From NCBI RefSeq assembly GCF_029887875.1, contig NZ_JARXRM010000028.1:1-64000 (forward strand): a stretch of DNA of 64,000 bases, written 5' to 3'. Shown one piece after another: positions 1 through 64,000 of the stretch. Every line of letters begins with the position of its first letter. Within the stretch, counting starts at the first letter, position 1. The DNA comes from Luteimonas endophytica. GTDB taxonomy: Bacteria > Pseudomonadota > Gammaproteobacteria > Xanthomonadales > Xanthomonadaceae. The notes under the pieces are model-generated. The model had not been told where the DNA came from. It saw only the letters and a program-made list of their open reading frames with translations, and ran no database searches. A program made the position numbers and the translations under genes.

Positions 1-1028
1 TGTGATCTCTCAGTAGGTTGTTCATCCGGGGTGATCCCGGAACACTGGAGGTGCGACCCATTCAGCACCCCAGGAGCCCCGGATGAACCTGCATAAACAT
101 GCCCGTCTTACGCCTCGCGGTCGAGCCCTGCTTGTGGAACGGGTGATCGAGCACGGTCTTCGGGTCGAAGAAGCCGCCCACGCTGCGGGTGTGAGCACTC
201 GAACGGCCTACAAGTGGTTGCGCCGCTTCCGCGAGGAAGGCCCGGGAGGGCTCCAGGACCGTTCGTCGCGCCCGCTTCGCTGCCCCAGTGCCACGCCGGC
301 GCCGGTCGTCGAGCAGGTAGTCGCCCTGCGTCGCCAGCGGCGGACCTATCGCCAGATCTCGCTGGCACTGCCCGTCGGCCGGAGCACGATCGCGCGGCTG
401 ATGCGTCGTGCCGGTCTGCATCGACTGGCCGAGCTGGCGCCAGCGCGCCCGGACCACCGCTACGAGTACCCACAGGTGGGTGATCTGTTGCATCTGGACA
501 TCAAGAAGCTGGGCCGGTTCTGGCGCCCCGGACATCGCGTCACCGGCGCTCGCCAGGGCACTTCGGATGGCGCCGGTTGGGAGTTCGTCCACCTTGCCAT
601 CGACGACCACTCCCGGATCGCCTTCGGTACCGTCGAGAACGACGAACGTGGCACCAGTGCGTGCCGGGCGCTGCTGCAAGCGCTACGGTACTACCGCGGC
701 CTTGGCATCACCTTCGCCCGGGTCATGACCGACAACGGCGCCTGTTACAAGTCCCGGCTGTTCCGCCGGCTCCTGCGCCGACTGGGCCTGCGCCACCTGC
801 GCACGCGCCCCTACACGCCCCGTACCAACGGCAAGGCCGAACGACTGGTCCAGACCACATTGCGCGAGTGGGCTTACGCTCGCTCCTATGACAGCTCAGA
901 CCAGCGGCGCCAGGCCCTGCCTCACTGGCTCCATCAGTACAACTGGCATCGACCACATGCCAGCCTCGGCTACCGGCCGCCTATCAGTCGCCTCCAGCGT
1001 CCACTGAACAACGTCCTGGGTTTACACA
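1..1028 (+). mobile_element. Complete IS481-family insertion sequence
   Basis: The element runs from TGTGATCTC at position 1 to TTTACACA ending at 1028. The ends are imperfect inverted repeats: 17 of the outer 24 positions match, including TGTG at the tips and the inner block GTTGTTCA. TGT...ACA tips are usual for IS481 elements. A single transposase gene fills the element. The left flank lies outside the window, so the left copy of the target duplication cannot be checked. The right flank is GCTAGT, which fits the NCTAGN target known for Bordetella IS481. The intact reading frame suggests a recent or still active copy. Confidence 0.88.
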
Positions 1029-1033
1029 GCTAG
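83..1033 (+). CDS. IS481-family transposase (DDE recombinase)
   Basis: This 316-residue protein catalyses cut-and-paste type strand transfer of the element. An N-terminal helix-turn-helix (about residues 12-50, including the segment STRTAYKWLRRF) should bind the inverted repeats. The integrase core carries the catalytic triad D139 (LLHLDIKK), D217 (VMTDNGACY) and E253 (NGKAERLVQ). The 35-residue spacing between the last two is the DD35E pattern. The C-terminal YNWHRPHASLGYRPP segment is typical of IS481 and IS3 relatives. ATG at 83 follows AGGAG at 72-76. The frame runs through the right inverted repeat, and its TAG stop (1031-1033) lies in the flanking CTAG of the target, so the host site supplies the stop codon. 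Confidence 0.93.
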   Translation: MNLHKHARLTPRGRALLVERVIEHGLRVEEAAHAAGVSTRTAYKWLRRFREEGPGGLQDRSSRPLRCPSATPAPVVEQVVALRRQRRTYRQISLALPVGRSTIARLMRRAGLHRLAELAPARPDHRYEYPQVGDLLHLDIKKLGRFWRPGHRVTGARQGTSDGAGWEFVHLAIDDHSRIAFGTVENDERGTSACRALLQALRYYRGLGITFARVMTDNGACYKSRLFRRLLRRLGLRHLRTRPYTPRTNGKAERLVQTTLREWAYARSYDSSDQRRQALPHWLHQYNWHRPHASLGYRPPISRLQRPLNNVLGLHS

Positions 1034-1034
1034 T
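1029..1034. repeat. Right copy of IS481 target-site duplication (GCTAGT)
   Basis: The six bases directly after the right inverted repeat are GCTAGT, matching NCTAGN. The left copy would lie just before base 1 of the window. The duplication also provides the transposase stop codon. The assignment is inferred from the known target preference of IS481 and the position of the repeat end. Confidence 0.6.
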
Positions 1035-1493
1035 CGTCGACTCGACGCAGTGCGGCAACAGTGTGATGTCATCTGAGCGGCAGACGCCTACCGCTTAGTA
1101 CCCGCTCTTCGAGCGCGGAAACGGCCTGATTGCCCATTGCCGTACAGAGCTGCCATGTGGCTGCCGCCGATAACACACGGCCCCGGATTCGCGCCCCGGT
1201 CCACGGGAGATCACCGCATCTGGCACGAGCACGCGGCAGGCGCCCGCATTCATAGAACCATCCCCGAATGAAGCTTCCGGCGGGCGTCGAGGTGGAGGCG
1301 CCGGCTCCGTCTCACAAAATTGTGAGAATTGTCTCCCACGCGAAAGTTCCGCCCATGTGACAGCGCGGTTAACGAGGCTTTAAGTTTCGGCAGCCCGAAG
1401 CTACTATCGGGCTGCTTGCCGATTTTGGCGTCTGCCTTGACGCCACCGGCGGGTTCCAGGGGAAGACCTCAAACCATTCGGAGAGAGAGAGCG
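1034..1493 (+). other. Intergenic region between IS481 and the TonB receptor gene
   Basis: No convincing gene is seen in these 460 bases. An in-frame extension of the receptor ORF back to a TTG at 1329 is unlikely, because it would place about 55 unrelated residues before a good signal peptide. The stretch holds the palindrome at 1311-1326 and presumably the receptor promoter. The IS element sits about 460 bp upstream of the receptor start and may have replaced older upstream DNA. Confidence 0.5.
1311..1326. promoter_or_regulatory. Operator-like palindrome upstream of the TonB receptor
   Basis: The sequence CTCACAA-AA-TTGTGAG has perfect 7-bp arms around a 2-bp centre, 168 bp before the receptor ATG. 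It resembles operators of LacI-type repressors in its TTGTGAG half-sites, but no regulator gene of that kind is in the window. The binding protein is unknown. Confidence 0.45.
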
Positions 1494-4424
1494 ATGACAC
1501 TGAAGACGAGCAAGCTCCGCGACGCGATCGTATTCGCGCTCGTGGTCGGCGCGACCTCCGTCGCAGGCACGGGCCTGGCGATGGCGCAGGATCAGGAGCA
1601 GGAACAGGCGGAAACAAATGCGGCGACCGAACTCGACGCGATCACGGTCACCGGCTCGCGCATCAAGAACCAGACTTTCACCGCATCCAGCCCCATCACG
1701 GAAATCAGCGCGGAAGAGTTCACGACCTTCGGCGCCACTACCGTCGAAGACCTGGTCAACCAGTACCCGCAGGTCGACCTGAGTTTCGACAACTTCGAGA
1801 ACAACGGCGCCTTCGGCCACGCGACCATTTCGATGCGCGGCCTGGGCCCGGAACGCACGCTGACCTTGGTCAATGGCCGTCGCCTGCCGGCCAGCCGCAA
1901 TGAAGTCGTCGACCCCTCCATCGTCCCCGCGGCAATGATCCGGCGCGTCGACATCCTTTCCGGCGGCGCCTCGGCGATCTACGGCGCGGACGCCGTGGCC
2001 GGCGTGGTCAACTTCGTGCTGGACGACAAGTTCGAGGGCGTCAGCCTCAACCTCGGCTATTCGGCTTACCAGCACGACAACGACAACGAGTATTGGCAGG
2101 GCCTCAACGAAGAGGCGGGCTACGAGGCCCCGAGCGGCAATTCCGGCTTCGACGGCATCAGCCGCAGCGCCGACATCGTGATCGGCGGCAGCTTCGCCGA
2201 CAAACGGGGTCACGCGGTGGGTTGGCTGACCTGGCGCGAAAACGACGCCCTCTATCACGGCCAGCGCGACTATTCCCACTGCTCGGTGTGGTACGACGCT
2301 CCCCAGTGCGGCGGTTCCGGCACGGCCAACCCCGGTCGCTTCACGGTCAACCGCTGGGACCCTACCCTCGACGACGGGGCTGGTGGCGTCATTCCCTGGC
2401 CGCAGGGCACCGATGCGGACTACGTCTACAACGGCAGCGGGTACGAGAACGGCTTTTATGTGTACAACTACGCGCCGATCAACTTCTACCAGCGTCCGGA
2501 CAAGCGCGTTACCGGCGGCTTCATGGGCAGCTATGAGATCAGCGAGTACTTCGAGCCGTATATCGAGGCGATGTTCCTCGAACGCAGCTCCGACATCCAG
2601 ATCGCGGAATCGGGCGCTTTCGGCGTGCCGATCAACGTGGACTGTACCAATCCGCGGATCGGCACCCTGTGCGCCGACGCCGGCGTCGACACCGACATGG
2701 CCCGCATCACCATGTGGAAGCGCAACGTGGAAGGCGGCCCGCGCATCAGCATGTGGGACGACAACACCCACCGCATCACCGCGGGCGTGAGGGGCAACCT
2801 CTTCGACTCCTCCTGGGCGTACGATGTGTCGCTGGTGTCCGGCAAGACCAAGTCCATCGAAATCGGCAAGAACGACTTCCTGATCAGCAGGATCGCCGCC
2901 GCCGCACTGGGCTGCAACGACCCGGTCTATGGGACGTTCCAAGGCTGCCAGCCGTACGACATCTGGACCGACGACATCGATCCGGAAGCTGCACAGGCGA
3001 TGGCCGGCACCAGCTTCAGCAGCTTCAAGACCAGCTACCGCGCACTCACCGCGGAAGCCAACGGCTACCTCGGCTGGGGATTTCCGGCCGCTGATGGCGA
3101 GGAAATCGGCCTGGCCGTCGGCATGCAGCGCAGCGACTACTCCTACTTCAGCGAATACGACTCCGACTCCGCCGCGGGCAACTTCGCCGGCGCCGGCGCC
3201 GCCAGCCTGCCGGTAGACGCCTCCAACACCGTGGACGAGTTCTTCTTCGAGGCCGCGGTGCCGTTTTACGTGGGCGACGGTGCATTCAATCGTCTCGATG
3301 CCTCACTGGGCTATCGCTATTCGGACGACGAAACCTCGGGCAACTACGACACCTACAAGTTGGGCCTGAGCAGCGTGTTCTTGGACAACAAACTGCTGGT
3401 GCGTGGCGGCTACAACCGCGCCGTGCGTGCCCCGGGGCTGAACGACCTCTACTACACGCAGCGCATCGCTCTGAACGCCGGCGGCACCGACCTCTGCGCC
3501 GGCCCGGACCCGTCCTACACTGCGGCCGAGTGCGCACTGACTGGCGTTCCGCTCGAAGCCTACGGCAACGTGCCGGCCAACCCGGCCAACCAGTACTTCA
3601 ACGTGACCGGCGGCAATCCCAACCTGGCGCCGGAAGAGGCCGATACCTACACCATCGGCTTTGCCGTCGAGCCGATCGAGAACCTGGACCTGTCCCTGGA
3701 CTGGTACAGCATCGAGATCGAGGGTGCGATCGGCGGCATCGGCTACAACACCATCCAGATCCTGTGCATGGAACAGCAACTGTACTGCGACCGGATCCAC
3801 CGCGACGCACGCGCTGGTCAGTACGACCTGTGGGTGGGCCTGGCTTCGGATCCCGCGACCGGTCATATCAACAACCTGCCGGACAACATCGGCGTTTTCG
3901 AACGCACGGGTCTTGACCTGGCGGCGAACTATTCGTTCGACCTGGGGCCGGGCCGGTTGACCACCAACCTGGTGGGCAACTACGTCCTGAAGGACTTCAC
4001 CCAGACGCTGGCCAGCGAACCGAGCACCGGTTACGACTGCAAGGGCTTGGTCAACGAAACCCGCCTCTGCCAGACGCCGAAGTGGCGGCATGTCGCCTCG
4101 GTGCGCTACGCGTGGGATCGCTACACCGCGGGCCTGCGCTGGCGCCACGTCGGCGGAATGGACTACGAGGACGTGGACGGCAGCCCGCTCGTGAGCGACG
4201 ATCGTGTCATCTGGCTCGATGGTGGCGTGTCGTCCTACAACTACCTCGACCTGAACGGAAGCGCGTCCTTTGGCCAGGCTGTGATCTCGCTGGGCGTGAA
4301 CAACGTGCTCGACAAGGAGCCGCCGTTCTCGGGAGACAGCGGCCTGTCCGCCAACGCCAACGCGCTGGGCGGCTACGATCAGGTGGGCCGTTACATCTTC
4401 GGCAGCATCTCGCTGAAGTTCTGA
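1494..4424 (+). CDS. TonB-dependent outer-membrane receptor
   Basis: This 976-residue protein is an energy-coupled outer-membrane importer. A signal peptide spans residues 1-31, with likely cleavage after AMA. A short Gln/Glu-rich stretch follows, then the plug domain (DAITVTGSRIK, then SMRGLGPERTLTLVNGRR and GGASAIYGADAVAGVVNF), and a 22-strand-type barrel that ends in a terminal Phe. Several Cys pairs lie in predicted extracellular loops, as in receptors for peptides or sugars. ATG 1494 is chosen over the far-upstream TTG because a purine-rich GGAGAG site precedes it and a clean signal sequence follows. The substrate cannot be read from sequence. The gene faces an operon of hydroxylases and ends in a strong terminator. 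Confidence 0.92.
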   Translation: MTLKTSKLRDAIVFALVVGATSVAGTGLAMAQDQEQEQAETNAATELDAITVTGSRIKNQTFTASSPITEISAEEFTTFGATTVEDLVNQYPQVDLSFDNFENNGAFGHATISMRGLGPERTLTLVNGRRLPASRNEVVDPSIVPAAMIRRVDILSGGASAIYGADAVAGVVNFVLDDKFEGVSLNLGYSAYQHDNDNEYWQGLNEEAGYEAPSGNSGFDGISRSADIVIGGSFADKRGHAVGWLTWRENDALYHGQRDYSHCSVWYDAPQCGGSGTANPGRFTVNRWDPTLDDGAGGVIPWPQGTDADYVYNGSGYENGFYVYNYAPINFYQRPDKRVTGGFMGSYEISEYFEPYIEAMFLERSSDIQIAESGAFGVPINVDCTNPRIGTLCADAGVDTDMARITMWKRNVEGGPRISMWDDNTHRITAGVRGNLFDSSWAYDVSLVSGKTKSIEIGKNDFLISRIAAAALGCNDPVYGTFQGCQPYDIWTDDIDPEAAQAMAGTSFSSFKTSYRALTAEANGYLGWGFPAADGEEIGLAVGMQRSDYSYFSEYDSDSAAGNFAGAGAASLPVDASNTVDEFFFEAAVPFYVGDGAFNRLDASLGYRYSDDETSGNYDTYKLGLSSVFLDNKLLVRGGYNRAVRAPGLNDLYYTQRIALNAGGTDLCAGPDPSYTAAECALTGVPLEAYGNVPANPANQYFNVTGGNPNLAPEEADTYTIGFAVEPIENLDLSLDWYSIEIEGAIGGIGYNTIQILCMEQQLYCDRIHRDARAGQYDLWVGLASDPATGHINNLPDNIGVFERTGLDLAANYSFDLGPGRLTTNLVGNYVLKDFTQTLASEPSTGYDCKGLVNETRLCQTPKWRHVASVRYAWDRYTAGLRWRHVGGMDYEDVDGSPLVSDDRVIWLDGGVSSYNYLDLNGSASFGQAVISLGVNNVLDKEPPFSGDSGLSANANALGGYDQVGRYIFGSISLKF

Positions 4425-4452
4425 TCCAGGCGACAAGCGTCGCAAGTAAAAG

Positions 4453-4484
4453 AAAGCGGCGGGCCACGGCCCGCCGCTTTTTTT
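4453..4484 (+). terminator. Rho-independent terminator of the TonB receptor gene
   Basis: A 10-bp GC stem (GCGGCGGGCC at 4456-4465 with GGCCCGCCGC at 4468-4477) is followed by a run of seven T. It is flanked by AAA on the 5' side, so it could also act on the converging operon. Confidence 0.92.
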
Positions 4485-4665
4485 GTTCTTCACCCAACTC
4501 CGAGGAAGGGCCCTGATCTTCAGGAAGAAGTAGGCGTCACGTGGCGGCCAACAAGGCAACGTTGGCGGCCAGCAGTTCTTCCAGCTTCAGCGCCTGATCG
4601 GCTGGGACGGACTGTCTTCTCGATACCCGAGCCGTGTCCGTCGGGCTCCGACGGAGAGCCTGCCC

Positions 4666-5031
4666 TTAACCGCCACTGCCGTCAGTGTATTGAATCCCCT
4701 TGCTATCCATTTCACGCACCATGTCCCTCGCCGCCCTCTCACGGGCCTCTCTTTGTTCTGGCGTGTAACAGATCCTTTTCCTCATCCGGCTACCGGTGAC
4801 CTCCTCGTAGTGGCATACCTTGCCGCCTCTGTCCGGCGTGGCCGGCAACGGCGCTTGCGCGGCTTCGGGCGCGACTGCCGGCTCGGACCCTTCCTGCGCG
4901 GCCGACTGCCCGACCGCCAGCAGCCCGACGGTCACCATAGCGAGCAGCAGGTGGGGGTGACGCCCTCGACCTGGCTTATTGGCCGAGCGGGCGGGCGACA
5001 GATAGATGGAATAAGCGGAATCGACTGGCAT
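4666..5031 (-). CDS. Small exported hypothetical protein
   Basis: The 121-residue product has a hydrophobic segment (LLLAMVTVGLLAVG, about residues 31-44) after a basic N-region, and a signal-peptidase-like site near SAAQ. The mature part has an Ala/Pro-rich stretch, then the motif GKVCHYEEVTGSRMRKRICYTPEQ with two Cys, written here as CHYEE and RICYTPEQ. It ends in a charged helix. Similar short proteins of unknown function with a TGSR-x-x-x-R-x-C pattern are common in xanthomonads and sphingomonads. ATG 5031 has AAGGA eight bases upstream. It is the last gene of the minus-strand hydroxylase operon. Function is unknown. Confidence 0.7.
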   Translation of the reverse strand: MPVDSAYSIYLSPARSANKPGRGRHPHLLLAMVTVGLLAVGQSAAQEGSEPAVAPEAAQAPLPATPDRGGKVCHYEEVTGSRMRKRICYTPEQREARERAARDMVREMDSKGIQYTDGSGG

Positions 5032-5234
5032 GGCAGCATCCTTCAGGCTGGGATCCTGCAGCGAGAGGCAGCAGGAGGGTGGGATTATTGCCCAATATGC
5101 CACTAAAGCCCGGCCTTCGCGGATGAGCCGAAGTCCGGTGAGCGCTGGGCACCAGGACCAAGCCTCGTCCAGCCGCCGACCTGCTCCCCGCCTGCCCTGC
5201 AGAGGCGGGAAGCGCGCGGCATCGATGGTCGCAC

Positions 5235-6923
5235 CTAGCTCTTTGGTTGCATATCGAAGGCGATGGTCAATCGTGGTTCCGGGGAGTGGAACGGGACAGT
5301 GCCGTGCCACATGTACGATGGGAACAGGGCCAGGTGACCGGGCTTTGGCTGGATGACCCGACGAGGCGCTAGGTCGAGATCAAGTTCCTCCAGCGGCTGC
5401 CCGAATTGGAGCCATCCGGCGCGAGATGAAATGTCCGACGCAAGCACGTCGCCGGGCAGCGCGACATAGAAGGCGGAGCTCGCCCAACCCTTGGCGTGGA
5501 AATGGTTGGAATGCCGCCCAGAGGATCGCAGTTTCACCGACCAAGATCCGACGAACCGCACACTGCGTTGCCTGCGCGAGAGGAACGGATGCGTTGCATC
5601 GTCCGGCAGGCCGGCCAGCCAGTTCTCGACTGTCTCGCGCAAAACCTCCTCCGCCGACCGTATGACGGCACCACCGCGTCCGAAAAGCTGCCCGGCCGTC
5701 TGCGTGCCGCCACGAACGCTTTGGTTCGCCGGTTCCCGGCTCGCGTTATGCATGGTTTCCAGCGTGGCAGCCAATGCTTGCAGGAACGCGGACAAGTCAT
5801 CGAAACCCGCTGGCGGCACGACTTCGGCATAGCCCACCAGTCCTTGGTAGTCGCACAGCCAATGCTCGCGCTCATCCCCTGCCAGCCGCCATGCCGTGCC
5901 TAGATGGGTCCAGCCTTCCTGGTTGCACGGATCGATCGCGACCGATTTCTCTGCGCAATTCCTGGCCAGCTCGAAGTCTCGTGCACGAAACGCGTGACGC
6001 GCACGCGCATTCAGGAACTCCGGTAGCACGCCCAGTTCACCACGTGCCGCCGCGGCGTACAACGGCGCGGCTTGTTCGTGCCGCTGCAGTGCGTCCAGCG
6101 CCTCCGCGGCAAACCAGTTCAGCAATGCGTTGCCCGGCTCGCGCTTGCGCAATGGCTGCAGCACCGCCAGGGCCTCGTCCGCGTGCTTCGTCATCAACAG
6201 CGTTCGCGCGAAGGCTAGTTGCAGCGCACGGTTCTCCGGCTGAGCCCGCGCCGCCTCGCGAAACTCGCTCAGTGGATCTTCTTCCGGCGCGAGTTCCGCG
6301 CCGTTCTCCCACAGCAGATGGCTCAATGTTTCGTGAGCTGGCGGGTGCCCCGGGTGCACCGCGACGAGCTTGCGCGCCCCCGCCAATGCTTCCGCTGGAC
6401 GGCCTACGTCGATCAACGCGCCATTAATGGCGTCCTGCAGATCGGGCCGGTCGGCGCTGCGTTGATGCAGTATTCCTTCGGCCCGCCGGAACGCGGCCAA
6501 CGCCTCGCCGGCGCGCCCCAACAAACGCAGCACCACCCCCAGGTCGGTCCATGCAGACGCCTGCTCCGGCAACAACGCAAGCGCCTTGCGCAACACCGGC
6601 TCGGCCGCTTCCAATTGGCCTTGTACCCGCAACGCTTTACCGTGCCGGGCGAGGGACACGCCGTAATTGCGCGAGATCACGGCATTGCCCGGCAGCAAGG
6701 CCAATGCGTGTTCAAACGCCGCATTGGCTTGCTCCTGGCGGTCATTGCCTGCCAGGCACATGCCCAACAACTGCCACGCATCCGCTGCCTGCGGCGCCTG
6801 TTCGGTCAGGGTTTGGGCAATGGACTGAGCCTGCTCACGCTGCCCGGATCGCAACATCCCCAGAGCCCGCCTGAAGCGCTCTGCCTGCGCTGCATCCAAG
6901 GGCTGGCCGCGGAGCGCCGACAC
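5235..6923 (-). CDS. TPR protein with C-terminal 2OG-Fe(II) oxygenase domain
   Basis: The protein has 562 residues. Roughly residues 5-330 form tandem TPR helices (for example AWQLLGMCLAG, AWTDLGVVLRLLG, GWTHLGTAWRLAG). The last 100 residues match the putative 2-oxoglutarate/Fe(II) oxygenase family PF13759. Likely iron ligands are in HSNHFHAKGW (H474/H476) and MWHGTVPF (H540), and R551 in RLTIAFD is the likely 2OG-binding Arg. TPRs would present a protein or peptide substrate to the oxygenase. The gene starts 7 bp after the preceding small-protein gene. The next gene upstream in the operon is also an iron hydroxylase, which suggests a shared target. Substrate is unknown. Confidence 0.85.
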   Translation of the reverse strand: MSALRGQPLDAAQAERFRRALGMLRSGQREQAQSIAQTLTEQAPQAADAWQLLGMCLAGNDRQEQANAAFEHALALLPGNAVISRNYGVSLARHGKALRVQGQLEAAEPVLRKALALLPEQASAWTDLGVVLRLLGRAGEALAAFRRAEGILHQRSADRPDLQDAINGALIDVGRPAEALAGARKLVAVHPGHPPAHETLSHLLWENGAELAPEEDPLSEFREAARAQPENRALQLAFARTLLMTKHADEALAVLQPLRKREPGNALLNWFAAEALDALQRHEQAAPLYAAAARGELGVLPEFLNARARHAFRARDFELARNCAEKSVAIDPCNQEGWTHLGTAWRLAGDEREHWLCDYQGLVGYAEVVPPAGFDDLSAFLQALAATLETMHNASREPANQSVRGGTQTAGQLFGRGGAVIRSAEEVLRETVENWLAGLPDDATHPFLSRRQRSVRFVGSWSVKLRSSGRHSNHFHAKGWASSAFYVALPGDVLASDISSRAGWLQFGQPLEELDLDLAPRRVIQPKPGHLALFPSYMWHGTVPFHSPEPRLTIAFDMQPKS

Positions 6924-6930
6924 CTTGCGC

Positions 6931-7398
6931 TCACCGCGTGCGACGCACGCGCACGACCACGCCGTTCGGCATTACCAGGCGATAACCGCCGAATACGGCC
7001 TTGCGTACCTGCACGACATCGCCGGGCTGCACGTGGCCGCTGCTGCGCGACTCGGTTTGCGCCCAGACCTGTCCGTTCTCTAGCGTGAGGACGCGCTGCC
7101 CATCGCGACCGTGATCGACCTTGGCCACGCGGCTTTCGATTCTTTCCGGGTCGGCTTGTTCCATCGTCTGCCCCGGATTGAGCAACGGATCTCGCGGCTG
7201 GTCCAGGCCGAAATCGGCCTGCGCCTTGTCCGTTGCCGCCTGGAGTACATCCGGCGGCGGCGGGAACGCGTGATCGTAGCAGGCCAACCGTGCGGCGGGT
7301 TCGACCACGCCGGTGCAGGCATGAGTAGTCTGTTGCGCAGCCAGTGGCTGCGCGAACAACACAAGAAGCGAAAGCACGAGATAGCGCATCATCATCAT
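6931..7398 (-). CDS. Exported small protein with RLACYD motif
   Basis: The product is about 155 residues with a signal peptide (RYLVLSLLVLFAQPLAAQ). The mature N-terminus has a C-x12-RLACYDHAF motif, seen in many exported proteobacterial proteins including VasI-like type VI accessory proteins. The C-terminal half (LENGQVWAQTESR, GGYRLVMPNGVVVRVRR) looks like a small beta-barrel. Four ATG codons in a row at the start leave the exact initiator among 7389-7398 undecided, with no strong Shine-Dalgarno site. It lies between two hydroxylase genes with gaps of 34 and 7 bp, so it is probably co-transcribed with them. There are no type VI genes in the window, so a secretion role is not supported. Confidence 0.72.
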   Translation of the reverse strand: MMMMRYLVLSLLVLFAQPLAAQQTTHACTGVVEPAARLACYDHAFPPPPDVLQAATDKAQADFGLDQPRDPLLNPGQTMEQADPERIESRVAKVDHGRDGQRVLTLENGQVWAQTESRSSGHVQPGDVVQVRKAVFGGYRLVMPNGVVVRVRRTR

Positions 7399-7432
7399 CC
7401 AGTGGGCGGGGCAGCTAGGATAGCCTTCGGGA

Positions 7433-8707
7433 TCAAAGCGAGTCGCTTGCGCTGCGCCATTCGCGTATCGCACCAGCCAGCGCCGTCGCCATGTCCCGCT
7501 CAGCCGGGCTGAGCAACGGATTCCACACGTCGAACATCAGGATCACGCGCACCTGATCGCTGTCGTTGCGGGCCTCGTGCTCGATCGTGTCGTCGAACAC
7601 CCAACACTTGCCCTCGCGCCACTGCCGCCAGTCGAAGCCGACCCGATAACTGCACTTCTCCGGCACCACCAGCGGCAGGTGCGCCACCAGTCGCGCGTTC
7701 GTCTCGCCAGTGTGCGGCGGAATGTGCGCGCCGGGCGCCAGTGCGGAGAACATTGCGTTCGGGCACAAGCCGGGAATGTCCACCGAATCCACGAGCGCCA
7801 GCGCTTCTGCCGTGCGCGGGCAATGCGACAGATGCTCGTGCACCGGCTTGCCGTGGGCGTACAGGTGGAAGCCGCTCCAGTTGCGCGAGTGATTGAGCTT
7901 GTCCCACTGATTGACCGGATCGCCCGGTGCGTACTGGATGTACGGGACGAACTCCTCGCCGCGGCTGACGATCATCTCCTGCAACTCGGTCTTGATCGCA
8001 TCAGTGCGCGATTCGAGTTCGGCCATCCACGGAAACAATGCGTCGTCATAGAACGTGAGCGCCGGCAGCCGCGGCACGTGCAGTTGGTTGCAGTGCGAAT
8101 GGTAGGGCTGGGTGCGCCCCGCCAGGATCGATATCGCCTCGTCCCAGCGTCCCGCCGGTGACTGGTTCGCCGTGGCCCCCTTCCCGTCCACCCGCCCCCC
8201 CAGGTACTCGACGAGTTCCTGGGTGTCGCGCTCCACCGCCTCGCGCGCGTGCGCTAGCCGCCGCCGCAGCGCAGACGGCCATTCGGGCTCGGCCGGCGCG
8301 ACCTTGAGCGCGTTGCGGAAGGCATCCGCCGCCATCCTGGATTTACGCTGTTGCTCGAAGAACTCGCCCTTTCCCAGCAGCGCCGGCAGGAAGTAGGGAT
8401 CGATCTCGAGCGCGGCGACGATCGCGCCCCACTCCTGCTCGGGCCGCCCGGCTTCGCGATGGACCCGACCGATGGTCAGCAGGACCATCGGGTCCCGCGG
8501 CGCCTGCGCGCGTGCCTGCTGGAGGAACTCCAGCGCGGCCTGCGAGTCGCCGCGCTGGAAGGCGTGCACGCCCAGGCTGAAGAGTGCCTGCACGTTGCCC
8601 GGATCCAGTGCGTGCACCTGGCCCCACAGCCTTTCGGCCTCCTGCCAGCGCCCACCGGCTGCGGCGTCCCCCGCGGCGTCCACCAAAGACGGCAACTGCC
8701 TGTTCAC
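7433..8707 (-). CDS. TPR protein with aspartyl/asparaginyl beta-hydroxylase domain
   Basis: The protein has 424 residues. Residues about 5-165 are TPR-like helices. Residues about 250-400 are an AspH-type domain (PF05118) that hydroxylates Asp or Asn side chains using Fe(II) and 2-oxoglutarate. The family signature is intact: PGAHIPPHTGETN gives iron ligand H332, FDDTIEHEARND gives H377, and R387 in RVILMFDVWNP should bind 2OG. This family uses only two His ligands, so the lack of an Asp is normal. It starts at GTG and heads the minus-strand operon that runs toward the TonB receptor. The substrate is not known, but exported or outer-membrane proteins of the same locus are candidates. Confidence 0.87.
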   Translation of the reverse strand: MNRQLPSLVDAAGDAAAGGRWQEAERLWGQVHALDPGNVQALFSLGVHAFQRGDSQAALEFLQQARAQAPRDPMVLLTIGRVHREAGRPEQEWGAIVAALEIDPYFLPALLGKGEFFEQQRKSRMAADAFRNALKVAPAEPEWPSALRRRLAHAREAVERDTQELVEYLGGRVDGKGATANQSPAGRWDEAISILAGRTQPYHSHCNQLHVPRLPALTFYDDALFPWMAELESRTDAIKTELQEMIVSRGEEFVPYIQYAPGDPVNQWDKLNHSRNWSGFHLYAHGKPVHEHLSHCPRTAEALALVDSVDIPGLCPNAMFSALAPGAHIPPHTGETNARLVAHLPLVVPEKCSYRVGFDWRQWREGKCWVFDDTIEHEARNDSDQVRVILMFDVWNPLLSPAERDMATALAGAIREWRSASDSL

Positions 8708-8928
8708 GAACCTGTATCCGCATATTCGCCGGACCGGCGTGGGGCTATTCTATCGGCCCCCATATTCATGGGCCAGCGCGCCAATGGCTTTGTGCGGTCC
8801 AAGGGACCACGCCAGGAGACCCTCACGGGGCATTGCTGATCTAGCGGAACCGGCGTTGCGCCCTCGACTCCGGCATTCGTGACCGAGCTGTTGGAGATGT
8901 TCGAGGGAGAACTCCGGCCGAGCTTCCT

Positions 8929-10719
8929 TTATCGCATCCGCAGCTCGGGCGGAACCCGGTCGCCCAAGCTGTCGAAGAACCCGCCGATTTCCTCATACTC
9001 CCGTTGCCAACCATCGCTGTCGACGGCGAAGAGGGCTTCCATCGCCGCCGCAGACACGCACGCTCCACTGAAGTCGAGATCCCGCACATTCGGCACCCTG
9101 CCGATCGGCGTCTCGATCGCGCCGGCCCGGCCCTCCACCCGGCCGATGATCCATTCCAGCACCCGCAGGTTCTCGCCGAAGCCCGGCCACAGGAACTTGC
9201 CGTCGGCGTCCTTGCGGAACCAGTTGACGTGGAAGACCCTGGGCAGTCTGGCGCCGGACCGGTCGAACGACAGCCAGTGGGCGAAGTAGTCGCCGAAGTG
9301 GTAGCCGCAGAACGGCTTCATCGCCATCGGGTCCCGGCGCACCACGCCCACCTGCCCGGCCGCGGCCGCGGTGGTCTCCGAGGCCATCGCCGCGCCGACC
9401 AGCACGCCGTGGGTCCAGTCGCGCGCCTCGAACACCAGCGGCACGAGGGTGGCGCGGCGGCCGCCGAACACGATCGCCGAGATCGGCACGCCGCGCGGAT
9501 CCTCCGCGCGAGGCGAGTACGACGGGCACTGCTTCGCCGAGACGGTGAAGCGCGCGTTCGGGTGCGCGGCCGGGCCGTTGGCCGGATCGTAGCGGCGGCC
9601 ACGCCAGTCCAGCGCCGGCACGCGATCGTCCAAGCCTTCCCACCACGGCTGGTTGTCGTCGGTGACCGCGACGTTGGTGAAGATGGTATCGCGCGCGATC
9701 GTCGCCAGCGCGTTGGGATTCGATTTCGCGGAGGTGCCCGGAGCGACCCCGAAGAAACCGGCCTCCGGATTGATCGCCCACAGCCGGCCGTCTTCGCCGG
9801 GATGCATCCAGGCGATGTCGTCGCCGACCGTCCACACCTTCCAGCCCGCCTCGCGATAACCCTCGGGCGGGATCAGCATCGCCAGGTTGGTCTTGCCGCA
9901 GGCGCTGGGGAACGCCGCCGCGATGTAGTGGGTCTCGCCGCGCGGGTTCTCGACGCCGACAATCAGCATGTGCTCTGCCAGCCAGCCTTCCTGCCGCGCC
10001 TGCCAGGAGGCGATGCGCAAGGCGTGGCACTTCTTGCCGAGCAGGGCGTTGCCGCCGTAGCCCGAGCCGTAGGACTTGATGCTCAGCTCTTCCGGGAAAT
10101 GCATGATGAAGCGGCGCCCCGGGTCCAGTTCGCCGAGCGAATGCAGCCCCTTCACGAACGTGGGATCGGCCCCGGCGCCGCCCGCCTGCAGCCCTTCCCG
10201 CTCGATCCGCGCCAGCGCCGCGGCTCCCATGCGGGTCATGATCCGCATGTTGGCCGCCACGTAGGGCGAGTCGGTGATTTCCACCCCGCAGCGCGCGAAC
10301 GGCGAGTCGACCGGGCCCATGCAGTACGGCACCACATACATGGTGCGGCCACGCATGCAGCCTTCGAACAGCGCATCGATCTTGGCGTGCGCCTCGGCGG
10401 GCGCCAGCCAGTGGTTGTTGGGGCCGGCGTCGTCGCGCTCGCGCGTGCACACGAAGGTCAGGTGCTCCACCCGCGCGACGTCGTCGGGGTCGGAGCGATG
10501 CAGCCAGCAGCCGGGGTGGGTGCTCGGGTTGAGCGGCAGCAGGGTGCCGTCGGCCTGCATGCCCGCCAGCAGCGCGGCGTACTCGCTTTGGCTGCCGTCG
10601 CACCAGTGGATCGCATCGGGACGGGTCAGCGCAGCGACTTCGTCCACCCAGTCCTGCAGCGCCCGCAGGCGCGTCCCGGTCGCGGGAGCGTCCTGGTGCA
10701 ACGGGGTGACTGCGTTCAT
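8929..10719 (-). CDS. pckG: Phosphoenolpyruvate carboxykinase (GTP)
   Basis: This 596-residue enzyme converts oxaloacetate and GTP to phosphoenolpyruvate, GDP and CO2, the entry step of gluconeogenesis. The GTP-class P-loop with its reactive Cys is seen at [12 protein letters not shown] (residues 271-282, C274). Other family blocks include [19 protein letters not shown] and the nucleotide-pocket segment [11 protein letters not shown] near the C-terminus. Length fits the GTP family, which is unrelated in sequence to the ATP enzyme of enterics. GGAG lies five bases before ATG 10719. It is monocistronic here, flanked by a hydroxylase operon and a tetR gene. Confidence 0.97.
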
Positions 10720-10873
10720 GGAGGCTCCGGGGCTCGATGTCCCGGGACATTCTAGGGGCTGCGGCCGGCTTGTCTTGCTGCACCTGCACCATTGGTGGCG
10801 GCGCTGCGGGCGTCGCCCCGGCGCGGACCGCCGCGTTGCGACGCGGGTCGCACCACCGCGCCGGTTCGGCGGC

Positions 10874-11488
10874 TCAGCGCGGGATCAGCGTCGCCATGAC
10901 GTGCTCGATGTATTCATCGAAGGTGTCGTGGTCGAGCCGAGACTGCGGCAGCTGCAGCGACAGCTGCAGGAAGCCGACATAGGCGGTATAGGCCAGGCGC
11001 GCACGGTGCTGCGCCTCGCTGCGACCCAGCCCGACCTGCCTGAACGAGGCGGTGAGGTATTCCAGCCGGCGCTCGGAAACGCGGCCGATCACCGGCTGCA
11101 CGATCGGATGGTCCAGCGCCTGCAGCATGGCGCTGTAGATCGCATGCGACTTGATCTCGTGGGCGACCATCTGGATCAGCGCGCGCAGGCGCTCCTGCGG
11201 GTCCGAAATCTTCTCGAGGGCGCCGAACACGGCTTCCTGCTCGACGTTCTCCCAGCGCTCCAGCGCCGCCTGCAGCAGCGCGTCGCGCGAGGGGAAATGC
11301 CAGTAGAAGCTGCCCTTGGTCACCCCCAGGCGGCGCGCCAGGGGCTCGACCGCGACCGCGGCCACGCCCTGCTCGGCGATCAGGTCGAGCGCCGCCTGGG
11401 CCCAGTCGTCGGCACTGAGGCGGCCGCTGCGCTCCGGCGGTCTGGCGGCTTTCGGCTTGCCCGAAGCCGGGGCGGCGGCGGAAGTCAT
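10874..11488 (-). CDS. TetR-family repressor, divergent from fadE
   Basis: The protein has about 204 residues. An N-terminal TetR DNA-binding domain includes [21 protein letters not shown] and the recognition-helix motif KGSFYWHFPSRDALL. The all-helical C-terminal half should bind a small ligand. ATG 11488 is chosen because upstream codons run into the fadE control region. The gene is divergent from fadE, and a palindrome overlapping a sigma-70 promoter lies between them, so it most likely represses fadE and senses acyl-CoA or a fatty acid. That role is inferred from layout and from the known habit of TetR regulators of fatty-acid oxidation. Confidence 0.85.
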   Translation of the reverse strand: MTSAAAPASGKPKAARPPERSGRLSADDWAQAALDLIAEQGVAAVAVEPLARRLGVTKGSFYWHFPSRDALLQAALERWENVEQEAVFGALEKISDPQERLRALIQMVAHEIKSHAIYSAMLQALDHPIVQPVIGRVSERRLEYLTASFRQVGLGRSEAQHRARLAYTAYVGFLQLSLQLPQSRLDHDTFDEYIEHVMATLIPR

Positions 11489-11562
11489 GGGGAGCAAGTG
11501 TATCCATACGCCGGGGTCGGGAAAAGGATCGTCATGCCCGCGCCACGCGCCGGGCACGATCA

Positions 11563-11603
11563 TTGACAGGGCCCGCCCGGCTCACCATACTCCAACGTAT
11601 GGT
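11563..11603 (+). promoter_or_regulatory. fadE promoter with overlapping palindromic operator
   Basis: TTGACA (11563-11568) and CATACT (11586-11591) are 17 bp apart, a good sigma-70 promoter reading toward fadE. The -10 hexamer lies inside the inverted repeat ACCATAC-N6-GTATGGT (11584-11603), perfect over seven bases per arm. A repressor bound there would block RNA polymerase. The divergent tetR product is the obvious candidate. Confidence 0.75.
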
Positions 11604-11661
11604 TCAAGGCCGCACCGCGTGCGGCCATTCCCCGCCAGGCCTCGCCCTCCCGGAGCTCCCC

Positions 11662-14136
11662 ATGAGTGTCGCGATCCCGTTCATCGTCTTCCTGCTCGTT
11701 GGCGCGTTCGCCGCCTACCACCGGCTGCGGCTGGCGGTCTGGGCGGCGCTCGCCTTCACCGCGCTGCTGGCCTGCTGGCTGCTCGGCGCGCACCCGGTGG
11801 CCACCGCGATCGCCGCCGCCATCGCCGCTCTGATCGCGGTGCCGCTGCTGATCCCGGCCATCCGCCGCCCGCTGATCACCCGGCCGCTGCTGGGCTTCTA
11901 CCTGAAGATCCTGCCGCCGCTGTCGGAAACCGAGCGCACCGCGCTGGAGGCCGGTACCGTCGGCTTCGAGGGCGAGCTGTTCTCCGGCCGGCCCGACTGG
12001 CAGGTGCTGCTGGACCAGCCGAAGGCCGAGCTGACCGCCGAGGAACAGGCGTTCGTCGACGGCCCCACCGAGCAGCTGTGCCGGATGACCAACGACTGGG
12101 AAATCACCCACGTCGACGCCGACCTGCCGCCGGCCATGTGGGAGTTCATCAAGAAGAACCGCTTCTTCGGCATGATCGTGCCCAAGGAATACGGCGGGCT
12201 GGGCTTCTCCGCGCTCGCCAACCACAAGGTGATCCAGAAGCTGGCCTCGATCTCCAGCGTGGTCAGCTCCACCGTCGGCGTGCCCAACTCGCTCGGCCCG
12301 GGCGAACTGCTGATCCACTACGGCACCCAGGAACAGAAGGACCACTACCTGCCGCGCCTGGCCGACGGCCGCGAGGTCCCCTGCTTCGCCCTGACCGGGC
12401 CGTTCGCCGGCTCCGACGCCACCTCGATCCCGGACTACGGCATCGTCACCATGGGTGAGTGGAACGGCGCGCGGGTGGTCGGCGTGCGGCTGACCTTCGA
12501 CAAGCGCTACATCACGCTGGCGCCGGTGGCCACGCTGATCGGGCTGGCGTTCCGCATGTACGACCCGGACGGCATCCTGGGCGAGAAGAAGGACATCGGC
12601 ATCACCCTGGCGCTGGTGCCGCGCGAAACCCCCGGCGTGGAGATCGGCCGCCGCCACTTCCCGCTCAACAGCACGTTCCAGAACGGTCCGATCCGCGGCA
12701 AGGACGTCTTCATCCCGCTCAGCCAGCTGATCGGCGGCGAAGCGTATGCCGGCAAGGGCTGGCAGATGCTGGTGGAGTGCCTGTCGATCGGGCGTTCCAT
12801 CACCCTGCCCTCCTCCGGCAGCGGCGGCGCCAAGATGGGCGCGATCGTCACCGGCGCCTACGCACGCATCCGCAAGCAGTTCGGTCTGTCGGTGGGCCGC
12901 TTCGAGGGCGTCGAGGAGGCACTGGCGCGGATCGGCGGCCGGGCGTTCGCGATCAGCGCGCTGGCCCAGGCCACCGCCGCGGCGGTGGCGCGGGGGGAAA
13001 ACCCGGCGGTGCCGTCCACCATCGCCAAGTACCACTGCACCGAGATGGCGCGCGAGGTCTCGCGCGACGTGATGGACGTGCACGGCGGCAAGGGCATTAT
13101 CCTCGGCCCGCGCAACTACGCCGGCCGCAACTGGCAGGCGGTGCCGATCATGATCACGGTCGAAGGCGCCAACATCATGACCCGCAGCCTGATGATCTTC
13201 GGCCAGGGCGCGATCCTCTGCCATCCGTGGGTGCTCAAGGAGATGAAGGCCGCGCAGCTCGAGGACGAGCGCGAGCGCCTGGTCGAGTTCGACCGCAACC
13301 TGTTCGGCCACATCGGCTTCGCCATCTCCAACGCGGTGCGCAGCCTGTGGTTCGGCCTGACCGGCGCACGCTTCGGCACGGCCCCCGGCGACGCCTATAC
13401 CCGCCGGTACTACCGCAAGCTCAACCGCTACTCGGCGGCCCTGGCGCTGATGGCCGATACCTCGATGCTGCTGCTCGGCGGCAAGCTGAAGTTCAAGGAA
13501 TCGCTGTCCGGGCGCCTGGGCGACGTGCTCAGCCAGCTCTACATCGCCAGCAGCATGCTCAAGCGCTACGAGGACCAGGGCCGGCCCGCCGGCGACCAGC
13601 CGCTGCTGGCCTGGGCCTTCCACGATTGCGTGCACAAGATCGAGATGGCGTTCTCCGGCGCGCTGCGCAACTTCCCGATCCGGCCGGTGGGCTGGCTGCT
13701 GTGGGGCCTGGTGTTCCCCTGGGGCCGGCGCGCGGTGGCGCCCAGCGATCGCCTCGGGCACCGGGTCGCCGCACTGCTGATGAACCCGAACGACGCCCGC
13801 GACCGTCTCGCCGAGGGCGTGTTCACCACGCCCTGCGCCAACAACCCCGCCGGCCGCATCAACAGCTATCTGGCCAAGGCGATCCAGGCCGAACCGGTGG
13901 AGCGCAAGTTCCTCAAGGCGCTGAAGAACAGCGACATCGAGTCGCTCGACTTCGCCACCCAGCTCGACGAGGGCGTGCGCGAGGGCTGGATCACCGCCGA
14001 CGAACGGGGATTGCTCGAGGAGCTGCGCGAGCTCACCCTCGACACCATCAGCGTGGACGATTTCGATCCGCACGAGCTGGTGGCGGCGACCCACTACGAG
14101 CGCGGGCAGGGCAAGGCCTCGCGCGAGGCGGCCTGA
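11662..14136 (+). CDS. fadE: FadE-type acyl-CoA dehydrogenase
   Basis: The 824-residue flavoenzyme carries out the first step of fatty-acid beta-oxidation, forming trans-2-enoyl-CoA. Two or three N-terminal membrane helices (about residues 1-65) precede the acyl-CoA dehydrogenase core with FALTGPFAGSDATS and the C-terminal flavin segment DVHGGKGIILGPRNY. A long C-terminal extension (about residues 520-824) is the DUF1974 domain typical of this large bacterial FadE class. ATG 11662 has GGAG at 11652-11655. An upstream in-frame start would overlap the promoter. The divergent TetR gene and the operator-promoter overlap suggest fatty-acid-responsive control. Confidence 0.95.
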   Translation: MSVAIPFIVFLLVGAFAAYHRLRLAVWAALAFTALLACWLLGAHPVATAIAAAIAALIAVPLLIPAIRRPLITRPLLGFYLKILPPLSETERTALEAGTVGFEGELFSGRPDWQVLLDQPKAELTAEEQAFVDGPTEQLCRMTNDWEITHVDADLPPAMWEFIKKNRFFGMIVPKEYGGLGFSALANHKVIQKLASISSVVSSTVGVPNSLGPGELLIHYGTQEQKDHYLPRLADGREVPCFALTGPFAGSDATSIPDYGIVTMGEWNGARVVGVRLTFDKRYITLAPVATLIGLAFRMYDPDGILGEKKDIGITLALVPRETPGVEIGRRHFPLNSTFQNGPIRGKDVFIPLSQLIGGEAYAGKGWQMLVECLSIGRSITLPSSGSGGAKMGAIVTGAYARIRKQFGLSVGRFEGVEEALARIGGRAFAISALAQATAAAVARGENPAVPSTIAKYHCTEMAREVSRDVMDVHGGKGIILGPRNYAGRNWQAVPIMITVEGANIMTRSLMIFGQGAILCHPWVLKEMKAAQLEDERERLVEFDRNLFGHIGFAISNAVRSLWFGLTGARFGTAPGDAYTRRYYRKLNRYSAALALMADTSMLLLGGKLKFKESLSGRLGDVLSQLYIASSMLKRYEDQGRPAGDQPLLAWAFHDCVHKIEMAFSGALRNFPIRPVGWLLWGLVFPWGRRAVAPSDRLGHRVAALLMNPNDARDRLAEGVFTTPCANNPAGRINSYLAKAIQAEPVERKFLKALKNSDIESLDFATQLDEGVREGWITADERGLLEELRELTLDTISVDDFDPHELVAATHYERGQGKASREAA

Positions 14137-14244
14137 GCGGATGCGCCGTGACCGGGGCCGGTTCCTGCAGCCTGGGATGCGAAGCGCGCCGCGGGCCCCG
14201 CGCGGCGGCCCGGCCCTGACCGGCTGGACCGCCGGGAAGCCGGA

Positions 14245-14628
14245 GTGAACACGCCTGCCGAGCGGCTCGTGCTGCTGGCCGGCCTGCATAGCGCAGGCTT
14301 CGCGCTCTTCCATGCCGCGTTCTGGAAACTGTTCGGCTGGAAGCATGAACTGCGCAAGCTCGCTCTTCCCACCCGGGCGATCACCCAGATCCTCAATCTC
14401 CGGTTGATCTACGTGTTCGCCGGTATCGCCGCGCTCTGCTTCCTGTTCCCGGCGGAAATCGCGGGAACTCCGCTCGGACGTGGGCTGCTGGCATTCATGG
14501 CGCTGTTCTGGGTGGGGCGCACGATCGAACAATTCGTGTTCCTGCGCGTGAACCATCCGATGGTGCACGCGCTGACCGCGCTGTTCGTGCTCGGCGCGGC
14601 GCTGTTCGCGCTGCCGCTGTTCGGCTGA
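14245..14628 (+). CDS. Small four-helix membrane protein, unknown function
   Basis: The 127-residue product has about four predicted membrane spans (near residues 8-27, 49-70, 78-97 and 105-125) and few charged residues between them. Conserved-looking polar positions include H15, H23 and the FLRVNHPMVH segment. It starts at GTG 14245 behind a purine-rich GGGAAG stretch. It lies 108 bp after fadE on the same strand and may be read through from it. I do not recognise a characterised family. Confidence 0.7.
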   Translation: MNTPAERLVLLAGLHSAGFALFHAAFWKLFGWKHELRKLALPTRAITQILNLRLIYVFAGIAALCFLFPAEIAGTPLGRGLLAFMALFWVGRTIEQFVFLRVNHPMVHALTALFVLGAALFALPLFG

Positions 14629-14702
14629 GCGGCGCCGCCAGGGCAGCAGGCGCCGTCGACCCGCCGCCACGACGCATGCAGGCGTCTCCTGTCGGTCGAC
14701 GG

Positions 14703-14799
14703 AATGGCCGCGAAGGCCGCGGGTGGCTCCGGCCGGGTCGGCAGCGACTCCGCGCATGTTCAACCGCGCCGGCCCTCGCGCGCATGGCGCGCTCCTACG
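14703..14799. repeat. REP-like hairpin pair (GTAG type), copy cluster 1
   Basis: The clear unit is 14771-14799 on the minus strand: CGTAGGAGCG, then a hairpin GCGCGC-CAT-GCGCGC, then GARGGCC. It matches the unit at 18496-18524 in 26 of 29 positions, with a paired change in the stem. A degenerate opposite copy (TGGCCGCGAAGGCCGCGGGTG) lies at about 14705-14725. The GTAG start and stem-loop resemble SMAG REPs of Stenotrophomonas. No coding sequence is seen in 14629-14830. Confidence 0.72.
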
Positions 14800-14830
14800 A
14801 AACGCGTCGGCGCCGAGCCCGCCGGGGCGG

Positions 14831-16180
14831 CTACGGGGGGCCGCGCACCTCGCCGGGATGCTCCGGCAGCCGTCGCTGTTCGCGCACCACCCGCCATGCG
14901 CCATAGGCGAGCCCGGCGGCGACGCCCAGCCCCGCCAGGAACACCATGCTCGAACCGAAGCCGGCGAGGAGCTTGTGGACCCACACGAAGGTGATATCGC
15001 CACCGCGGTACACCGCGGTGTCGATCGCCGCCTTGGCCTTGTAGCGCGCCTCGCGTTCCATCCGCGTGTAGAGCGTCTCGCGGGCCGGCTTGGCGAGCGA
15101 GAACTCGCTGGCGCGGGTGACCACCTGCACCACCGCCACCAGCAGCGGCAGCGGCGAAGCGGCCAGCAGCGAGAACCCCGCCAGGATCGCGAACGCGGGC
15201 AGCAGCAGCAGCGGCGCCACGCCATAGCGGCGCAACAGCCAGCGGGTGAGCAGCACCTGCACCACGATGGTCAGCCCGTTGACCGCCCAGTCGATGGTCG
15301 AGTAGTAGCGCGTGGCGGCCTCGGCGCCCGGATAGTACTGGCGCACGATCGCGGCCTGCTCGTTGTAGATCAGCGTGCCCACGCCGACGCCGAAGAACAT
15401 CAGCATCGACAGCGCGCGCAGCAGCGGATCCCGCCATGCCAGGCGCAGCCCGGCCCAGACCGAACCGCCCATCGCCCGCTCGCCGCTGGCCTCGCGATGG
15501 GTGCGCTCGCGCAGCACCGCCCAGGGCCGCAGCGCGACGATGCACAACAGGCACAGCCCCATGAACCCGGCAGACACCAGCAGCAGATTGGCCACCCCGA
15601 GCGGCTCGACCAGCAGCCGGGTCAGTCCCGGTCCCGCCAGCGCGCCGAGGGTGCCGCCGGCGCCGATGTAGCCGTACACCTGCTTGGCCTGGTCGTTGTC
15701 GAACACGTCCGCCATGAAGCTCCAGAACACGGTGACCGCGAACAGGTTGAATACCGCGATGAACACGAAGAACACCGCGCCGCGGCCGGAGGCCCCGCTG
15801 TCGAACGCCCACCAGAATCCGAGCAGGCAGGCGATGAACGCCAGGTACACCACCGGCAGGAACACGCGCCGCGGGAACCGCGCCACCAGGGCGCCGTACA
15901 CCGGCTGCAGCGCCAGCATCGCCACGAAGGTGCAGGTGAAGAGCAGCTGCAGGGTGTAGTCGCCCAGCGCCACCCCGCGCGCATCCGCCAGTTCCAGCAG
16001 CCAGCGCGGGAACACCGTCGCCGGATCGCGCGATGCGCCCATGGCGTCGCGCACCGGGCGCAGGACGTAGTAACCGCACAGCAGCGAGAAGAAGTACAGC
16101 AGCGCCCACCACAGCGCCGGCGAGGCGGCGAGCGCGGCGCGGAAGCGCGCGATGCGCTGCGGCGGAACTTCGCGGTTCAT
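14831..16180 (-). CDS. MFS/NTP-transporter-like permease
   Basis: The 449-residue protein has about 12 predicted membrane helices. The sequence YYVLRPVRDAMG near residue 42-53 and the C-terminal segment KPARETLYTRMEREARYKAKAAID are hallmarks of the bacterial MFS branch related to ADP/ATP translocases (Npt1/Tlc type). Free-living members have no established substrate, so nucleotide transport is only one possibility. It starts at ATG 16180. The neighbour 36 bp away is a chromate-transporter remnant on the same strand. Confidence 0.82.
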   Translation of the reverse strand: MNREVPPQRIARFRAALAASPALWWALLYFFSLLCGYYVLRPVRDAMGASRDPATVFPRWLLELADARGVALGDYTLQLLFTCTFVAMLALQPVYGALVARFPRRVFLPVVYLAFIACLLGFWWAFDSGASGRGAVFFVFIAVFNLFAVTVFWSFMADVFDNDQAKQVYGYIGAGGTLGALAGPGLTRLLVEPLGVANLLLVSAGFMGLCLLCIVALRPWAVLRERTHREASGERAMGGSVWAGLRLAWRDPLLRALSMLMFFGVGVGTLIYNEQAAIVRQYYPGAEAATRYYSTIDWAVNGLTIVVQVLLTRWLLRRYGVAPLLLLPAFAILAGFSLLAASPLPLLVAVVQVVTRASEFSLAKPARETLYTRMEREARYKAKAAIDTAVYRGGDITFVWVHKLLAGFGSSMVFLAGLGVAAGLAYGAWRVVREQRRLPEHPGEVRGPP

Positions 16181-16216
16181 GCGTGCGCTTCGGCGGCCGT
16201 TGGCGTCCGCGGCACG

Positions 16217-16558
16217 TTAGCCGATGCCCGCCGCCTGCGCCAGCAGGCCGAGCAGCGCGCAGATGGCCGGCGTCCGCGGCAGGCCGATGCCGAAGCGCAG
16301 CAGTGCCAGCATCGCCAAGGCGCCCAGCGCCAGCGCCGCGATGTCCAGCGAGGACAACACCGGCATCGGCAGGTCGAGGCCCCAGCCCTCCCAGCGCCCC
16401 ACCTCGGCGAAGAGCACGTGGATCGCGAACCACAGCGACAGGTTCAGGATGACGCCGACCACCGCCGCGCTGGACACCGGCGCCCCTGCGCCGGCGCGGT
16501 CGCCGCCGGTGCCGGGCGGATCCGCACAGTTCAGCGCCGGCACGCGATGGCAGAGCAT
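16217..16558 (-). pseudogene. C-terminal remnant of a chromate transporter (chrA-like)
   Basis: From about residue 31 this 113-residue frame (AAVVGVILNLSLWFAIHVLF and the segments LSSLDIAALALGAL and RTPAICALLGLL) matches the last 85 residues of ChrA chromate permeases. The first 30 residues are not family-like, and the remaining 300 or so residues of ChrA are absent. The divergent GMC oxidoreductase gene begins 31 bp away. A deletion seems to have removed most of the gene. It is unlikely to be functional, since ChrA needs its full set of helices. Confidence 0.7.
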
Positions 16559-16589
16559 ATGCTCTAGCTCTCCCGCTTAGCTTGCCGCG

Positions 16590-18206
16590 ATGCCAGCCCG
16601 TTCCGCCGCGTCCGCGTTCGACTACATCATCATCGGCGCAGGCTCGGCTGGTTGCGTGCTCGCCAACCGGCTGAGCGAGGACCCGGCCGTTCGGGTCCTG
16701 CTGCTCGAGGCCGGGCCGCGCGACTGGCATCCCTTCATCCACATGCCGGCCGGGCTGGCGAAGCTGGTCAACCAGAAGGGCGTGAACTGGGACTACGACA
16801 CCGTGCCGCAGCCGCAGCTCGGCGGGCGGCGGCTGTGGTGGCCGCGCGGTCGGGTGCTGGGCGGATCCAGCTCGATCAACGCGATGTGCTACATCCGCGG
16901 GGTGCCAACCGACTACGACGGCTGGGCCGAGCAGGGCGCCAGGGGATGGGACTGGAAGGCGGTATTGCCGTATTTCCTGCGCTCGGAGGGCAACGCCCGC
17001 GGCGCCGATGCACTGCACGGCGGCGACGGGCCGCTCGCGGTGTCCGACCTGCGCCACGTCAACCCGCTCTCGCAGGTCTTCGTCGAGGCCGCGCAGCAGG
17101 CGGGACTGCCGCGCAACCCGGACTTCAACGGACCCGTCCAGCTCGGGGCCGGCCTCTACCAGGTCACCCAGAAGGACGGCGCACGCTGTTCGGCGGCGGT
17201 CGCCTATCTGCGACCGGCGCGCGAACGTCCCAACCTGATCGTCGAGACCGGCGCGATGGCCAGCCGCATCACCTTCGAGCGCGGCCGCGCCAGCGGCGTG
17301 GTCTACTCGGCACGCGGCCGCGCTTTCCACCAGCCGGCGACGCGCGAGGTGCTGCTGTGCGGCGGCGCGGTGAACTCGCCGCAATTGCTGATGCTCTCGG
17401 GCATCGGCCCGGAGCGCGAACTGCGTGCGCACGGCATCGGCGTGGAACTGCACCTGCCGGGGGTCGGCGCGAACCTCCAGGACCATCTCGACATCTGCAC
17501 GCTCTACCACGCCAGCAGCCGCATCAGCTACGACCGGCTCAGCGATGCGCGCATCGCCTGGGGCTATTACCTGCGCGGCCGTACCGGCCCCGGCACCAGC
17601 AACATCGCCGAGGCGGGCGGCTTCGCCCGCTCGCCACTGGCGCCGGACGAGCGCGCCGACATCCAGCTGCATTTCGTGCCGGCGATGCTCGACGACCACG
17701 GCCGCAACCGCCTGCCCGGCGACGGCTACACCCTGCACGCCTGCTTCCTGCGCCCGCGCAGCCGCGGCCGGGTGCGCCTGGCCGGCGCGCGCGCCAGCGA
17801 CAAGCCGCTGATCGAGCCGGACTACCTGGGCGACGCCGAGGGCTTCGACCTGAAGATGATGGTGGAATGCGCGCGGCTGTCGCGCGAGATCATGCAGCAG
17901 CCCGCGTTCGCGCCGTATCGCGGTGCGCCGATCCATCCGGCTCGCGAGGATCTCGACGATGCGGGCCTGGCCGGCTTCATCCGCGCCAAGGCCGAAAGCG
18001 TCTACCACCCGGCCGGCAGCTGCCGCATGGGCGTGGACGAGAACGCCGTGGTCGACCCGGAGCTGCGCGTGCGCGGGGTCGAGGGACTGCGCGTGGTCGA
18101 CGCCTCGGTGATGCCCACCCTGCCCGGCGGCAACACCAACGCCCCGGTGATCATGATCGCCGAGCGCGCCGCGGACCTGATCCGCGGGCAGGCCAGCCGC
18201 GCCTGA
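16590..18206 (+). CDS. GMC-family FAD oxidoreductase (choline dehydrogenase-like)
   Basis: The 538-residue protein starts with the FAD-binding motif DYIIIGAGSAGCVLANRLS, followed by the GMC signatures GRVLGGSSSINAMCYIRG (about residues 85-104) and LLCGGAVNSPQLLMLSGIG. The C-terminus carries the catalytic pair region YHPAGSCRMG and PGGNTNAP. GMC enzymes oxidise alcohols or choline to aldehydes. No betB or betI lies nearby, so choline as substrate is not shown, and other primary alcohols are equally possible. It starts at ATG 16590 with a weak Shine-Dalgarno region. It stands alone and ends before the tRNA-Gly gene. Confidence 0.92.
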   Translation: MPARSAASAFDYIIIGAGSAGCVLANRLSEDPAVRVLLLEAGPRDWHPFIHMPAGLAKLVNQKGVNWDYDTVPQPQLGGRRLWWPRGRVLGGSSSINAMCYIRGVPTDYDGWAEQGARGWDWKAVLPYFLRSEGNARGADALHGGDGPLAVSDLRHVNPLSQVFVEAAQQAGLPRNPDFNGPVQLGAGLYQVTQKDGARCSAAVAYLRPARERPNLIVETGAMASRITFERGRASGVVYSARGRAFHQPATREVLLCGGAVNSPQLLMLSGIGPERELRAHGIGVELHLPGVGANLQDHLDICTLYHASSRISYDRLSDARIAWGYYLRGRTGPGTSNIAEAGGFARSPLAPDERADIQLHFVPAMLDDHGRNRLPGDGYTLHACFLRPRSRGRVRLAGARASDKPLIEPDYLGDAEGFDLKMMVECARLSREIMQQPAFAPYRGAPIHPAREDLDDAGLAGFIRAKAESVYHPAGSCRMGVDENAVVDPELRVRGVEGLRVVDASVMPTLPGGNTNAPVIMIAERAADLIRGQASRA

Positions 18207-18330
18207 CGCGACGCCGCCCGGGCATGGTCCGCGGCGCACCGCCCCGGAAAAGCAGGCGCCCGCACGGTGGCGGGCGGCGACTTGCGTTCGCGGGACCCTG
18301 GTCGGGGTGCTCGGGCCGGCGCGATCGGAC

Positions 18331-18404
18331 TGGAGCGGGTGAAGGGAATCGAACCCTCGTCAGTAGCTTGGGAAGCTACAGCTCTACCATTGAGCTACAC
18401 CCGC
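18331..18404 (-). tRNA. tRNA-Gly (anticodon CCC)
   Basis: A full cloverleaf is seen: acceptor GCGGGTG pairs with CACCCGC, D arm GCTC/GAGC, anticodon stem GTAGC/GCTAC enclosing loop TTCCCAA (anticodon CCC), and T arm with GTTCGATTC. CCA is encoded. No integrase or duplicated tRNA end is seen nearby. Confidence 0.96.
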
Positions 18405-18495
18405 GCGGGAAGGGAAGTCTAGGACGGTCGGGCCGGGCTTGGCAATCCGCCGCACCGGGCCGAAGCCCGGTCGAGACACCGGCCTGGTGGGGACC

Positions 18496-18604
18496 CGTAG
18501 GAGCGTGCCATGCACGCGAAGGCCGGCGCTGCCGGTCGCGCCCGTGACCGCCGCCAACCCGGCGAACTCACCCGCGGCCCTCGCGGCCACGGGCCGCTCC
18601 CACG
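18496..18604. repeat. REP-like hairpin pair (GTAG type), copy cluster 2
   Basis: Unit one (18496-18524, plus) reads CGTAGGAGCG with stem GCGTGC-CAT-GCACGC. Unit two (18576-18604, minus) reads CGTGGGAGCG with stem GCGGCC-CGT-GGCCGC. Stem differences between units are matched on both arms, so the hairpin is conserved while its sequence drifts. The two units face each other, as in BIME-type REP pairs. The remaining bases between the tRNA and the autotransporter gene hold no gene. Confidence 0.75.
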
Positions 18605-18694
18605 GGATTCGCCAAGCCGTCGATCTCGGCATGGCCGGCATGCACCGGCCTTCCGCGCCGCCGCCGGCGCGGAAGGGCCATGCGTCCCGACCCG

Positions 18695-20524
18695 TCAGAA
18701 ACCCTTGCCGAAGGTGACGTGCACGGTGGAGTTGCTGCTGTCGGCGTGGGAGAGCGTGGTGCTCAGGCCGAAACCGGCATCCAGGCCCAGCAGCGTGGTG
18801 CGCGCGCCCAGCGCCACGGTGGCGTAGCTGTCGTCGTAGACCATGCCGGGCACCGCGTACCAGTCGCTGCCGGCGATCGACTGCGAGCGGGCGAAGACCT
18901 CGTCCGGCGCGTCCTCGAACTCGCGGTCCCAGGTCAGCCGCGCGTACGGGCGCAGATGGCCCTCGGCCACCGCCAGCTGCCAGCCCACGCTGCCGACCAG
19001 CGAGTCGAAGGTCTGGTCCGGATATGCCAGCGAGGTCGACAGCTCCGGATCGCTCTCGGCAAAGCCGTCGATGTCGATCTGCTGCGAGACCAGCCCCAGC
19101 ACCGGCCCGTGGCGCAGGTTGCCGTGGCGGAATTCCCAGCCGCCGTTGAGCGCGACGGTGAGGTTCTCGCCGTCGGCCGAACCGCGATGGGTGCGCAACG
19201 CCGGGCCCAGCCAGACGTCGCGGTCGCTGTCGATGTCCAGCTGCGTCCAGCTCAGCTGGCCGTTGACCCAGCCGCCGCCGTCGCCGTACCAGCCGGCGAA
19301 GCCGCCCAGGGTGATGTCCGAATGCTCGAACTCGCCGCGGCGAAGGCCCCAGTCCTGGCGGGTGACGCCGTAGCCGCCGAACGCGCCGAATACCAGGTTG
19401 CCGCGGGTCCAGTCGACGCCGCCGGTCAGCGCCGGGGCTAGTCCGTCGTAGGCGTCGGCGTCGTGATAGCGCTGGTAGTCGCCGCGCAGGTCGACCCACC
19501 AGTTGGCGCCGTCGCCCTGCGGGCGGCCGTCCAGGTGCCAGGCCACCCGGTCGGCGCGGGCGCGCCCGACCACCGCCGCGGACTGCGGCAGCGCCGCGAT
19601 CTGCACCGGTGCCTCCAACACAGAGAGCGCCAGGTCCGCCATCACCGCGTGGCCGGCGTCGGTAGGGTGCACGCCGTCGGCGAACAGGTAGGTCTTCGGC
19701 GCGTCGGGGTTGGTATAGGAGGACGGGTTGCAGGTCAGCGACTGCGAGACGATCTGCGGCTCGCAGGCGGTGCCGGTGACGTTGGCGAAGCCGTACAGGC
19801 CCGGCTCGGCGACGACCTCCTGCAGGAAGCTGAAGGTGTCCAGCGGGATCACCCGCAGCCCGGCGCCGGCGATGCCGCCGAACAGCGCGTCGTTGTAGGC
19901 GGTGGCCAGCGCCGTCAGCTGCGCCTGCGCCGCCGGGCCCTGGGCGCGCGCCGCCGGGGTGATGCCCACGTCCGGCAGGGTCGGCACCAGGATGTAGCGC
20001 GCCCCGGCCTGCTGCAGCGCGCCGACCAGGCCGATCTGGCCGGTCACCGCGGTTCCCAGGGTCTCCTCCACCGGCGCGCCCGCGGCGATCGCGAAGATGT
20101 CGTTGGCACCGGCCCAGATCGTGTACAGGGCATCGGGATCGGCGCTGCCGCCGGTCGACGCCAGGTAGCGGCCGACCTGCGAGGTCACCGAGGGCGTCGG
20201 CCCCAGGGCCCCGGTGCGGTCGCCGACCACCCAGGCGCCGCCGACCGCGTAGTTGTCGCCGTCCTGGCCATTGCCGTTGGCGGAGGCGTCGGTGCCGTAG
20301 TGATCGGCCACGAACTGCGCCCAGACCCAGCCGGGGTTGGTGGTGAACTGCCCGGCCACCGCCTGCGCCTCTGGCGGCAGCAACGGCCGGAAGAAGCCGG
20401 CATCGGTGAGGCTGTCGCCGAAGAAGATGGTGCGCGAGAAGCGTGAATCGTCGGCAGCGGCCGGCGCCGCGGCGGCGGCCAGCGCGACGGCCAGGGCGGC
20501 GGGAGCGAGTCGGGACAGGGGCAT
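18695..20524 (-). CDS. GDSL esterase autotransporter (EstA-like)
   Basis: The 609-residue protein is a self-exported surface lipase or esterase. A signal peptide (about 25 residues, ending APAAA) leads into an SGNH/GDSL hydrolase: IFFGDSLTDAG holds the catalytic Ser, WAGANDIF the oxyanion Asn, and DGVHPTDAGH the Asp-His pair. From about residue 330 a 12-strand autotransporter barrel follows and ends in terminal Phe (HVTFGKGF). ATG 20524 is chosen over a longer upstream frame because GGAGG lies five bases before it and a clean signal peptide begins there. It is divergent from thiS. The family relates to Pseudomonas EstA, which acts on short esters and affects rhamnolipid and motility; this role is not shown here. 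Confidence 0.94.
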   Translation of the reverse strand: MPLSRLAPAALAVALAAAAAPAAADDSRFSRTIFFGDSLTDAGFFRPLLPPEAQAVAGQFTTNPGWVWAQFVADHYGTDASANGNGQDGDNYAVGGAWVVGDRTGALGPTPSVTSQVGRYLASTGGSADPDALYTIWAGANDIFAIAAGAPVEETLGTAVTGQIGLVGALQQAGARYILVPTLPDVGITPAARAQGPAAQAQLTALATAYNDALFGGIAGAGLRVIPLDTFSFLQEVVAEPGLYGFANVTGTACEPQIVSQSLTCNPSSYTNPDAPKTYLFADGVHPTDAGHAVMADLALSVLEAPVQIAALPQSAAVVGRARADRVAWHLDGRPQGDGANWWVDLRGDYQRYHDADAYDGLAPALTGGVDWTRGNLVFGAFGGYGVTRQDWGLRRGEFEHSDITLGGFAGWYGDGGGWVNGQLSWTQLDIDSDRDVWLGPALRTHRGSADGENLTVALNGGWEFRHGNLRHGPVLGLVSQQIDIDGFAESDPELSTSLAYPDQTFDSLVGSVGWQLAVAEGHLRPYARLTWDREFEDAPDEVFARSQSIAGSDWYAVPGMVYDDSYATVALGARTTLLGLDAGFGLSTTLSHADSSNSTVHVTFGKGF

Positions 20525-20684
20525 TGATTCCTCCAGAATCGTGCGGACGGGGGCCGCCCGCGCATGACATACGGCGGCGGATGGTGGCGCATCGTTCCAT
20601 GATCGCGACGGGCGCTCAAGCCGCACCGCGTCATGGCCCCCTTCGCGGCATGCATCCGCGCGCCGCAGCGGCGACAATGGGCGC

Positions 20685-20885
20685 ATGGACATCATCCTCA
20701 ACGGCGACCCACTCGCCCTGCCGGGCCCCTGCACCATCGCCGAACTTCTGCAGGCCCAGGGGCTGGGTGGCCGGCGTGTGGCGGTCGAGGTCAATGGCGA
20801 GATCGTGCCGCGCGGTCGGCACGAAGCGCACCCGCTGCAGGCCGGCGACCGCGTCGAGATCGTGCACGCGCTCGGCGGCGGCTGA
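20685..20885 (+). CDS. thiS: Sulfur carrier protein ThiS
   Basis: This 66-residue ubiquitin-like protein carries sulfur as a C-terminal thiocarboxylate for thiazole synthesis in thiamine production. It shows the beta-grasp pattern with VAVEVNGEIVPR and the required Gly-Gly tail (HALGGG). Length is normal for ThiS. thiG follows on the same strand after 208 bp, an unusually long gap for this pair. thiF and thiE are not in the window. Confidence 0.93.
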   Translation: MDIILNGDPLALPGPCTIAELLQAQGLGGRRVAVEVNGEIVPRGRHEAHPLQAGDRVEIVHALGGG

Positions 20886-21093
20886 CGCGGACAGGACCGG
20901 CAGCAGGTCCGGTCGCGGCTGCCCGCCGGAGGGTCGCGACGCCGACCCTTGACAATGGACGTGGACCGGATCGCCGACCAGCAGTCGCCGGCCGCCATCG
21001 GCGTCGCGTCCACACCGAGCCCCTGGCGTCCCCATCGCCGTCGCTCGCGCGCACGCCCTACCGGAGAAGCGTGCGAAGCGCCATAATCCGGGC

Positions 21094-21906
21094 ATGACCG
21101 CTTTCACTCCCTCCGACGATCCGCTGGTCGTCGCCGGAAAGAGCTATCGTTCGCGGCTGCTCACCGGCACCGGCAAGTTCAGGGACCTGGACGAGACCGC
21201 ACGGGCGACCGCGGCGGCGGGCGCCGAGATCGTCACCGTGGCGATCCGCCGCACCCCGTTCTTCAACAACGCGGTCGGCCAGAACTCCGGCGAACCCAGC
21301 CTGCTGGATGTGCTGCCGCCGGACCGCTACACGATCCTGCCCAACACCGCCGGCTGCTACACCGCCGAGGACGCGGTACGCACCTGCCGGCTGGCGCGCG
21401 AGCTGCTCGATGGCCACAACCTGACCAAGCTCGAGGTGCTGGGCGACGAGAAGACGCTGTTTCCCGACGTGGTGCAGACGCTGAAGGCCGCAGAACAGCT
21501 CGTCGCCGACGGGTTCGAGGTGATGGTCTACACCAGCGACGACCCGATCCTGGCGCGGCGCCTGGAGCAGATCGGCTGCGTGGCGGTGATGCCGCTGGCG
21601 GCGCCGATCGGCTCCGGCCTGGGGATCCAGAACCGCTACAACCTGCTCGAAATCGTCGAGAACGCCGGCGTACCGATCATCGTCGATGCCGGGGTGGGCA
21701 CCGCTTCGGACGCCGCGATCGCCATGGAGCTTGGCTGCGACGGGGTGCTGATGAACACCGCGATCGCCGGGGCCAGGGATCCGGTGCGGATGGCGCGGGC
21801 GATGGCCCTGGCGGTCGAGGCCGGCCGCGAGGCCTTCCTCGCGGGCCGCATTCCCCGCAAGCGCTACGCCAGCGCCTCCAGCCCGGTCGACGGCCTGATC
21901 GGCTGA
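21094..21906 (+). CDS. thiG: Thiazole synthase ThiG
   Basis: The 270-residue TIM-barrel enzyme joins 1-deoxyxylulose 5-phosphate, dehydroglycine and ThiS-borne sulfur into the thiamine thiazole. Family blocks are complete: [10 protein letters not shown] near the start, [23 protein letters not shown], the Schiff-base Lys region [17 protein letters not shown], and the phosphate-binding end [20 protein letters not shown] and [15 protein letters not shown]. It lies between thiS and trmB, an order common in xanthomonads. No THI-box riboswitch is seen before thiS or thiG. Confidence 0.97.
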
Positions 21907-21991
21907 TGCAGGCGACCGCCTCGCCGCCGTTCTTCGCGAGCGCGTCGCGACTTCCGTCGCTCCCCCACCCCGCGGCCCGGCGGGCGGCAGC

Positions 21992-22729
21992 GTGAGCGAG
22001 TCCGGGCGCGACAAGCCGTTCACGGTCGAACCGGGCCGGCGCCGGGTGCGCAGCTTCGTCCTGCGCCAGGGACGCTTCAGCGAAGCGCAGCAGCGCGCGT
22101 TCGCCCAGCTCTGGCCGCGCTTCGGCCTCGACTACCGCCCGGCCGCCGAGCGGGCCGGGCCGCGAGACTTCGACGCCGCCTTCGGCCGCTGCGCGCCGCG
22201 CGTGCTCGAAATCGGCTTCGGCAACGGCGAGGCGCTGCGCTATGCGGCGGCCCAGGACTCCGACCGCGACTACATCGGCATCGAGGTGCATGCCCCGGGC
22301 GTCGGCCGGCTGCTGAACGCCCTGGCCGCGGACGGCAGCGACCACGTGCGCATCTACCACCACGATGCCGTGGAGGTGCTCGAGGGTGAGATCGCCGAGG
22401 GTTCGCTCGACGAGATCCGCATCTACTTTCCCGACCCCTGGCACAAGAAGCGCCACAACAAGCGCCGCCTGATCCAGCCGGCGTTCGCCGAGCTGCTGGT
22501 GCGCAAGCTGGCCGTCGGCGGGCGCTTGCACCTCGCCACCGATTGGCAGGACTATGCCGAGCAGATGTGGGACGTGCTCGACGCCACCGACGGATTCCGG
22601 AACAGCGCCGGCCCGCGCGGCCACGTGCCGCGGCCGCCCTGGCGTCCGCAGACCCACTTCGAGAGCCGCGGCCAGCGCCTCGGCCACGGGGTCTGGGACC
22701 TGCTCTACGACCGGGTCGCGGATCGGTGA
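21992..22729 (+). CDS. trmB: tRNA (guanine-N7-)-methyltransferase
   Basis: The 245-residue enzyme methylates G46 in the variable loop of tRNAs with S-adenosylmethionine. The SAM-binding motif is [13 protein letters not shown] (about residues 71-83), followed by [12 protein letters not shown], and the family-specific [19 protein letters not shown] and [12 protein letters not shown]. It begins at GTG 21992. The TGA stop (22727-22729) lies inside the first copy of an inverted heptamer repeat. Confidence 0.96.
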
Positions 22730-22940
22730 TTCGTGATTGGTGATTCGAAACAGCGGAATCTGCTCGAAGCACCCGTCGGGCCGAAAGCGCTCCACGACAG
22801 GCGAAGGCTGGCCATCCGCCCGGATTTCCGGGCTTCGCGAAACGGATCCTGGCCTGCCGGATGACGATCCGGGGGCCACCAGCTGACGCTCGGACGCCTG
22901 CAGCCCGCTTTTCCCAATCACGAATCACCAATCACGAATC
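22728..22940. repeat. Inverted heptamer-based repeat between trmB and permease gene
   Basis: A 20-bp sequence, GATTCGTGATTGGTGATTCG (22728-22747), recurs as its perfect reverse complement at 22921-22940. Each arm alternates the heptamers GATTCGT and GATTGGT, and the right arm extends to about 29 bp. The arms enclose 173 bp without a gene. The transcript could form a long hairpin between trmB and the next gene. The element looks like a small non-autonomous intergenic repeat. Confidence 0.75.
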
Positions 22941-22948
22941 CCGGCCCC

Positions 22949-24790
22949 ATGGACACCGCACTCACGCTCACCACGGACATGAAGGTCGTCCTGGCCCTGG
23001 TGAGCCTGACGATGCTGCTGTTCGTGTTCCAGCGCGTGCGTGCCGACCTGGTGGCGCTGGTGGTGCTGGTGGTGCTGGGCCTGACCGGCCAGGTGGCGTC
23101 GGAGGACGTGTTCAACGGCTTCTCCTCCAACGCGGTGATCAGCGTGATCGCCACGATGATCCTGGGCATGGGGCTGGACCGCACCGGCGCGCTCAACCGG
23201 CTGGCCGGATGGCTGCTGCGGCGCGCCCATGGCGTGGAGCAGCGCCTGTTCCTGCTCACCTCCGCCGTGGCCGGGCTCAACTCGTCGTTCATGCAGAACC
23301 CCTCGGTGATGGCGCTATACCTGCCGGTGGCCTCGCGGCTGGCCTCGCGTACCGGCATTCCGCTGTCGCGGCTGCTCCTGCCGATCGGCACCTCGATCGT
23401 GGTCGGCGGCACCCTCACCATGGTCGGCAGTTCGCCGCTGATCCTGCTCAACGACCTGCTGGTGGCGGCCAACGCCAACCTGCCCTCGGGCGTGGCCACG
23501 CTGGAGCCGCTGAACATGTTCGCGCCGCTGCCGATCGGCCTGGCGCTGCTGGCGATGGTGCTGGCGTACTTCCACTTCCTCGGCAACCGCCAGCTGCGCG
23601 ACGGCGACGACAGCAACGTCACCCCGGCGCGCACCCAGAGCTACTTCGCCCGCGCCTACGGCATCGACGGCGACGTGTTCGAGCTCACCGTCACCGCCGA
23701 CAGCCCGCTGGTGGGGATGACCTTCGGCGAGGCCGAGACCCTGCACAACGCCCCGGTGCTGCTGGCGCTGAAGGCCGACGGCGAGGCCAAGCTGGCGCCC
23801 GCCGCCGATTCGCGCATCTGGGTGGGCAGCGTGATCGGCGCGATGGGTACCCGCCGGCAGGTGGGCGACTTCGCGCAGAACCAGTTCCTGCGCCTGAGCA
23901 CGCGGCTGCGCACCTTCGGCGATCTGTTCAATCCCGCCCGCGCAGGCATCTCCGAGGCGGTGGTGCCGCCGACCTCCAAGTTCATCGGCAAGACCGCCAA
24001 CGAGCTGCAGCTGCGGCGCCAGCAGGGCATCCGCCTGCTGGCGATCAACCGCGGCAAGGACGAGGAGGTGATCCGCGAGCAGGTGCGCGACGAGGCGCTG
24101 CGCGCCGGAGACATGCTGGTGTTGCACAGCTTCTGGCAGGCGCTGGGAGAAACCGCCAGGCGCGACCTGGTGGTGGTCACCGACTATCCCAAGGGCGAAC
24201 AGCGCCCGCACAAGTTCAAGATCGCGATGGCGATCTTCGCGGTGACCATCCTGATCGCCCTGTCCTCGCGCATTCCCACCTCGATCGCGCTGATGACCGG
24301 CGTGGTCGGGATGCTGGTGTTCGGGGTGCTGAAGATGGACGAGGCCTACGGCGCCATCAACTGGAAGACGGTGTTCCTGATGGCCTGCCTGATCCCGCTT
24401 GGCTGGGCGATGGACTCCAGTGGCGCCGCCGCCTGGGTCGCGGGGCACAGCATCGAGCAGCTGCCCAGGGGCTTGCCGGTGTGGGTGATCGAAATCGCCG
24501 TGGCGTTCCTGACCACCGCGTTCTCGCTGGTGATCAGCCACGTCGGCGCCACCATCGTGGTGGTGCCGCTGGCGATCAACCTGGCCCTGGCCGCCGGCGG
24601 CGACCCCACCGCCTTCGCCCTGATCGTGGCGCTCTCGGCCTCCAACAACTTCATGACCCAGTCCAACCCGGTCCTGTCGATGATCACCGGCCCGGCCGGC
24701 TACAAGCCCGCCGAGCTGTGGCGCGTCGGCCTGCCGCTGTCGCTGATCTACACCCTCGTGGTGGTGGCGATGGTCAACCTGCTGTTCTGA
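22949..24790 (+). CDS. SLC13-type permease with two RCK_C domains
   Basis: The 613-residue protein combines two blocks of membrane helices (about residues 10-210 and 425-613) with a cytosolic insert holding two RCK_C (TrkA_C) domains (about residues 235-310 and 330-410). The helices include the paired motifs SSPLILLN and SASNNFMTQSNPV, typical of the DASS/SLC13 superfamily. Such proteins import anions such as sulfate, dicarboxylates or phosphate with Na+ or H+. The RCK_C domains probably gate it through a nucleotide or ion signal. Substrate is not determinable here. It follows trmB as in other xanthomonads. A second member lies at 42587-44608. Confidence 0.88.
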   Translation: MDTALTLTTDMKVVLALVSLTMLLFVFQRVRADLVALVVLVVLGLTGQVASEDVFNGFSSNAVISVIATMILGMGLDRTGALNRLAGWLLRRAHGVEQRLFLLTSAVAGLNSSFMQNPSVMALYLPVASRLASRTGIPLSRLLLPIGTSIVVGGTLTMVGSSPLILLNDLLVAANANLPSGVATLEPLNMFAPLPIGLALLAMVLAYFHFLGNRQLRDGDDSNVTPARTQSYFARAYGIDGDVFELTVTADSPLVGMTFGEAETLHNAPVLLALKADGEAKLAPAADSRIWVGSVIGAMGTRRQVGDFAQNQFLRLSTRLRTFGDLFNPARAGISEAVVPPTSKFIGKTANELQLRRQQGIRLLAINRGKDEEVIREQVRDEALRAGDMLVLHSFWQALGETARRDLVVVTDYPKGEQRPHKFKIAMAIFAVTILIALSSRIPTSIALMTGVVGMLVFGVLKMDEAYGAINWKTVFLMACLIPLGWAMDSSGAAAWVAGHSIEQLPRGLPVWVIEIAVAFLTTAFSLVISHVGATIVVVPLAINLALAAGGDPTAFALIVALSASNNFMTQSNPVLSMITGPAGYKPAELWRVGLPLSLIYTLVVVAMVNLLF

Positions 24791-24897
24791 GTTCCGGTCC
24801 CGCGGTGCCGGTGCCGGCGCGCCCGATGCGATAATCGCCGCATCCGCGCCGCCGGTGGCGGCGCGCACGTCTCCCTGCTCCCGCACCCGAGGCACCG

Positions 24898-26565
24898 ATG
24901 TCCGATCCCCGCCACAACCCCTCCCGCACCATCCGCGCCCCGCGCGGCACCGGCCTCAGCTGCCGGTCCTGGCTGACCGAGGCGCCGTTCCGGATGCTCC
25001 AGAACAACCTGGACCCGGACGTGGCCGAGCGCCCGGAGGACCTGGTGGTCTACGGCGGTATCGGCCGCGCCGCGCGCGACTGGGCCTGCTTCGACGCGAT
25101 CCTGGAGACGCTGCGGACCCTGGGCGACGACGAGACCCTGCTGGTGCAGTCGGGCAAGCCGGTCGGCGTGTTCCCCACCCATCCCGATGCGCCGCGGGTC
25201 CTGATCGCCAATTCCAACCTGGTACCGGCCTGGGCCAACTGGGAGCACTTCCACGAGCTCGACCGCAAGGGCCTGATGATGTACGGGCAGATGACCGCCG
25301 GCAGCTGGATCTACATCGGCAGCCAGGGCATCGTCCAGGGCACCTACGAAACCTTCGTCGAGATGGGCCGCCAGCACCATGGCGGCGAACTGGCCGGCAA
25401 GTGGATCCTCACCGCAGGCCTGGGCGGCATGGGCGGCGCGCAGCCACTGGCCGCGAGCCTGGCCGGCGCCTGCAGCCTCACCGTCGAATGCCAGCAGAGC
25501 CGCATCGACTTCCGCATCAAGACCCGCTACGTGGACGAACAGGCCGCCGACCTCGACGAGGCTCTCGCCCTGGTCGACGAGTACACCAGGTCGGGCCGGG
25601 TCAGATCGATCGCGCTGCTCGGCAACGCCGCCGAGGTGCTGCCGGAGCTGGTCCGCCGCGGCGTGCGCCCCGACGCCGTCACCGACCAGACCAGCGCCCA
25701 CGATCCGGTGCACGGCTACCTGCCGGCCGGCTGGACCGTGGAGCAGTGGCTCGCCGCGCAGCAGTCCGACCCGCAGCGGGTGCGCGACGAGGCCAAGCGC
25801 TCCATGCGCCTCCACGTCGAGGCGATGCTCGCGTTCCACCGGCAGGGCGTGCCGACCTTCGACTACGGCAACAACATCCGCCAGATGGCCCGGGACGAGG
25901 GTTGCGCCGACGCCTTCGATTTCCCGGGCTTCGTGCCGGCCTACGTGCGCCCGCTGTTCTGCCGCGGCATCGGCCCGTTCCGCTGGGTGGCGCTGTCGGG
26001 CGACCCGGAGGACATCTACAGGACCGATGCCAAGGTCAAGGAACTGATCCCCGACGACGCGCACCTGCACAACTGGCTCGACATGGCGCGCGAGCGCATC
26101 GCCTTCCAGGGCCTGCCGGCGCGCATCTGCTGGGTGGGTCTGGGCCAGCGCCACAGGCTGGGCCTGGCCTTCAACGAGATGGTCCGCAATGGCGAACTCA
26201 AGGCGCCGGTGGTGATCGGCCGCGACCATCTCGACAGCGGCAGCGTCGCCAGCCCGAACCGCGAGACCGAAGCCATGCAGGACGGCAGCGACGCGGTCAG
26301 CGACTGGCCGTTGCTCAACGCCATGCTCAACGTCGCCGGCGGCGCCACCTGGGTCTCGCTGCACCACGGCGGCGGCGTGGGCATGGGCTACAGCCAGCAC
26401 TCGGGCATGGTGGTCGTCTGCGACGGCAGCGCCGAGGCCGACCGGCGCATCGCCAGGGTGTTGTGGAACGACCCGGGCAGTGGAGTGATGCGGCACGCGG
26501 ATGCCGGTTACGGGATCGCGAAGGACTGCGCGCGGGAGCAGGGATTGAAACTGCCGATGGCGTAG
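24898..26565 (+). CDS. hutU: Urocanate hydratase
   Basis: The 555-residue enzyme hydrates urocanate to imidazolone propionate, the second step of histidine breakdown, with tightly bound NAD+. Family hallmarks include [47 protein letters not shown] (nucleotide-binding Gly-rich motif) and the C-terminal [13 protein letters not shown]. Length fits the family. Other hut genes (hutH, hutI, hutG) are not next to it, which is unusual; they may lie elsewhere. The gap of 107 bp before it shows no clear operator. Confidence 0.97.
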
Positions 26566-26672
26566 CCGCTTCACTGCTGCGCGTTGCGGCGGATGCATGC
26601 CCGGAGAGGGGCAGGCAGCACGCGCCTTCCGGCACGGCATCCGATCCGCCCTGGACTCCGAAGAGGACCCCC

Positions 26673-27833
26673 ATGCTCGCCACGCTCGCCGTCGCCCACT
26701 ACCGCTCGCTGCACGAGCTCGTCGTGCCGATGGCGCGGCTGAACCTGGTCACCGGCGCCAACGGCAGCGGCAAGTCCAGCCTGTATCGCGCGCTGCGCCT
26801 GCTTGCCGAGACCGCCCAGGGCGGCGTGGTCCCGGCGCTCGCGCGCGAAGGCGGCCTGGGGTCCACGCTGTGGGCCGGGCCCGAAACGCTCAGCGGCCCC
26901 ATGCGGCGGGGGGAGGCGCCGGTCGAGGGAAGCCTGCGCCGGAAACCGGTCTCGCTCAAGCTGGGTTTCGCCGGCGACGACTTCGGCTATGCCATCGACC
27001 TGGGACTGCCGACCCCCTCGCAGTCGCTGTTCTCGCGCGACCCGGAAGTGAAGCGCGAAGCGATCTGGAGCGGCCCGTTCCTGCGCCAGGGCAATCTGCT
27101 GGTCGACCGCCGCGGCCCACTGGCGCGGGTGCGGGACGGCAGGGGCTGGCGGGTCGCCGGCGAACACCTTGGCGCGTTCGAGAGCCTGTTCGCCCAGCTT
27201 TCCGATCCGCGCAACGCTCCGGAGGTGCTGCAGTTGCGCGAGACGATCCGCGGCTGGCGCTTCTACGACCACTTCCGCGCCGATGCCGACGCACCGGCGC
27301 GGCTGCCGCAACTGGGCACGCGCACCCCGGTGCTCAGCCACGACGGCCACGACCTCGCCGCGGCCTGGGCGACGATCCGCGAGATCGGCGATCCGGCGGC
27401 GCTGGATGCCGCCGTGGCCGACGCGTTCCCCGGCGCCCGCGTCGAAGTCCTCGTCGAGGGCGGACGCTTCTCGCTCCAGTTCGGCCAGCACGGCCTGCTG
27501 CGGCCGCTGTCGGCCGCGGAACTCTCCGACGGCACCCTGCGCTACCTGCTGTGGATCGCCGCCCTGCTCACCCCGCGGCCGCCGCCGCTGATGGTGCTCA
27601 ACGAACCGGAGACCAGCCTGCACCCCGACCTGCTGGCGGCGCTGGCGCGCCTGATCGCCCAGGCGTCGCAGCGCACCCAGGTGTGGGTGGTGTCGCACGC
27701 CAGCCGGCTGATCGCCGCGCTGGAGCAGACGCCCGGCTGCAATTCGGTCCGGCTGGTCAAGCGCGACAGCCAGACCACGATCGAGGGCCAGGGCATCCTG
27801 GACGCTCCGGCCTGGCACTGGCCGGACCGGTAG
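26673..27833 (+). CDS. AAA-family ATPase (AAA_21/OLD-like)
   Basis: The 386-residue protein has an SMC/RecF-type split ATPase fold. Walker A is TGANGSGKSS (about residues 27-36), the signature-like region is LSAAELSDGTLRYLLW, and Walker B is LMVLNEPETSLHPD, followed by the switch segment VVSHASRL. There is no C-terminal TOPRIM nuclease domain, so it is not a full OLD nuclease. ATG 26673 follows AGAGGA. Stand-alone ATPases of this group occur in housekeeping and in phage-defence contexts. The only likely operon partner is the small gene 49 bp downstream. Confidence 0.83.
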   Translation: MLATLAVAHYRSLHELVVPMARLNLVTGANGSGKSSLYRALRLLAETAQGGVVPALAREGGLGSTLWAGPETLSGPMRRGEAPVEGSLRRKPVSLKLGFAGDDFGYAIDLGLPTPSQSLFSRDPEVKREAIWSGPFLRQGNLLVDRRGPLARVRDGRGWRVAGEHLGAFESLFAQLSDPRNAPEVLQLRETIRGWRFYDHFRADADAPARLPQLGTRTPVLSHDGHDLAAAWATIREIGDPAALDAAVADAFPGARVEVLVEGGRFSLQFGQHGLLRPLSAAELSDGTLRYLLWIAALLTPRPPPLMVLNEPETSLHPDLLAALARLIAQASQRTQVWVVSHASRLIAALEQTPGCNSVRLVKRDSQTTIEGQGILDAPAWHWPDR

Positions 27834-27882
27834 GTCCGGGCTCCCTGGCGCAAGCGTCGCGATACCGGCCTACAATCGGGGC

Positions 27883-28194
27883 ATGGACTACCAGCTGGTC
27901 ATCAAGTTCTGGCGTCCCTCGCTGCCGGACGAGGCGTTTCTTGCCACCATCGAGCAGGAACTGAACCAGGCGCTCGGCGACACCGCCGAGCAGGAAGGGC
28001 ACGACGTCGGCCCCAAGGAGATCAACCTCTTCATGCTCACGGCCGACCCCCGGCACTCGTTCCGTCGCGCGAAGGCCGTTCTGGAACGGCTCGGGGTGAC
28101 GCATGGCGTTTCCGCCGCCTACCGCCTAGTGGGAGGCGCGGAATTCACCTCGTTGTGGCCGCTACGCGCCATGCGCAGGTTCAAGCTTCCCTAG
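27883..28194 (+). CDS. Small conserved-looking hypothetical protein
   Basis: The 103-residue soluble product has alternating strands and helices (MDYQLVIKFWRPSLPDEAF, then FRRAKAVLERLGV and YRLVGGAEFTSLWP). It carries no signal peptide or metal motif. It begins 49 bp after the AAA ATPase gene on the same strand. I do not recognise the family. Its small size and placement would suit either an accessory partner or an unrelated stress protein. Confidence 0.65.
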   Translation: MDYQLVIKFWRPSLPDEAFLATIEQELNQALGDTAEQEGHDVGPKEINLFMLTADPRHSFRRAKAVLERLGVTHGVSAAYRLVGGAEFTSLWPLRAMRRFKLP

Positions 28195-28225
28195 CGCCGG
28201 CAGGCGCTGCCGGCGCAAGCGCCGC

Positions 28226-28630
28226 TCAGGTCGGCTGGCCCGGAAACGCCTTCAACGCGGGATCGATCAATGCCCACGGTGGCGCCGAGGCCGTCCAGAT
28301 CACGCTTTCCGGCCGGATGCCGCCGGCATCGTCCAGCGTGCCGACGCGCACCACCATGTGCTCGGCGTTCTCCCGCGCCTCACTGAACAGCTGCGTTCCG
28401 CAGGTGCCGCAGAACGATCGGCGCATGTGGCTGCCGCTGTCGGCCACGCTGTCCCACGCGCTCGGCACCCCTTCCACCGTCAGCGCCGCGCGCGGCACCA
28501 CGATGTTGACCGCCGCGTTGCCGGCGGCCCAGTACTGGCAATCCCGGCACCAGCACAGCCGCGTGGTCACCGGTTCGAGGCGGATCGTGTAACGCACCGT
28601 GCCGCACTTGCACCCGCCCGTCCTCGTCAT
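28226..28630 (-). CDS. GFA/CENP-V family zinc protein
   Basis: The 134-residue protein shows the glutathione-dependent formaldehyde-activating (GFA) fold. Zinc ligands are evident: GGCKCGTVRY near the N-terminus, CWCRDCQYW, and SFCGTCGTQLF. Despite the family name, most members have no proven formaldehyde activity, and the substrate here is unknown. It converges with the small gene before it and is followed by a RibD_C protein gene on the same strand. Confidence 0.9.
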   Translation of the reverse strand: MTRTGGCKCGTVRYTIRLEPVTTRLCWCRDCQYWAAGNAAVNIVVPRAALTVEGVPSAWDSVADSGSHMRRSFCGTCGTQLFSEARENAEHMVVRVGTLDDAGGIRPESVIWTASAPPWALIDPALKAFPGQPT

Positions 28631-28724
28631 CGCCGATCCTTCCTCCGGCCGCTCCGACGATCGACTCTACCGCCATTGCGGCTTCCGGCGCCAGCGCCGG
28701 GCGCCCGCGCCGGCCCACCCAGAA

Positions 28725-29348
28725 TCACTCCAGCGCGAACGACCCGGTCCGCACCTCGCCCGCGCGCAGGTAGCGGGAGATGAGGATGCCGTTCGGGGAG
28801 GCGACGGACTCCACCAGGCGGAACGCGGCAGCCTCGCCCTCGTCCGGGAACAACCGCTTGCCCTCGCCGAGCAACACCGGAAACACCAGCAGGCGCAGTT
28901 CGTCGACCAGGTCGGTGGCGAGCAACCGATGAACCAGCTGGCTGCTGCCCTGGGTGAGGAGGTCCGGACCATCCTGGCGCTTCAGCTCGCGCACGGTCGC
29001 GACGACGTCTTCGCCCAGTCCCCGGCTGTTCTGCCAGGCGAGCGTGTCCGGGCGATGCGTGGCGACGTGCTTGACGACCCCGCTCAACAGTTCGGCCATG
29101 CCCGCATCCCCGGAGTCGGCGGGCACCCGCGGCCAGTGCGCGGCGAAGATATCGTAGGTCCGGCGGCCGAGCAGCAGCTCGAACGGGCGGGAGAACAGCT
29201 CGCCCATCGCCGCGCCGAACACCTCGTCGACATGGGGCACGAGCCAGCCGCCGTGGGCGAAGCCGCCGTCGGTGTCCTCTTCGGGCCCGCCCGGGGCCTG
29301 CATGACGCCGTCGAGGCTGGTGAAGGCGGCAACGATGAGTTTACGCAT
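28725..29348 (-). CDS. Dihydrofolate reductase-like (RibD_C) protein
   Basis: The 207-residue protein has the RibD C-terminal/dihydrofolate reductase fold: MRKLIVAAFTSLDGVMQAPGG at the start, LLLGRRTYDIFAAHWP, then GSSQLVHRLLATDLVDELRLLVFPVLLGEG. This family reduces flavin or pterin intermediates with NADPH in some cases, but most stand-alone members (YyaP/YwjB type) are uncharacterised. ATG 29348 is chosen over longer frames because the fold starts exactly there and GGAG lies upstream. It may be co-transcribed with other minus-strand genes; its promoter should lie in the 340-bp gap to the MATE gene. Confidence 0.88.
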   Translation of the reverse strand: MRKLIVAAFTSLDGVMQAPGGPEEDTDGGFAHGGWLVPHVDEVFGAAMGELFSRPFELLLGRRTYDIFAAHWPRVPADSGDAGMAELLSGVVKHVATHRPDTLAWQNSRGLGEDVVATVRELKRQDGPDLLTQGSSQLVHRLLATDLVDELRLLVFPVLLGEGKRLFPDEGEAAAFRLVESVASPNGILISRYLRAGEVRTGSFALE

Positions 29349-29688
29349 TGGTCTGCTCCAGGGTGTGGATTGGTGTCGATCCGGGCTCTTGCCAGGATCC
29401 GTGGTGTCGACGGCCCGGAGGGGCACGATTCGACATCGACCAGCGTGCCGGCTGGAGCGGCACAGGAACGAGTCGCCGGCCGGCGCACATCTTCGGGTGA
29501 CTTCCGGCCTGGCACCGTGGCAGCGCGGCTGGTAGTTTCGCCGGCTTCGTGCCGTGCGGGCACGGTCCGCACGGCCCGTGGCGCCGATCGCGACACGCGG
29601 TGTCGATTCCGGGGCTCCCGGTCCGTCGCCTCGATGCCGCCACGGCGGCAGGTCCGCCCGGCCCTCCCCTCCCCAGCGAGTCGCCTCC
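29349..29688. other. Divergent intergenic region, no gene seen
   Basis: These 340 bases separate the RibD_C gene (minus) from the MATE gene (plus) and should hold both promoters. The only structure noted is an inverted repeat CCGTGCGG-N7-CCGCACGG at 29552-29574. No clear -35/-10 pair or coding sequence was found. Confidence 0.5.
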
Positions 29689-31125
29689 ATGAGCACCGAA
29701 CCGACCCAGACCGCCGAAGCCGCAGCCCCGCCTCCGCCGAAGAGCTCGGTCTGGGCGGCGCTGCGCGACGCGGTGCGCGGCACCGGCGCCGATTACACCA
29801 AGATCCCGATGCGCAAGGCGGTGTTCCTGCTCGCGGTGCCGATGGTGCTGGAGCTCGTGCTCGAGTCGACGTTCGCGGTGGTCGACATCTACTTCGTCAG
29901 CAAGCTGGGCTCGTCGGCGGTGGCCACGGTCGGCCTGACCGAGAGCTACCTGTTCCTGCTCTACTCGATCGCAATGGGCCTGGCGATGGCGGTCACCGCC
30001 CTGGTCGCCCGGCGCATCGGCGAGCACAAGCCCGACGAGGCCGCGATCACCGCGGTGCAGGCGATCCTGCTCGCGATGCTGGTGTCGCTGCCCTTCGCGC
30101 TGGGCGGCATTCTCTACGCCCAGGACCTGCTGCGGCTGATGGGGGCAGACGCATGGACCCTGCAGCACGGCTATCGCTACATGCAGTGGATGCTCGGCGG
30201 CAATGCCGTGATCATGCTGCTGTTCGTGATCAATGCGATCTACCGAGGCGCCGGCGACGCCGCCATCGCCATGCGGGTGCTGTGGGTGGCGAACGGCCTG
30301 AACATCGTGCTGGATCCGATCCTGATCTTCGGCTTCGGCCCGATCCCGGCGATGGGCATAGAGGGCGCGGCCATCGCCACCAACATCGGCCGCGGCGCGG
30401 GGGTGCTGATGCAGCTGTGGATCCTGTTCCGCGGCGGCAAGCACATCCGGGTGACCGCGGCCCAGCTGGTGTGGCGCGGCGCGGTGCTGATGCACATCGT
30501 GCGCACCTCGCTGGGCGGGATCGGCCAGATGATCGTGGCGATGACCTCGTGGATCTTCCTGATGCGGATCCTGGCCAGCATCGGCAGCGAGGCGGTGGCC
30601 GGGGCGACGATCGCGATCCGGATCATGATGTTCACACTGATGCCGGCCTGGGGCATGTCGAACGCGGCGGCCACCCTGGTCGGGCAGAACCTCGGCGCCG
30701 GCCAGCCGGAGCGCGCCGAGGCCTCGGTGTGGCGGATCGGCTGGTACAACATGGTCTTCACCGTCGCGGTGTCGGTGGTGTTCTTCCTGTTCCACGACCA
30801 GCTGATCGCGCTTTTCAGCGACGACCCCACCGTGATCGAGATCGGCGGCAGCTGGCTGCGGATCCTGTCGTACTCGTACTTCGTCTACGGCTGGTGGATG
30901 GTGGCGGTGCAGGCGTTCAATGGCGCCGGCGACACGGTCACGCCCACCAAGATCAACCTGGTGTTCTTCTGGCTGATCCAGATCCCGCTGTCGTACTGGC
31001 TGGCGATCAGCCTCGACTGGCAGCATTCGGGCGTGTTCTGGGCGGTGTTCGTGTCCGAAACCACGGTGGGCCTGTTCACCCTGTGGCTGTTCTCGCGCGG
31101 AAAGTGGAAGACCATGCAGGTGTGA
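29689..31125 (+). CDS. MATE-family multidrug/metabolite efflux transporter
   Basis: The 478-residue protein has 12 predicted membrane helices in two homologous halves. The first half includes IPMRKAVFLLAVPMVLELVLESTF and YFVSKLGSSAVATVGLTE. The second includes WGMSNAAATLVGQNLGAG, the repeat of the same motif. MATE proteins export cationic drugs or metabolites in exchange for Na+ or H+. It has an unusually long soluble N-terminus (about 45 residues, Ala/Pro-rich start). The Lrp-type regulator gene converges on it from downstream and need not control it. Confidence 0.92.
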   Translation: MSTEPTQTAEAAAPPPPKSSVWAALRDAVRGTGADYTKIPMRKAVFLLAVPMVLELVLESTFAVVDIYFVSKLGSSAVATVGLTESYLFLLYSIAMGLAMAVTALVARRIGEHKPDEAAITAVQAILLAMLVSLPFALGGILYAQDLLRLMGADAWTLQHGYRYMQWMLGGNAVIMLLFVINAIYRGAGDAAIAMRVLWVANGLNIVLDPILIFGFGPIPAMGIEGAAIATNIGRGAGVLMQLWILFRGGKHIRVTAAQLVWRGAVLMHIVRTSLGGIGQMIVAMTSWIFLMRILASIGSEAVAGATIAIRIMMFTLMPAWGMSNAAATLVGQNLGAGQPERAEASVWRIGWYNMVFTVAVSVVFFLFHDQLIALFSDDPTVIEIGGSWLRILSYSYFVYGWWMVAVQAFNGAGDTVTPTKINLVFFWLIQIPLSYWLAISLDWQHSGVFWAVFVSETTVGLFTLWLFSRGKWKTMQV

Positions 31126-31159
31126 GGCGCGATGCCGGACGCGTGGAGGGCGCCTGCCG

Positions 31160-31651
31160 CTATCCGGCCGGCGCCCGGTCCATGACCACCTGCGTGGTGA
31201 AGGCGAGCACGTTCTCGTCGGGGGTCAACCACTCCCGGGTGAAATCGACGAAGGCGTTCATGTTCTCGACCTGCACGATCAGCACGAAATCGCTCGCCCC
31301 GGTGACGTAGTAGCACTGCGTGACCTGGCGGCAGCGCGCCATCCTCGCCCGGAACCGGTCGAGCGCCTCGGGCCCTTCGCGTTCCAGGTCGACGCCGACG
31401 ATGCAGGTCGTATCCAACCCGAGCGCCGCAGGCGATACCAGCGCGACTTCGGCGCGGATCACGCCGTGCTCGCGCATGCGCTTGAGCCGGCGCTGCACCG
31501 CCGTCGCCGAGAGGCCGACGGCTTCGCCGATGGCATCGGCAGCCAGACGGGTATTCTGACGGTAGAGTTCTAGGATCCTGCGATCGAAGGCGTCCACGAG
31601 GTGTGTTGCCGCCTTGCGTGCGCCGGCCGGCGCCGCGGCACGGTGTGGCAT
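31160..31651 (-). CDS. Lrp/AsnC-family transcriptional regulator
   Basis: The product is about 163 residues. An N-terminal winged helix-turn-helix (FDRRILELYRQNTRLAADAIGEAVGLSATAVQRRLKRM) is followed by the RAM ligand-binding domain (TTCIVGVDLEREGPEALDRF, YYVTGASDFVLIVQVENMNAF). Such proteins sense amino acids and act as octamers. The frame stays open far upstream; ATG 31651 gives a tail of 20 extra residues and the true start could be a GTG nearer the domain. Targets are not evident. Confidence 0.87.
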   Translation of the reverse strand: MPHRAAAPAGARKAATHLVDAFDRRILELYRQNTRLAADAIGEAVGLSATAVQRRLKRMREHGVIRAEVALVSPAALGLDTTCIVGVDLEREGPEALDRFRARMARCRQVTQCYYVTGASDFVLIVQVENMNAFVDFTREWLTPDENVLAFTTQVVMDRAPAG

Positions 31652-31915
31652 GGCGGGTGGCGGGCAGAAGCGGGCATTCGCTGCAGGCATGGGCGGCCGT
31701 CCGTGCGGAACCGCCATGATCCTGGCACGCGCGGACCGGCGGCTCACGGGCCAGATGGCATACCCCGTGGTGCCGGACAAGGCTCCGTGCGGCTGCGCGA
31801 ATCGCCGCGAAGCGGCGCCGGGGGCCGGCGCATCGCCGCAAGGCGACGCCACGCCGCCACTACCATGGCGCAGTCGCTGGCCGGATCCTCCGCCAGGCGT
31901 CGCCAGGAACACTGC

Positions 31916-32443
31916 ATGAGCTGCCTATCCCTGCCCGCCGCGGCTTCCCTCGCGATCCGCGCCGCCCTCGGAGCCCTGCTGGCGCTGGCCGCGGCAGGCT
32001 CGGTGTCCCCACTGCATGCGCGCGGCTGCCGACGCGTCCCCGCCGGTGGCCGAGGAGGCGGCTCCATGTGGCGCTGGAATCGTGCGCTGCACGGCGGCCG
32101 GGTGCTGTCGGCCGAGAGCTATCGGCGGATGGTCACTCCCGAAGGGGCCGCCGCAGAGGCGGGGCATCGCTATGGCTTCGGGATCCGCGCATCGACCATC
32201 GAGGGTCGGAGGATGTACGCGCACAGCGGCGGCATCCTGGGCTTCGTTTCGATGCTGATCTACCTTCCCGAGGACGACATCACCGTCGCCGTGGTACGCA
32301 ACGCCACCGGGCGCGGCTCGGACGGCGTGGACCCGATCGCGCATCGGCTGGCGGCGGTCGCGCTCGGCGCGCCGGATCGACCTTCGGCATCCCTTGCCGC
32401 CAACCCCGAACACCCGACCCAACCGACCCCGGAAAGACGATGA
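31916..32443 (+). pseudogene. Internally deleted serine beta-lactamase-like hydrolase
   Basis: The frame encodes about 175 residues. A signal-like N-terminus (SLAIRAALGALLALAAAG) runs almost directly into the last third of a class C beta-lactamase-fold protein: MWRWNRALHGGRVLSAESYRR in two parts, YGFGIRAS, then the third active-site motif HSGG (in YAHSGGILGF) and IYLPEDDITVAVVRN. The SxxK and YxN motifs that do the chemistry are missing, so about 200 residues appear lost. It ends with an ATGA overlap with the next gene, which shows former operon structure. Probably non-functional, though a truncated secreted protein could still be made. Confidence 0.65.
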
Positions 32444-32949
32444 AAAACAGTCCATATCCAGCGATCCTTCGCCTGGGATTGACCATCGCGGCGGTGCTGT
32501 CGCCCCCGGCTCCGCTCTGGGCTGACGACGGAACCGCGGCGCGGGACCAGGCCCTGGCCCGCCGCATCAACGCGCTGGACGCGGAGTTCTTCGCGGCGTT
32601 CAACGCTTGCGACGTCGACCGGCACTTGGCGATGGTGGACGAGGACCTCGAGTTCTACCACGACAAGGGCGGCTTCACGAAAGGCCGCGGCGGCATGGAA
32701 CGCATGGCCCGGGAACGCTGCACCAGCGGCCGCCCGAAACTTCGCCGCGAACTGGTGGAGGGCAGTCTGCAGGTGCACCCGGTGCCCGGCCATGGCGCGA
32801 TCCAGGAAGGTTCGCACCGCTTCTATGTCACCGAGCAGGACGGCGGGGAGCGTCTGATCGAGATCGCGAGATTCGTGCACGTATGGGAGGACGGGAGTGC
32901 GGGCTGGAAGATCGTGCGCGCGCTCAGCTTCGATCACCGAAGCCCGTAG
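32440..32949 (+). CDS. Exported NTF2-like (DUF4440-type) protein
   Basis: The 169-residue product has a signal peptide (about residues 1-28, ending PLWAD) and an NTF2-like alpha-beta cone: NALDAEFFAAFNACDVDRHLAMVDEDLEFYHDKGG is the DUF4440 helix-strand start, shown in parts, and FVHVWEDGSAGWKIVRALSFDH is the final strand pair. Members bind small hydrophobic ligands or act as ketosteroid isomerase-like enzymes; no catalytic role can be read here. Its ATG overlaps the stop of the preceding hydrolase remnant (ATGA), and GGAAAG lies just upstream, so translation is coupled. Confidence 0.84.
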   Translation: MKNSPYPAILRLGLTIAAVLSPPAPLWADDGTAARDQALARRINALDAEFFAAFNACDVDRHLAMVDEDLEFYHDKGGFTKGRGGMERMARERCTSGRPKLRRELVEGSLQVHPVPGHGAIQEGSHRFYVTEQDGGERLIEIARFVHVWEDGSAGWKIVRALSFDHRSP

Positions 32950-32979
32950 GCGGCGGCGAACCGGTGCTGCCCGGCCGAA

Positions 32980-33534
32980 TCACCGCCCCGCCCCGGTGCG
33001 CCAGAGCAGTGTGGCGTACAACAGCAGCGAGACGAGCACATATCCCGACTCCACCCACGCGCGGCGCCGCGCGTCGTTCCGCGAGCCGGTGACGTCGAGC
33101 AGGAACTGCCGCAGCAGGAACGTGTAGAGGATGTAGTACAGGAACGGCACCACATGCACGTACCAGGCGTAGTCGTCGATGCGCCTGCCGAAGCGGGCGA
33201 GGATCCAGCCGATCTGGGCGTAGATCCCGAGCATGCCCAGGCCCGCGTTGATCAGCATCCACTTGACCTGGTCGAGCCCGAACAGCACCAGATAGAACGC
33301 CATGTAGACGGCGATGGCGATGCCGCCGTGGGCGTAGACGAACCCCAGGCCGGGCCCGTCGTGTGCGTAGGCTCCGAAAAAGCCGACCAGCCCGAACGCC
33401 AGCATGTGGAACATGAAGAACGGATAGACGAAACGTCCCAGTGCGCCCTTGCCGACTCCCGGACCGGATACCGCGGCCGTCTTGCGTCGGCGCCCGGGCC
33501 GAGCCGCTGCGCCGGCGATCCGGCCGGGCTTCAT
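32980..33534 (-). CDS. Five-helix membrane protein, unknown function
   Basis: The 184-residue product begins with a 30-residue basic cytosolic segment, followed by about five membrane spans (near FFMFHMLAFGLVGFFGAY, IAIAVYMAFYLVLFGL, MLINAGLGMLGIYAQIGWIL, FLYYILYTFLLRQFLL and VLVSLLLYATLLW). ATG 33534 has GGAG six bases upstream; upstream codons are unlikely to be used. I do not recognise a characterised family. It converges with the NTF2-like gene. Confidence 0.72.
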   Translation of the reverse strand: MKPGRIAGAAARPGRRRKTAAVSGPGVGKGALGRFVYPFFMFHMLAFGLVGFFGAYAHDGPGLGFVYAHGGIAIAVYMAFYLVLFGLDQVKWMLINAGLGMLGIYAQIGWILARFGRRIDDYAWYVHVVPFLYYILYTFLLRQFLLDVTGSRNDARRRAWVESGYVLVSLLLYATLLWRTGAGR

Positions 33535-33712
33535 GCCACGCTCCGGCCATCGCGGCGCCCGACGCGCCGCGAAGGGCGCGGGCGGCGCGTCGGAGTGGTT
33601 GCGGCGAGGGACGCGCGAGGTGGCAAGCGACCGGACCCCGGTGGCGATCGGAATTCGATCGTCGCCGATCAAGATCGGATCGGCCACCCCGGCCGCGTCC
33701 GCCCCCAGCACG

Positions 33713-33741
33713 CGGAAGGCCCCGATCTCCGGGGCCTTCCG
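33713..33741 (-). terminator. Terminator-like hairpin after the RcnB-like gene
   Basis: CGGAAGGCCCCG (33713-33724) and CGGGGCCTTCCG (33730-33741) form a perfect 12-bp stem with a 5-base loop, 44 bp past the stop of the minus-strand gene. It lacks a T-run, so it may act as a processing or stabilising hairpin instead. Confidence 0.55.
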
Positions 33742-33784
33742 TGCGCCGATCGCGACGCGCAGTGGAGCGAGCCCCGGGCGCCGC

Positions 33785-34162
33785 TCAGTCGCCGAGCGCC
33801 TCCACGATCAGCCCGGTCGCGGTCTCCACCAGCAGGTAGCGGTCGGCGTCCGGACGGACCCAGCGATGGCCCCGCGGCGGACTGTCCAGCCGATAGGCGT
33901 GGTAGTCGTCGATGTAGTGCGCCGGTTCCAGGTGCTCGAGTGGAAACCGCTCGCCGCGTCTCCAGGCCTGCTTCTGCCAGCCGAGGTGGCGGCCGTTGTC
34001 GTGGCGGCCGTGCGCCTTCGGCGGGTTGTCGCCATGAGCCTGGGCATGGACTGGCGGACCACCGTGACCGCCGCGGTCGCGGCTCTTGTCCCTGTCGGCC
34101 AGCGCCGGCGACGACGCGAGCGCGAGTGCGGCGAGCGATGCGGCGAGGATGTGGTGGTTCAT
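33785..34162 (-). CDS. RcnB-family periplasmic protein
   Basis: The 125-residue product has a signal peptide (about residues 1-22, ending PALA). A His/Gly/Asp-rich linker follows (GGHGGPPVHAQAHGD), then the RcnB-type domain: LEPAHYIDDYHAYRLDSPPRG in two parts, HRWVRPDADRYLLVETATGLIV. E. coli RcnB helps keep nickel and cobalt levels in the periplasm, but most homologues are untested. The His-rich linker fits metal binding. A paired-hairpin sequence lies about 70 bp upstream. GGAG precedes the ATG. Confidence 0.84.
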   Translation of the reverse strand: MNHHILAASLAALALASSPALADRDKSRDRGGHGGPPVHAQAHGDNPPKAHGRHDNGRHLGWQKQAWRRGERFPLEHLEPAHYIDDYHAYRLDSPPRGHRWVRPDADRYLLVETATGLIVEALGD

Positions 34163-34233
34163 CGGCGGCTCCTTCGAGTTTCGGTGGATCGAGGGGGCCG
34201 AGCCTACGGCCGGTGCCGTGAATGGCCCGGAAC

Positions 34234-34266
34234 GCGGGGCTGAACCCCGCGCAACGGTTCAGCCCC
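34234..34266 (-). repeat. Two competing hairpins upstream of the RcnB-like gene
   Basis: GGGGCTGAACC (34236-34246) pairs with GGTTCAGCCCC (34256-34266) over 11 bp. The same left arm can instead fold as GCGGGG-CTGAA-CCCCGC (34234-34250). The two folds exclude each other. A 14-bp piece, GGGGCTGAACCGTT, recurs at 60539-60552, so this may be a dispersed repeat instead of a switch. Confidence 0.5.
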
Positions 34267-34432
34267 CAAGGCCCGCGCTGCAGCCCACCACCACCACCTC
34301 GCTTCTGGATGGGCCGGGGATGCATGACGACACGCGTCTCTTGGTGGGCGGTGCGTCGCCTTGCCCGCCACGCCGTAGATCGACGACCTGCGCGTGTCCC
34401 GGAGGGTGGAGCGTCGACCGAGCCGCCACGGT

Positions 34433-34864
34433 TCAGCTCGCGGCGCCCGGCGCCTTGTCGCGATTGAGCACCAGCGCGGTGACCACGCTGGCGACGCCCG
34501 ACAGCACCGCGATGCGGTCGCGGGCGCGGTTGACGGCGCTGGCGTCCGGTCCGGCCAGCTCCACCAGCAGGTCGATCTCGCCCGCCAGCGAATAGCAGCG
34601 CTCGACCTCGGCGGCGGCGGTTATCGCCGCCACCACCGCCGGATCGGGAGTCCGCTGCAGCCGTACCAGCAGGATCGCGTGCAGCGCGCCCGCCGGCGGC
34701 GCGAGCTCGATCGTGTAGCGGCGGATGGTGCCGTCCGCCTCCATCCGCGCGATCCGGTCGCGCACGCTGCTGCGCGACAGCGACACCGCAGCGGCGAGGG
34801 TCTTCAGCGGCCGGCTGGCGTCCTCGCGCAGCAGGACGAGCAGGCGGCGGTCGATGTCATCCAA
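34433..34864 (-). CDS. Lrp/AsnC-family transcriptional regulator
   Basis: The 143-residue protein has a winged helix-turn-helix (MDDIDRRLLVLLREDASRP, then LAAAVSLSRSSVRDRIARME) and a RAM ligand-binding domain (ILLVRLQRTPDPAVVAAI, VERCYSLAGEIDLLVEL). Length is typical. It is divergent from a RidA-family gene, so it may control that gene and its partner, as Lrp-type regulators often govern neighbouring amino-acid-metabolism genes. That link is inferred. Confidence 0.93.
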   Translation of the reverse strand: MDDIDRRLLVLLREDASRPLKTLAAAVSLSRSSVRDRIARMEADGTIRRYTIELAPPAGALHAILLVRLQRTPDPAVVAAITAAAEVERCYSLAGEIDLLVELAGPDASAVNRARDRIAVLSGVASVVTALVLNRDKAPGAAS

Positions 34865-35045
34865 GTCGGCATCCGTCCTTTTGTCGGGGCGCTCCGGAAA
34901 AATGACGGCACCGGCGGCGATGGCGGAGTGTCAGCATGCCGCCTAGTTCACCCTCGCCCGACTCATGCACCGCCGCCGATTCTGCCATTTCGTCGCGGCC
35001 GCGGCCGCCACCACCACGCTTGTTTCCACCACAGGACCATCCCCC

Positions 35046-35414
35046 ATGCGCATCCGACCGCAGCAACCCACCGGCAACGCCTACGCCCAGGCGTGCGAGA
35101 TATCGGGCTTCTCGCGGCTGCTGTTCGTCAGCGGCCAGGTGCCGGCCGATGCGTCGGGCACGGTCCCCAGCGGCTACCCCGAGCAGTACCGTCTGGCCTG
35201 GGCCAACGTCGAGGCGCAGCTCGCCGCCGCGGGGATGGGCTTCGACAACCTGGTCAAGGCGACCATCTTCCTGGCGAGCCGCGACCTGATCGCGCAGAGT
35301 GCCGGGTTGCGCCAGCAGGTGCTGGGCGAGCGCTCGCCAGCGCTGACCATCGTGATCGCCGGCATCTACGACGCCACGTGGCTGCTGGAGATCGAAGCGG
35401 TGGCGGCAGCATGA
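35046..35414 (+). CDS. RidA-family (YjgF/YER057c) protein
   Basis: The 122-residue product has the RidA trimer fold: GNAYAQACEISGFSRLLFVSGQVP, shown in parts, then LAWANVEAQLAAAGMGFDNLVKATIFLAS, also in parts. RidA proteins hydrolyse reactive enamines or imines made during amino-acid breakdown. The key Arg of true RidA (in the C-terminal R-x-x-V-x-V motif) is not clear here, so it may belong to a sister Rid subgroup. ATG 35046 has AGGA upstream and gives family length; a 27-residue longer form starting MHRRRFC is less likely. It ends with an ATGA overlap with the next gene. Confidence 0.83.
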   Translation: MRIRPQQPTGNAYAQACEISGFSRLLFVSGQVPADASGTVPSGYPEQYRLAWANVEAQLAAAGMGFDNLVKATIFLASRDLIAQSAGLRQQVLGERSPALTIVIAGIYDATWLLEIEAVAAA

Positions 35415-36322
35415 GCGCGGTCCGGATCGCGACGGCCGCGATGGCGGCCGCGCTCCTCGCGGGTGCGTCGGGGGGCACCGACGGGGCCTGGCAACCTGCG
35501 CCACCGGTGCGCTGGACGCCGGCGCCGGTGTCGACGGCGGGATACGAGTCGTCGCCGTTTTTCTCCGAGGATGGCATGGAACTGTGGCATTTCCGCGCCG
35601 ACCGCGAGTTCCGCAACTACCGGCTGCTGCGTTCGCGCTGCATCGCCGGGCGCTGGACGCCGCCGGACGCCCCGCCGTTCGCCGCCGCCGGCAGCGCCGA
35701 GGCGGACCCGTCGCTGTCGCCCGACGGGCGGCGGCTCTACTTCGTCTCGGCACGCCCGCCCGGTAGCGCCGACGATTTCGACATCTGGCTGGTCGAGCGG
35801 GATGCGGGCGGCGCATGGAGCGCGCCGCGGCGCTTGCCTGAGCCGGTGAACTCGCCGGCCTCCGAGCTGCTGCCGCGGGAGCTGGCCGACGGCCGCCTGC
35901 TGTTCGGGTCCAGCCGCCCGGGCGGCCATGGCCACGGCGACATCTACCTGGCCACGCCGCAGCCGGGCGGCGGTTGGCGGGTCGACAACGCCGGGCCGCC
36001 GGTGAGCACCCCGGCGAACGAATACGAAGCCGACATGTCGCGCGACGGCAGCGCGCTGGCGGTGGTGGCCGACCGCGGCGACCGCTCGCACCTGTATCTC
36101 TACGCGCGCCGTGGCGACGGCTGGGTGGAGTCCGGCCGGGTCCCGGCACGCGACGATGTCTTCCAGGTGGGCCCGCTGCTGTCGCCCACCGGAGACCGCC
36201 TGCTGTTCGCGCAGGCGGACGGCGCCGATTCCGGCGAATGGTTCCTGGCCGACCTCCGCCCCGATCCCGATCCGCGCTGGCCTCCGACCTGCGACCCGGG
36301 TCCGGGCCGGGCCAGCCGGTAG
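35411..36322 (+). CDS. Exported TolB/PD40-like beta-propeller protein
   Basis: The 303-residue protein has a short signal-like start (MSAVRIATAAMAAALLAG) and repeated PD40/WD40-like blades: ADPSLSPDGRRLYFVSARP, FGSSRPGGHGHGDIYLA, YEADMSRDGSALAVVADRG, VGPLLSPTGDRLLFAQADG. Blades of the S-x-D-G-x-x-L-x-F type occur in TolB and in periplasmic binding or enzyme scaffolds. No catalytic site is seen. It overlaps the RidA gene stop by four bases, so the two form an operon. Function is unknown. Confidence 0.83.
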   Translation: MSAVRIATAAMAAALLAGASGGTDGAWQPAPPVRWTPAPVSTAGYESSPFFSEDGMELWHFRADREFRNYRLLRSRCIAGRWTPPDAPPFAAAGSAEADPSLSPDGRRLYFVSARPPGSADDFDIWLVERDAGGAWSAPRRLPEPVNSPASELLPRELADGRLLFGSSRPGGHGHGDIYLATPQPGGGWRVDNAGPPVSTPANEYEADMSRDGSALAVVADRGDRSHLYLYARRGDGWVESGRVPARDDVFQVGPLLSPTGDRLLFAQADGADSGEWFLADLRPDPDPRWPPTCDPGPGRASR

Positions 36323-36333
36323 CGCCATCCGGG

Positions 36334-37722
36334 TCAGACCCCCGGGGCCTGCGAGGTGCCCGCCTGCCTGCGCGGGGCGATCCCGCTGCCCGGCAGCAGC
36401 GGCAGCGCCGACAGCACGGCCAGCACCCCCAGCGCCCAGCCCAGTCCGCCCTCGCCTCCCCGCGCCATCGCCACCACCACCGCGGTCGCACCCAGCGCAC
36501 CACCCGCCCGCTGGACCACGTTGACCAGCGTGGTGGCATCGCCCATGCGCGGCGTCGCGGTGGCGCCATAGGCGGCCGTCATCGCCGGCATCTGCGCCCA
36601 GGCCAGGCCCACGCCGCGCAGCCCGAGCACCAGCGCGAGCCAGCGCCAATCGCCGCCGACCGGCAGGAACAGCGCGAGCGTGGACGCCACCAGCAGCCCG
36701 GCGCCGGCCAGCACCACCGGGCCGGCGCCGTGGCGATCGACCAGCGTGCCGGCCACAGGCAGCGCGAGCGCGCTGCCCAGGCCCATCGCCAGCAACAACA
36801 GGCCGACGGCGCCGACGTCCAGCCCCGAAGCGAGCATGTACAGCGGCAGCAGCAGCAGGCCGGCGTACATGTTGGCGCCGGTGAGCCCGGCAACGAGGGT
36901 GGCGCGGGCGAAGACCGGTCCGCGCAGCAGGCCGAGATCGATCAGCGGCCGCGGGCGGCGCAGGCTGCGCCAGGCGAAGGCACCGAGCAACGCCAACCCG
37001 GCACTTCCGCCCAGCAGCGCAGCGGGGTCCGGCCCCGACGCGCCCGCCTCCACCGCGCCGAGCAGCAGCAGCGGCAGCCCGAGCCCCGCCAGCAGCAGCC
37101 CCGCCACGTCGAGCCGCCTGTCGGTGCCCGCGGCGCCGGGCGGGACCCGCCCGGGCGCCAGCGCCAGCGCCACCGCCGCCACCGGCACGTTGATCCAGAA
37201 CAGCCAGCGCCAAGAGCCGACCTCGAGCAGCGCGCCCCCCAGCGCCGGCCCGAGCGCCGGCCCCAGCGCGACCACCAATCCGAGCACGCCCATCAACCGC
37301 CCCAGCTGGCGCCGGTCCACCGCCTGTGCGATGACGGTCTGGCCGGCCGGCACCATCAGCCCGCCGGCCAGACCCTGCAGCACGCGCCCCCCGACCAGCC
37401 AGGCCGGGCCCGGCGCCAGCGCGCACAGGATCGAGGCGAGTGCGAACGCCACCGTGCTGGCGTACCACAGGCGCCCGGCGCCGAAGCGGGCGGCGAGGAA
37501 CCCCTGCGCCGGCAGCGACATCGCCAGCGCCACAAGGTAGCCGGTGACCACCCACTGGATATGCGGCAGGGTGGCGTCGAAATCGCGGCCGATGGCATCG
37601 AGCGCCAGGTTGGCGACGGTGGAATCGAGCATCGCCATGAAGGCGCCGGCGCCGGTGACCGCCGCGAGCGCCCAGACGCGTCCGGGGATGGGTGGCGGTG
37701 CGGACGGCGGCATGGCGCGCAT
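36334..37722 (-). CDS. MFS drug exporter (DHA2/EmrB-like)
   Basis: The 462-residue protein has 12 to 14 membrane helices. Motif A-like and motif C-like blocks are present: FMAMLDSTVANLALDAI at the first helix, typical of DHA2 exporters, GRVLQGLAGGLMVPAGQTVIAQ, and LGLVVALGPALGPALGGALL. These proteins export drugs or metabolites with the proton gradient. A second possible ATG lies three codons in (37713). No membrane-fusion partner (EmrA-like) is adjacent, so it may act alone. It converges on the TolB-like gene with an 11-bp gap. Confidence 0.9.
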   Translation of the reverse strand: MRAMPPSAPPPIPGRVWALAAVTGAGAFMAMLDSTVANLALDAIGRDFDATLPHIQWVVTGYLVALAMSLPAQGFLAARFGAGRLWYASTVAFALASILCALAPGPAWLVGGRVLQGLAGGLMVPAGQTVIAQAVDRRQLGRLMGVLGLVVALGPALGPALGGALLEVGSWRWLFWINVPVAAVALALAPGRVPPGAAGTDRRLDVAGLLLAGLGLPLLLLGAVEAGASGPDPAALLGGSAGLALLGAFAWRSLRRPRPLIDLGLLRGPVFARATLVAGLTGANMYAGLLLLPLYMLASGLDVGAVGLLLLAMGLGSALALPVAGTLVDRHGAGPVVLAGAGLLVASTLALFLPVGGDWRWLALVLGLRGVGLAWAQMPAMTAAYGATATPRMGDATTLVNVVQRAGGALGATAVVVAMARGGEGGLGWALGVLAVLSALPLLPGSGIAPRRQAGTSQAPGV

Positions 37723-37858
37723 TGTCGCCGATCCCGCCGCAGCCAGCCGGGACCCGTCCCGGTCCGGCAGCGCGGTGGCGTGCCCATGCCGCGGGGACGA
37801 TCCGGGTGGGCGGCTCCGTTCGGCGATCCAGTGGCGAATCGCCGGATCGCCCGGAGCG

Positions 37859-38422
37859 TCAGTGCGGCGCGGCCACCCAGCGCCAGGGAAAATCGGCGGC
37901 CTTGCTGATCCCGATCCGTGGGGTCACCAGGAGCGGCCGCGCGTCGTGGTGGCCGTCGTCCAGGATCGCCACGCGCTCGCCGGCCACCAGGTCCTCGCCG
38001 TCGTGGCCCCGGTCGATGCCGAAGGCCTGCCCCACCTTGCCGGGGCCGTTGGCCAGGTCGGCTTCGCGCCTGGGGCGCCCACGCGCCTCCCGCATCTTCC
38101 CGATCCCGGCAAGCGGCCGCACCGCGCGGATCAGCACCCCCGTGCCGTTGCCGCAGGTCGCGTTGCAGCACCAGTGCAACCCGTAGCTGAGGTACACGTA
38201 GAGATGCCCGGGCGGGCCGAACATGGTGGCGTTGCGCGCGGTCCTGCCGCGGAAGGAATGCGCGGCCGGGTCGTCGGCCCCGCGATAGGCCTCGACCTCG
38301 ACGATGCGGCCGGCCCGGCCGTCGGCCACCGCGAAGACCCGGTGCACCAGATCCGGGGCGACCTCCAGCACGTCGCGATCGAAGAAGGCACGCGGCAGCG
38401 CGCGCCCGGACTCAGCGATCAA
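37859..38422 (-). CDS. DNA-3-methyladenine glycosylase (AAG/MPG type)
   Basis: The 187-residue base-excision enzyme removes alkylated purines from DNA. Family signatures are clear: ALPRAFFDRDVLEVAPDL, GRIVEVEAYRGADDPAAHSF with the catalytic Glu, TARNATMFGPPGHLYVYLSYG, and VLIRAVRPL. The frame is open far upstream with no ATG near the domain start; TTG 38422 gives the usual family length, while an ATG at 38584 would add 54 unrelated residues and reach the edge of the divergent gene. The start is therefore uncertain. Confidence 0.9.
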   Translation of the reverse strand: MIAESGRALPRAFFDRDVLEVAPDLVHRVFAVADGRAGRIVEVEAYRGADDPAAHSFRGRTARNATMFGPPGHLYVYLSYGLHWCCNATCGNGTGVLIRAVRPLAGIGKMREARGRPRREADLANGPGKVGQAFGIDRGHDGEDLVAGERVAILDDGHHDARPLLVTPRIGISKAADFPWRWVAAPH

Positions 38423-38601
38423 GGCCGCAGGGCACCGTGCGGTGCCGCCGTCGTTGGCGGAACGGAAGAGCTTCGCTGGGCCGAGGCTGGCGCATGGCCA
38501 AACTTTACCGGTGCGGCGCGCGCGTGGAGTGAACGGCCAGCCGGCGCTGCGCCCCGGGGTTCCCTGCCTACAATGGATCTCCACGTCCCCCGAGCCACGC
38601 C

Positions 38602-39708
38602 ATGCCCGCCCCGCCCGTGATCGGCATCGTCGGCAGCCACGGCGCGTACGGCCGCTGGCTGCGCGAGTTCCTCGCCACGCGGATGGGGCTGGAGGTGCTG
38701 GGCGCGGACCCGGCCGATCCCGCCGGCCTGGACCCGGCGGCGCTGCTGGAGCGCAGCGACGTGCTGGTGTTCTCCGTGCCGATCCGCCACACCGCCGCCA
38801 CGATCGACGAATACGCGCGCATCGCCGGCGGGCGCGAGCACCGGCAGCTGTGGCTCGACCTCACCTCGATCAAGGCCGCGCCCGTGGCGGCGATGCTGCG
38901 CTCGCGCGCGGAGGTCGCGGGGCTGCACCCGATGACCGCGCCACCGAAGGGCCCGACCCTCAAGGGGCGGGTGCTGGTGGTCTGCGAGGCGAGGCTCGCG
39001 CGCTGGCGCGGCTGGCTGCGCGAGCTGCTGGACGCGCTCGAGGCGCAATGCGTGCACAGCGATCCCGACCGCCACGACCGGGTGATGGCGCTGGTGCAGG
39101 CGATGGTGCACGCCACCCACCTGGCCCAGGCCGGGGTGTTGCGGCAGCATGCCGCCGGGCTCGGGAGCCTGGAAGGGCTGATGCCGTACCGTTCGGCGTC
39201 GTTCGAGCTGGACGCGGCGGTGATGGCGCGCATCCTCTCGCTCAATCCGGCGATCTACGAGGACATCCAGTTCGAGAACCCGCACGTGCCCGGCGTGCTC
39301 GACGCGCTGGCCGGCGAGCTGGCGCGGCTGCGCGACGCGGTGCGCCGCGGCGGCGACGAGGGGCGCAGCGGTTTCCGGCGGCATTTTCTGCTGGACAACC
39401 GCGAGGCGTTCGGCGCCGGTGCGCTGCGCGAGGGCAACCATGGCTTCGAGCGCTTGGCCTGGCTGCTGGCGGACCTGGCGGAGACCCGGACGCTCAGCGT
39501 GCACCTGCCGCGGGACGAACCGGGCGCACTGCGGCGGCTGCTGCACGTGTTCGAGCGGCTGGGCATCAGCCTGTCGTCGATCCACTCGGCGCGCACGCCG
39601 GAGGGCGAGGTCCATTTCCGCATCGGCTTCGCCGCGGCGCTCGCGCCGGAGCTGCTGCTGGAGGCCGGCAGGCGGATCGAGCACGAGGGGATCGGCCGGC
39701 TGCTGTAG
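38602..39708 (+). CDS. Prephenate dehydrogenase with C-terminal ACT domain
   Basis: The 368-residue protein is a tyrosine-pathway TyrA-type dehydrogenase. The NAD(P)-binding start is IGIVGSHGAYGRWLREFL; the loop HPMTAPPKGPTLKG marks the active-site region. Residues about 290-368 form an ACT domain (TLSVHLPRDEPGALRRLLHVF, ISLSSIHSA) that should bind tyrosine for feedback control. There is no N-terminal chorismate mutase, unlike E. coli TyrA. The classic GxGxxG is altered to GSHGAYG. The gene is divergent from the glycosylase gene. Confidence 0.88.
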   Translation: MPAPPVIGIVGSHGAYGRWLREFLATRMGLEVLGADPADPAGLDPAALLERSDVLVFSVPIRHTAATIDEYARIAGGREHRQLWLDLTSIKAAPVAAMLRSRAEVAGLHPMTAPPKGPTLKGRVLVVCEARLARWRGWLRELLDALEAQCVHSDPDRHDRVMALVQAMVHATHLAQAGVLRQHAAGLGSLEGLMPYRSASFELDAAVMARILSLNPAIYEDIQFENPHVPGVLDALAGELARLRDAVRRGGDEGRSGFRRHFLLDNREAFGAGALREGNHGFERLAWLLADLAETRTLSVHLPRDEPGALRRLLHVFERLGISLSSIHSARTPEGEVHFRIGFAAALAPELLLEAGRRIEHEGIGRLL

Positions 39709-39788
39709 TCGCCACGCGCCCGCAGCGGGACACACGCCGTCCTCACCGGCGGGTTACCCTGCTGCACCCCGACCCCTCCAGAGCGCCC

Positions 39789-40583
39789 ATGCACCTGTCC
39801 GGCATCCATCTGTACCCGGTCAAATCCTGCGCCGCGTTCGATGCCGGCAGCGCCGAGGTCGAACCGCGCGGCCTGCGCCACGACCGCCGCTGGATGGCGG
39901 TGGACGGCGACGGCCGGTTCCTCACCGGCCGCAAGCTGCCGCGCCTGACCCTGCTGCGCGCGCGGCCGGACGCGGACGGCATCGTGCTGCACGCCCCCGG
40001 CATGCCGGCCCTGCCGCTCCCCTCGGCGGCAATGGGCGAGCGGGTCCGGGTGACCGTGTGGAAGGACGCCGTCACCGCCCGCGCGGCGGGTGCCGCTGCC
40101 GACCAATGGCTCAGCGCCTTCCTGGAACAGCCCGCGCGACTGGTGCACATGGATGCCGGCGCCGCACGACCGCTGCGGCACGATCGCGCCCGCGCCGGCG
40201 ACGAGGTCAGCTTCGCCGACTCGATGCCGTTGCTGCTGGTCACGCGCGCCGCGCTGGACGGACTCAACGCGCGGCTGTCGCGCCCGGTCTCGCTGCTGCG
40301 GTTCAGGCCGAACCTGGTGGTGGACGATGCCCCGGCCCATGCCGAGGACGGCTGGAGCCGCATCCGCGTGGGAGCGATCGAGTTCGACGTCGCCAAGCCC
40401 TGCATCCGCTGCGTGTTCACCACCGTGGACCCCGAGCGCGGCGAGCGCGATCCCGACGGCGAGCCGCTGCGGACCCTGCTGGATTACCGGCGCGGCGACG
40501 GCGGCGTCTCGTTCGGCCAGTTGCTGATCCCGCGCGGCACCGGGACCCTGCGGACGAAGGACCCGGTGGTAGTCGTCGCGTGA
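39789..40583 (+). CDS. MOSC-domain protein (molybdenum cofactor-binding type)
   Basis: The 264-residue protein has an N-terminal MOSC_N beta-barrel (LSGIHLYPVKSCAAF, LRHDRRWMAVD) and a C-terminal MOSC domain with the conserved Cys region KPCIRCVFTTVDPERGERD and SFGQLLIPRGTGTL. The family carries a sulfur atom or binds molybdopterin, as in the mARC/YcbX group that reduces N-hydroxylated compounds. It lacks the C-terminal 2Fe-2S ferredoxin domain found in YcbX. It converges on htpG. Confidence 0.91.
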   Translation: MHLSGIHLYPVKSCAAFDAGSAEVEPRGLRHDRRWMAVDGDGRFLTGRKLPRLTLLRARPDADGIVLHAPGMPALPLPSAAMGERVRVTVWKDAVTARAAGAAADQWLSAFLEQPARLVHMDAGAARPLRHDRARAGDEVSFADSMPLLLVTRAALDGLNARLSRPVSLLRFRPNLVVDDAPAHAEDGWSRIRVGAIEFDVAKPCIRCVFTTVDPERGERDPDGEPLRTLLDYRRGDGGVSFGQLLIPRGTGTLRTKDPVVVVA

Positions 40584-40617
40584 GCGCGGCGCCGGGGGAT
40601 GGCCCGGCTCCGGTGCG

Positions 40618-42501
40618 CTAGCTGGCGAGAAGCACGCGGTTGATCCGCTGCACGAACGCCGCAGGATCGGCCAGGGACGCGCCTGCGGCGATCTCGGCCT
40701 GCTCCAGCAGCAGCCCGGCCAGGTCCCGCGACTTCGCCTCGTCGGTCTCGGCTTCCAGTCGCTGGACCAGCGCGTGCCCGGGGTTGATCTCCAGGGTCGG
40801 CCTGCTTTCCGGGAGGTCCTGGCCGGCCTCGCGCAGCAGGCGCACGAAGTGCGGCGCCATGTCGTGGTCGGCCAGCGCCAGGCAGGAGGGCGAATCGGTC
40901 AGGCGCGCGGACACCTTCACCTCCGCGACCCGGTCGCCGAGCAGGCCCTTGAGCTTCCGCAGCAGCGGTTCCGCGGCCTTCGTGGCCTCCTCCTGCTTCT
41001 CGCGTTCGCTTTCGTCCAGCGGCAGCTCGCCCTTGGCGACGTGCTGCAGCTTCTTGCCCGCGTATTCCCGCAGCGAGCCGAGCATCCACTCGTCGATGCG
41101 GTCTGACATCAGCAGCACTTCGATGCCCCTGGCCCGGAACGCCTCCAGCTGCGGGCTGCCCGCGGCGGCGGCGTGGCTGTCGGCGGTGACGTACCAGATG
41201 GTGTCCTGGCCCACCGCCATCCGCCCGATGTAGTCGTCCAATGAAACCGACTGCCCGGCTCCCTCGCCCTTCGTCGAGGCGAAGCGAAGCAGCTTCGCGA
41301 TGCGCTCGCGGTTGCCGGCATCCTCGGCGATGCCCTCCTTGAGGGTGTTGCCGAAGGCCTTGTGGAACGCGGCGAACTTCTCGGGCTCCTCGCGGGCCAG
41401 CTTCTCGACGAGGTCCAGCACGCGCTTGACGCAAGCGCCGCGGATGCGATCGAGCTGGCGGTTCTGCTGCAACAGTTCGCGGCTGACGTTGAGCGGCAGA
41501 TCGTCGGCGTCGACCACGCCGCGCACGAAGCGCAGGTAGCCCGGCAGCAGCTCCTCGGCGGCGTCCATCACGAACACCCGCTTGATGTACAGCTTCAGGC
41601 CCTTGCGCTCGTCGCGCCCGCCCATCATCAGGTCGAACGGCGGCTGCGCCGGCAGGTACAGCAGGGTGGTGAAACTCTGGCTGCCCTCGACGCGGTTGTG
41701 GGTCCAGGCCAGGGCATCGTTGAAATCGTGGCCCAGCGCCTTGTAGAAGGCCTGGTAGTCCTCGTCCGCGATCTCGTTGCGGGGCTTGGTCCACAGCGCC
41801 GAGGCCGAATTGACGGTGTCCCAGGCGCCGGCGGCGCCGTCCGCTCCGTCCGCGGTTTCCTTCGGCATCCGGATCGGGAAGGCCACGTGGTCGGAATAGC
41901 GCTGCACCAGCGAGCGCAGCTTCCAGCCGGCGAGGAACTCGTCCTCGTCGGGCTTGAGGTGCAGGATCACGGTGGTGCCGCGTTCGGGCAGTTCCACCGT
42001 CTCCAGGGTGTACTGGCCCTGGCCGTCGCTCTCCCATTTCACGCCCTCCCCGGCCGCCGCGCCGGCGCGGCGGCTGAGCACGGTGACGCGGTCGGCGACC
42101 ACGAACCCGGAGTAGAAGCCCACGCCGAACTGGCCGATCAGGCGCGCGTCGGCCTTCTGCTCGCCGCTCAGGGCTTCGAGGAACCGGCGCGTGCCGGAGC
42201 TGGCGATGGTGCCGATGTTGGCCACCACCTCGTCGCGGCCCATGCCGATGCCGTTGTCGCGAACCGACACGGTGCGCGCCTCCCGTTCCCAGCTCACCTC
42301 GATGCGCAGTTCGCCGTCGCCGGCCAGCAGTGCCGGCTCCGCAATGGCCTCGAAACGGAGCTTGTCGCAGGCGTCGGAGGCGTTGGAGATCAGCTCGCGC
42401 AGGAAGATCTCCTTGTGCGAGTACAGCGAGTGGGTGACCAGGTGCAGGACCTGGGCGACCTCGGCTTCGAAGCTGCGGGTCTCGGTGGTGGCTTGGGTCA
42501 T
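40618..42501 (-). CDS. htpG: Heat-shock chaperone HtpG (Hsp90)
   Basis: The 627-residue cytosolic chaperone refolds client proteins with ATP. The N-terminal GHKL ATPase motifs are complete: LRELISNASDACDKLR, VRDNGIGMGRDEVVANIGTIASSGT (in two parts), LIGQFGVGFYSGFVV, and GTTVILHL. Middle and C-terminal domains follow at normal length. A sigma-32 type promoter lies 33-60 bp upstream of ATG 42501. The plus-strand MOSC gene converges from downstream. Confidence 0.98.
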   Translation of the reverse strand: MTQATTETRSFEAEVAQVLHLVTHSLYSHKEIFLRELISNASDACDKLRFEAIAEPALLAGDGELRIEVSWEREARTVSVRDNGIGMGRDEVVANIGTIASSGTRRFLEALSGEQKADARLIGQFGVGFYSGFVVADRVTVLSRRAGAAAGEGVKWESDGQGQYTLETVELPERGTTVILHLKPDEDEFLAGWKLRSLVQRYSDHVAFPIRMPKETADGADGAAGAWDTVNSASALWTKPRNEIADEDYQAFYKALGHDFNDALAWTHNRVEGSQSFTTLLYLPAQPPFDLMMGGRDERKGLKLYIKRVFVMDAAEELLPGYLRFVRGVVDADDLPLNVSRELLQQNRQLDRIRGACVKRVLDLVEKLAREEPEKFAAFHKAFGNTLKEGIAEDAGNRERIAKLLRFASTKGEGAGQSVSLDDYIGRMAVGQDTIWYVTADSHAAAAGSPQLEAFRARGIEVLLMSDRIDEWMLGSLREYAGKKLQHVAKGELPLDESEREKQEEATKAAEPLLRKLKGLLGDRVAEVKVSARLTDSPSCLALADHDMAPHFVRLLREAGQDLPESRPTLEINPGHALVQRLEAETDEAKSRDLAGLLLEQAEIAAGASLADPAAFVQRINRVLLAS

Positions 42502-42533
42502 GGCGACTGTTCCGGGCTGGCGTCAGGCCCCGA

Positions 42534-42561
42534 GAATGGGTGCGGAGGCGGCGAATTCAAC
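42534..42561 (-). promoter_or_regulatory. Heat-shock (sigma-32 type) promoter of htpG
   Basis: On the minus strand, GTTGAAT (42561-42555) and ACCCATTC (42541-42534) are 13 bp apart. They fit the sigma-32 pattern CTTGAAA-N13-15-CCCCATNT, with TTGAA and CCCAT exact. This places the start of transcription about 25 bases before the ATG. Confidence 0.7.
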
Positions 42562-42586
42562 CCGCTTGCGGCCGGACCGGTCGCGA

Positions 42587-44608
42587 TCAACCCCGCAGCG
42601 GCCACACCAGCAGCAGCATCGGGATGCTGACCGCGATCACCAGCAGCTGGACCGGCAGGCCGAGCCGCCAGTAGTCGCCGAAGCGGAAGCCGCCGGGGCC
42701 CAGGATCAGGGTGTTGTTCTGGTGCCCGATCGGGGTCAGGAAGGCGCACGATGCGCCCACCGCCACCGCCATCAGGAACGGATCCGCGCTGACCCCGAGC
42801 GCGGTGGCCGCGCCCAGCGCGATCGGGCACATCACCGCGGCGGTGGCGGCGTTGTTCATCAGGTCCGACAAGGTCATCGTCACCACCAGGATCAGCGCCA
42901 GGCCGACCACGGCATGCCCCTGGGCCACGGTGTCGAACAGGAAGCTGGCGATCAGGCCGGCGGTGCCGGTGGACTCCATGGCGCCGGCAACCGGGATCAG
43001 CGCCGCCAGCAGCACCACGACCGGCCAGTCGATCGCGTTGTAGACCTCCCGCGGCGGCACCGTGCGCAGCACCATGGACGCCAGCACCCCGGACGCGAAC
43101 GCCACCGCTGCTGGCACCAGGCCGAAGGCCGCGGCGCCGATCGCCAGCGCCAGGATCGCCGATGCGGTGATCGCCTTGCGCCGGTCGGGGATGCGCAGCG
43201 CGCGTTCGGCCAGCGGAACCCCGCCGAAGGCCGTGGCCAGTTCGCCGATCGACTCCGGCGTGCCCTGCAGCAGCAGCAGGTCGCCCTCGCGGAACAGCTG
43301 CGAACGCAGCCGGGTCATCGAACGCCGGCCCTCGCGCGAGATCGCCAGCAGGTTGATGCTGTAGTGGGTGCGCAGCGCCAGGTCGCTTGCGGACCGCCCC
43401 GCCAGGGCCGAACCGGGGAGCACCGCGATCTCCTGCAGCATCACCGATCCCGCCCGCGGGCGTTCCTCGTCCTGCTTCGCCTTCTTCTCCGGTGCCGTGC
43501 CGTCTTCGCCGCCGTTGCCCGGTTCGCCGGCGTCGGCGTCTGCCGCCTGCCGGGACGCGGACGCGGGCGGCGGCCTGTCCGCGCGCTCGCGGTCCTCGCG
43601 CGAACTCGCGGGCGTCGCCGTGCCCTCTTCCCCCGGCGCGTCTTCCGCCGCCCCGTCGCCCGAGGCGCCCTCCTCCGCCGCCCCGTCCTCTTCCGCCTCG
43701 TCCTTGCGGTCCTTGTCGCGGACGGCTTCCTCCAGCCGCAGTCCCAGGCTGGACAGGGCATTGGCCAGCGAGTCCGCCTCGGCCTCGAGCACCAGGATGT
43801 CGCCCGCGCTGACCCGACGCAGTGGGTTGGGCGCGTGGACCCGGAACTCGCCCTGCACCATGCCCACCACCTGGGCATCGTGCTCCTCGAGCACCGCCTC
43901 GATCTCGCGCACGGTCTTGCCGACCGCCTTGGCGCCCTCCGGCACCCGCGCCTCGGTGAGATAGGCACCGGTGTCGAACCCCTCGGCGGCGGCATTCCGA
44001 CGCGCCGGGACCAGCTTCCAGCCGCCGAGCACGATCAGCAGCACACCTGCGACCGCCACGGCGGCGCCGACCGGGGTGAAGTCGAACATCGAGAACGCCC
44101 CGGCGCCGGAACTATCGCGGAACCCGGCGACGATCAGGTTGGGCGGCGTGCCGATCATGGTGGTCATGCCGCCGAGGATCGAGCCGAACGCCAGCGGCAT
44201 CAGCACCTGGCCCGGCGCCAGCGCCTGTTTGCGCGAGATCTGCACCGCCACCGGCATCAGCAACGCCAGCGCGCCAACGTTGTTCATGAACGCCGACAGC
44301 AGCGCGCCCAGGGCGGTGAGCGCCGCGATCGCGGCCATCGGCCCGGACGAGCCCGGCAGCACCGCGCGCGCCAGCGCATCGACCGCGCCCGAGGTCTGCA
44401 GCCCGCGGCTGAGCACCAGCACGCAGGCCACGGTGACCACCGCCGGATGGCCGAACCCGGCGAAGGCCTGGCCGGCCGGCACCAGCCCGCCCACCACGCA
44501 GGCCAGCAACGCAGCGGCCGCGACCATGTCGTGGCGCCAGCGCCCCCACAGGAACAGCCCGACCGTGGCGGCCAGGATCGCGAGGATCAGGATCTGTTCG
44601 AAGTGCAT
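42587..44608 (-). CDS. SLC13-type permease with RCK_C domains and acidic linker
   Basis: The 673-residue protein resembles the permease at 22949-24790: helices flank a cytosolic insert with two RCK_C domains (about residues 215-290 and 392-460). Transporter motifs include LSAFMNNVGALALLMPVAV, MTTMIGTPPNLIVAGF, and LSDLMNNAATAAVMCPIAL. Between the two RCK_C domains lies an unusual 90-residue Glu/Ala/Gly/Asp-rich linker (residues 298-387), absent from the first paralogue. Such carriers move sulfate or dicarboxylates. The stop lies just upstream of the htpG promoter. Confidence 0.9.
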   Translation of the reverse strand: MHFEQILILAILAATVGLFLWGRWRHDMVAAAALLACVVGGLVPAGQAFAGFGHPAVVTVACVLVLSRGLQTSGAVDALARAVLPGSSGPMAAIAALTALGALLSAFMNNVGALALLMPVAVQISRKQALAPGQVLMPLAFGSILGGMTTMIGTPPNLIVAGFRDSSGAGAFSMFDFTPVGAAVAVAGVLLIVLGGWKLVPARRNAAAEGFDTGAYLTEARVPEGAKAVGKTVREIEAVLEEHDAQVVGMVQGEFRVHAPNPLRRVSAGDILVLEAEADSLANALSSLGLRLEEAVRDKDRKDEAEEDGAAEEGASGDGAAEDAPGEEGTATPASSREDRERADRPPPASASRQAADADAGEPGNGGEDGTAPEKKAKQDEERPRAGSVMLQEIAVLPGSALAGRSASDLALRTHYSINLLAISREGRRSMTRLRSQLFREGDLLLLQGTPESIGELATAFGGVPLAERALRIPDRRKAITASAILALAIGAAAFGLVPAAVAFASGVLASMVLRTVPPREVYNAIDWPVVVLLAALIPVAGAMESTGTAGLIASFLFDTVAQGHAVVGLALILVVTMTLSDLMNNAATAAVMCPIALGAATALGVSADPFLMAVAVGASCAFLTPIGHQNNTLILGPGGFRFGDYWRLGLPVQLLVIAVSIPMLLLVWPLRG

Positions 44609-44791
44609 GGCGGCATCCGCGGGAGGACCGCTGAGCCTAGCGCAGTCGCGTCACCACGCCGCGATGGCGGCGCCGAGGCCGTTGGCCGCAGCCGCGTGGC
44701 CGCGGAGCGGCCGCCAGCGACGCCGGCGCTGCGGCCCGCAGGATCCGCGCTCCCGTCCCGGCGACGTCCCCGACCGGGACGCCCGGCCAGC

Positions 44792-46279
<1,488 letters not shown>

Positions 46280-46530
46280 GCGGGCATCCTCGGTGGTCGG
46301 CACGCCGGATGTCCGGCGGAAAGTGCAACTGCCCTCGGCAGGGGGCCGCGGCCGCGCTAGATTGCCAGAGCCCCGCGCGGCCCACCAGCACCCTCTCCGG
46401 CTTGGCGGCGGGTAGGGGTCGGGAGGCGGGCGCTCGGGCACATCGAGGGTGACGGCAGGGCCGCAGATGCGGATCGGCGGGCGTGCCTCGCGGTCCTGCA
46501 CGGGCCGCCTGCGGCGACCCGGGGGACCAC

Positions 46531-47844
46531 TCAGGCAGCCGCTGTCCGGACGCCGGCGCCGGGCTCGACGCGGTTGCGGCCGCCGGCCTTGGCCAGATAC
46601 AGGCGCCGATCGGCCTCGGCGAGCATGGTCGAAAGGTCGCGGCCGCTGGTGCAGACCCCGACGCTGACCGTCAGGCGGATGCTGCGGCCGCCGTCCAGCG
46701 GGATCACCATGGCCGCGACGTCCGCGCGCAGGCGCTCGAAGTAGGCGCGCGCGGCATCTCCGGACAGGCCCGGGGCCAGCACCGCGAACTCCTCGCCCCC
46801 GAACCGCGACGGCAGGTCCTGCTCGCGGGCGTGCCGGGCCACGGCGTCGGCCACCGCCCTGATGGCGACGTCGCCGGCGTCGTGGCCGTAGCTGTCGTTG
46901 ATGTGCTTGAAGTGATCGATGTCGATCATGCCGGCGGCCAACTCGGAGCGCTCGTCCTCGAACAGCTGCACGCCGCGGTCGAAGAAGTGGCGGCGGTTGG
47001 GCAGGCCGGTCAGGAAGTCGCGCGTCGCCAGGTCCTGCAGGGTGCCGATGAGATCGAGGTTGTCGACGTTCTGCGACACCCGGCAGAAGAACTCCTCGCG
47101 CGAATAGGGCTTGTGCAGGAAATCGTTGGCGCCGTGCTTTAGGAACTGCGCCAGCAGCGAGGGCGATCCGGAGCCGGAGATGCCGACGATCGACAGGCGG
47201 TCGCGGGCACGGGTCGCGCGCAGTCGCCGGATCAGTTCGAGCCCGTCGATGCCCGGCAATTCGTAATCGGTGATCAGCAGCCGCACCGAGGAATCCGCCG
47301 CGATCGCCGCCAGCGCCTCCTCGGCGGTACCCGCCTCGGCCACGCGGAAACCGTACATGCGCAGCAGCGATGCGGCCAGCGCGCGCGCCGATGGCGAGTC
47401 GTCGACCACCAGCGCGCCGATCCGGCGGTTGCGCTCCAGCCGCTGGGCCAGCCACACCAGGTAGTCGATGTTGCCGGGCGTGTTCTTGAGCACGCAGTCG
47501 ACCACCGGACGCGACAGGATCTCCTCGCGGATGGCGTGGTCGTAGTTCCCCGAGACCACCACGGTCGGCACCCCTGCGCCGGCGAAGAAGTCGAGGATCG
47601 CGCCAGGCTCGGCATCGGCCAGCACCAGCCCCGTGAGCGCCAGGAAGTACCGGCCCGGCTCGGCCAGCGCCTCCCGCGCCTCGGCCAGAGAAGCCACCAC
47701 GGTGACCGGCAGCCCCAACCGTTCGCCCACCGCGGTGGCCACCATCGCCGCGAACGAGCGCGAGTTGTCCACCAGCAGGATCGCGCTGGTACGCGCTCCG
47801 GACCGGGAACCGCCCGCCGCGACGCTGCGGATGATCGGATGCAA
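46531..47844 (-). CDS. Dual-receiver diguanylate cyclase (REC-REC-GGDEF)
   Basis: The 437-residue protein makes cyclic di-GMP. The first receiver-like domain (about residues 20-135) lacks the phosphoacceptor Asp (LALTGLVLADAEPG), so it is degenerate. The second (about 142-262) is canonical, with VVDDSPSA, D193 in LLITDYELPG and K245 in LHKPYSRE. The GGDEF domain (about 275-437) has the active-site motif GGEEF (349-353) and an RxxD inhibitory site (R340-D343), so product inhibition is likely. This resembles Caulobacter PleD in layout. The start is TTG 47844; no ATG fits. No partner kinase is adjacent on the same strand. Confidence 0.9.
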   Translation of the reverse strand: MHPIIRSVAAGGSRSGARTSAILLVDNSRSFAAMVATAVGERLGLPVTVVASLAEAREALAEPGRYFLALTGLVLADAEPGAILDFFAGAGVPTVVVSGNYDHAIREEILSRPVVDCVLKNTPGNIDYLVWLAQRLERNRRIGALVVDDSPSARALAASLLRMYGFRVAEAGTAEEALAAIAADSSVRLLITDYELPGIDGLELIRRLRATRARDRLSIVGISGSGSPSLLAQFLKHGANDFLHKPYSREEFFCRVSQNVDNLDLIGTLQDLATRDFLTGLPNRRHFFDRGVQLFEDERSELAAGMIDIDHFKHINDSYGHDAGDVAIRAVADAVARHAREQDLPSRFGGEEFAVLAPGLSGDAARAYFERLRADVAAMVIPLDGGRSIRLTVSVGVCTSGRDLSTMLAEADRRLYLAKAGGRNRVEPGAGVRTAAA

Positions 47845-48015
47845 TGGAACCCCACGATAGCCAGGTTGCCAGCCGGATATCGACCGTCGACCGGGAATCT
47901 GTAGTCGCTGGGCGGATCCGCCCGGCGACGCGACGCGGCGGGCTTGACCGGCACGCGCGCCGCGTCGCAGGCTTCGCGCTCCGCCCCGCCGGGACCTTCG
48001 GGACAGCGCCGCGCC

Positions 48016-48483
48016 ATGACAGCCGAACTGCAGATCCGCCTCGACCCGCTGAGCGGACCGGAGATCGCCGGCCTGCTGCAGGAGCACCTGGACGACATGG
48101 CACGCCACTCGCCGCCCGAGAGCATCCACGCGCTGGACCTGGCCCGGCTGCGTGCGCCGGGCGTCACCTTCTGGAGCGGGTGGTTCGGCGACGAGCTCGC
48201 CGGCTGCATCGCGCTCAAGGAACTCGACCCGCTGCGCGCCGAGCTCAAGTCGATGCGCACCTCCGCCCGGCACCTGCGCAAGGGCGTGGCGGCCGCCCTG
48301 CTCGCGCACGTGCTGGAGGAGGCGCGGCGCCGCGGCTACCGCCGACTCAGCCTGGAGACCGGCTCGATGGCGGCGTTCGCCCCGGCCCGGGCGCTGTACG
48401 CGCGCCACGGCTTCGGCCCGTGCGCACCGTTCGGCGACTACCGCCAGGATCCCCACAGCGTCTTCATGAGCCGGACGCTCTAG
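48016..48483 (+). CDS. GNAT-family N-acetyltransferase
   Basis: The 155-residue protein has the GNAT fold: FWSGWFGDELAGCIALKEL, then the acetyl-CoA-binding motif region RHLRKGVAAALLAHVLEEARRRGY, shown in parts, and ALYARHGFGPCAPFGDY. The target may be a small molecule or a protein N-terminus. It lies 228 bp upstream of the lanthipeptide precursor gene on the same strand. A tailoring role in that pathway is possible but not shown; the gap is long for an operon. Confidence 0.9.
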   Translation: MTAELQIRLDPLSGPEIAGLLQEHLDDMARHSPPESIHALDLARLRAPGVTFWSGWFGDELAGCIALKELDPLRAELKSMRTSARHLRKGVAAALLAHVLEEARRRGYRRLSLETGSMAAFAPARALYARHGFGPCAPFGDYRQDPHSVFMSRTL

Positions 48484-48711
48484 GGGCGTCCGGCCGGCCG
48501 GGCGCCGCCGGCCGCCCTCCTCCCGTCGCGCGCCGGTCGGCCGCCATCGTGGAACGTGATGGCCGTTCTTGAATCGCCCTCCGGCCTGTGACTAGATCGG
48601 CGCGTACCGGAGGCATGGCCGATCGTCCGTGGCATCTTCACCGTCATCGCGTCGTCCGGACATGTGCGCCCGGTACATGGTGTTTCCTCAAACAACGGAA
48701 GGAGAGGAGCT

Positions 48712-48912
48712 ATGAATGGTGCAATGCACGAGCCGGGCGTGGTAGCCCAATGGCGCAACGACGCGGATGCCGGCAATCCCGCCGGGCCGTTGTTCATATC
48801 GGGGGAATACGCCGAGGCCGATATCGTCTCGGAGAAGCAGCGGGCGACGTTCTTCACCCTCTGCGGCTGCGGCACCGCATGCACGGGTTCCCAGACCCGG
48901 CAGTGCTGCTGA
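48712..48912 (+). CDS. Class II lanthipeptide precursor (LanA)
   Basis: The 66-residue peptide is a likely ribosomally made, post-translationally modified precursor. The leader (about residues 1-45) has a mersacidin/lichenicidin-type pattern: VVAQWRNDADAGNPAG, with the conserved W and NPAG. The C-terminal core is Cys-rich: TLCGCGTACTGSQTRQCC, with Cys at 51, 53, 57, 65 and 66 and six Thr/Ser from residue 46 on as dehydration sites. Up to five thioether rings are possible. No GG, GA or GS cleavage pair is evident before the core. ATG 48712 has the strong site GGAAGGAGAGGAG just upstream. lanM begins 16 nt after the stop. A weak promoter candidate (TTGAAT at 48569) lies upstream. Confidence 0.88.
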   Translation: MNGAMHEPGVVAQWRNDADAGNPAGPLFISGEYAEADIVSEKQRATFFTLCGCGTACTGSQTRQCC

Positions 48913-48928
48913 AGCGAACACCCCGCTG

Positions 48929-51820
48929 ATGGCGTCCGCGGCAACGGGATTGGATGCCGACAATTTTTCCGCTTCCCTGGGCTGTCTGATCGCTCCCTCC
49001 CTGGGAGAACTGGCAGCCCGGCTTGTTTCCGTAGCCGGACTCTCGCCAGCCGAGCGCGAGGTGATCCTTTCGGCAACCGAAACCTCGCTGTCGTTCGTAC
49101 TGCATGCGAAGCTCAGCCGCCTGCTGGTGCTCGAACTCAACGCCGCGCGCGTCGATGGCCGCCTCGCCGGCGAGGATCCGCGAGCACGATGGCGCGCGTT
49201 CCTGGAGATCTCGGCCCGGCCTTCGTTCTGGGAAGGTCTCTCCGTCCACTATCCCACACTGCGGGGGCGGATCGAGGCCATCGTCGCCAACCGCTGCGCG
49301 GCAGCGCTCGAATTCGCGCGGCACTGGGCCTCCGACCGCCGCGACCTCGGGGGCCTGACCGGTGGCGACGCGGGCGAACTGGCGGCACTGGGCTTCGGCG
49401 CAGGCGACAGCCATCGCCGGGGGCGCACGGTGGCGATCGCCGAATGCGCCGCGGGCCGGGTCGTCTACAAGCCCCGCTCGCTGGCCGTCGACAACGCCCT
49501 GCGCGGGTTCGTTGCGGCGCTCCGCCCGCACCTGCCGGGAACGACCATCGCGGTTCCGGCCGCGCTGGACCGCGGTGGGTACGGCTGGGGCGAGTTCATC
49601 GAGCATCGCCATGCCGCCGACGCCCGCGAACTGCGCGACTTCTATCGCGGTATCGGCCACTGGCTGGCGATCATGCGGCTGCTCGGGGGGAGCGATCTCC
49701 ACGCCGAGAACCTGATCGCGTGCGGCGGCAGCGCCGTCATCGTCGACTGCGAAACGCTGTTCACGCCGGTCGCCGCGCCGGCGCAGTTCGGGTACGGCGA
49801 CGCCCTGGACCGCGCGGCGGCGCTGCTGTCCGGCACGGTGCTCGGCATGGGGCTGCTCCCGGGACGCGGCATCGGGCTGGGCTGGCGCGGCGTCGACACC
49901 TCGGCGGTCGGCATGCTCGGCGGCCAGCAACCGGAAGTGCCGCAACCCGACATTCTCGGCGTGGGCACGGACGAGGCGCGGATCGGCATGTCGATGCGGG
50001 CCATGCCGGTCGCGCGCAATCACCCCAGCCCGGCGCCCGCCCTCGCCGATCACTGGCCCGAAGTGCTGGCGGGTTTCGATGCCATGTCCGAGGTGCTCGT
50101 CGCCCGTGACCGGGCCGGCGAACTGCGCGAGCGAATGGAGGCGTTCGCCGGGTGTCCCATCCGCATCGTCCCGAGAGCCTCCGAGGTCTATGCCGAGATC
50201 GGCAGGATGCTCTGGCACCCGGTGTCCCTGCACAAGCCGGCGCCGGCGCGGGAACGGGCGGCGACGCTGCTTCGCAGGATGGCAGCCAACGCCGGCTTCG
50301 CACCGGCCGAGGCGGAGGTGATCGATGCCGAGATCGAGGACCTGCTGATCGGCGACATCCCCTTTTTCACCGCGCTGGCGGCGCCCGGCGCCATCGAAGG
50401 TCCCGGCGGCACCGGGTGGCGCTCCCTGGCCGACCCGATCGGCGATGCGCACCGGCGCTGGCACGGCTTCGATCGCGCGCTCGACCGCAACCTCATCAGG
50501 GCTTCGCTGGTCAGCGCCTATATCAACGACGGCTGGATGCCGAACGACGTGTCGCTGCTTCCCGCGAAAGGCTCGGGAGGCGATCCGGAAGCGCGGCGCA
50601 GGCGCCACGCCGCGCGGATCGTCTCCAACCTGGTGGGCAGCGCCATCCATGGCGACGACGGCAGCGTGACCTGGATCGCCCCGGTGCTCGGGCCGGCGGG
50701 TTGGGCGGTCCAGCCGCTGCCGCCCGATCTGTACACGGGCCTGTCGGGCGTCGCGCTGCTGGCGGCCGCGTACCTGCGCGAGACCGCCGCCGGGCGCGCG
50801 GACCCCGTTGCCGGGCTGGACGCGCTCCTCTCGGCGACCCTGCACAGCCTGGGGCTTTTCCAGCATGCGCTCGAACGGAACGGGGCGAGTGCGGACGGAG
50901 CGAAGGTCCGCCCACCGGCCCCGGGCGGGTTCACCGGGCTGGGCTCGCAGATCTGGACCTGGCTGCTGCTGGCCGACTGGGGCATGGATGGGGGGGAAGG
51001 CATCGAGCGCGCCGAAGCGCTGGCCGGACACCTGCCGCACGCGGCGGCCGCGGACAACGAACTCGACATCCTGTCCGGTGCCGCCGGGGCGATCGTTCCG
51101 CTGCTCGAGCTGGCGGATGCGAGCGGCCAGCCGCGATACGCCGACGCGGCGGCAAGGATCGGCGACCGGCTATGCGATCAGGCCGACGTGCACGAGGGGC
51201 GCGCGTGCTGGCGGCAGGAGCGCTGGCCGGACGGAATCGGGGGCTTCGCCCACGGTGTCACCGGCATCGGCTGGGCGCTGGAGCGGCTGGCGATGCGCAG
51301 CGGCGATGCCCGCCACCGCCGTACCGCCGCCGCCGCATTCGCGTTCGAAGACGCCTTGTTCGATACCGGCGAGGGCGCATGGCGCGACCTGCGCAACCTT
51401 CCCGGCGGGCAGAAGACCGCCGCCGCCTGGTGCCACGGGGCGGTGGGCATCGGCCTGGCGCGGCTGGATCTGGACCCGGCGTGCGCGCAGCAGGAAACCG
51501 TGCGGATCCTGCGGCGCGCCGCGGAAGCGACCTGGCGCCGGGGACTGGGCTGGAACCACTGCCTCTGCCACGGCGATCTCGGCGCCTGGGAGCTCCTGCG
51601 TCGCGCCGAGGCCGCCGATGCGCTCCCCAAAGGCTGCAGCATTGGCGAGCTGCTGGACCGGATCCTGGACAGCCTGGACATGCACGGCGCCTCCTGCGGC
51701 ATCGCCCGCGACGCGTTCATCCCCGGCCTGCTGCCGGGCGTGGGGGGAATCGCCTACCAACTGCTGCGCGCGCACCCCGATTGCCGGCTGCCTTCGGTGC
51801 TGCTCCCGGGCAGGTACTGA
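48929..51820 (+). CDS. lanM: Class II lanthionine synthetase (LanM)
   Basis: The 963-residue bifunctional enzyme dehydrates Ser/Thr of its precursor and adds Cys thiols to form lanthionine rings. The N-terminal kinase-like dehydration domain (DUF4135, about residues 90-590) shows VVYKPRSLAVDN (K181), GGSDLHAENLI (D256, H258, N261) and VIVDCETLF (D273). The LanC-like cyclase domain (about 600-963) carries the zinc ligands C835 (AAWCHGAVG), C880 and H881 (NHCLCHGDLG), plus GGFAHGVTGIG and the repeats of the helical toroid. All catalytic groups are present, so it should be active. ATG 48929 follows a weak Shine-Dalgarno site, so coupling to lanA translation is likely. No transporter or peptidase gene follows. 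Confidence 0.95.
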   Translation: MASAATGLDADNFSASLGCLIAPSLGELAARLVSVAGLSPAEREVILSATETSLSFVLHAKLSRLLVLELNAARVDGRLAGEDPRARWRAFLEISARPSFWEGLSVHYPTLRGRIEAIVANRCAAALEFARHWASDRRDLGGLTGGDAGELAALGFGAGDSHRRGRTVAIAECAAGRVVYKPRSLAVDNALRGFVAALRPHLPGTTIAVPAALDRGGYGWGEFIEHRHAADARELRDFYRGIGHWLAIMRLLGGSDLHAENLIACGGSAVIVDCETLFTPVAAPAQFGYGDALDRAAALLSGTVLGMGLLPGRGIGLGWRGVDTSAVGMLGGQQPEVPQPDILGVGTDEARIGMSMRAMPVARNHPSPAPALADHWPEVLAGFDAMSEVLVARDRAGELRERMEAFAGCPIRIVPRASEVYAEIGRMLWHPVSLHKPAPARERAATLLRRMAANAGFAPAEAEVIDAEIEDLLIGDIPFFTALAAPGAIEGPGGTGWRSLADPIGDAHRRWHGFDRALDRNLIRASLVSAYINDGWMPNDVSLLPAKGSGGDPEARRRRHAARIVSNLVGSAIHGDDGSVTWIAPVLGPAGWAVQPLPPDLYTGLSGVALLAAAYLRETAAGRADPVAGLDALLSATLHSLGLFQHALERNGASADGAKVRPPAPGGFTGLGSQIWTWLLLADWGMDGGEGIERAEALAGHLPHAAAADNELDILSGAAGAIVPLLELADASGQPRYADAAARIGDRLCDQADVHEGRACWRQERWPDGIGGFAHGVTGIGWALERLAMRSGDARHRRTAAAAFAFEDALFDTGEGAWRDLRNLPGGQKTAAAWCHGAVGIGLARLDLDPACAQQETVRILRRAAEATWRRGLGWNHCLCHGDLGAWELLRRAEAADALPKGCSIGELLDRILDSLDMHGASCGIARDAFIPGLLPGVGGIAYQLLRAHPDCRLPSVLLPGRY

Positions 51821-51989
51821 AGCCACGGCGCTCTCGTGGAGACACCGGCAAGGCCATCCATCCGTTTCGTGGCGGCAATGCTCCCCTGCCGCGCTGCGCG
51901 ACGGTCCGGACGCAAGACAGCACGGAATCCGCCGTCGCGAACGGCGGCTGAACGACGGTTCGATTCATCGATGCCGACCACTCCCGGGC

Positions 51990-52017
51990 CTTGAAACCGG
52001 CACCGTCGGGCCTATCC
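51990..52017 (+). promoter_or_regulatory. Heat-shock (sigma-32 type) promoter of hsp20
   Basis: CTTGAAA (51990-51996) matches the sigma-32 -35 box exactly. GCCTATCC (52010-52017), 13 bp later, is a partial match to CCCCATNT. The spacing equals that at htpG. Transcription would start about 40 bases before the hsp20 ATG. Confidence 0.55.
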
Positions 52018-52063
52018 GGCCGCGCGGACGGATGCCGTCCGAGCACAACCAGGAGACCAAGCC

Positions 52064-52540
52064 ATGAACGAGATGGTTCGCCAATCCCGGTGGCCCGCGC
52101 AGGAGCGGGCCCATGACCCGATCCGCCAGCTGTTCGACCGCTTCTTCGAGGGAAGCCTGCTCCATGGCGATTCCACCGACGAATCCTCGGTGGTCACCAG
52201 CCAGTGGGTACCGCGCGTCGACATCCGCGAGGAGTCGGATCGCTTCCTGCTCTATGCCGACCTGCCTGGCGTCGATCCCCAGGAGATCGAGGTCCAGATG
52301 GACAACGGCGTGCTGACGATCAAGGGCGAGCGCCGCGTCGAGGACAAGTTCGAATCGGGACGGTTCTCGCGCATCGAGCGTCGCCACGGCAGCTTCCACC
52401 GACGCTTCGCCCTGCCCGACAGCGCCGATCCCGACGGCATCAGCGCCTCCGGCCACAACGGGGTGCTGCAGATCGTGATCCCGAAGCGTCCGGAGACCAC
52501 GCCGCGCCGCATCCAGGTCGGCCCGGTGCTCAACTCCTGA
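52064..52540 (+). CDS. Small heat-shock protein (Hsp20/alpha-crystallin)
   Basis: The 158-residue holdase binds unfolded proteins and keeps them soluble. The alpha-crystallin domain spans about residues 45-145: WVPRVDIREESDRFLLYADLPGVDPQEIEV in two parts, GVLTIKGERR, SFHRRFALPDSAD and GVLQIVIPK, where the A-x-x-x-N-G-V-L-x-I-x-I/V-P-K end is diagnostic. A short I-x-V C-terminal tail (RIQVGPV) is present for oligomerisation. AGGAG lies about eight bases upstream of ATG 52064. A sigma-32 type promoter precedes it and a very strong hairpin follows. Confidence 0.95.
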   Translation: MNEMVRQSRWPAQERAHDPIRQLFDRFFEGSLLHGDSTDESSVVTSQWVPRVDIREESDRFLLYADLPGVDPQEIEVQMDNGVLTIKGERRVEDKFESGRFSRIERRHGSFHRRFALPDSADPDGISASGHNGVLQIVIPKRPETTPRRIQVGPVLNS

Positions 52541-52545
52541 GCGCG

Positions 52546-52586
52546 GCCGCGACGGGCCGCCCGCCGGGCGGGCGGCCCGTCGCGGC
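52546..52586. terminator. 41-bp perfect palindrome after hsp20
   Basis: Two 20-bp arms (52546-52565 and 52567-52586) are exact reverse complements around a single base. The RNA hairpin is GC-rich and would be very stable. There is no T-run after it, so simple intrinsic termination is not assured. It sits six bases past the hsp20 stop and probably ends or protects that transcript. Confidence 0.65.
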
Positions 52587-52769
52587 ATCGACCAGCGCGG
52601 CGTCCGCCGGTCCGGCTTCGGTGTGGCCCTGGACCGTTTCCGGCGTCCCGCGGAAGGGGCCGTGCCGACGACGACGCGCGTACGCGCCTGGTAGCTGCCC
52701 CCCGGGGCGGCGGCGCGTTGCCGGCTCGGGTAGGATGCGGCGGAGATCGGAACGGGGGGCGATTCTTCC

Positions 52770-54311
52770 ATGAGCCAGCACGCCGGCCCGCAGGCAGCGC
52801 ACCCGCGCGACGACGGGGCAGACGGCCTCATCGACGACGGGCGCCAGTTCAGGATGCTCATCCAGGGCGTCACCGACTACGCGATCTACCTGCTCGACCC
52901 GGGCGGGCGCATCGCCAGCTGGAATCCCGGCGGCGAACGGATCAAGGGCTACACCGCCGCCGAGGTGCTCGGCCGTCACTTCTCGATCTTCTACACCCCC
53001 GAGGACGTCGCGGCGAACGAACCCGCGCGCGCCCTGGAGACCGCCGCGCGCGAGGGCCGCTACGTCAGGGACGGCTGGCGCCTGCGCAGCGACGGCACCC
53101 GCTTCTGGGCGAGCGTGGTGATCGACCCGATCGTCGAGCAAGGCAGGCTGATCGGCTACGCCAAGGTGACCCGCGACATCAGCGAACGGCGCAAGGCCGA
53201 GGAGGCGCTGGAAGAGGCCCGCCGCGCGTTGATGCAGTCGCAGAAGGCCGAGGCGATCGGCCAGCTCACCTACGGCCTGGCGCACGACTTCAACAACCTG
53301 CTGACCGTCATCACCAACAGCCTCGACCGCATCGTCGCCAGCGGCGGCGACGCGGCCAGGATCGCGCGCGCCGCCGAAACCGCGCAGCGTGCCGCCGACC
53401 GCGGCGCCCTGCTCACGCGCCAGCTGCTGGCGTTCTCGCGCGGCGAGCTGACCCGCCCCACCGCACAGGACATCAACGCCCTGCTCCGGGACTCCGAGAC
53501 GCTGTTCCGGCGCGCCTGCGACGCATCGATCGGCATGCGCTTCGAGCTCGAGCCGGGCCTGCCGCAGGTCGCGGTGGACAGGTCCCAGTTCGAGGCGGCG
53601 ATCCTCAACCTCGTGGTCAATGCCCGCGACGCCCTGCCCAGGGGCGGCACCATCGCGATCCGCACGGGGCGGGCGGCACAGGACGACGGGACCGAACGGG
53701 TCACCCTGTCGGTGAGCGACGACGGGACCGGCATGACGGCCGAGGTGGTCGACAAGGCGCTCGACCCCTTCTTCACCACCAAGGAGGTCGGCAAGGGCAG
53801 CGGGCTGGGCCTGAGCCAGGTCTATGGCGCAGTCACCCAGTCCGGCGGCACGCTCAGGATCCGGAGCGCCCCCGGCGAGGGGACCACGGTCGCCCTGGAG
53901 CTGCCGGCGTTGGCGGATTCCGCACCCCCGGCGGCAGGGCGCGGGCCGAGGGTGCTGATGGTCGACGACGACCGCAACATCCTCGACACGGTGGTCGAGG
54001 CGCTGCGCGACCTGGACTACGCGGTGACCACCGCCGAGAACGGCCACGATGCGCTCGAGCGTCTGCGCAACGACCCCGGGATCGCCATCCTGTTCACCGA
54101 CGTGGTGATGCCGGGCGGCATGACCGGGATCGAACTGGCGCGCAAGGCGCGGGAGCTGCGTCCCGCGCTGGCGATCGTACTCGCCTCGGGCTACTCGGAG
54201 AGCTGGCTGGAGGAGCTGCCGGAGGACTGCGACTATCTTCCCAAGCCGTACCGGGTCGCGGAACTGGCGACCAAGCTCGGCGCCGCGGCGGGCCGGTCAG
54301 GGCGGCGCTAG
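52770..54311 (+). CDS. Hybrid histidine kinase (PAS-HisKA-HATPase-REC)
   Basis: The 513-residue cytosolic sensor has a PAS domain (about residues 27-140, with YAIYLLDPGGRIASWNPGGERIKGY in parts), a HisKA dimer helix with H172 (GLAHDFNNLLTVI), a HATPase domain (VVNARDALPRGG, VSDDGTGM, FTTKEVGKGSGLGLS in parts) and a C-terminal receiver (VLMVDDDRN, phosphoacceptor D444 in LFTDVVMPGG, Lys in YLPKPYR). There are no membrane helices, so the signal is internal. HDFNN kinases often act as phosphorelays or with an attached receiver. The next gene (EAL) converges and shares its CTAG stop. Confidence 0.94.
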   Translation: MSQHAGPQAAHPRDDGADGLIDDGRQFRMLIQGVTDYAIYLLDPGGRIASWNPGGERIKGYTAAEVLGRHFSIFYTPEDVAANEPARALETAAREGRYVRDGWRLRSDGTRFWASVVIDPIVEQGRLIGYAKVTRDISERRKAEEALEEARRALMQSQKAEAIGQLTYGLAHDFNNLLTVITNSLDRIVASGGDAARIARAAETAQRAADRGALLTRQLLAFSRGELTRPTAQDINALLRDSETLFRRACDASIGMRFELEPGLPQVAVDRSQFEAAILNLVVNARDALPRGGTIAIRTGRAAQDDGTERVTLSVSDDGTGMTAEVVDKALDPFFTTKEVGKGSGLGLSQVYGAVTQSGGTLRIRSAPGEGTTVALELPALADSAPPAAGRGPRVLMVDDDRNILDTVVEALRDLDYAVTTAENGHDALERLRNDPGIAILFTDVVMPGGMTGIELARKARELRPALAIVLASGYSESWLEELPEDCDYLPKPYRVAELATKLGAAAGRSGRR

Positions 54312-55093
54312 GCGATCGACGCGTCGACCCGTTCCGGAGCGCCGCCCGGGGCCGGCCAAGCCACCGGCGGCAGCCCTTCCACGAGCGGCCTGGCGAACAG
54401 ATAGCCCTGCTGTAGCACGATCCCGAGGTCCAGCAACGCCCGGTGCTCGGCCGCCGTCTCCACCCCCTCGGCGACGATCCGGATCCCGAGGTCGGTGCAC
54501 ATGCGCGCGGCATGGTCGACGATGACCCTGCGCGGCCGGTCCCGATCGATGCCCCGGACCAGGTCCATGTCCAGCTTCACCAGGTCGGGCTGGAACTCCG
54601 CGAGCAGATTCAACCCCGAATGGCCCGCGCCGAAGTCGTCGATCGCGGTCAGCAGCCCCCTCGCCCGGTAGGTGGTGAGGATCTCGAGCAGATGGCCGGC
54701 GTCGACCACCTTCTCCTGCTCGGTCACCTCGAACAGGATCCGCGTCAACGGCCAGGCCGCGCGCTCGGCCGCCGCCAGCGTGCTGCGCAGGCAATGCTCG
54801 GGCCGGTAGACGGCGTTGGGCATGAAGTTGATCGACAGCACCGTGGGCATGCCGAGCATCGCCGCCTGCCGGATCGCCGTCACCCGGCAGGCCTGGTCGA
54901 AGGCGTAGAGGCGGTCCGCATCGATCAGCGCCAGCACCTGTGCGGCGGTTTCGCCGCCGCGGCCGCGGACCAGCGCCTCGTGGGCGAAGACCGTCCGGTT
55001 GGAGAGGTCGACGATCGGCTGGAACGCCATGGTGATCGCGAGCGGCAGGTCGCGGCCGTCGCGACAGGCACTGCAGCCCGCTTTGCCCGTCAT
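54308..55093 (-). CDS. Stand-alone EAL-domain c-di-GMP phosphodiesterase
   Basis: The 261-residue protein is almost all EAL domain. Catalytic residues are present: E39-A-L (VFAHEALVRG), SINFMPNAV (Asn), ILFEVTEQE (Glu), DDFGAGHSG (two Asp), LVKLDMDLV (Lys) and AEGVETAAEH (Glu), so it should hydrolyse c-di-GMP to pGpG. The N-terminus has C7-x2-C10, which may bind a metal or be redox-sensitive. It has no membrane span or sensor domain. It overlaps the histidine kinase gene tail to tail by four bases. Confidence 0.92.
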   Translation of the reverse strand: MTGKAGCSACRDGRDLPLAITMAFQPIVDLSNRTVFAHEALVRGRGGETAAQVLALIDADRLYAFDQACRVTAIRQAAMLGMPTVLSINFMPNAVYRPEHCLRSTLAAAERAAWPLTRILFEVTEQEKVVDAGHLLEILTTYRARGLLTAIDDFGAGHSGLNLLAEFQPDLVKLDMDLVRGIDRDRPRRVIVDHAARMCTDLGIRIVAEGVETAAEHRALLDLGIVLQQGYLFARPLVEGLPPVAWPAPGGAPERVDASIA

Positions 55094-55122
55094 CGCCGTC
55101 CGCCTGCGCCTGGTCCCGGCGA

Positions 55123-56172
55123 CTATAGCGGCCGTGCGGTGCCCGGCTGTAGCGCGCCCCCCCGCGGCGCCGTCCATGCCCCGGGGGCGGGCGGATCCCG
55201 GTCCGTCAGGCGCTCCAGCAGCGCGCACAGGCTGCGCAGGTCCTGGGCGTTGTGGGCGCCGACGCGGCGCAGCTTGGCGGCGCTGCCGCCGCGCAGATAG
55301 CCCAGCCACGCCGCGGGCGCCTCGGCGCCCGGCAGGTCGTCCTCGCGCACCACGCCGAGCAGTTCGCGCTCGGCGGTCGCCAGCCGGCAGTTCGGCCACA
55401 CGCCCCGGTAGCGGCGCCGCATCGGGTGCAGCAGGTCGATGTGGCCGCAGCCGGGCAGCGGGTCGGGCTGGCGGGCGAGCCGGAAACGGGTGCTGAGCAG
55501 CGGTCGGTCGTAGCTCTTGCCGTTGTAGCTGAGCAATACCGTGTCCGGACCGAGCCAGCCGGCGAAGATGCGCAACATCTCGGCTTCGGCGGCCAGCGTG
55601 GCGATGCACAGCTGGCGCAGGCGCAGTCCGCCGTCGCGGAAGTCGGCGGCGCCGATCATGAAGGCGCGGGTGCCGGTCCCGCCGGCAAGCCCGGTGGTCT
55701 CGGTGTCGAATGCGAGCAGGTGCTCGCGCGCCACTTCGCCCTGGCCGATGCCGTACAGCGACAGCGGCCCGTGCGCCTCCCACGGCGCCCAGGTCTCGAC
55801 GTAGCGCAGGCCGGGGGCGATCTCCTCGCCGTTCAGGGCGCGGTCGGCCGCCGGTGCCGGGCGCGGCGCCGGCCGCGGCTGCAGATCGAGCAGGCGACGC
55901 AGCCTGGCGATCGCGGCATCGCGCGCGCCTCCGGCTGCGTCGCCGAGTTCCGCATCCACCGCGCCCGGATCGCGCGCAGCGGCATTCGCAGCCGCCCGGC
56001 AATCGGGCAGGCGGTCGACGACCGCGACCCCGGTCGGGGCCGCCGGAACCGGCGGCTCGCTGCGCGCGGCACCCCTCCCGTCCGGCGCCACGGGTCGAGC
56101 GCGGGCCGCGGATTCTCCCGCGGCACCCGCCTCACGCCGCAGCCCGGCCAGGCGCCTTGCCAGCTGGGTCAT
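55123..56172 (-). CDS. MrfB-like 3'-5' exonuclease (RNase H fold)
   Basis: The 349-residue protein has an RNase_H_2 (YprB) exonuclease domain at about residues 150-330. The DEDD metal site is visible as LLAFDTETTGLAGG (D156, E158), LLSYNGKSYDRPLLSTRF (Asp), and VGAHNAQDLRSL (Asp). The first 110 residues are Ala/Pro/Arg-rich and probably disordered. Its ATG overlaps the stop of the upstream helicase gene (ATGA), so the two are translated together. In Bacillus subtilis the same pair, MrfA-MrfB, repairs mitomycin C lesions; this function is inferred by gene pairing and motifs. Confidence 0.88.
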   Translation of the reverse strand: MTQLARRLAGLRREAGAAGESAARARPVAPDGRGAARSEPPVPAAPTGVAVVDRLPDCRAAANAAARDPGAVDAELGDAAGGARDAAIARLRRLLDLQPRPAPRPAPAADRALNGEEIAPGLRYVETWAPWEAHGPLSLYGIGQGEVAREHLLAFDTETTGLAGGTGTRAFMIGAADFRDGGLRLRQLCIATLAAEAEMLRIFAGWLGPDTVLLSYNGKSYDRPLLSTRFRLARQPDPLPGCGHIDLLHPMRRRYRGVWPNCRLATAERELLGVVREDDLPGAEAPAAWLGYLRGGSAAKLRRVGAHNAQDLRSLCALLERLTDRDPPAPGAWTAPRGGALQPGTARPL

Positions 56173-58580
56173 GCCGCCTTGCCCAGCAGTTCGAGCACGC
56201 GCAGCGCATGCCGCTTCGGCGCCTCCTCGGCCTCCTCCTGCGCGGCCAGCACCGGCCCCACGCAGGCGGGACAGCCGCCGCTGCAGGCGCAGCCGCGGAC
56301 CAGCTCCGTGGCGCGCGCGTGCAGTTCGGCGCGGCGCTCGTACAGCGGCAGCGACAGGCCCACCCCGCCGGGATAGTTGTCGTAGAGGTACAGGGTCGGC
56401 GTGAACCCGCGTACCTGCTCCGGCGCTCCGGCCTCGCCACCGGCATTGCGCCAGCTGCCGCGCCCGGCCGCGTCGCTGCTGGCGAACCAGGCGCCGTCGC
56501 CGCTGCCGACCGCCTTCTGCAGGTCGCGACTCTCGGCCATCACCAGCAGTTGCGCCATCAGATGCAGCGCATGCGCGGCGCCCAGGAATCCGTCGAGGGC
56601 GTGCTGGCGGCTGTCGAACGCGGCATCCAGCACGCGCTGCGGCAGCTGCCACCAGGCTGCGGTGGTGTGCAGCTCCTGGTCGGGCAGCGCGACCGGGCCG
56701 TAGCCGATGTTCTCGTGGCTATGGAAACGGATCTTCTTGTACCCGGACACGCGCCGCACCACGTGCACCTCGCCGTGGCTGGCGTCGCCCTCGCCCGCTG
56801 CCGCCGTCTCGGCCTGGTCCAGCACCTTCAGCCGGGTGTAGTCGATCGCGTCGGTGTAGTAGTCGACGTGGGTGCGGCGCACGTAGGCCTTGCGGCCCTC
56901 CCAGTCCAGGCGCTCGACCTGGAACGGCTCGGACTGGATCATGTGGATCGCGCCCTCGTAGAGGGTCAGCGCGGCGGCGGAGTAGTCGACCTCGGCGAGG
57001 ATGGTCTGGCGGCCGTCGGTCCGATCCACCACCACGAAGTTGCCGTCGGCCACCGAGCGCAGGTTGACCGCCTGCGCCGGATAGCTGTCGGCGATCCACT
57101 CCCAGCGCCCGCCTTCGCGGTGCAGCACGCCGCTCTCGGCCAACACCTCCAGCCAGGGGCCGGGTTCGACCGGGCCGAACGCGTCGCCGTCGACGAACGG
57201 CAGCTCGAACGCGGCGCAGCGGATGTGGTCCATCAGGATCAGCGGCTGGTCCGGCTCGATCCGCGCGTGCTCGGGGTTGGCTGCGGCGAAGAATTCGGGA
57301 TGGCGCACGATGTACTGGTCCATCGGCTGCGAGCTGGCCACCAGCACCCCGAGCGAGGGTTTGCGGCGGCGGCCGGCGCGGCCGAAGCGCTGCCAGGTGG
57401 CGGAGACGCTGCCGGGGTACCCGTTGAGCACCACCACGTCGAGGCTGCCGATGTCGACGCCGAGCTCCAGCGCCGAAGTGCTGACGATGCCGTCGATCTC
57501 GCCGGCGCGCATCGCCCGCTCCACCTCGCGGCGCTCGGTGGGCAGGTAGCCGCCGCGGTAGGCGCGGATCCGCCGCGGCTTGCGCGGGTCGTGGTCGAAG
57601 ACCTCCTTCAGATACTTGGTCAGCACCTCCACCATCAGCCGGCTCTGGCAGAACACCAGGGTCTTCAGCCCCGCCTTGATCGCGATGCGGGCGATCCGGT
57701 TGGCCTGAGAGCGTGCCGAGGCGCGGATGCCCAGGTCCGGGTTCACCACCGGCGGGTTCCACAGCAGGATGTGCCGGTCGCCATGGGGTGCGCCGCTCTC
57801 GGTCACCGCGTCCACCGGCACCTCCACCAGCGCCCGGGCGTGCGCGGCGGCGTTGCCGATGGTCGCCGAGCAGAGGATGAACTGCGGCGTCACCCCGTAG
57901 AACGCGCACACCCGCTTCAGCCGCCTGACCACGTTGGCGACGTGCGAACCGAACACGCCGCGGTAGGTATGCACTTCGTCGATCACCACGTAGCGCAGGT
58001 TCTCGAAGAACTGCGCCCACTTGGTGTGGTGCGGCAGGATCGCCTGGTGCAGCATGTCCGGGTTGCTGACCACGATGTCGCCGTTGAGGCGGATCGCCTG
58101 GCGCGCATCGCCCGGAGTATCGCCGTCGAAGGTGGCCGCGCGCAGACCGAGTTCTCCGGCGCGATTGAACTCGAGCAGTTCGGCCACCTGGTCCTGGGCC
58201 AGCGCCTTGGTCGGGAAAAGGTACAGCGCCTTGCTGCCGGCCTCGAGCGCCGCGGCCACCACCGGCAGGGTGTAGCACAGCGACTTGCCCGAAGCCGTCG
58301 GCGTGGCGACGACGATGCTGCGCCCGGCCCGGCAGGCCTCCCAGGCCTGCGCCTGATGGCTGTACAGGCGCTCCAGCCCGCGCGCGCGCAGCGCCGCGCA
58401 CAGGCGTGGCGGCAGGTCGCCGGGAAACGGCGCGAAGCGCCCTTCCCGGCCCGGCACCAGGAGGCTGCCGGTGATGCGTTCGCCATAGCGCTGCGCCAGG
58501 CGTTCGGCCAGTGCGGTGCCGTCGCCGGCACTGCCGGCAGGGGCGATGGGATGGTCGGCGGAGCGGAGGATCGCGTTCAA
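56169..58580 (-). CDS. MrfA-like DEAD/DEAH helicase with DUF1998 domain
   Basis: The protein has about 803 residues. Helicase motifs: Q-like SHQAQAWEACR, Walker A VATPTASGKSLCY (residues 91-103), DEVH (201-204), SATIGNAAAH, then domain-2 motifs IDGIVSTSALELGVDIG and WQRFGRAGRR. A C-terminal DUF1998 domain carries a four-Cys zinc site (C764, C766, C770, C773; GCACSGGCPACVG). This is the YprA/MrfA architecture, a 3'-5' DNA helicase in mitomycin repair. The start is TTG 58580, since no ATG or GTG fits before the domain; a longer frame is not supported. It forms an operon with the exonuclease gene. Confidence 0.9.
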   Translation of the reverse strand: MNAILRSADHPIAPAGSAGDGTALAERLAQRYGERITGSLLVPGREGRFAPFPGDLPPRLCAALRARGLERLYSHQAQAWEACRAGRSIVVATPTASGKSLCYTLPVVAAALEAGSKALYLFPTKALAQDQVAELLEFNRAGELGLRAATFDGDTPGDARQAIRLNGDIVVSNPDMLHQAILPHHTKWAQFFENLRYVVIDEVHTYRGVFGSHVANVVRRLKRVCAFYGVTPQFILCSATIGNAAAHARALVEVPVDAVTESGAPHGDRHILLWNPPVVNPDLGIRASARSQANRIARIAIKAGLKTLVFCQSRLMVEVLTKYLKEVFDHDPRKPRRIRAYRGGYLPTERREVERAMRAGEIDGIVSTSALELGVDIGSLDVVVLNGYPGSVSATWQRFGRAGRRRKPSLGVLVASSQPMDQYIVRHPEFFAAANPEHARIEPDQPLILMDHIRCAAFELPFVDGDAFGPVEPGPWLEVLAESGVLHREGGRWEWIADSYPAQAVNLRSVADGNFVVVDRTDGRQTILAEVDYSAAALTLYEGAIHMIQSEPFQVERLDWEGRKAYVRRTHVDYYTDAIDYTRLKVLDQAETAAAGEGDASHGEVHVVRRVSGYKKIRFHSHENIGYGPVALPDQELHTTAAWWQLPQRVLDAAFDSRQHALDGFLGAAHALHLMAQLLVMAESRDLQKAVGSGDGAWFASSDAAGRGSWRNAGGEAGAPEQVRGFTPTLYLYDNYPGGVGLSLPLYERRAELHARATELVRGCACSGGCPACVGPVLAAQEEAEEAPKRHALRVLELLGKAA

Positions 58581-58688
58581 GGGCGGCCCGGTGGCGGCAG
58601 GGGACGCCGTTGTAGGGCGGCCGCGTCTCACCCGATGAGTCTGCGATGTCGCTGAGCCGTGGTCGGCACCGGCGGCAGGCATGAAGAA

Positions 58689-58710
58689 GGGCGCACCTCG
58701 CGGCGCGCCC
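58689..58710 (-). terminator. Weak terminator-like hairpin after the DUF892 gene
   Basis: GGGCGC (58689-58694) pairs with GCGCCC (58705-58710) around a 10-base loop; on the minus strand TTCTTC follows. The stem is short and the T-run broken, so termination here is only possible. Confidence 0.35.
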
Positions 58711-58732
58711 CTCGGGTCCCACGGGGTCGCGA

Positions 58733-59233
58733 TCAGGCGGCTTGACGGGCGGCGCGCCGGTTGCCGCCGCTCTCGGCCAGCATGGTCAGCTTCTCGTCGG
58801 TGGCCTTCTCCTCGTCCAGGGTTTCCTGCAGCAGCGGAATGGCGTCCTTGTAGCCGAGCTGCTTGGCCAGGGCGCAAAGGGTGCCGTAGGAGGCGATTTC
58901 GTAGTGCTCGACCTTCTGCGCGCCGCCGATCAGCGCGGCATCGCGCAGCGGGCCGGCCTCGACCTCCTCGATCACTTCCTTGCCCTCCTCGATCAGTCCC
59001 TCCATGGCGGCACACTTGATGCGCTTGAGCTTGATGCCCAACAGCTCGACCACCTGGTCGATGCGCTCGATCTGGCCGTTGGTCTCCTCGAGGTGGGTCT
59101 CGAAGGCGGCCTTCAGCTCGGGGGCGTCGGCCGCCTTGGCGAGGCGCGGCAGCGCCTTGGTCAGCTGCTTCTCGGCGCTGTGGATGTCGGAGAGCTCGTG
59201 GATGAACAGTTCTTCGATGGTCTTGACGGACAT
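58733..59233 (-). CDS. Ferritin-like DUF892 (YciF-type) protein
   Basis: The 166-residue all-helical protein has the DUF892 four-helix bundle: TIEELFIHELSDIHSAEKQL, LKAAFETHLEETNGQIERI, and GGAQKVEHYEIASYGTLCAL with candidate di-iron ligands Glu and His. YciF-type proteins are induced by general and osmotic stress and are related to rubrerythrin; their enzymatic role is unsettled. The promoter should lie in the gap before it. A weak hairpin follows. Confidence 0.93.
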   Translation of the reverse strand: MSVKTIEELFIHELSDIHSAEKQLTKALPRLAKAADAPELKAAFETHLEETNGQIERIDQVVELLGIKLKRIKCAAMEGLIEEGKEVIEEVEAGPLRDAALIGGAQKVEHYEIASYGTLCALAKQLGYKDAIPLLQETLDEEKATDEKLTMLAESGGNRRAARQAA

Positions 59234-59313
59234 CGGGGGAATCTCCTGCTTGGTCGTCCAGGGGGTGGGTGGTGCCGGCGGAAAACTACGGCCGGGCAGG
59301 CGAAGCCGTGGTG

Positions 59314-59363
59314 AAAAAAAACCGGGGCGGCCTTCACCGGATCGGAGCGAATCCGGTGCCGCC
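59314..59363 (-). terminator. Rho-independent terminator of the small membrane-protein gene
   Basis: On the minus strand, an inner stem CACCGGAT/ATCCGGTG (59351-59358 with 59335-59342) sits inside a GGCGG/CCGCC stem (59359-59363 with 59326-59330), and after a short spacer eight T follow (59321-59314). It begins 12 bases past the stop at 59375. Confidence 0.85.
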
Positions 59364-59374
59364 GCGGCGCCCGC

Positions 59375-59629
59375 TCAGCGCTTCTTCCTGGCCACCACCA
59401 CCTGCCCGACCACTGCGGTCGCCAGGATCGCCGCGTTGGTGACGATGAACACCCAGTTGTCGAGCATCCAGCTGTAGACGACGAACCCGGTCGATGCGGC
59501 CATCTGCCCGGCGAACAGCCACTTCGAGACGCCGCGGGCGTCGGGGTCCTTCGACTGGGTATGGATCTGCCGGGCCAGCGTGAGCAGCAGGATCGCCGAA
59601 GCGATCCAGCCGACGACGTCAGGCGACAT
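59375..59629 (-). CDS. SemiSWEET/PQ-loop-like small membrane protein
   Basis: The 84-residue product has three predicted helices (about residues 4-20, 37-58 and 60-80) with DVVGWIASAILLLTLARQI, VSKWLFAGQMAASTGFVVYS and FIVTNAAILATAVVGQVVV. The size, helix count, and the N-terminal W-x-A-S and Asn-containing third helix resemble SemiSWEET half-transporters for sugars, which work as dimers. The PQ motif itself is not present, so the function is open. It follows the isochorismatase-like gene by 15 bp and ends at a terminator. Confidence 0.75.
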   Translation of the reverse strand: MSPDVVGWIASAILLLTLARQIHTQSKDPDARGVSKWLFAGQMAASTGFVVYSWMLDNWVFIVTNAAILATAVVGQVVVARKKR

Positions 59630-59644
59630 CGCGCGGCGCCCCGT

Positions 59645-60184
59645 TCATGCGGTCAACCCCGCCGACGCGCCGGTGCCGATCCGCGCGGCGGCGAGCACCT
59701 GAAGCGCCGCGTGCTTGCGCGCCTCGGAGACCGATTCGGTGCAGTCGCCGGGGACGTGGCAGTCGAGCTCGCGGATGTGGGCGTCCAGGGCAGTGGCGAG
59801 CACACAGGACTCGGCGGCGATCCCGGTCACGATGACCCGCTTCGCACCCAGGTGCTGCAGCAGCAGTTCCAGCGGGGTCTGGAAGAATCCCGAGTTGCGC
59901 GGCTTGAGCACGAAGCGGTCGTCTTCTTCCGGCGCGAGCCGGTTCGCCAGTTCCGCGCCGGGGGTTTCCTGCACCCGCGCCAGCAGTTCCCGGAAATTGG
60001 ACTGCCAGAGGCCGAAGTTGTCGTTGACGTAGACGCAACTGCCGCCCGCCGACTTGATCCGGCGCTTGAGCCGCGCCAGCCGCGGCGCCATCCGCAGGGC
60101 GCGGGCGCGCAGCTTTCCGGCGGCCGGAAAATCGAACGGATTGATCACGTCGAGGATCAGCAGGGAAACGTCGCGGTTGGGCAT
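59645..60184 (-). CDS. Isochorismatase-like cysteine hydrolase
   Basis: The 179-residue protein has the isochorismatase-type fold with a Cys-Asp-Lys triad: LLILDVINPFDF (Asp), FVLKPRNSGFFQTPLE (Lys), and VTGIAAESCVLATALDA (Cys). This family includes nicotinamidases, N-carbamoylsarcosine amidases and other amide hydrolases. The metal site of nicotinamidases (D-x-H-x-H) is not evident, so nicotinamide is unlikely as substrate. It probably forms an operon with the small membrane protein gene 15 bp on. Confidence 0.88.
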   Translation of the reverse strand: MPNRDVSLLILDVINPFDFPAAGKLRARALRMAPRLARLKRRIKSAGGSCVYVNDNFGLWQSNFRELLARVQETPGAELANRLAPEEDDRFVLKPRNSGFFQTPLELLLQHLGAKRVIVTGIAAESCVLATALDAHIRELDCHVPGDCTESVSEARKHAALQVLAAARIGTGASAGLTA

Positions 60185-60283
60185 GGCGTTTGGCGTGCCG
60201 GTAGCTCGGGCGGGGCAGGATCATTGCCGTATGCGCGCACAGGCGATGTGCAGACACCGAGCCCGGCGCCGGCGGCGCGCATT

Positions 60284-60454
60284 TCAGTCGCGCGGGTGGC
60301 CCTGTCCGGGCGGTTCCTGCCCGCGCCGTCCAGCGTCGCGGTCGTCCCGGCCGGGATGCTCCGGCGGCTGGCGCGACGGATCGCCCGGATTGCGGTCGGG
60401 ATGGTTGAGATCGGACGGGTCGGTGGGCGGCGTTTCCTGGACTTGCATGGTCAT
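60284..60454 (-). CDS. Small proline-rich hydrophilic protein
   Basis: This 56-residue frame begins ATG-ACC-ATG after GAGGA and encodes MTMQVQETPPTDPSDLNHPD followed by more Pro, Asp, Arg and Gly, ending QGHPRD. There are no hydrophobic stretches, so it is soluble and probably disordered. It lies 99 bp upstream of the hydrolase gene on the same strand. Similar short Pro-rich proteins occur in xanthomonads, but I cannot name a family. Confidence 0.5.
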   Translation of the reverse strand: MTMQVQETPPTDPSDLNHPDRNPGDPSRQPPEHPGRDDRDAGRRGQEPPGQGHPRD

Positions 60455-60591
60455 GCATCCTCGGGGCTTCGACGGTGCGCAGAGGCTATGCAGGTCAAGG
60501 ACGGTGCAACGTGAAAAGCCGCGGCGTGCACGCGGGGCGGGGCTGAACCGTTCATGCGCCGGCGCGCCGACGCTCTCTGCCTACCGCTGCT

Positions 60592-61398
60592 TCAGCCTTC
60601 CGCCCGGGCGAACATCCGGTTGAGCGCGTCGTAGCCGGGGCCCCGGTCCGGCGCCGGCCGGGGATCGCCGGCCAGAAAGCGCCGCGCGGCCTCGCTCGCG
60701 GCCGCATAGCCCTGGAAGAACAACGCCGGTCCGGTGCTGATGCGTCGCACCCCGGCCGCGCGCAGGGCGTCCAGCGGGGGCAGCCCGGGGCCGGCCATCA
60801 GATTGAGCGGCAGCGGTACCGCCGCCACGATCGCGGCGATGCCGTCCAGAGCGTCGAGGCCCGGCACGAACCCGCCATCGGCGCCGGCCTCCCGATAGTC
60901 GTTCAGACGCTCGATGGCCGTCATCGCCGCCTGTCCGCCGCCGGCGAGCCCTCGCAGGTAGACGTCGGTGCGCGCGTTGACGAACAGCGGCGCCGCTTCG
61001 GGCAAGGCGCGGACGGCGCGGATCTTGGCCACCAGCAGCGCCGGCTCGCCGGCCCCGTCCTCGAGGTTGATGCCGGCCGCACCCGCGCCGGCGACCTCGG
61101 CCGCCAGTGCCGCCACTTCGGCGGGATCGGCGCTGTAGCCGTCCTCCAGGTCGACGCTCAGCGGGACCTGCACCGCGCGCACGATCTCGCGCAGGCGGTT
61201 GAGCAGCACGTCGCGTGGCAGCGCACCGCCGTCGGCGTATCCGCACGACCAGGCGAGCGCGGCGCTGCTGGTCGCCAGGGCGGCCGCCCCGGCCTGCTGC
61301 CATAGCCGCGCGCTGGCCGCGTCCCAGGCGTTGGGCAGCAGCAGCGGCGACGGCCCGCGATGGAGGTCGCGAAAGGTGGCGTCGTCGGGACGTTGCAT
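60592..61398 (-). CDS. Isocitrate lyase/PEP mutase superfamily enzyme
   Basis: The 268-residue TIM-barrel protein has the PEP mutase-type core: LLLPNAWDAASARLWQQAG, VPLSVDLEDGYSADP (metal-binding D-x-E-D-G in place of D-x-E), GAAGINLEDGAG, and LFVNARTDVYLRG. The family cleaves or rearranges C-C or C-P bonds of 2-oxo acids. The K-K-C-G-H motif of isocitrate and methylisocitrate lyases is absent, which fits the PEP-mutase-like branch (PF13714) of unknown substrate. ATG 61398 is the only in-frame start near the domain. Confidence 0.88.
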   Translation of the reverse strand: MQRPDDATFRDLHRGPSPLLLPNAWDAASARLWQQAGAAALATSSAALAWSCGYADGGALPRDVLLNRLREIVRAVQVPLSVDLEDGYSADPAEVAALAAEVAGAGAAGINLEDGAGEPALLVAKIRAVRALPEAAPLFVNARTDVYLRGLAGGGQAAMTAIERLNDYREAGADGGFVPGLDALDGIAAIVAAVPLPLNLMAGPGLPPLDALRAAGVRRISTGPALFFQGYAAASEAARRFLAGDPRPAPDRGPGYDALNRMFARAEG

Positions 61399-61592
61399 CG
61401 TGGGACTCCGCTGGGAAGGGCCGCCATTGTGGCGCCGCGGCGTTTGGGTGCTCGCCGTTTTCGGACATGATCGGCCCGGCACGCATCGCGGAGTTCGCAG
61501 GCGCGCGCCCGGAGGCGCAACGTGGCGGGGCACCACCGCGCCCGCACCCGGGCGGGCAGACGCGCCCCGACGCGCCACCCGCCGGAAACGCG

Positions 61593-61616
61593 AAGGCCCC
61601 GCCGGAGCGGGGCCTT
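61593..61616 (-). terminator. Hairpin after gapA
   Basis: AAGGCCCCGC (61593-61602) and GCGGGGCCTT (61607-61616) form a 10-bp stem with a 4-base loop, 25 bp past the gapA stop. It lacks a long T-run on the minus strand but is a likely transcript end. Confidence 0.65.
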
Positions 61617-61640
61617 GCGGTATGCGCCCGGAAGCGGCGG

Positions 61641-62705
<1,065 letters not shown>

Positions 62706-62742
62706 GGCGCCGCCGCCTCCCCCCCGCGCGGGCGCCGCCGCC

Positions 62743-62756
62743 TTGATTGCGATCAA
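62743..62756 (+). promoter_or_regulatory. Perfect FNR/Anr box upstream of ompW
   Basis: TTGAT-TGCG-ATCAA matches the FNR consensus TTGAT-N4-ATCAA exactly. It ends 55 bp before the ompW ATG, which would suit a class II activator site with transcription starting near 62791. In E. coli ompW is activated by FNR at low oxygen. It also lies about 40 bp upstream of the gapA -10 and could affect that gene. Confidence 0.8.
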
Positions 62757-62811
62757 GGCGTACCGCCGCGGCGGGCGGGACACTGCCGCCATTCCCGATC
62801 GAGGCACGACC

Positions 62812-63435
62812 ATGACCCGCAAGACCATCCCCGCCTTCCTCGCCGCGGCGCTTGCCGCCGCGGCCCTGCCCGCCGCCGCGCAATCGGCAGGCGACTGGAC
62901 CCTCGCCCTCGGCGCGCACCAGGTCGCCCCCAAGTCGGACAACGGCGCGCTCGCCGGCGCCACCCTGCCCCTGGACATCGGCAACGACGTGCGCCCGACC
63001 TTCGCGGTCGAGTATTTCCTGCGCGAAGGCCTCGGCCTGGAGGTGCTGGCGGCGCTGCCGTTCCAGCACGACATCTCGATCGACGGGCTGGGCCGCGTCG
63101 GCAGCACCCGGCACCTGCCGCCCACGGCGAGCCTGCAGTACCACTTCAACCGCACCGGCCGGGTCTCGCCGCTGCTCGGCGTGGGCGTCAACTACACCAG
63201 GTTCTTCAGCGAGGACACCAGCGGCGCGCTGGCCGGCACCGACCTTTCGCTGGACGATTCCTGGGGCCTGGCCGCCCATGCCGGCCTCGACTTGCGCATC
63301 GGCGAGCGCGGCTCGCTGCGCATCGACGCGCGCTGGATCGACATCGATGCCGACGCGACGGTCGACGGCGCCGACCTGGGCACCGCGCAGATCGACCCGC
63401 TGGTCTATGGCGCCGCCTGGGTGATGCGCTTCTGA
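62812..63435 (+). CDS. ompW: OmpW-family outer-membrane protein
   Basis: The 207-residue protein has a signal peptide (about residues 1-23, ending PAAAQ) and an eight-strand OmpW barrel: WTLALGAHQVAPKSDNG, TFAVEYFLREGLGLEVLAALPF in parts, PTASLQYHF, GVGVNYTRFF, and a terminal Phe (AAWVMRF). OmpW forms a small channel for hydrophobic molecules. ATG 62812 follows GAGG; a start further up (62743) would overlap the FNR box. Oxygen-dependent control is likely from that box. Confidence 0.94.
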   Translation: MTRKTIPAFLAAALAAAALPAAAQSAGDWTLALGAHQVAPKSDNGALAGATLPLDIGNDVRPTFAVEYFLREGLGLEVLAALPFQHDISIDGLGRVGSTRHLPPTASLQYHFNRTGRVSPLLGVGVNYTRFFSEDTSGALAGTDLSLDDSWGLAAHAGLDLRIGERGSLRIDARWIDIDADATVDGADLGTAQIDPLVYGAAWVMRF

Positions 63436-63487
63436 AGCGGCCCACGGGACAGGGGGACGGAGCGGGCCATGCCGGTAGAATGCCGGA

Positions 63488-64000
63488 ATGGCCCGCTCCT
63501 TTTCCGTCCTGCTGCCGCTGCTGTTCCTCGCGATGGCGCTGGCCGCGGCGCCCGCGCAGGCCTGGGGGCCGCGCGGCCATCGCCTGGTCGCCGAGCTGGC
63601 CGCCGGCGCGCTGTCTCCCGAGGTTCGTGCCGAGGTCGACGCGCTGCTGCGCAACGAACCGGATCCGACCCTGCCGGGCATCGCGACCTGGGCCGACGAG
63701 CTGCGCGCGAAAGACCCCGACCTGGGCCGCGCGAGCGCTCCGTGGCACTACGTCAACCTCGCCGAATCCGGCTGCAGCTACGTGGCATCGCGCGACTGTC
63801 CCGACGGCGACTGCGTGGTCGAGGCGATCCGCTCGCAGGCCGGCATCCTCGCCGACCGGGCCCGGCCCGCACACCAGCGCCTGCAGGCGCTGAAATTCGT
63901 GGTCCACTTCGTCGGCGACGTGCACCAGCCGATGCACGCCGGCTACGCGCGCGACAAGGGCGGCAACACGGTGCAGCTCAGCATCCCCGACGGCAGCCGC
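63488..64000 (+). CDS. S1/P1-type nuclease, 3' end beyond the window
   Basis: The first 171 residues are in the window. A signal peptide ends at AQA, so the mature chain starts W26-G-P-R-G-H31; in S1/P1 nucleases the N-terminal Trp and His6 bind zinc. Further ligands appear in IATWADEL (Asp), APWHYVN (His) and VVHFVGDVHQPMH (His, Asp, His). The enzyme would be a periplasmic or secreted zinc nuclease acting on single-stranded DNA or RNA. The frame is open at position 64000. Confidence 0.92.
   Translation, partial: MARSFSVLLPLLFLAMALAAAPAQAWGPRGHRLVAELAAGALSPEVRAEVDALLRNEPDPTLPGIATWADELRAKDPDLGRASAPWHYVNLAESGCSYVASRDCPDGDCVVEAIRSQAGILADRARPAHQRLQALKFVVHFVGDVHQPMHAGYARDKGGNTVQLSIPDGSR

Follow-up and report, generated by a model that had tools for sequence, protein, structure and literature searches.

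A lanA-lanM gene pair for a predicted class II lanthipeptide of the DUF6229/rhodanocin family in Luteimonas endophytica

Few studies have dealt with lanthipeptides of Gram-negative bacteria, and the one DUF6229 product with a solved ring pattern is active against a Gram-negative species (PMC9576775). This peptide, encoded by Dyella sp. 333MFSha, was made in E. coli from a refactored cluster and identified in 2022 as a class II lanthipeptide, for which the name rhodanocins was proposed (PMC9576775). The product has undergone four dehydrations and carries three rings in a pattern solved by NMR, namely T6-C11, C8-S14 and T12-C23 with Dhb18; the form tested against Klebsiella pneumoniae, which resulted from a probably non-native AspN cut, displayed weak activity at 126 uM, and the C39 protease LahT150 did not cut the precursor (PMC9576775). 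The same study describes its products from Dyella and Pseudomonas as the first obtained from gammaproteobacteria (PMC9576775). For Lysobacter, 72 class II clusters have been described, with 27 unique precursors in six clusters, and 21 of the 27 belong to DUF6229 (PMC11451712).

Within the stretch of 64,000 nucleotides analysed here (hereafter the window), a precursor gene, lanA, is followed after 16 nt by lanM, the gene for a class II lanthipeptide synthetase (Table 1). We consider it very probable that these two genes make up a locus for a class II lanthipeptide belonging to the DUF6229/rhodanocin family, lanA encoding a small peptide and lanM an enzyme expected to convert it, by cross-linking, into a molecule with rings and possibly with antibacterial activity. 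In a Pfam profile search, the precursor scored 68.6 bits against a cut-off of 25 for DUF6229 (PF19740), which makes it a member of the family, and no NCBIfam model matched it at an E-value of 1. Its five Cys are residues 51, 53, 57, 65 and 66, such that the core contains CGCGTAC and ends in CC, and from residue 46 onwards it has six Ser/Thr (T46, T49, T55, T58, S60 and T62). The leader/core boundary was placed tentatively at residue 45/46; similar leaders are found in relatives. An initial annotation had already recognised a class II lanA-lanM pair in a Gram-negative genome, comprising a 66-residue peptide with these Cys and Ser/Thr numbers, a W and NPAG in the leader, the CGCGTAC stretch and the CC end, as well as the 16-nt gap and a LanM of 963 residues; translation, coordinates and the matches to DUF6229 and TIGR03897 agree with it throughout. 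A promoter scan found no sigma-70-like site (0 against 0.1 expected), and neither promoter nor terminator scans gave a signal exceeding chance. As a separate observation, the 600-base segment around lanA (48500-49099) has the lowest G+C (0.65) between positions 44000 and 56000, similar to the value of 0.66 at 51800-52399.

Table 1. Features of the lan locus in the window, and exporter and oxidoreductase genes of related loci
Feature	Position	Strand	Remarks
GNAT acetyltransferase	47944-48483	+	nearest same-strand gene upstream of the lan pair
Shine-Dalgarno-like AGGAGAGGAG	48700..48709	+	from sequence; 2 nt 5' of the lanA ATG
lanA, 66-aa DUF6229 lanthipeptide precursor	48712..48912	+	translation; ATG 48712, stop included; Pfam PF19740 E 4.3e-19
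lanA leader part, residues 1-45	48712..48846	+	W and NPAGPLFISGEYAEADI; similar leaders in relatives
lanA core part, residues 46-66	48847..48909	+	TFFTLCGCGTACTGSQTRQCC; six Ser/Thr, all five Cys
lanM, 963-aa class II lanthipeptide synthetase	48929..51820	+	ATG 48929, stop included; TIGR03897
LanM dehydratase domain DUF4135, residues 108-482	49250..50374	+	Pfam PF13575 E 2.3e-92, 310.5 bits
LanM cyclase domain LANC_like, residues 596-958	50714..51802	+	C835, C880, H881; PF05147 E 2.2e-41, 142 bits
Hsp20	52064-52540	+	nearest same-strand gene downstream of the lan pair
GNAT-to-helicase interval, source	47944-48483 (GNAT) and 55123-59015
L092, ABC exporter / FAD oxidoreductase genes	11265-13052 and 13034-14479	+	3' of lanM
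L093, ABC exporter / FAD oxidoreductase genes	5729-7519 and 4309-5949	-	3' of lanM
L102, exporter/FAD oxidoreductase region	3764-5209	-	3' of lanM

The synthetase reached 551.8 bits against the TIGR03897 cut-off of 304 in the NCBIfam search and consists of an N-terminal DUF4135 dehydratase fused to a C-terminal LanC-like cyclase, so that both architecture and curated cut-off assign it to the LanM class. Residues K181, D256, H258, N261, D273, E275, R412, C835, C880 and H881 are invariant in all 43 distinct LanMs of an alignment, which was built from the 50 sequences with more than 800 aligned residues after removal of duplicates, rows with 800 or fewer being excluded. From work on CylM-type enzymes, we take these residues to be the catalytic and zinc-binding ones, and on this assumption the intact dehydratase and cyclase residues noted in the initial annotation are indeed in place. 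Position 418 is Thr in 38 of the aligned LanMs and Ser in five, including that of the source genome. Among the excluded rows are the split LanMs of another genome, G011, both of which (L007/L011 and L013/L015) match in two pieces with breaks near query residues 490 and 326, either by sequencing error or by true breakage.

By their leaders, the DUF6229 precursors fall into two broad sets, one of the source type (WR..A...NPAGPLF.SGEFAEADI) and one with MQ...IVSGWL...NPAGSLY.EG. The source core ends in CGTACTGSQTRQCC, and the same 14 residues recur in G595, which belongs to a different family (f12) within the order; synonymous changes affect 8 of the 14 codons there, and the others are unchanged. 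Related tails of the type CG[T/S][A/I/V]C[T/S]GS are found in G065, G051, G053, G595, G628, Oleiagrimonas and several Dyella. Among the recovered precursors, the extra Cys-Gly directly before CGTAC occurs only in the source and G065; several Dyella precursors have an additional Cys at other spacings. Compared with G065, its nearest relative, in which the core is conserved, the source precursor has 10 nonsynonymous and 12 synonymous codon differences in residues 1-40, and 4 and 10, respectively, in residues 41-66. NG86 dN/dS amounts to 0.106/1.03 over the full precursor, with 0.130/0.96 in residues 1-40 and 0.071/1.16 in residues 41-66; these ratios are rough given the near-saturated dS and the short sequences. 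Judged by these codon comparisons, the core TLCGCGTACTGSQTRQCC is under purifying selection.

One might argue that lanA is a small ORF standing by chance beside a LanM that modifies another peptide, as LanMs can act on several precursors and several loci have two DUF6229 genes beside one LanM (e.g. G015:C92 and G011:C1). We rejected this explanation, to which we give next to no credence, on account of the family match (E 4.3e-19) and the selection on the core; moreover, genome searches found a single DUF6229 gene in the source genome, adjoining its single LanM match. The loci in which two DUF6229-type precursors accompany one LanM are L111, L113, L114, L026/L039 (G015) and L027/L038 (G011), and in some of them the two cores are clearly unlike each other.

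The pair recurs in related genomes, as a conservation check proposed with the initial annotation revealed. DUF6229 was found in 13 of 52 genomes of the genus, at least 33 of 395 of the family, at least 43 of 397 of the order and at least 3 of 398 of the phylum, the own genome counted each time and all three of the last within the same family; the counts of the larger searches are lower bounds because these scored at most 15 first-look candidates per genome. No DUF6229 match was found in 14 control genomes. A LanM lay inside the fetched flanks of all 65 DUF6229 loci, which are the best matches of each search, include the source locus and in some cases overlap or share a genome. The converse pairing fails, as the LanM-like matches of G035 and one of those of G004 were not seen adjoining a DUF6229 gene. 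Homologues lacking the Cys-rich core, which the initial annotation had named as evidence against its reading, did not appear: Cys is present in 66 of 66 distinct tails and in 14 of 14 precursors, a result limited by a search profile that was itself built from Cys-bearing seeds. In Streptomyces sporangiiformans (L024, near 7320), a LanM 31% identical to that of the source is preceded by a peptide whose leader has the NPAG motif and whose tail, CTVTTEC, is reminiscent of mersacidin-type cores; NPAG leaders are thus not confined to the DUF6229 loci of the xanthomonad order.

In the LanM tree, the source enzyme groups with G065 (100/100), then with G051 (99/98) and then with G053 (82/95, not starred). 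The rhodanocin-type LanMs fall in a 99/100 clade with L094 and L095, and those belonging to MQ-type leaders form a 100/100 clade; the source LanM lies outside the latter, on the same side as the rhodanocin-type enzymes, and the deeper order of the remaining branches is unsettled. Identity to the source LanM ranges from 69.5% (G065), 62.0% (G051), 60.9% (G053) and 58.5% (G595) to 51.8% in L112, a locus of the rhodanocin core type, and about 39-43% in the MQ-leader loci.

By family search, the annotated neighbours of the pair encode GNAT, Hsp20, a hybrid kinase, EAL and GGDEF regulators, an RNase H-like protein, a helicase and a CitMHS transporter; none of these genes is for a peptidase, for an ABC exporter or for immunity of a known type. 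The GNAT gene was rejected as a cluster member, being common in the genus (30 of 52 genomes at an E-value of 0.001, some matches weak), and it lies near lan genes on one contig only in the source genome (G000), G051 and G065; Hsp20, present in 44 of 52 genomes of the genus, was rejected likewise. In the source and G051, the lan genes occupy the same interval, from the GNAT gene to the RNase H-like gene and the MrfA-type helicase. Between these two genomes, identity is 95.5% for the helicase, 91.5% for the RNase H-like protein and 77.5% for GNAT against 62% for LanM, and the lan genes are oppositely oriented relative to the shared flanks. A distance of about 25 kb in G014 and about 29 kb in G023 separates GNAT from the helicase, and in both genomes the lan genes are located elsewhere. 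From the sequences compared, this arrangement fits an exchange of lan cassettes at a variable chromosomal site; for the source and G051, fast divergence together with an inversion would also fit.

New here is an ABC exporter gene 3' of lanM in six related loci, of which the source and G065 have no orthologue. A tblastn search that used an ABC transporter from the source genome as query, and so was blind to other kinds of exporter, matched 7 of 39 neighbourhoods (the entire 64-kb window and 38 loci, each 8-19 kb long), by which the notion that the DUF6229 family has no transporter was rejected. Six matches lie just 3' of lanM on the same strand (L092, L093, L100, L101, L102 and L120), and the seventh (L108), also 3' of lanM, is weak and spans 64 residues. 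No match was obtained in the window at an E-value of 1e-4, nor in L017, L019, L113 and L114, where only about 0.4-1.1 kb of sequence is available 3' of lanM. The exporter has roughly 600 residues and an ABC_tran domain, and the three copies scanned gave no C39 match. Orthologues of the G051 exporter, sought in 14 genomes, are restricted to G051 (the query itself), G053, G595 and G087 (61-100% identity, at least 744 bits), in each case within the lan locus, and the best matches in the other ten reach at most 284 bits, those of the source (38%) and G065 (37%) about 272-275 bits. The pair of the source and of its nearest LanM relative is therefore reduced compared with those of the genus mates G051 and G053. 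In three of the six loci (L092, L093 and L102), the exporter gene is followed by a gene for a FAD_binding_4/BBE oxidoreductase, possibly a tailoring enzyme; neither gene adjoins lanM in the source. A stop-to-stop ORF clustering of 28 loci, in which only LanM and an antisense frame among the 30 largest clusters occurred in all 28, missed the exporter, probably because the long open frame that contains its gene also included other sequence.

Since the exporter of the sister loci has no orthologue in the source, export could be impaired, and the pair might even be a decaying remnant that survives without yielding a secreted product. The restriction of the orthologues to four genomes, neither G000 nor G065 among them, and the lack of an exporter match in the window speak for such a decay. 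Against it, both genes are intact with their invariant residues kept, most other family loci are likewise devoid of an exporter match (apart from four that cannot be judged), and selection has continued, as a dN/dS of about 0.1 shows for G000 compared with G065, neither of which has the orthologue; we regard decay as unlikely. A product with an intracellular role, a signal or a metal binder would need neither exporter, peptidase nor immunity gene, in line with the neighbourhood described above and with the Cys-rich core. Such a non-antibiotic function nevertheless seems improbable to us, as the homologous Dyella product inhibited K. pneumoniae (PMC9576775) and six related loci keep an exporter gene.

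For the locus as a functional lanthipeptide pair, we propose that LanM would read the NPAG-type leader of the precursor, that its dehydratase domain would phosphorylate core Ser/Thr and eliminate the phosphate, and that its zinc cyclase domain would add the thiols of the Cys residues, so that as many as five (methyl)lanthionine rings could form. Leader removal and export would fall to proteins encoded elsewhere, because the flanks of the pair showed no recognisable gene for a peptidase, an ABC exporter or immunity, and the product would most likely act against competing bacteria. The lack of a sigma-70-like site and of the exporter orthologue, the weak activity of the Dyella product and the departure from the exact rhodanocin spacing weigh against this proposal. 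No LanT-type protein, i.e. an ABC transporter with a C39 peptidase, was found in the source locus or genome: of the two PF03412 matches in the genome, one is a soluble C39-like protein, and the other is an ABC transporter with a C39 domain that, by reading of its sequence, seems to have no catalytic Cys. The soluble C39-like peptidase gene (L067, 1255-2046) lies on another contig than the lan locus and adjoins a repeat-rich ORF that reads as adhesin-like. More tentatively, and with considerable doubt, we suggest that the lineage of G000 and G065 may make a five-ring lanthipeptide with overlapping rings of an unreported kind, formed by C-T-G-S and the extra Cys, without the exporter gene kept by sister loci in the genus; as that gene is absent in both, the product would then either depend on an exporter and a peptidase of general function or work without being secreted.

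How, then, does the locus compare with known systems? Of solved LanMs, LicM2 and CylM match the source enzyme best, the former aligning over dehydratase and cyclase including the active-site motifs (207 bits) and the latter over residues 42-481 (87 bits), although overall similarity is low. The Lysobacter class II lanthipeptides, which are uncharacterised, share Pfam family and class with the source (PMC11451712). The suggestion of the initial annotation that the product may be a new lanthipeptide holds for a family member whose core was not met in a word search of open-access texts, but not for its kind, since DUF6229 peptides and rhodanocins had already been described (PMC9576775, PMC11451712); its remark that characterised examples are few accords with the priority given to the Dyella and Pseudomonas products (PMC9576775). 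The locus is a real but ordinary new member of the DUF6229/rhodanocin family, with a tail of its own. The relatives with CG[T/S][A/I/V]C[T/S]GS tails resemble it in leader type and C-terminal block, with LanMs 51-69% identical, and some of them, unlike the source, carry the exporter and FAD oxidoreductase genes 3' of lanM. Together with the source they constitute a graded series, in which the cores differ in Cys number and only some of the loci have the exporter and FAD oxidoreductase genes; such a series would allow ring topology, leader removal and export to be compared directly.

Rhodanocin itself, the LanII product of Dyella sp. 333MFSha, shares with the source the DUF6229 leader, a LanM as its maker, the C-[T/S]-G-S block and the lack of an obvious protease. 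It has three rings and its C8 and C11 lie three residues apart, whereas the source core has five Cys, with CGCGTAC and a CC end. The spacing of rhodanocin proper (T6, C8, C11, T12, S14, T18 and C23) does not recur in the source core, where the Cys of CGTAC are four positions apart rather than three and the stretch to the last Cys is shorter. Rhodanocin-type tails (L111-L114, e.g. TDCAMCTGSIKNTIHIYCA) have C-T-G-S in common with the source but the previous Cys nearer; L112 was typed as rhodanocin-like because, when its residues are numbered from the one following its GG, it agrees with the published core at each of the seven positions. Due to the extra cysteines, homology does not fix the full ring pattern of the source. 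By analogy with the C-T-G-S block of rhodanocin, however, C57 would form a ring with one of two Thr on its N-terminal side (T49 or T55), S60 with one of two Cys on its own N-terminal side (C53 or C51), and T58 with C65 or C66.
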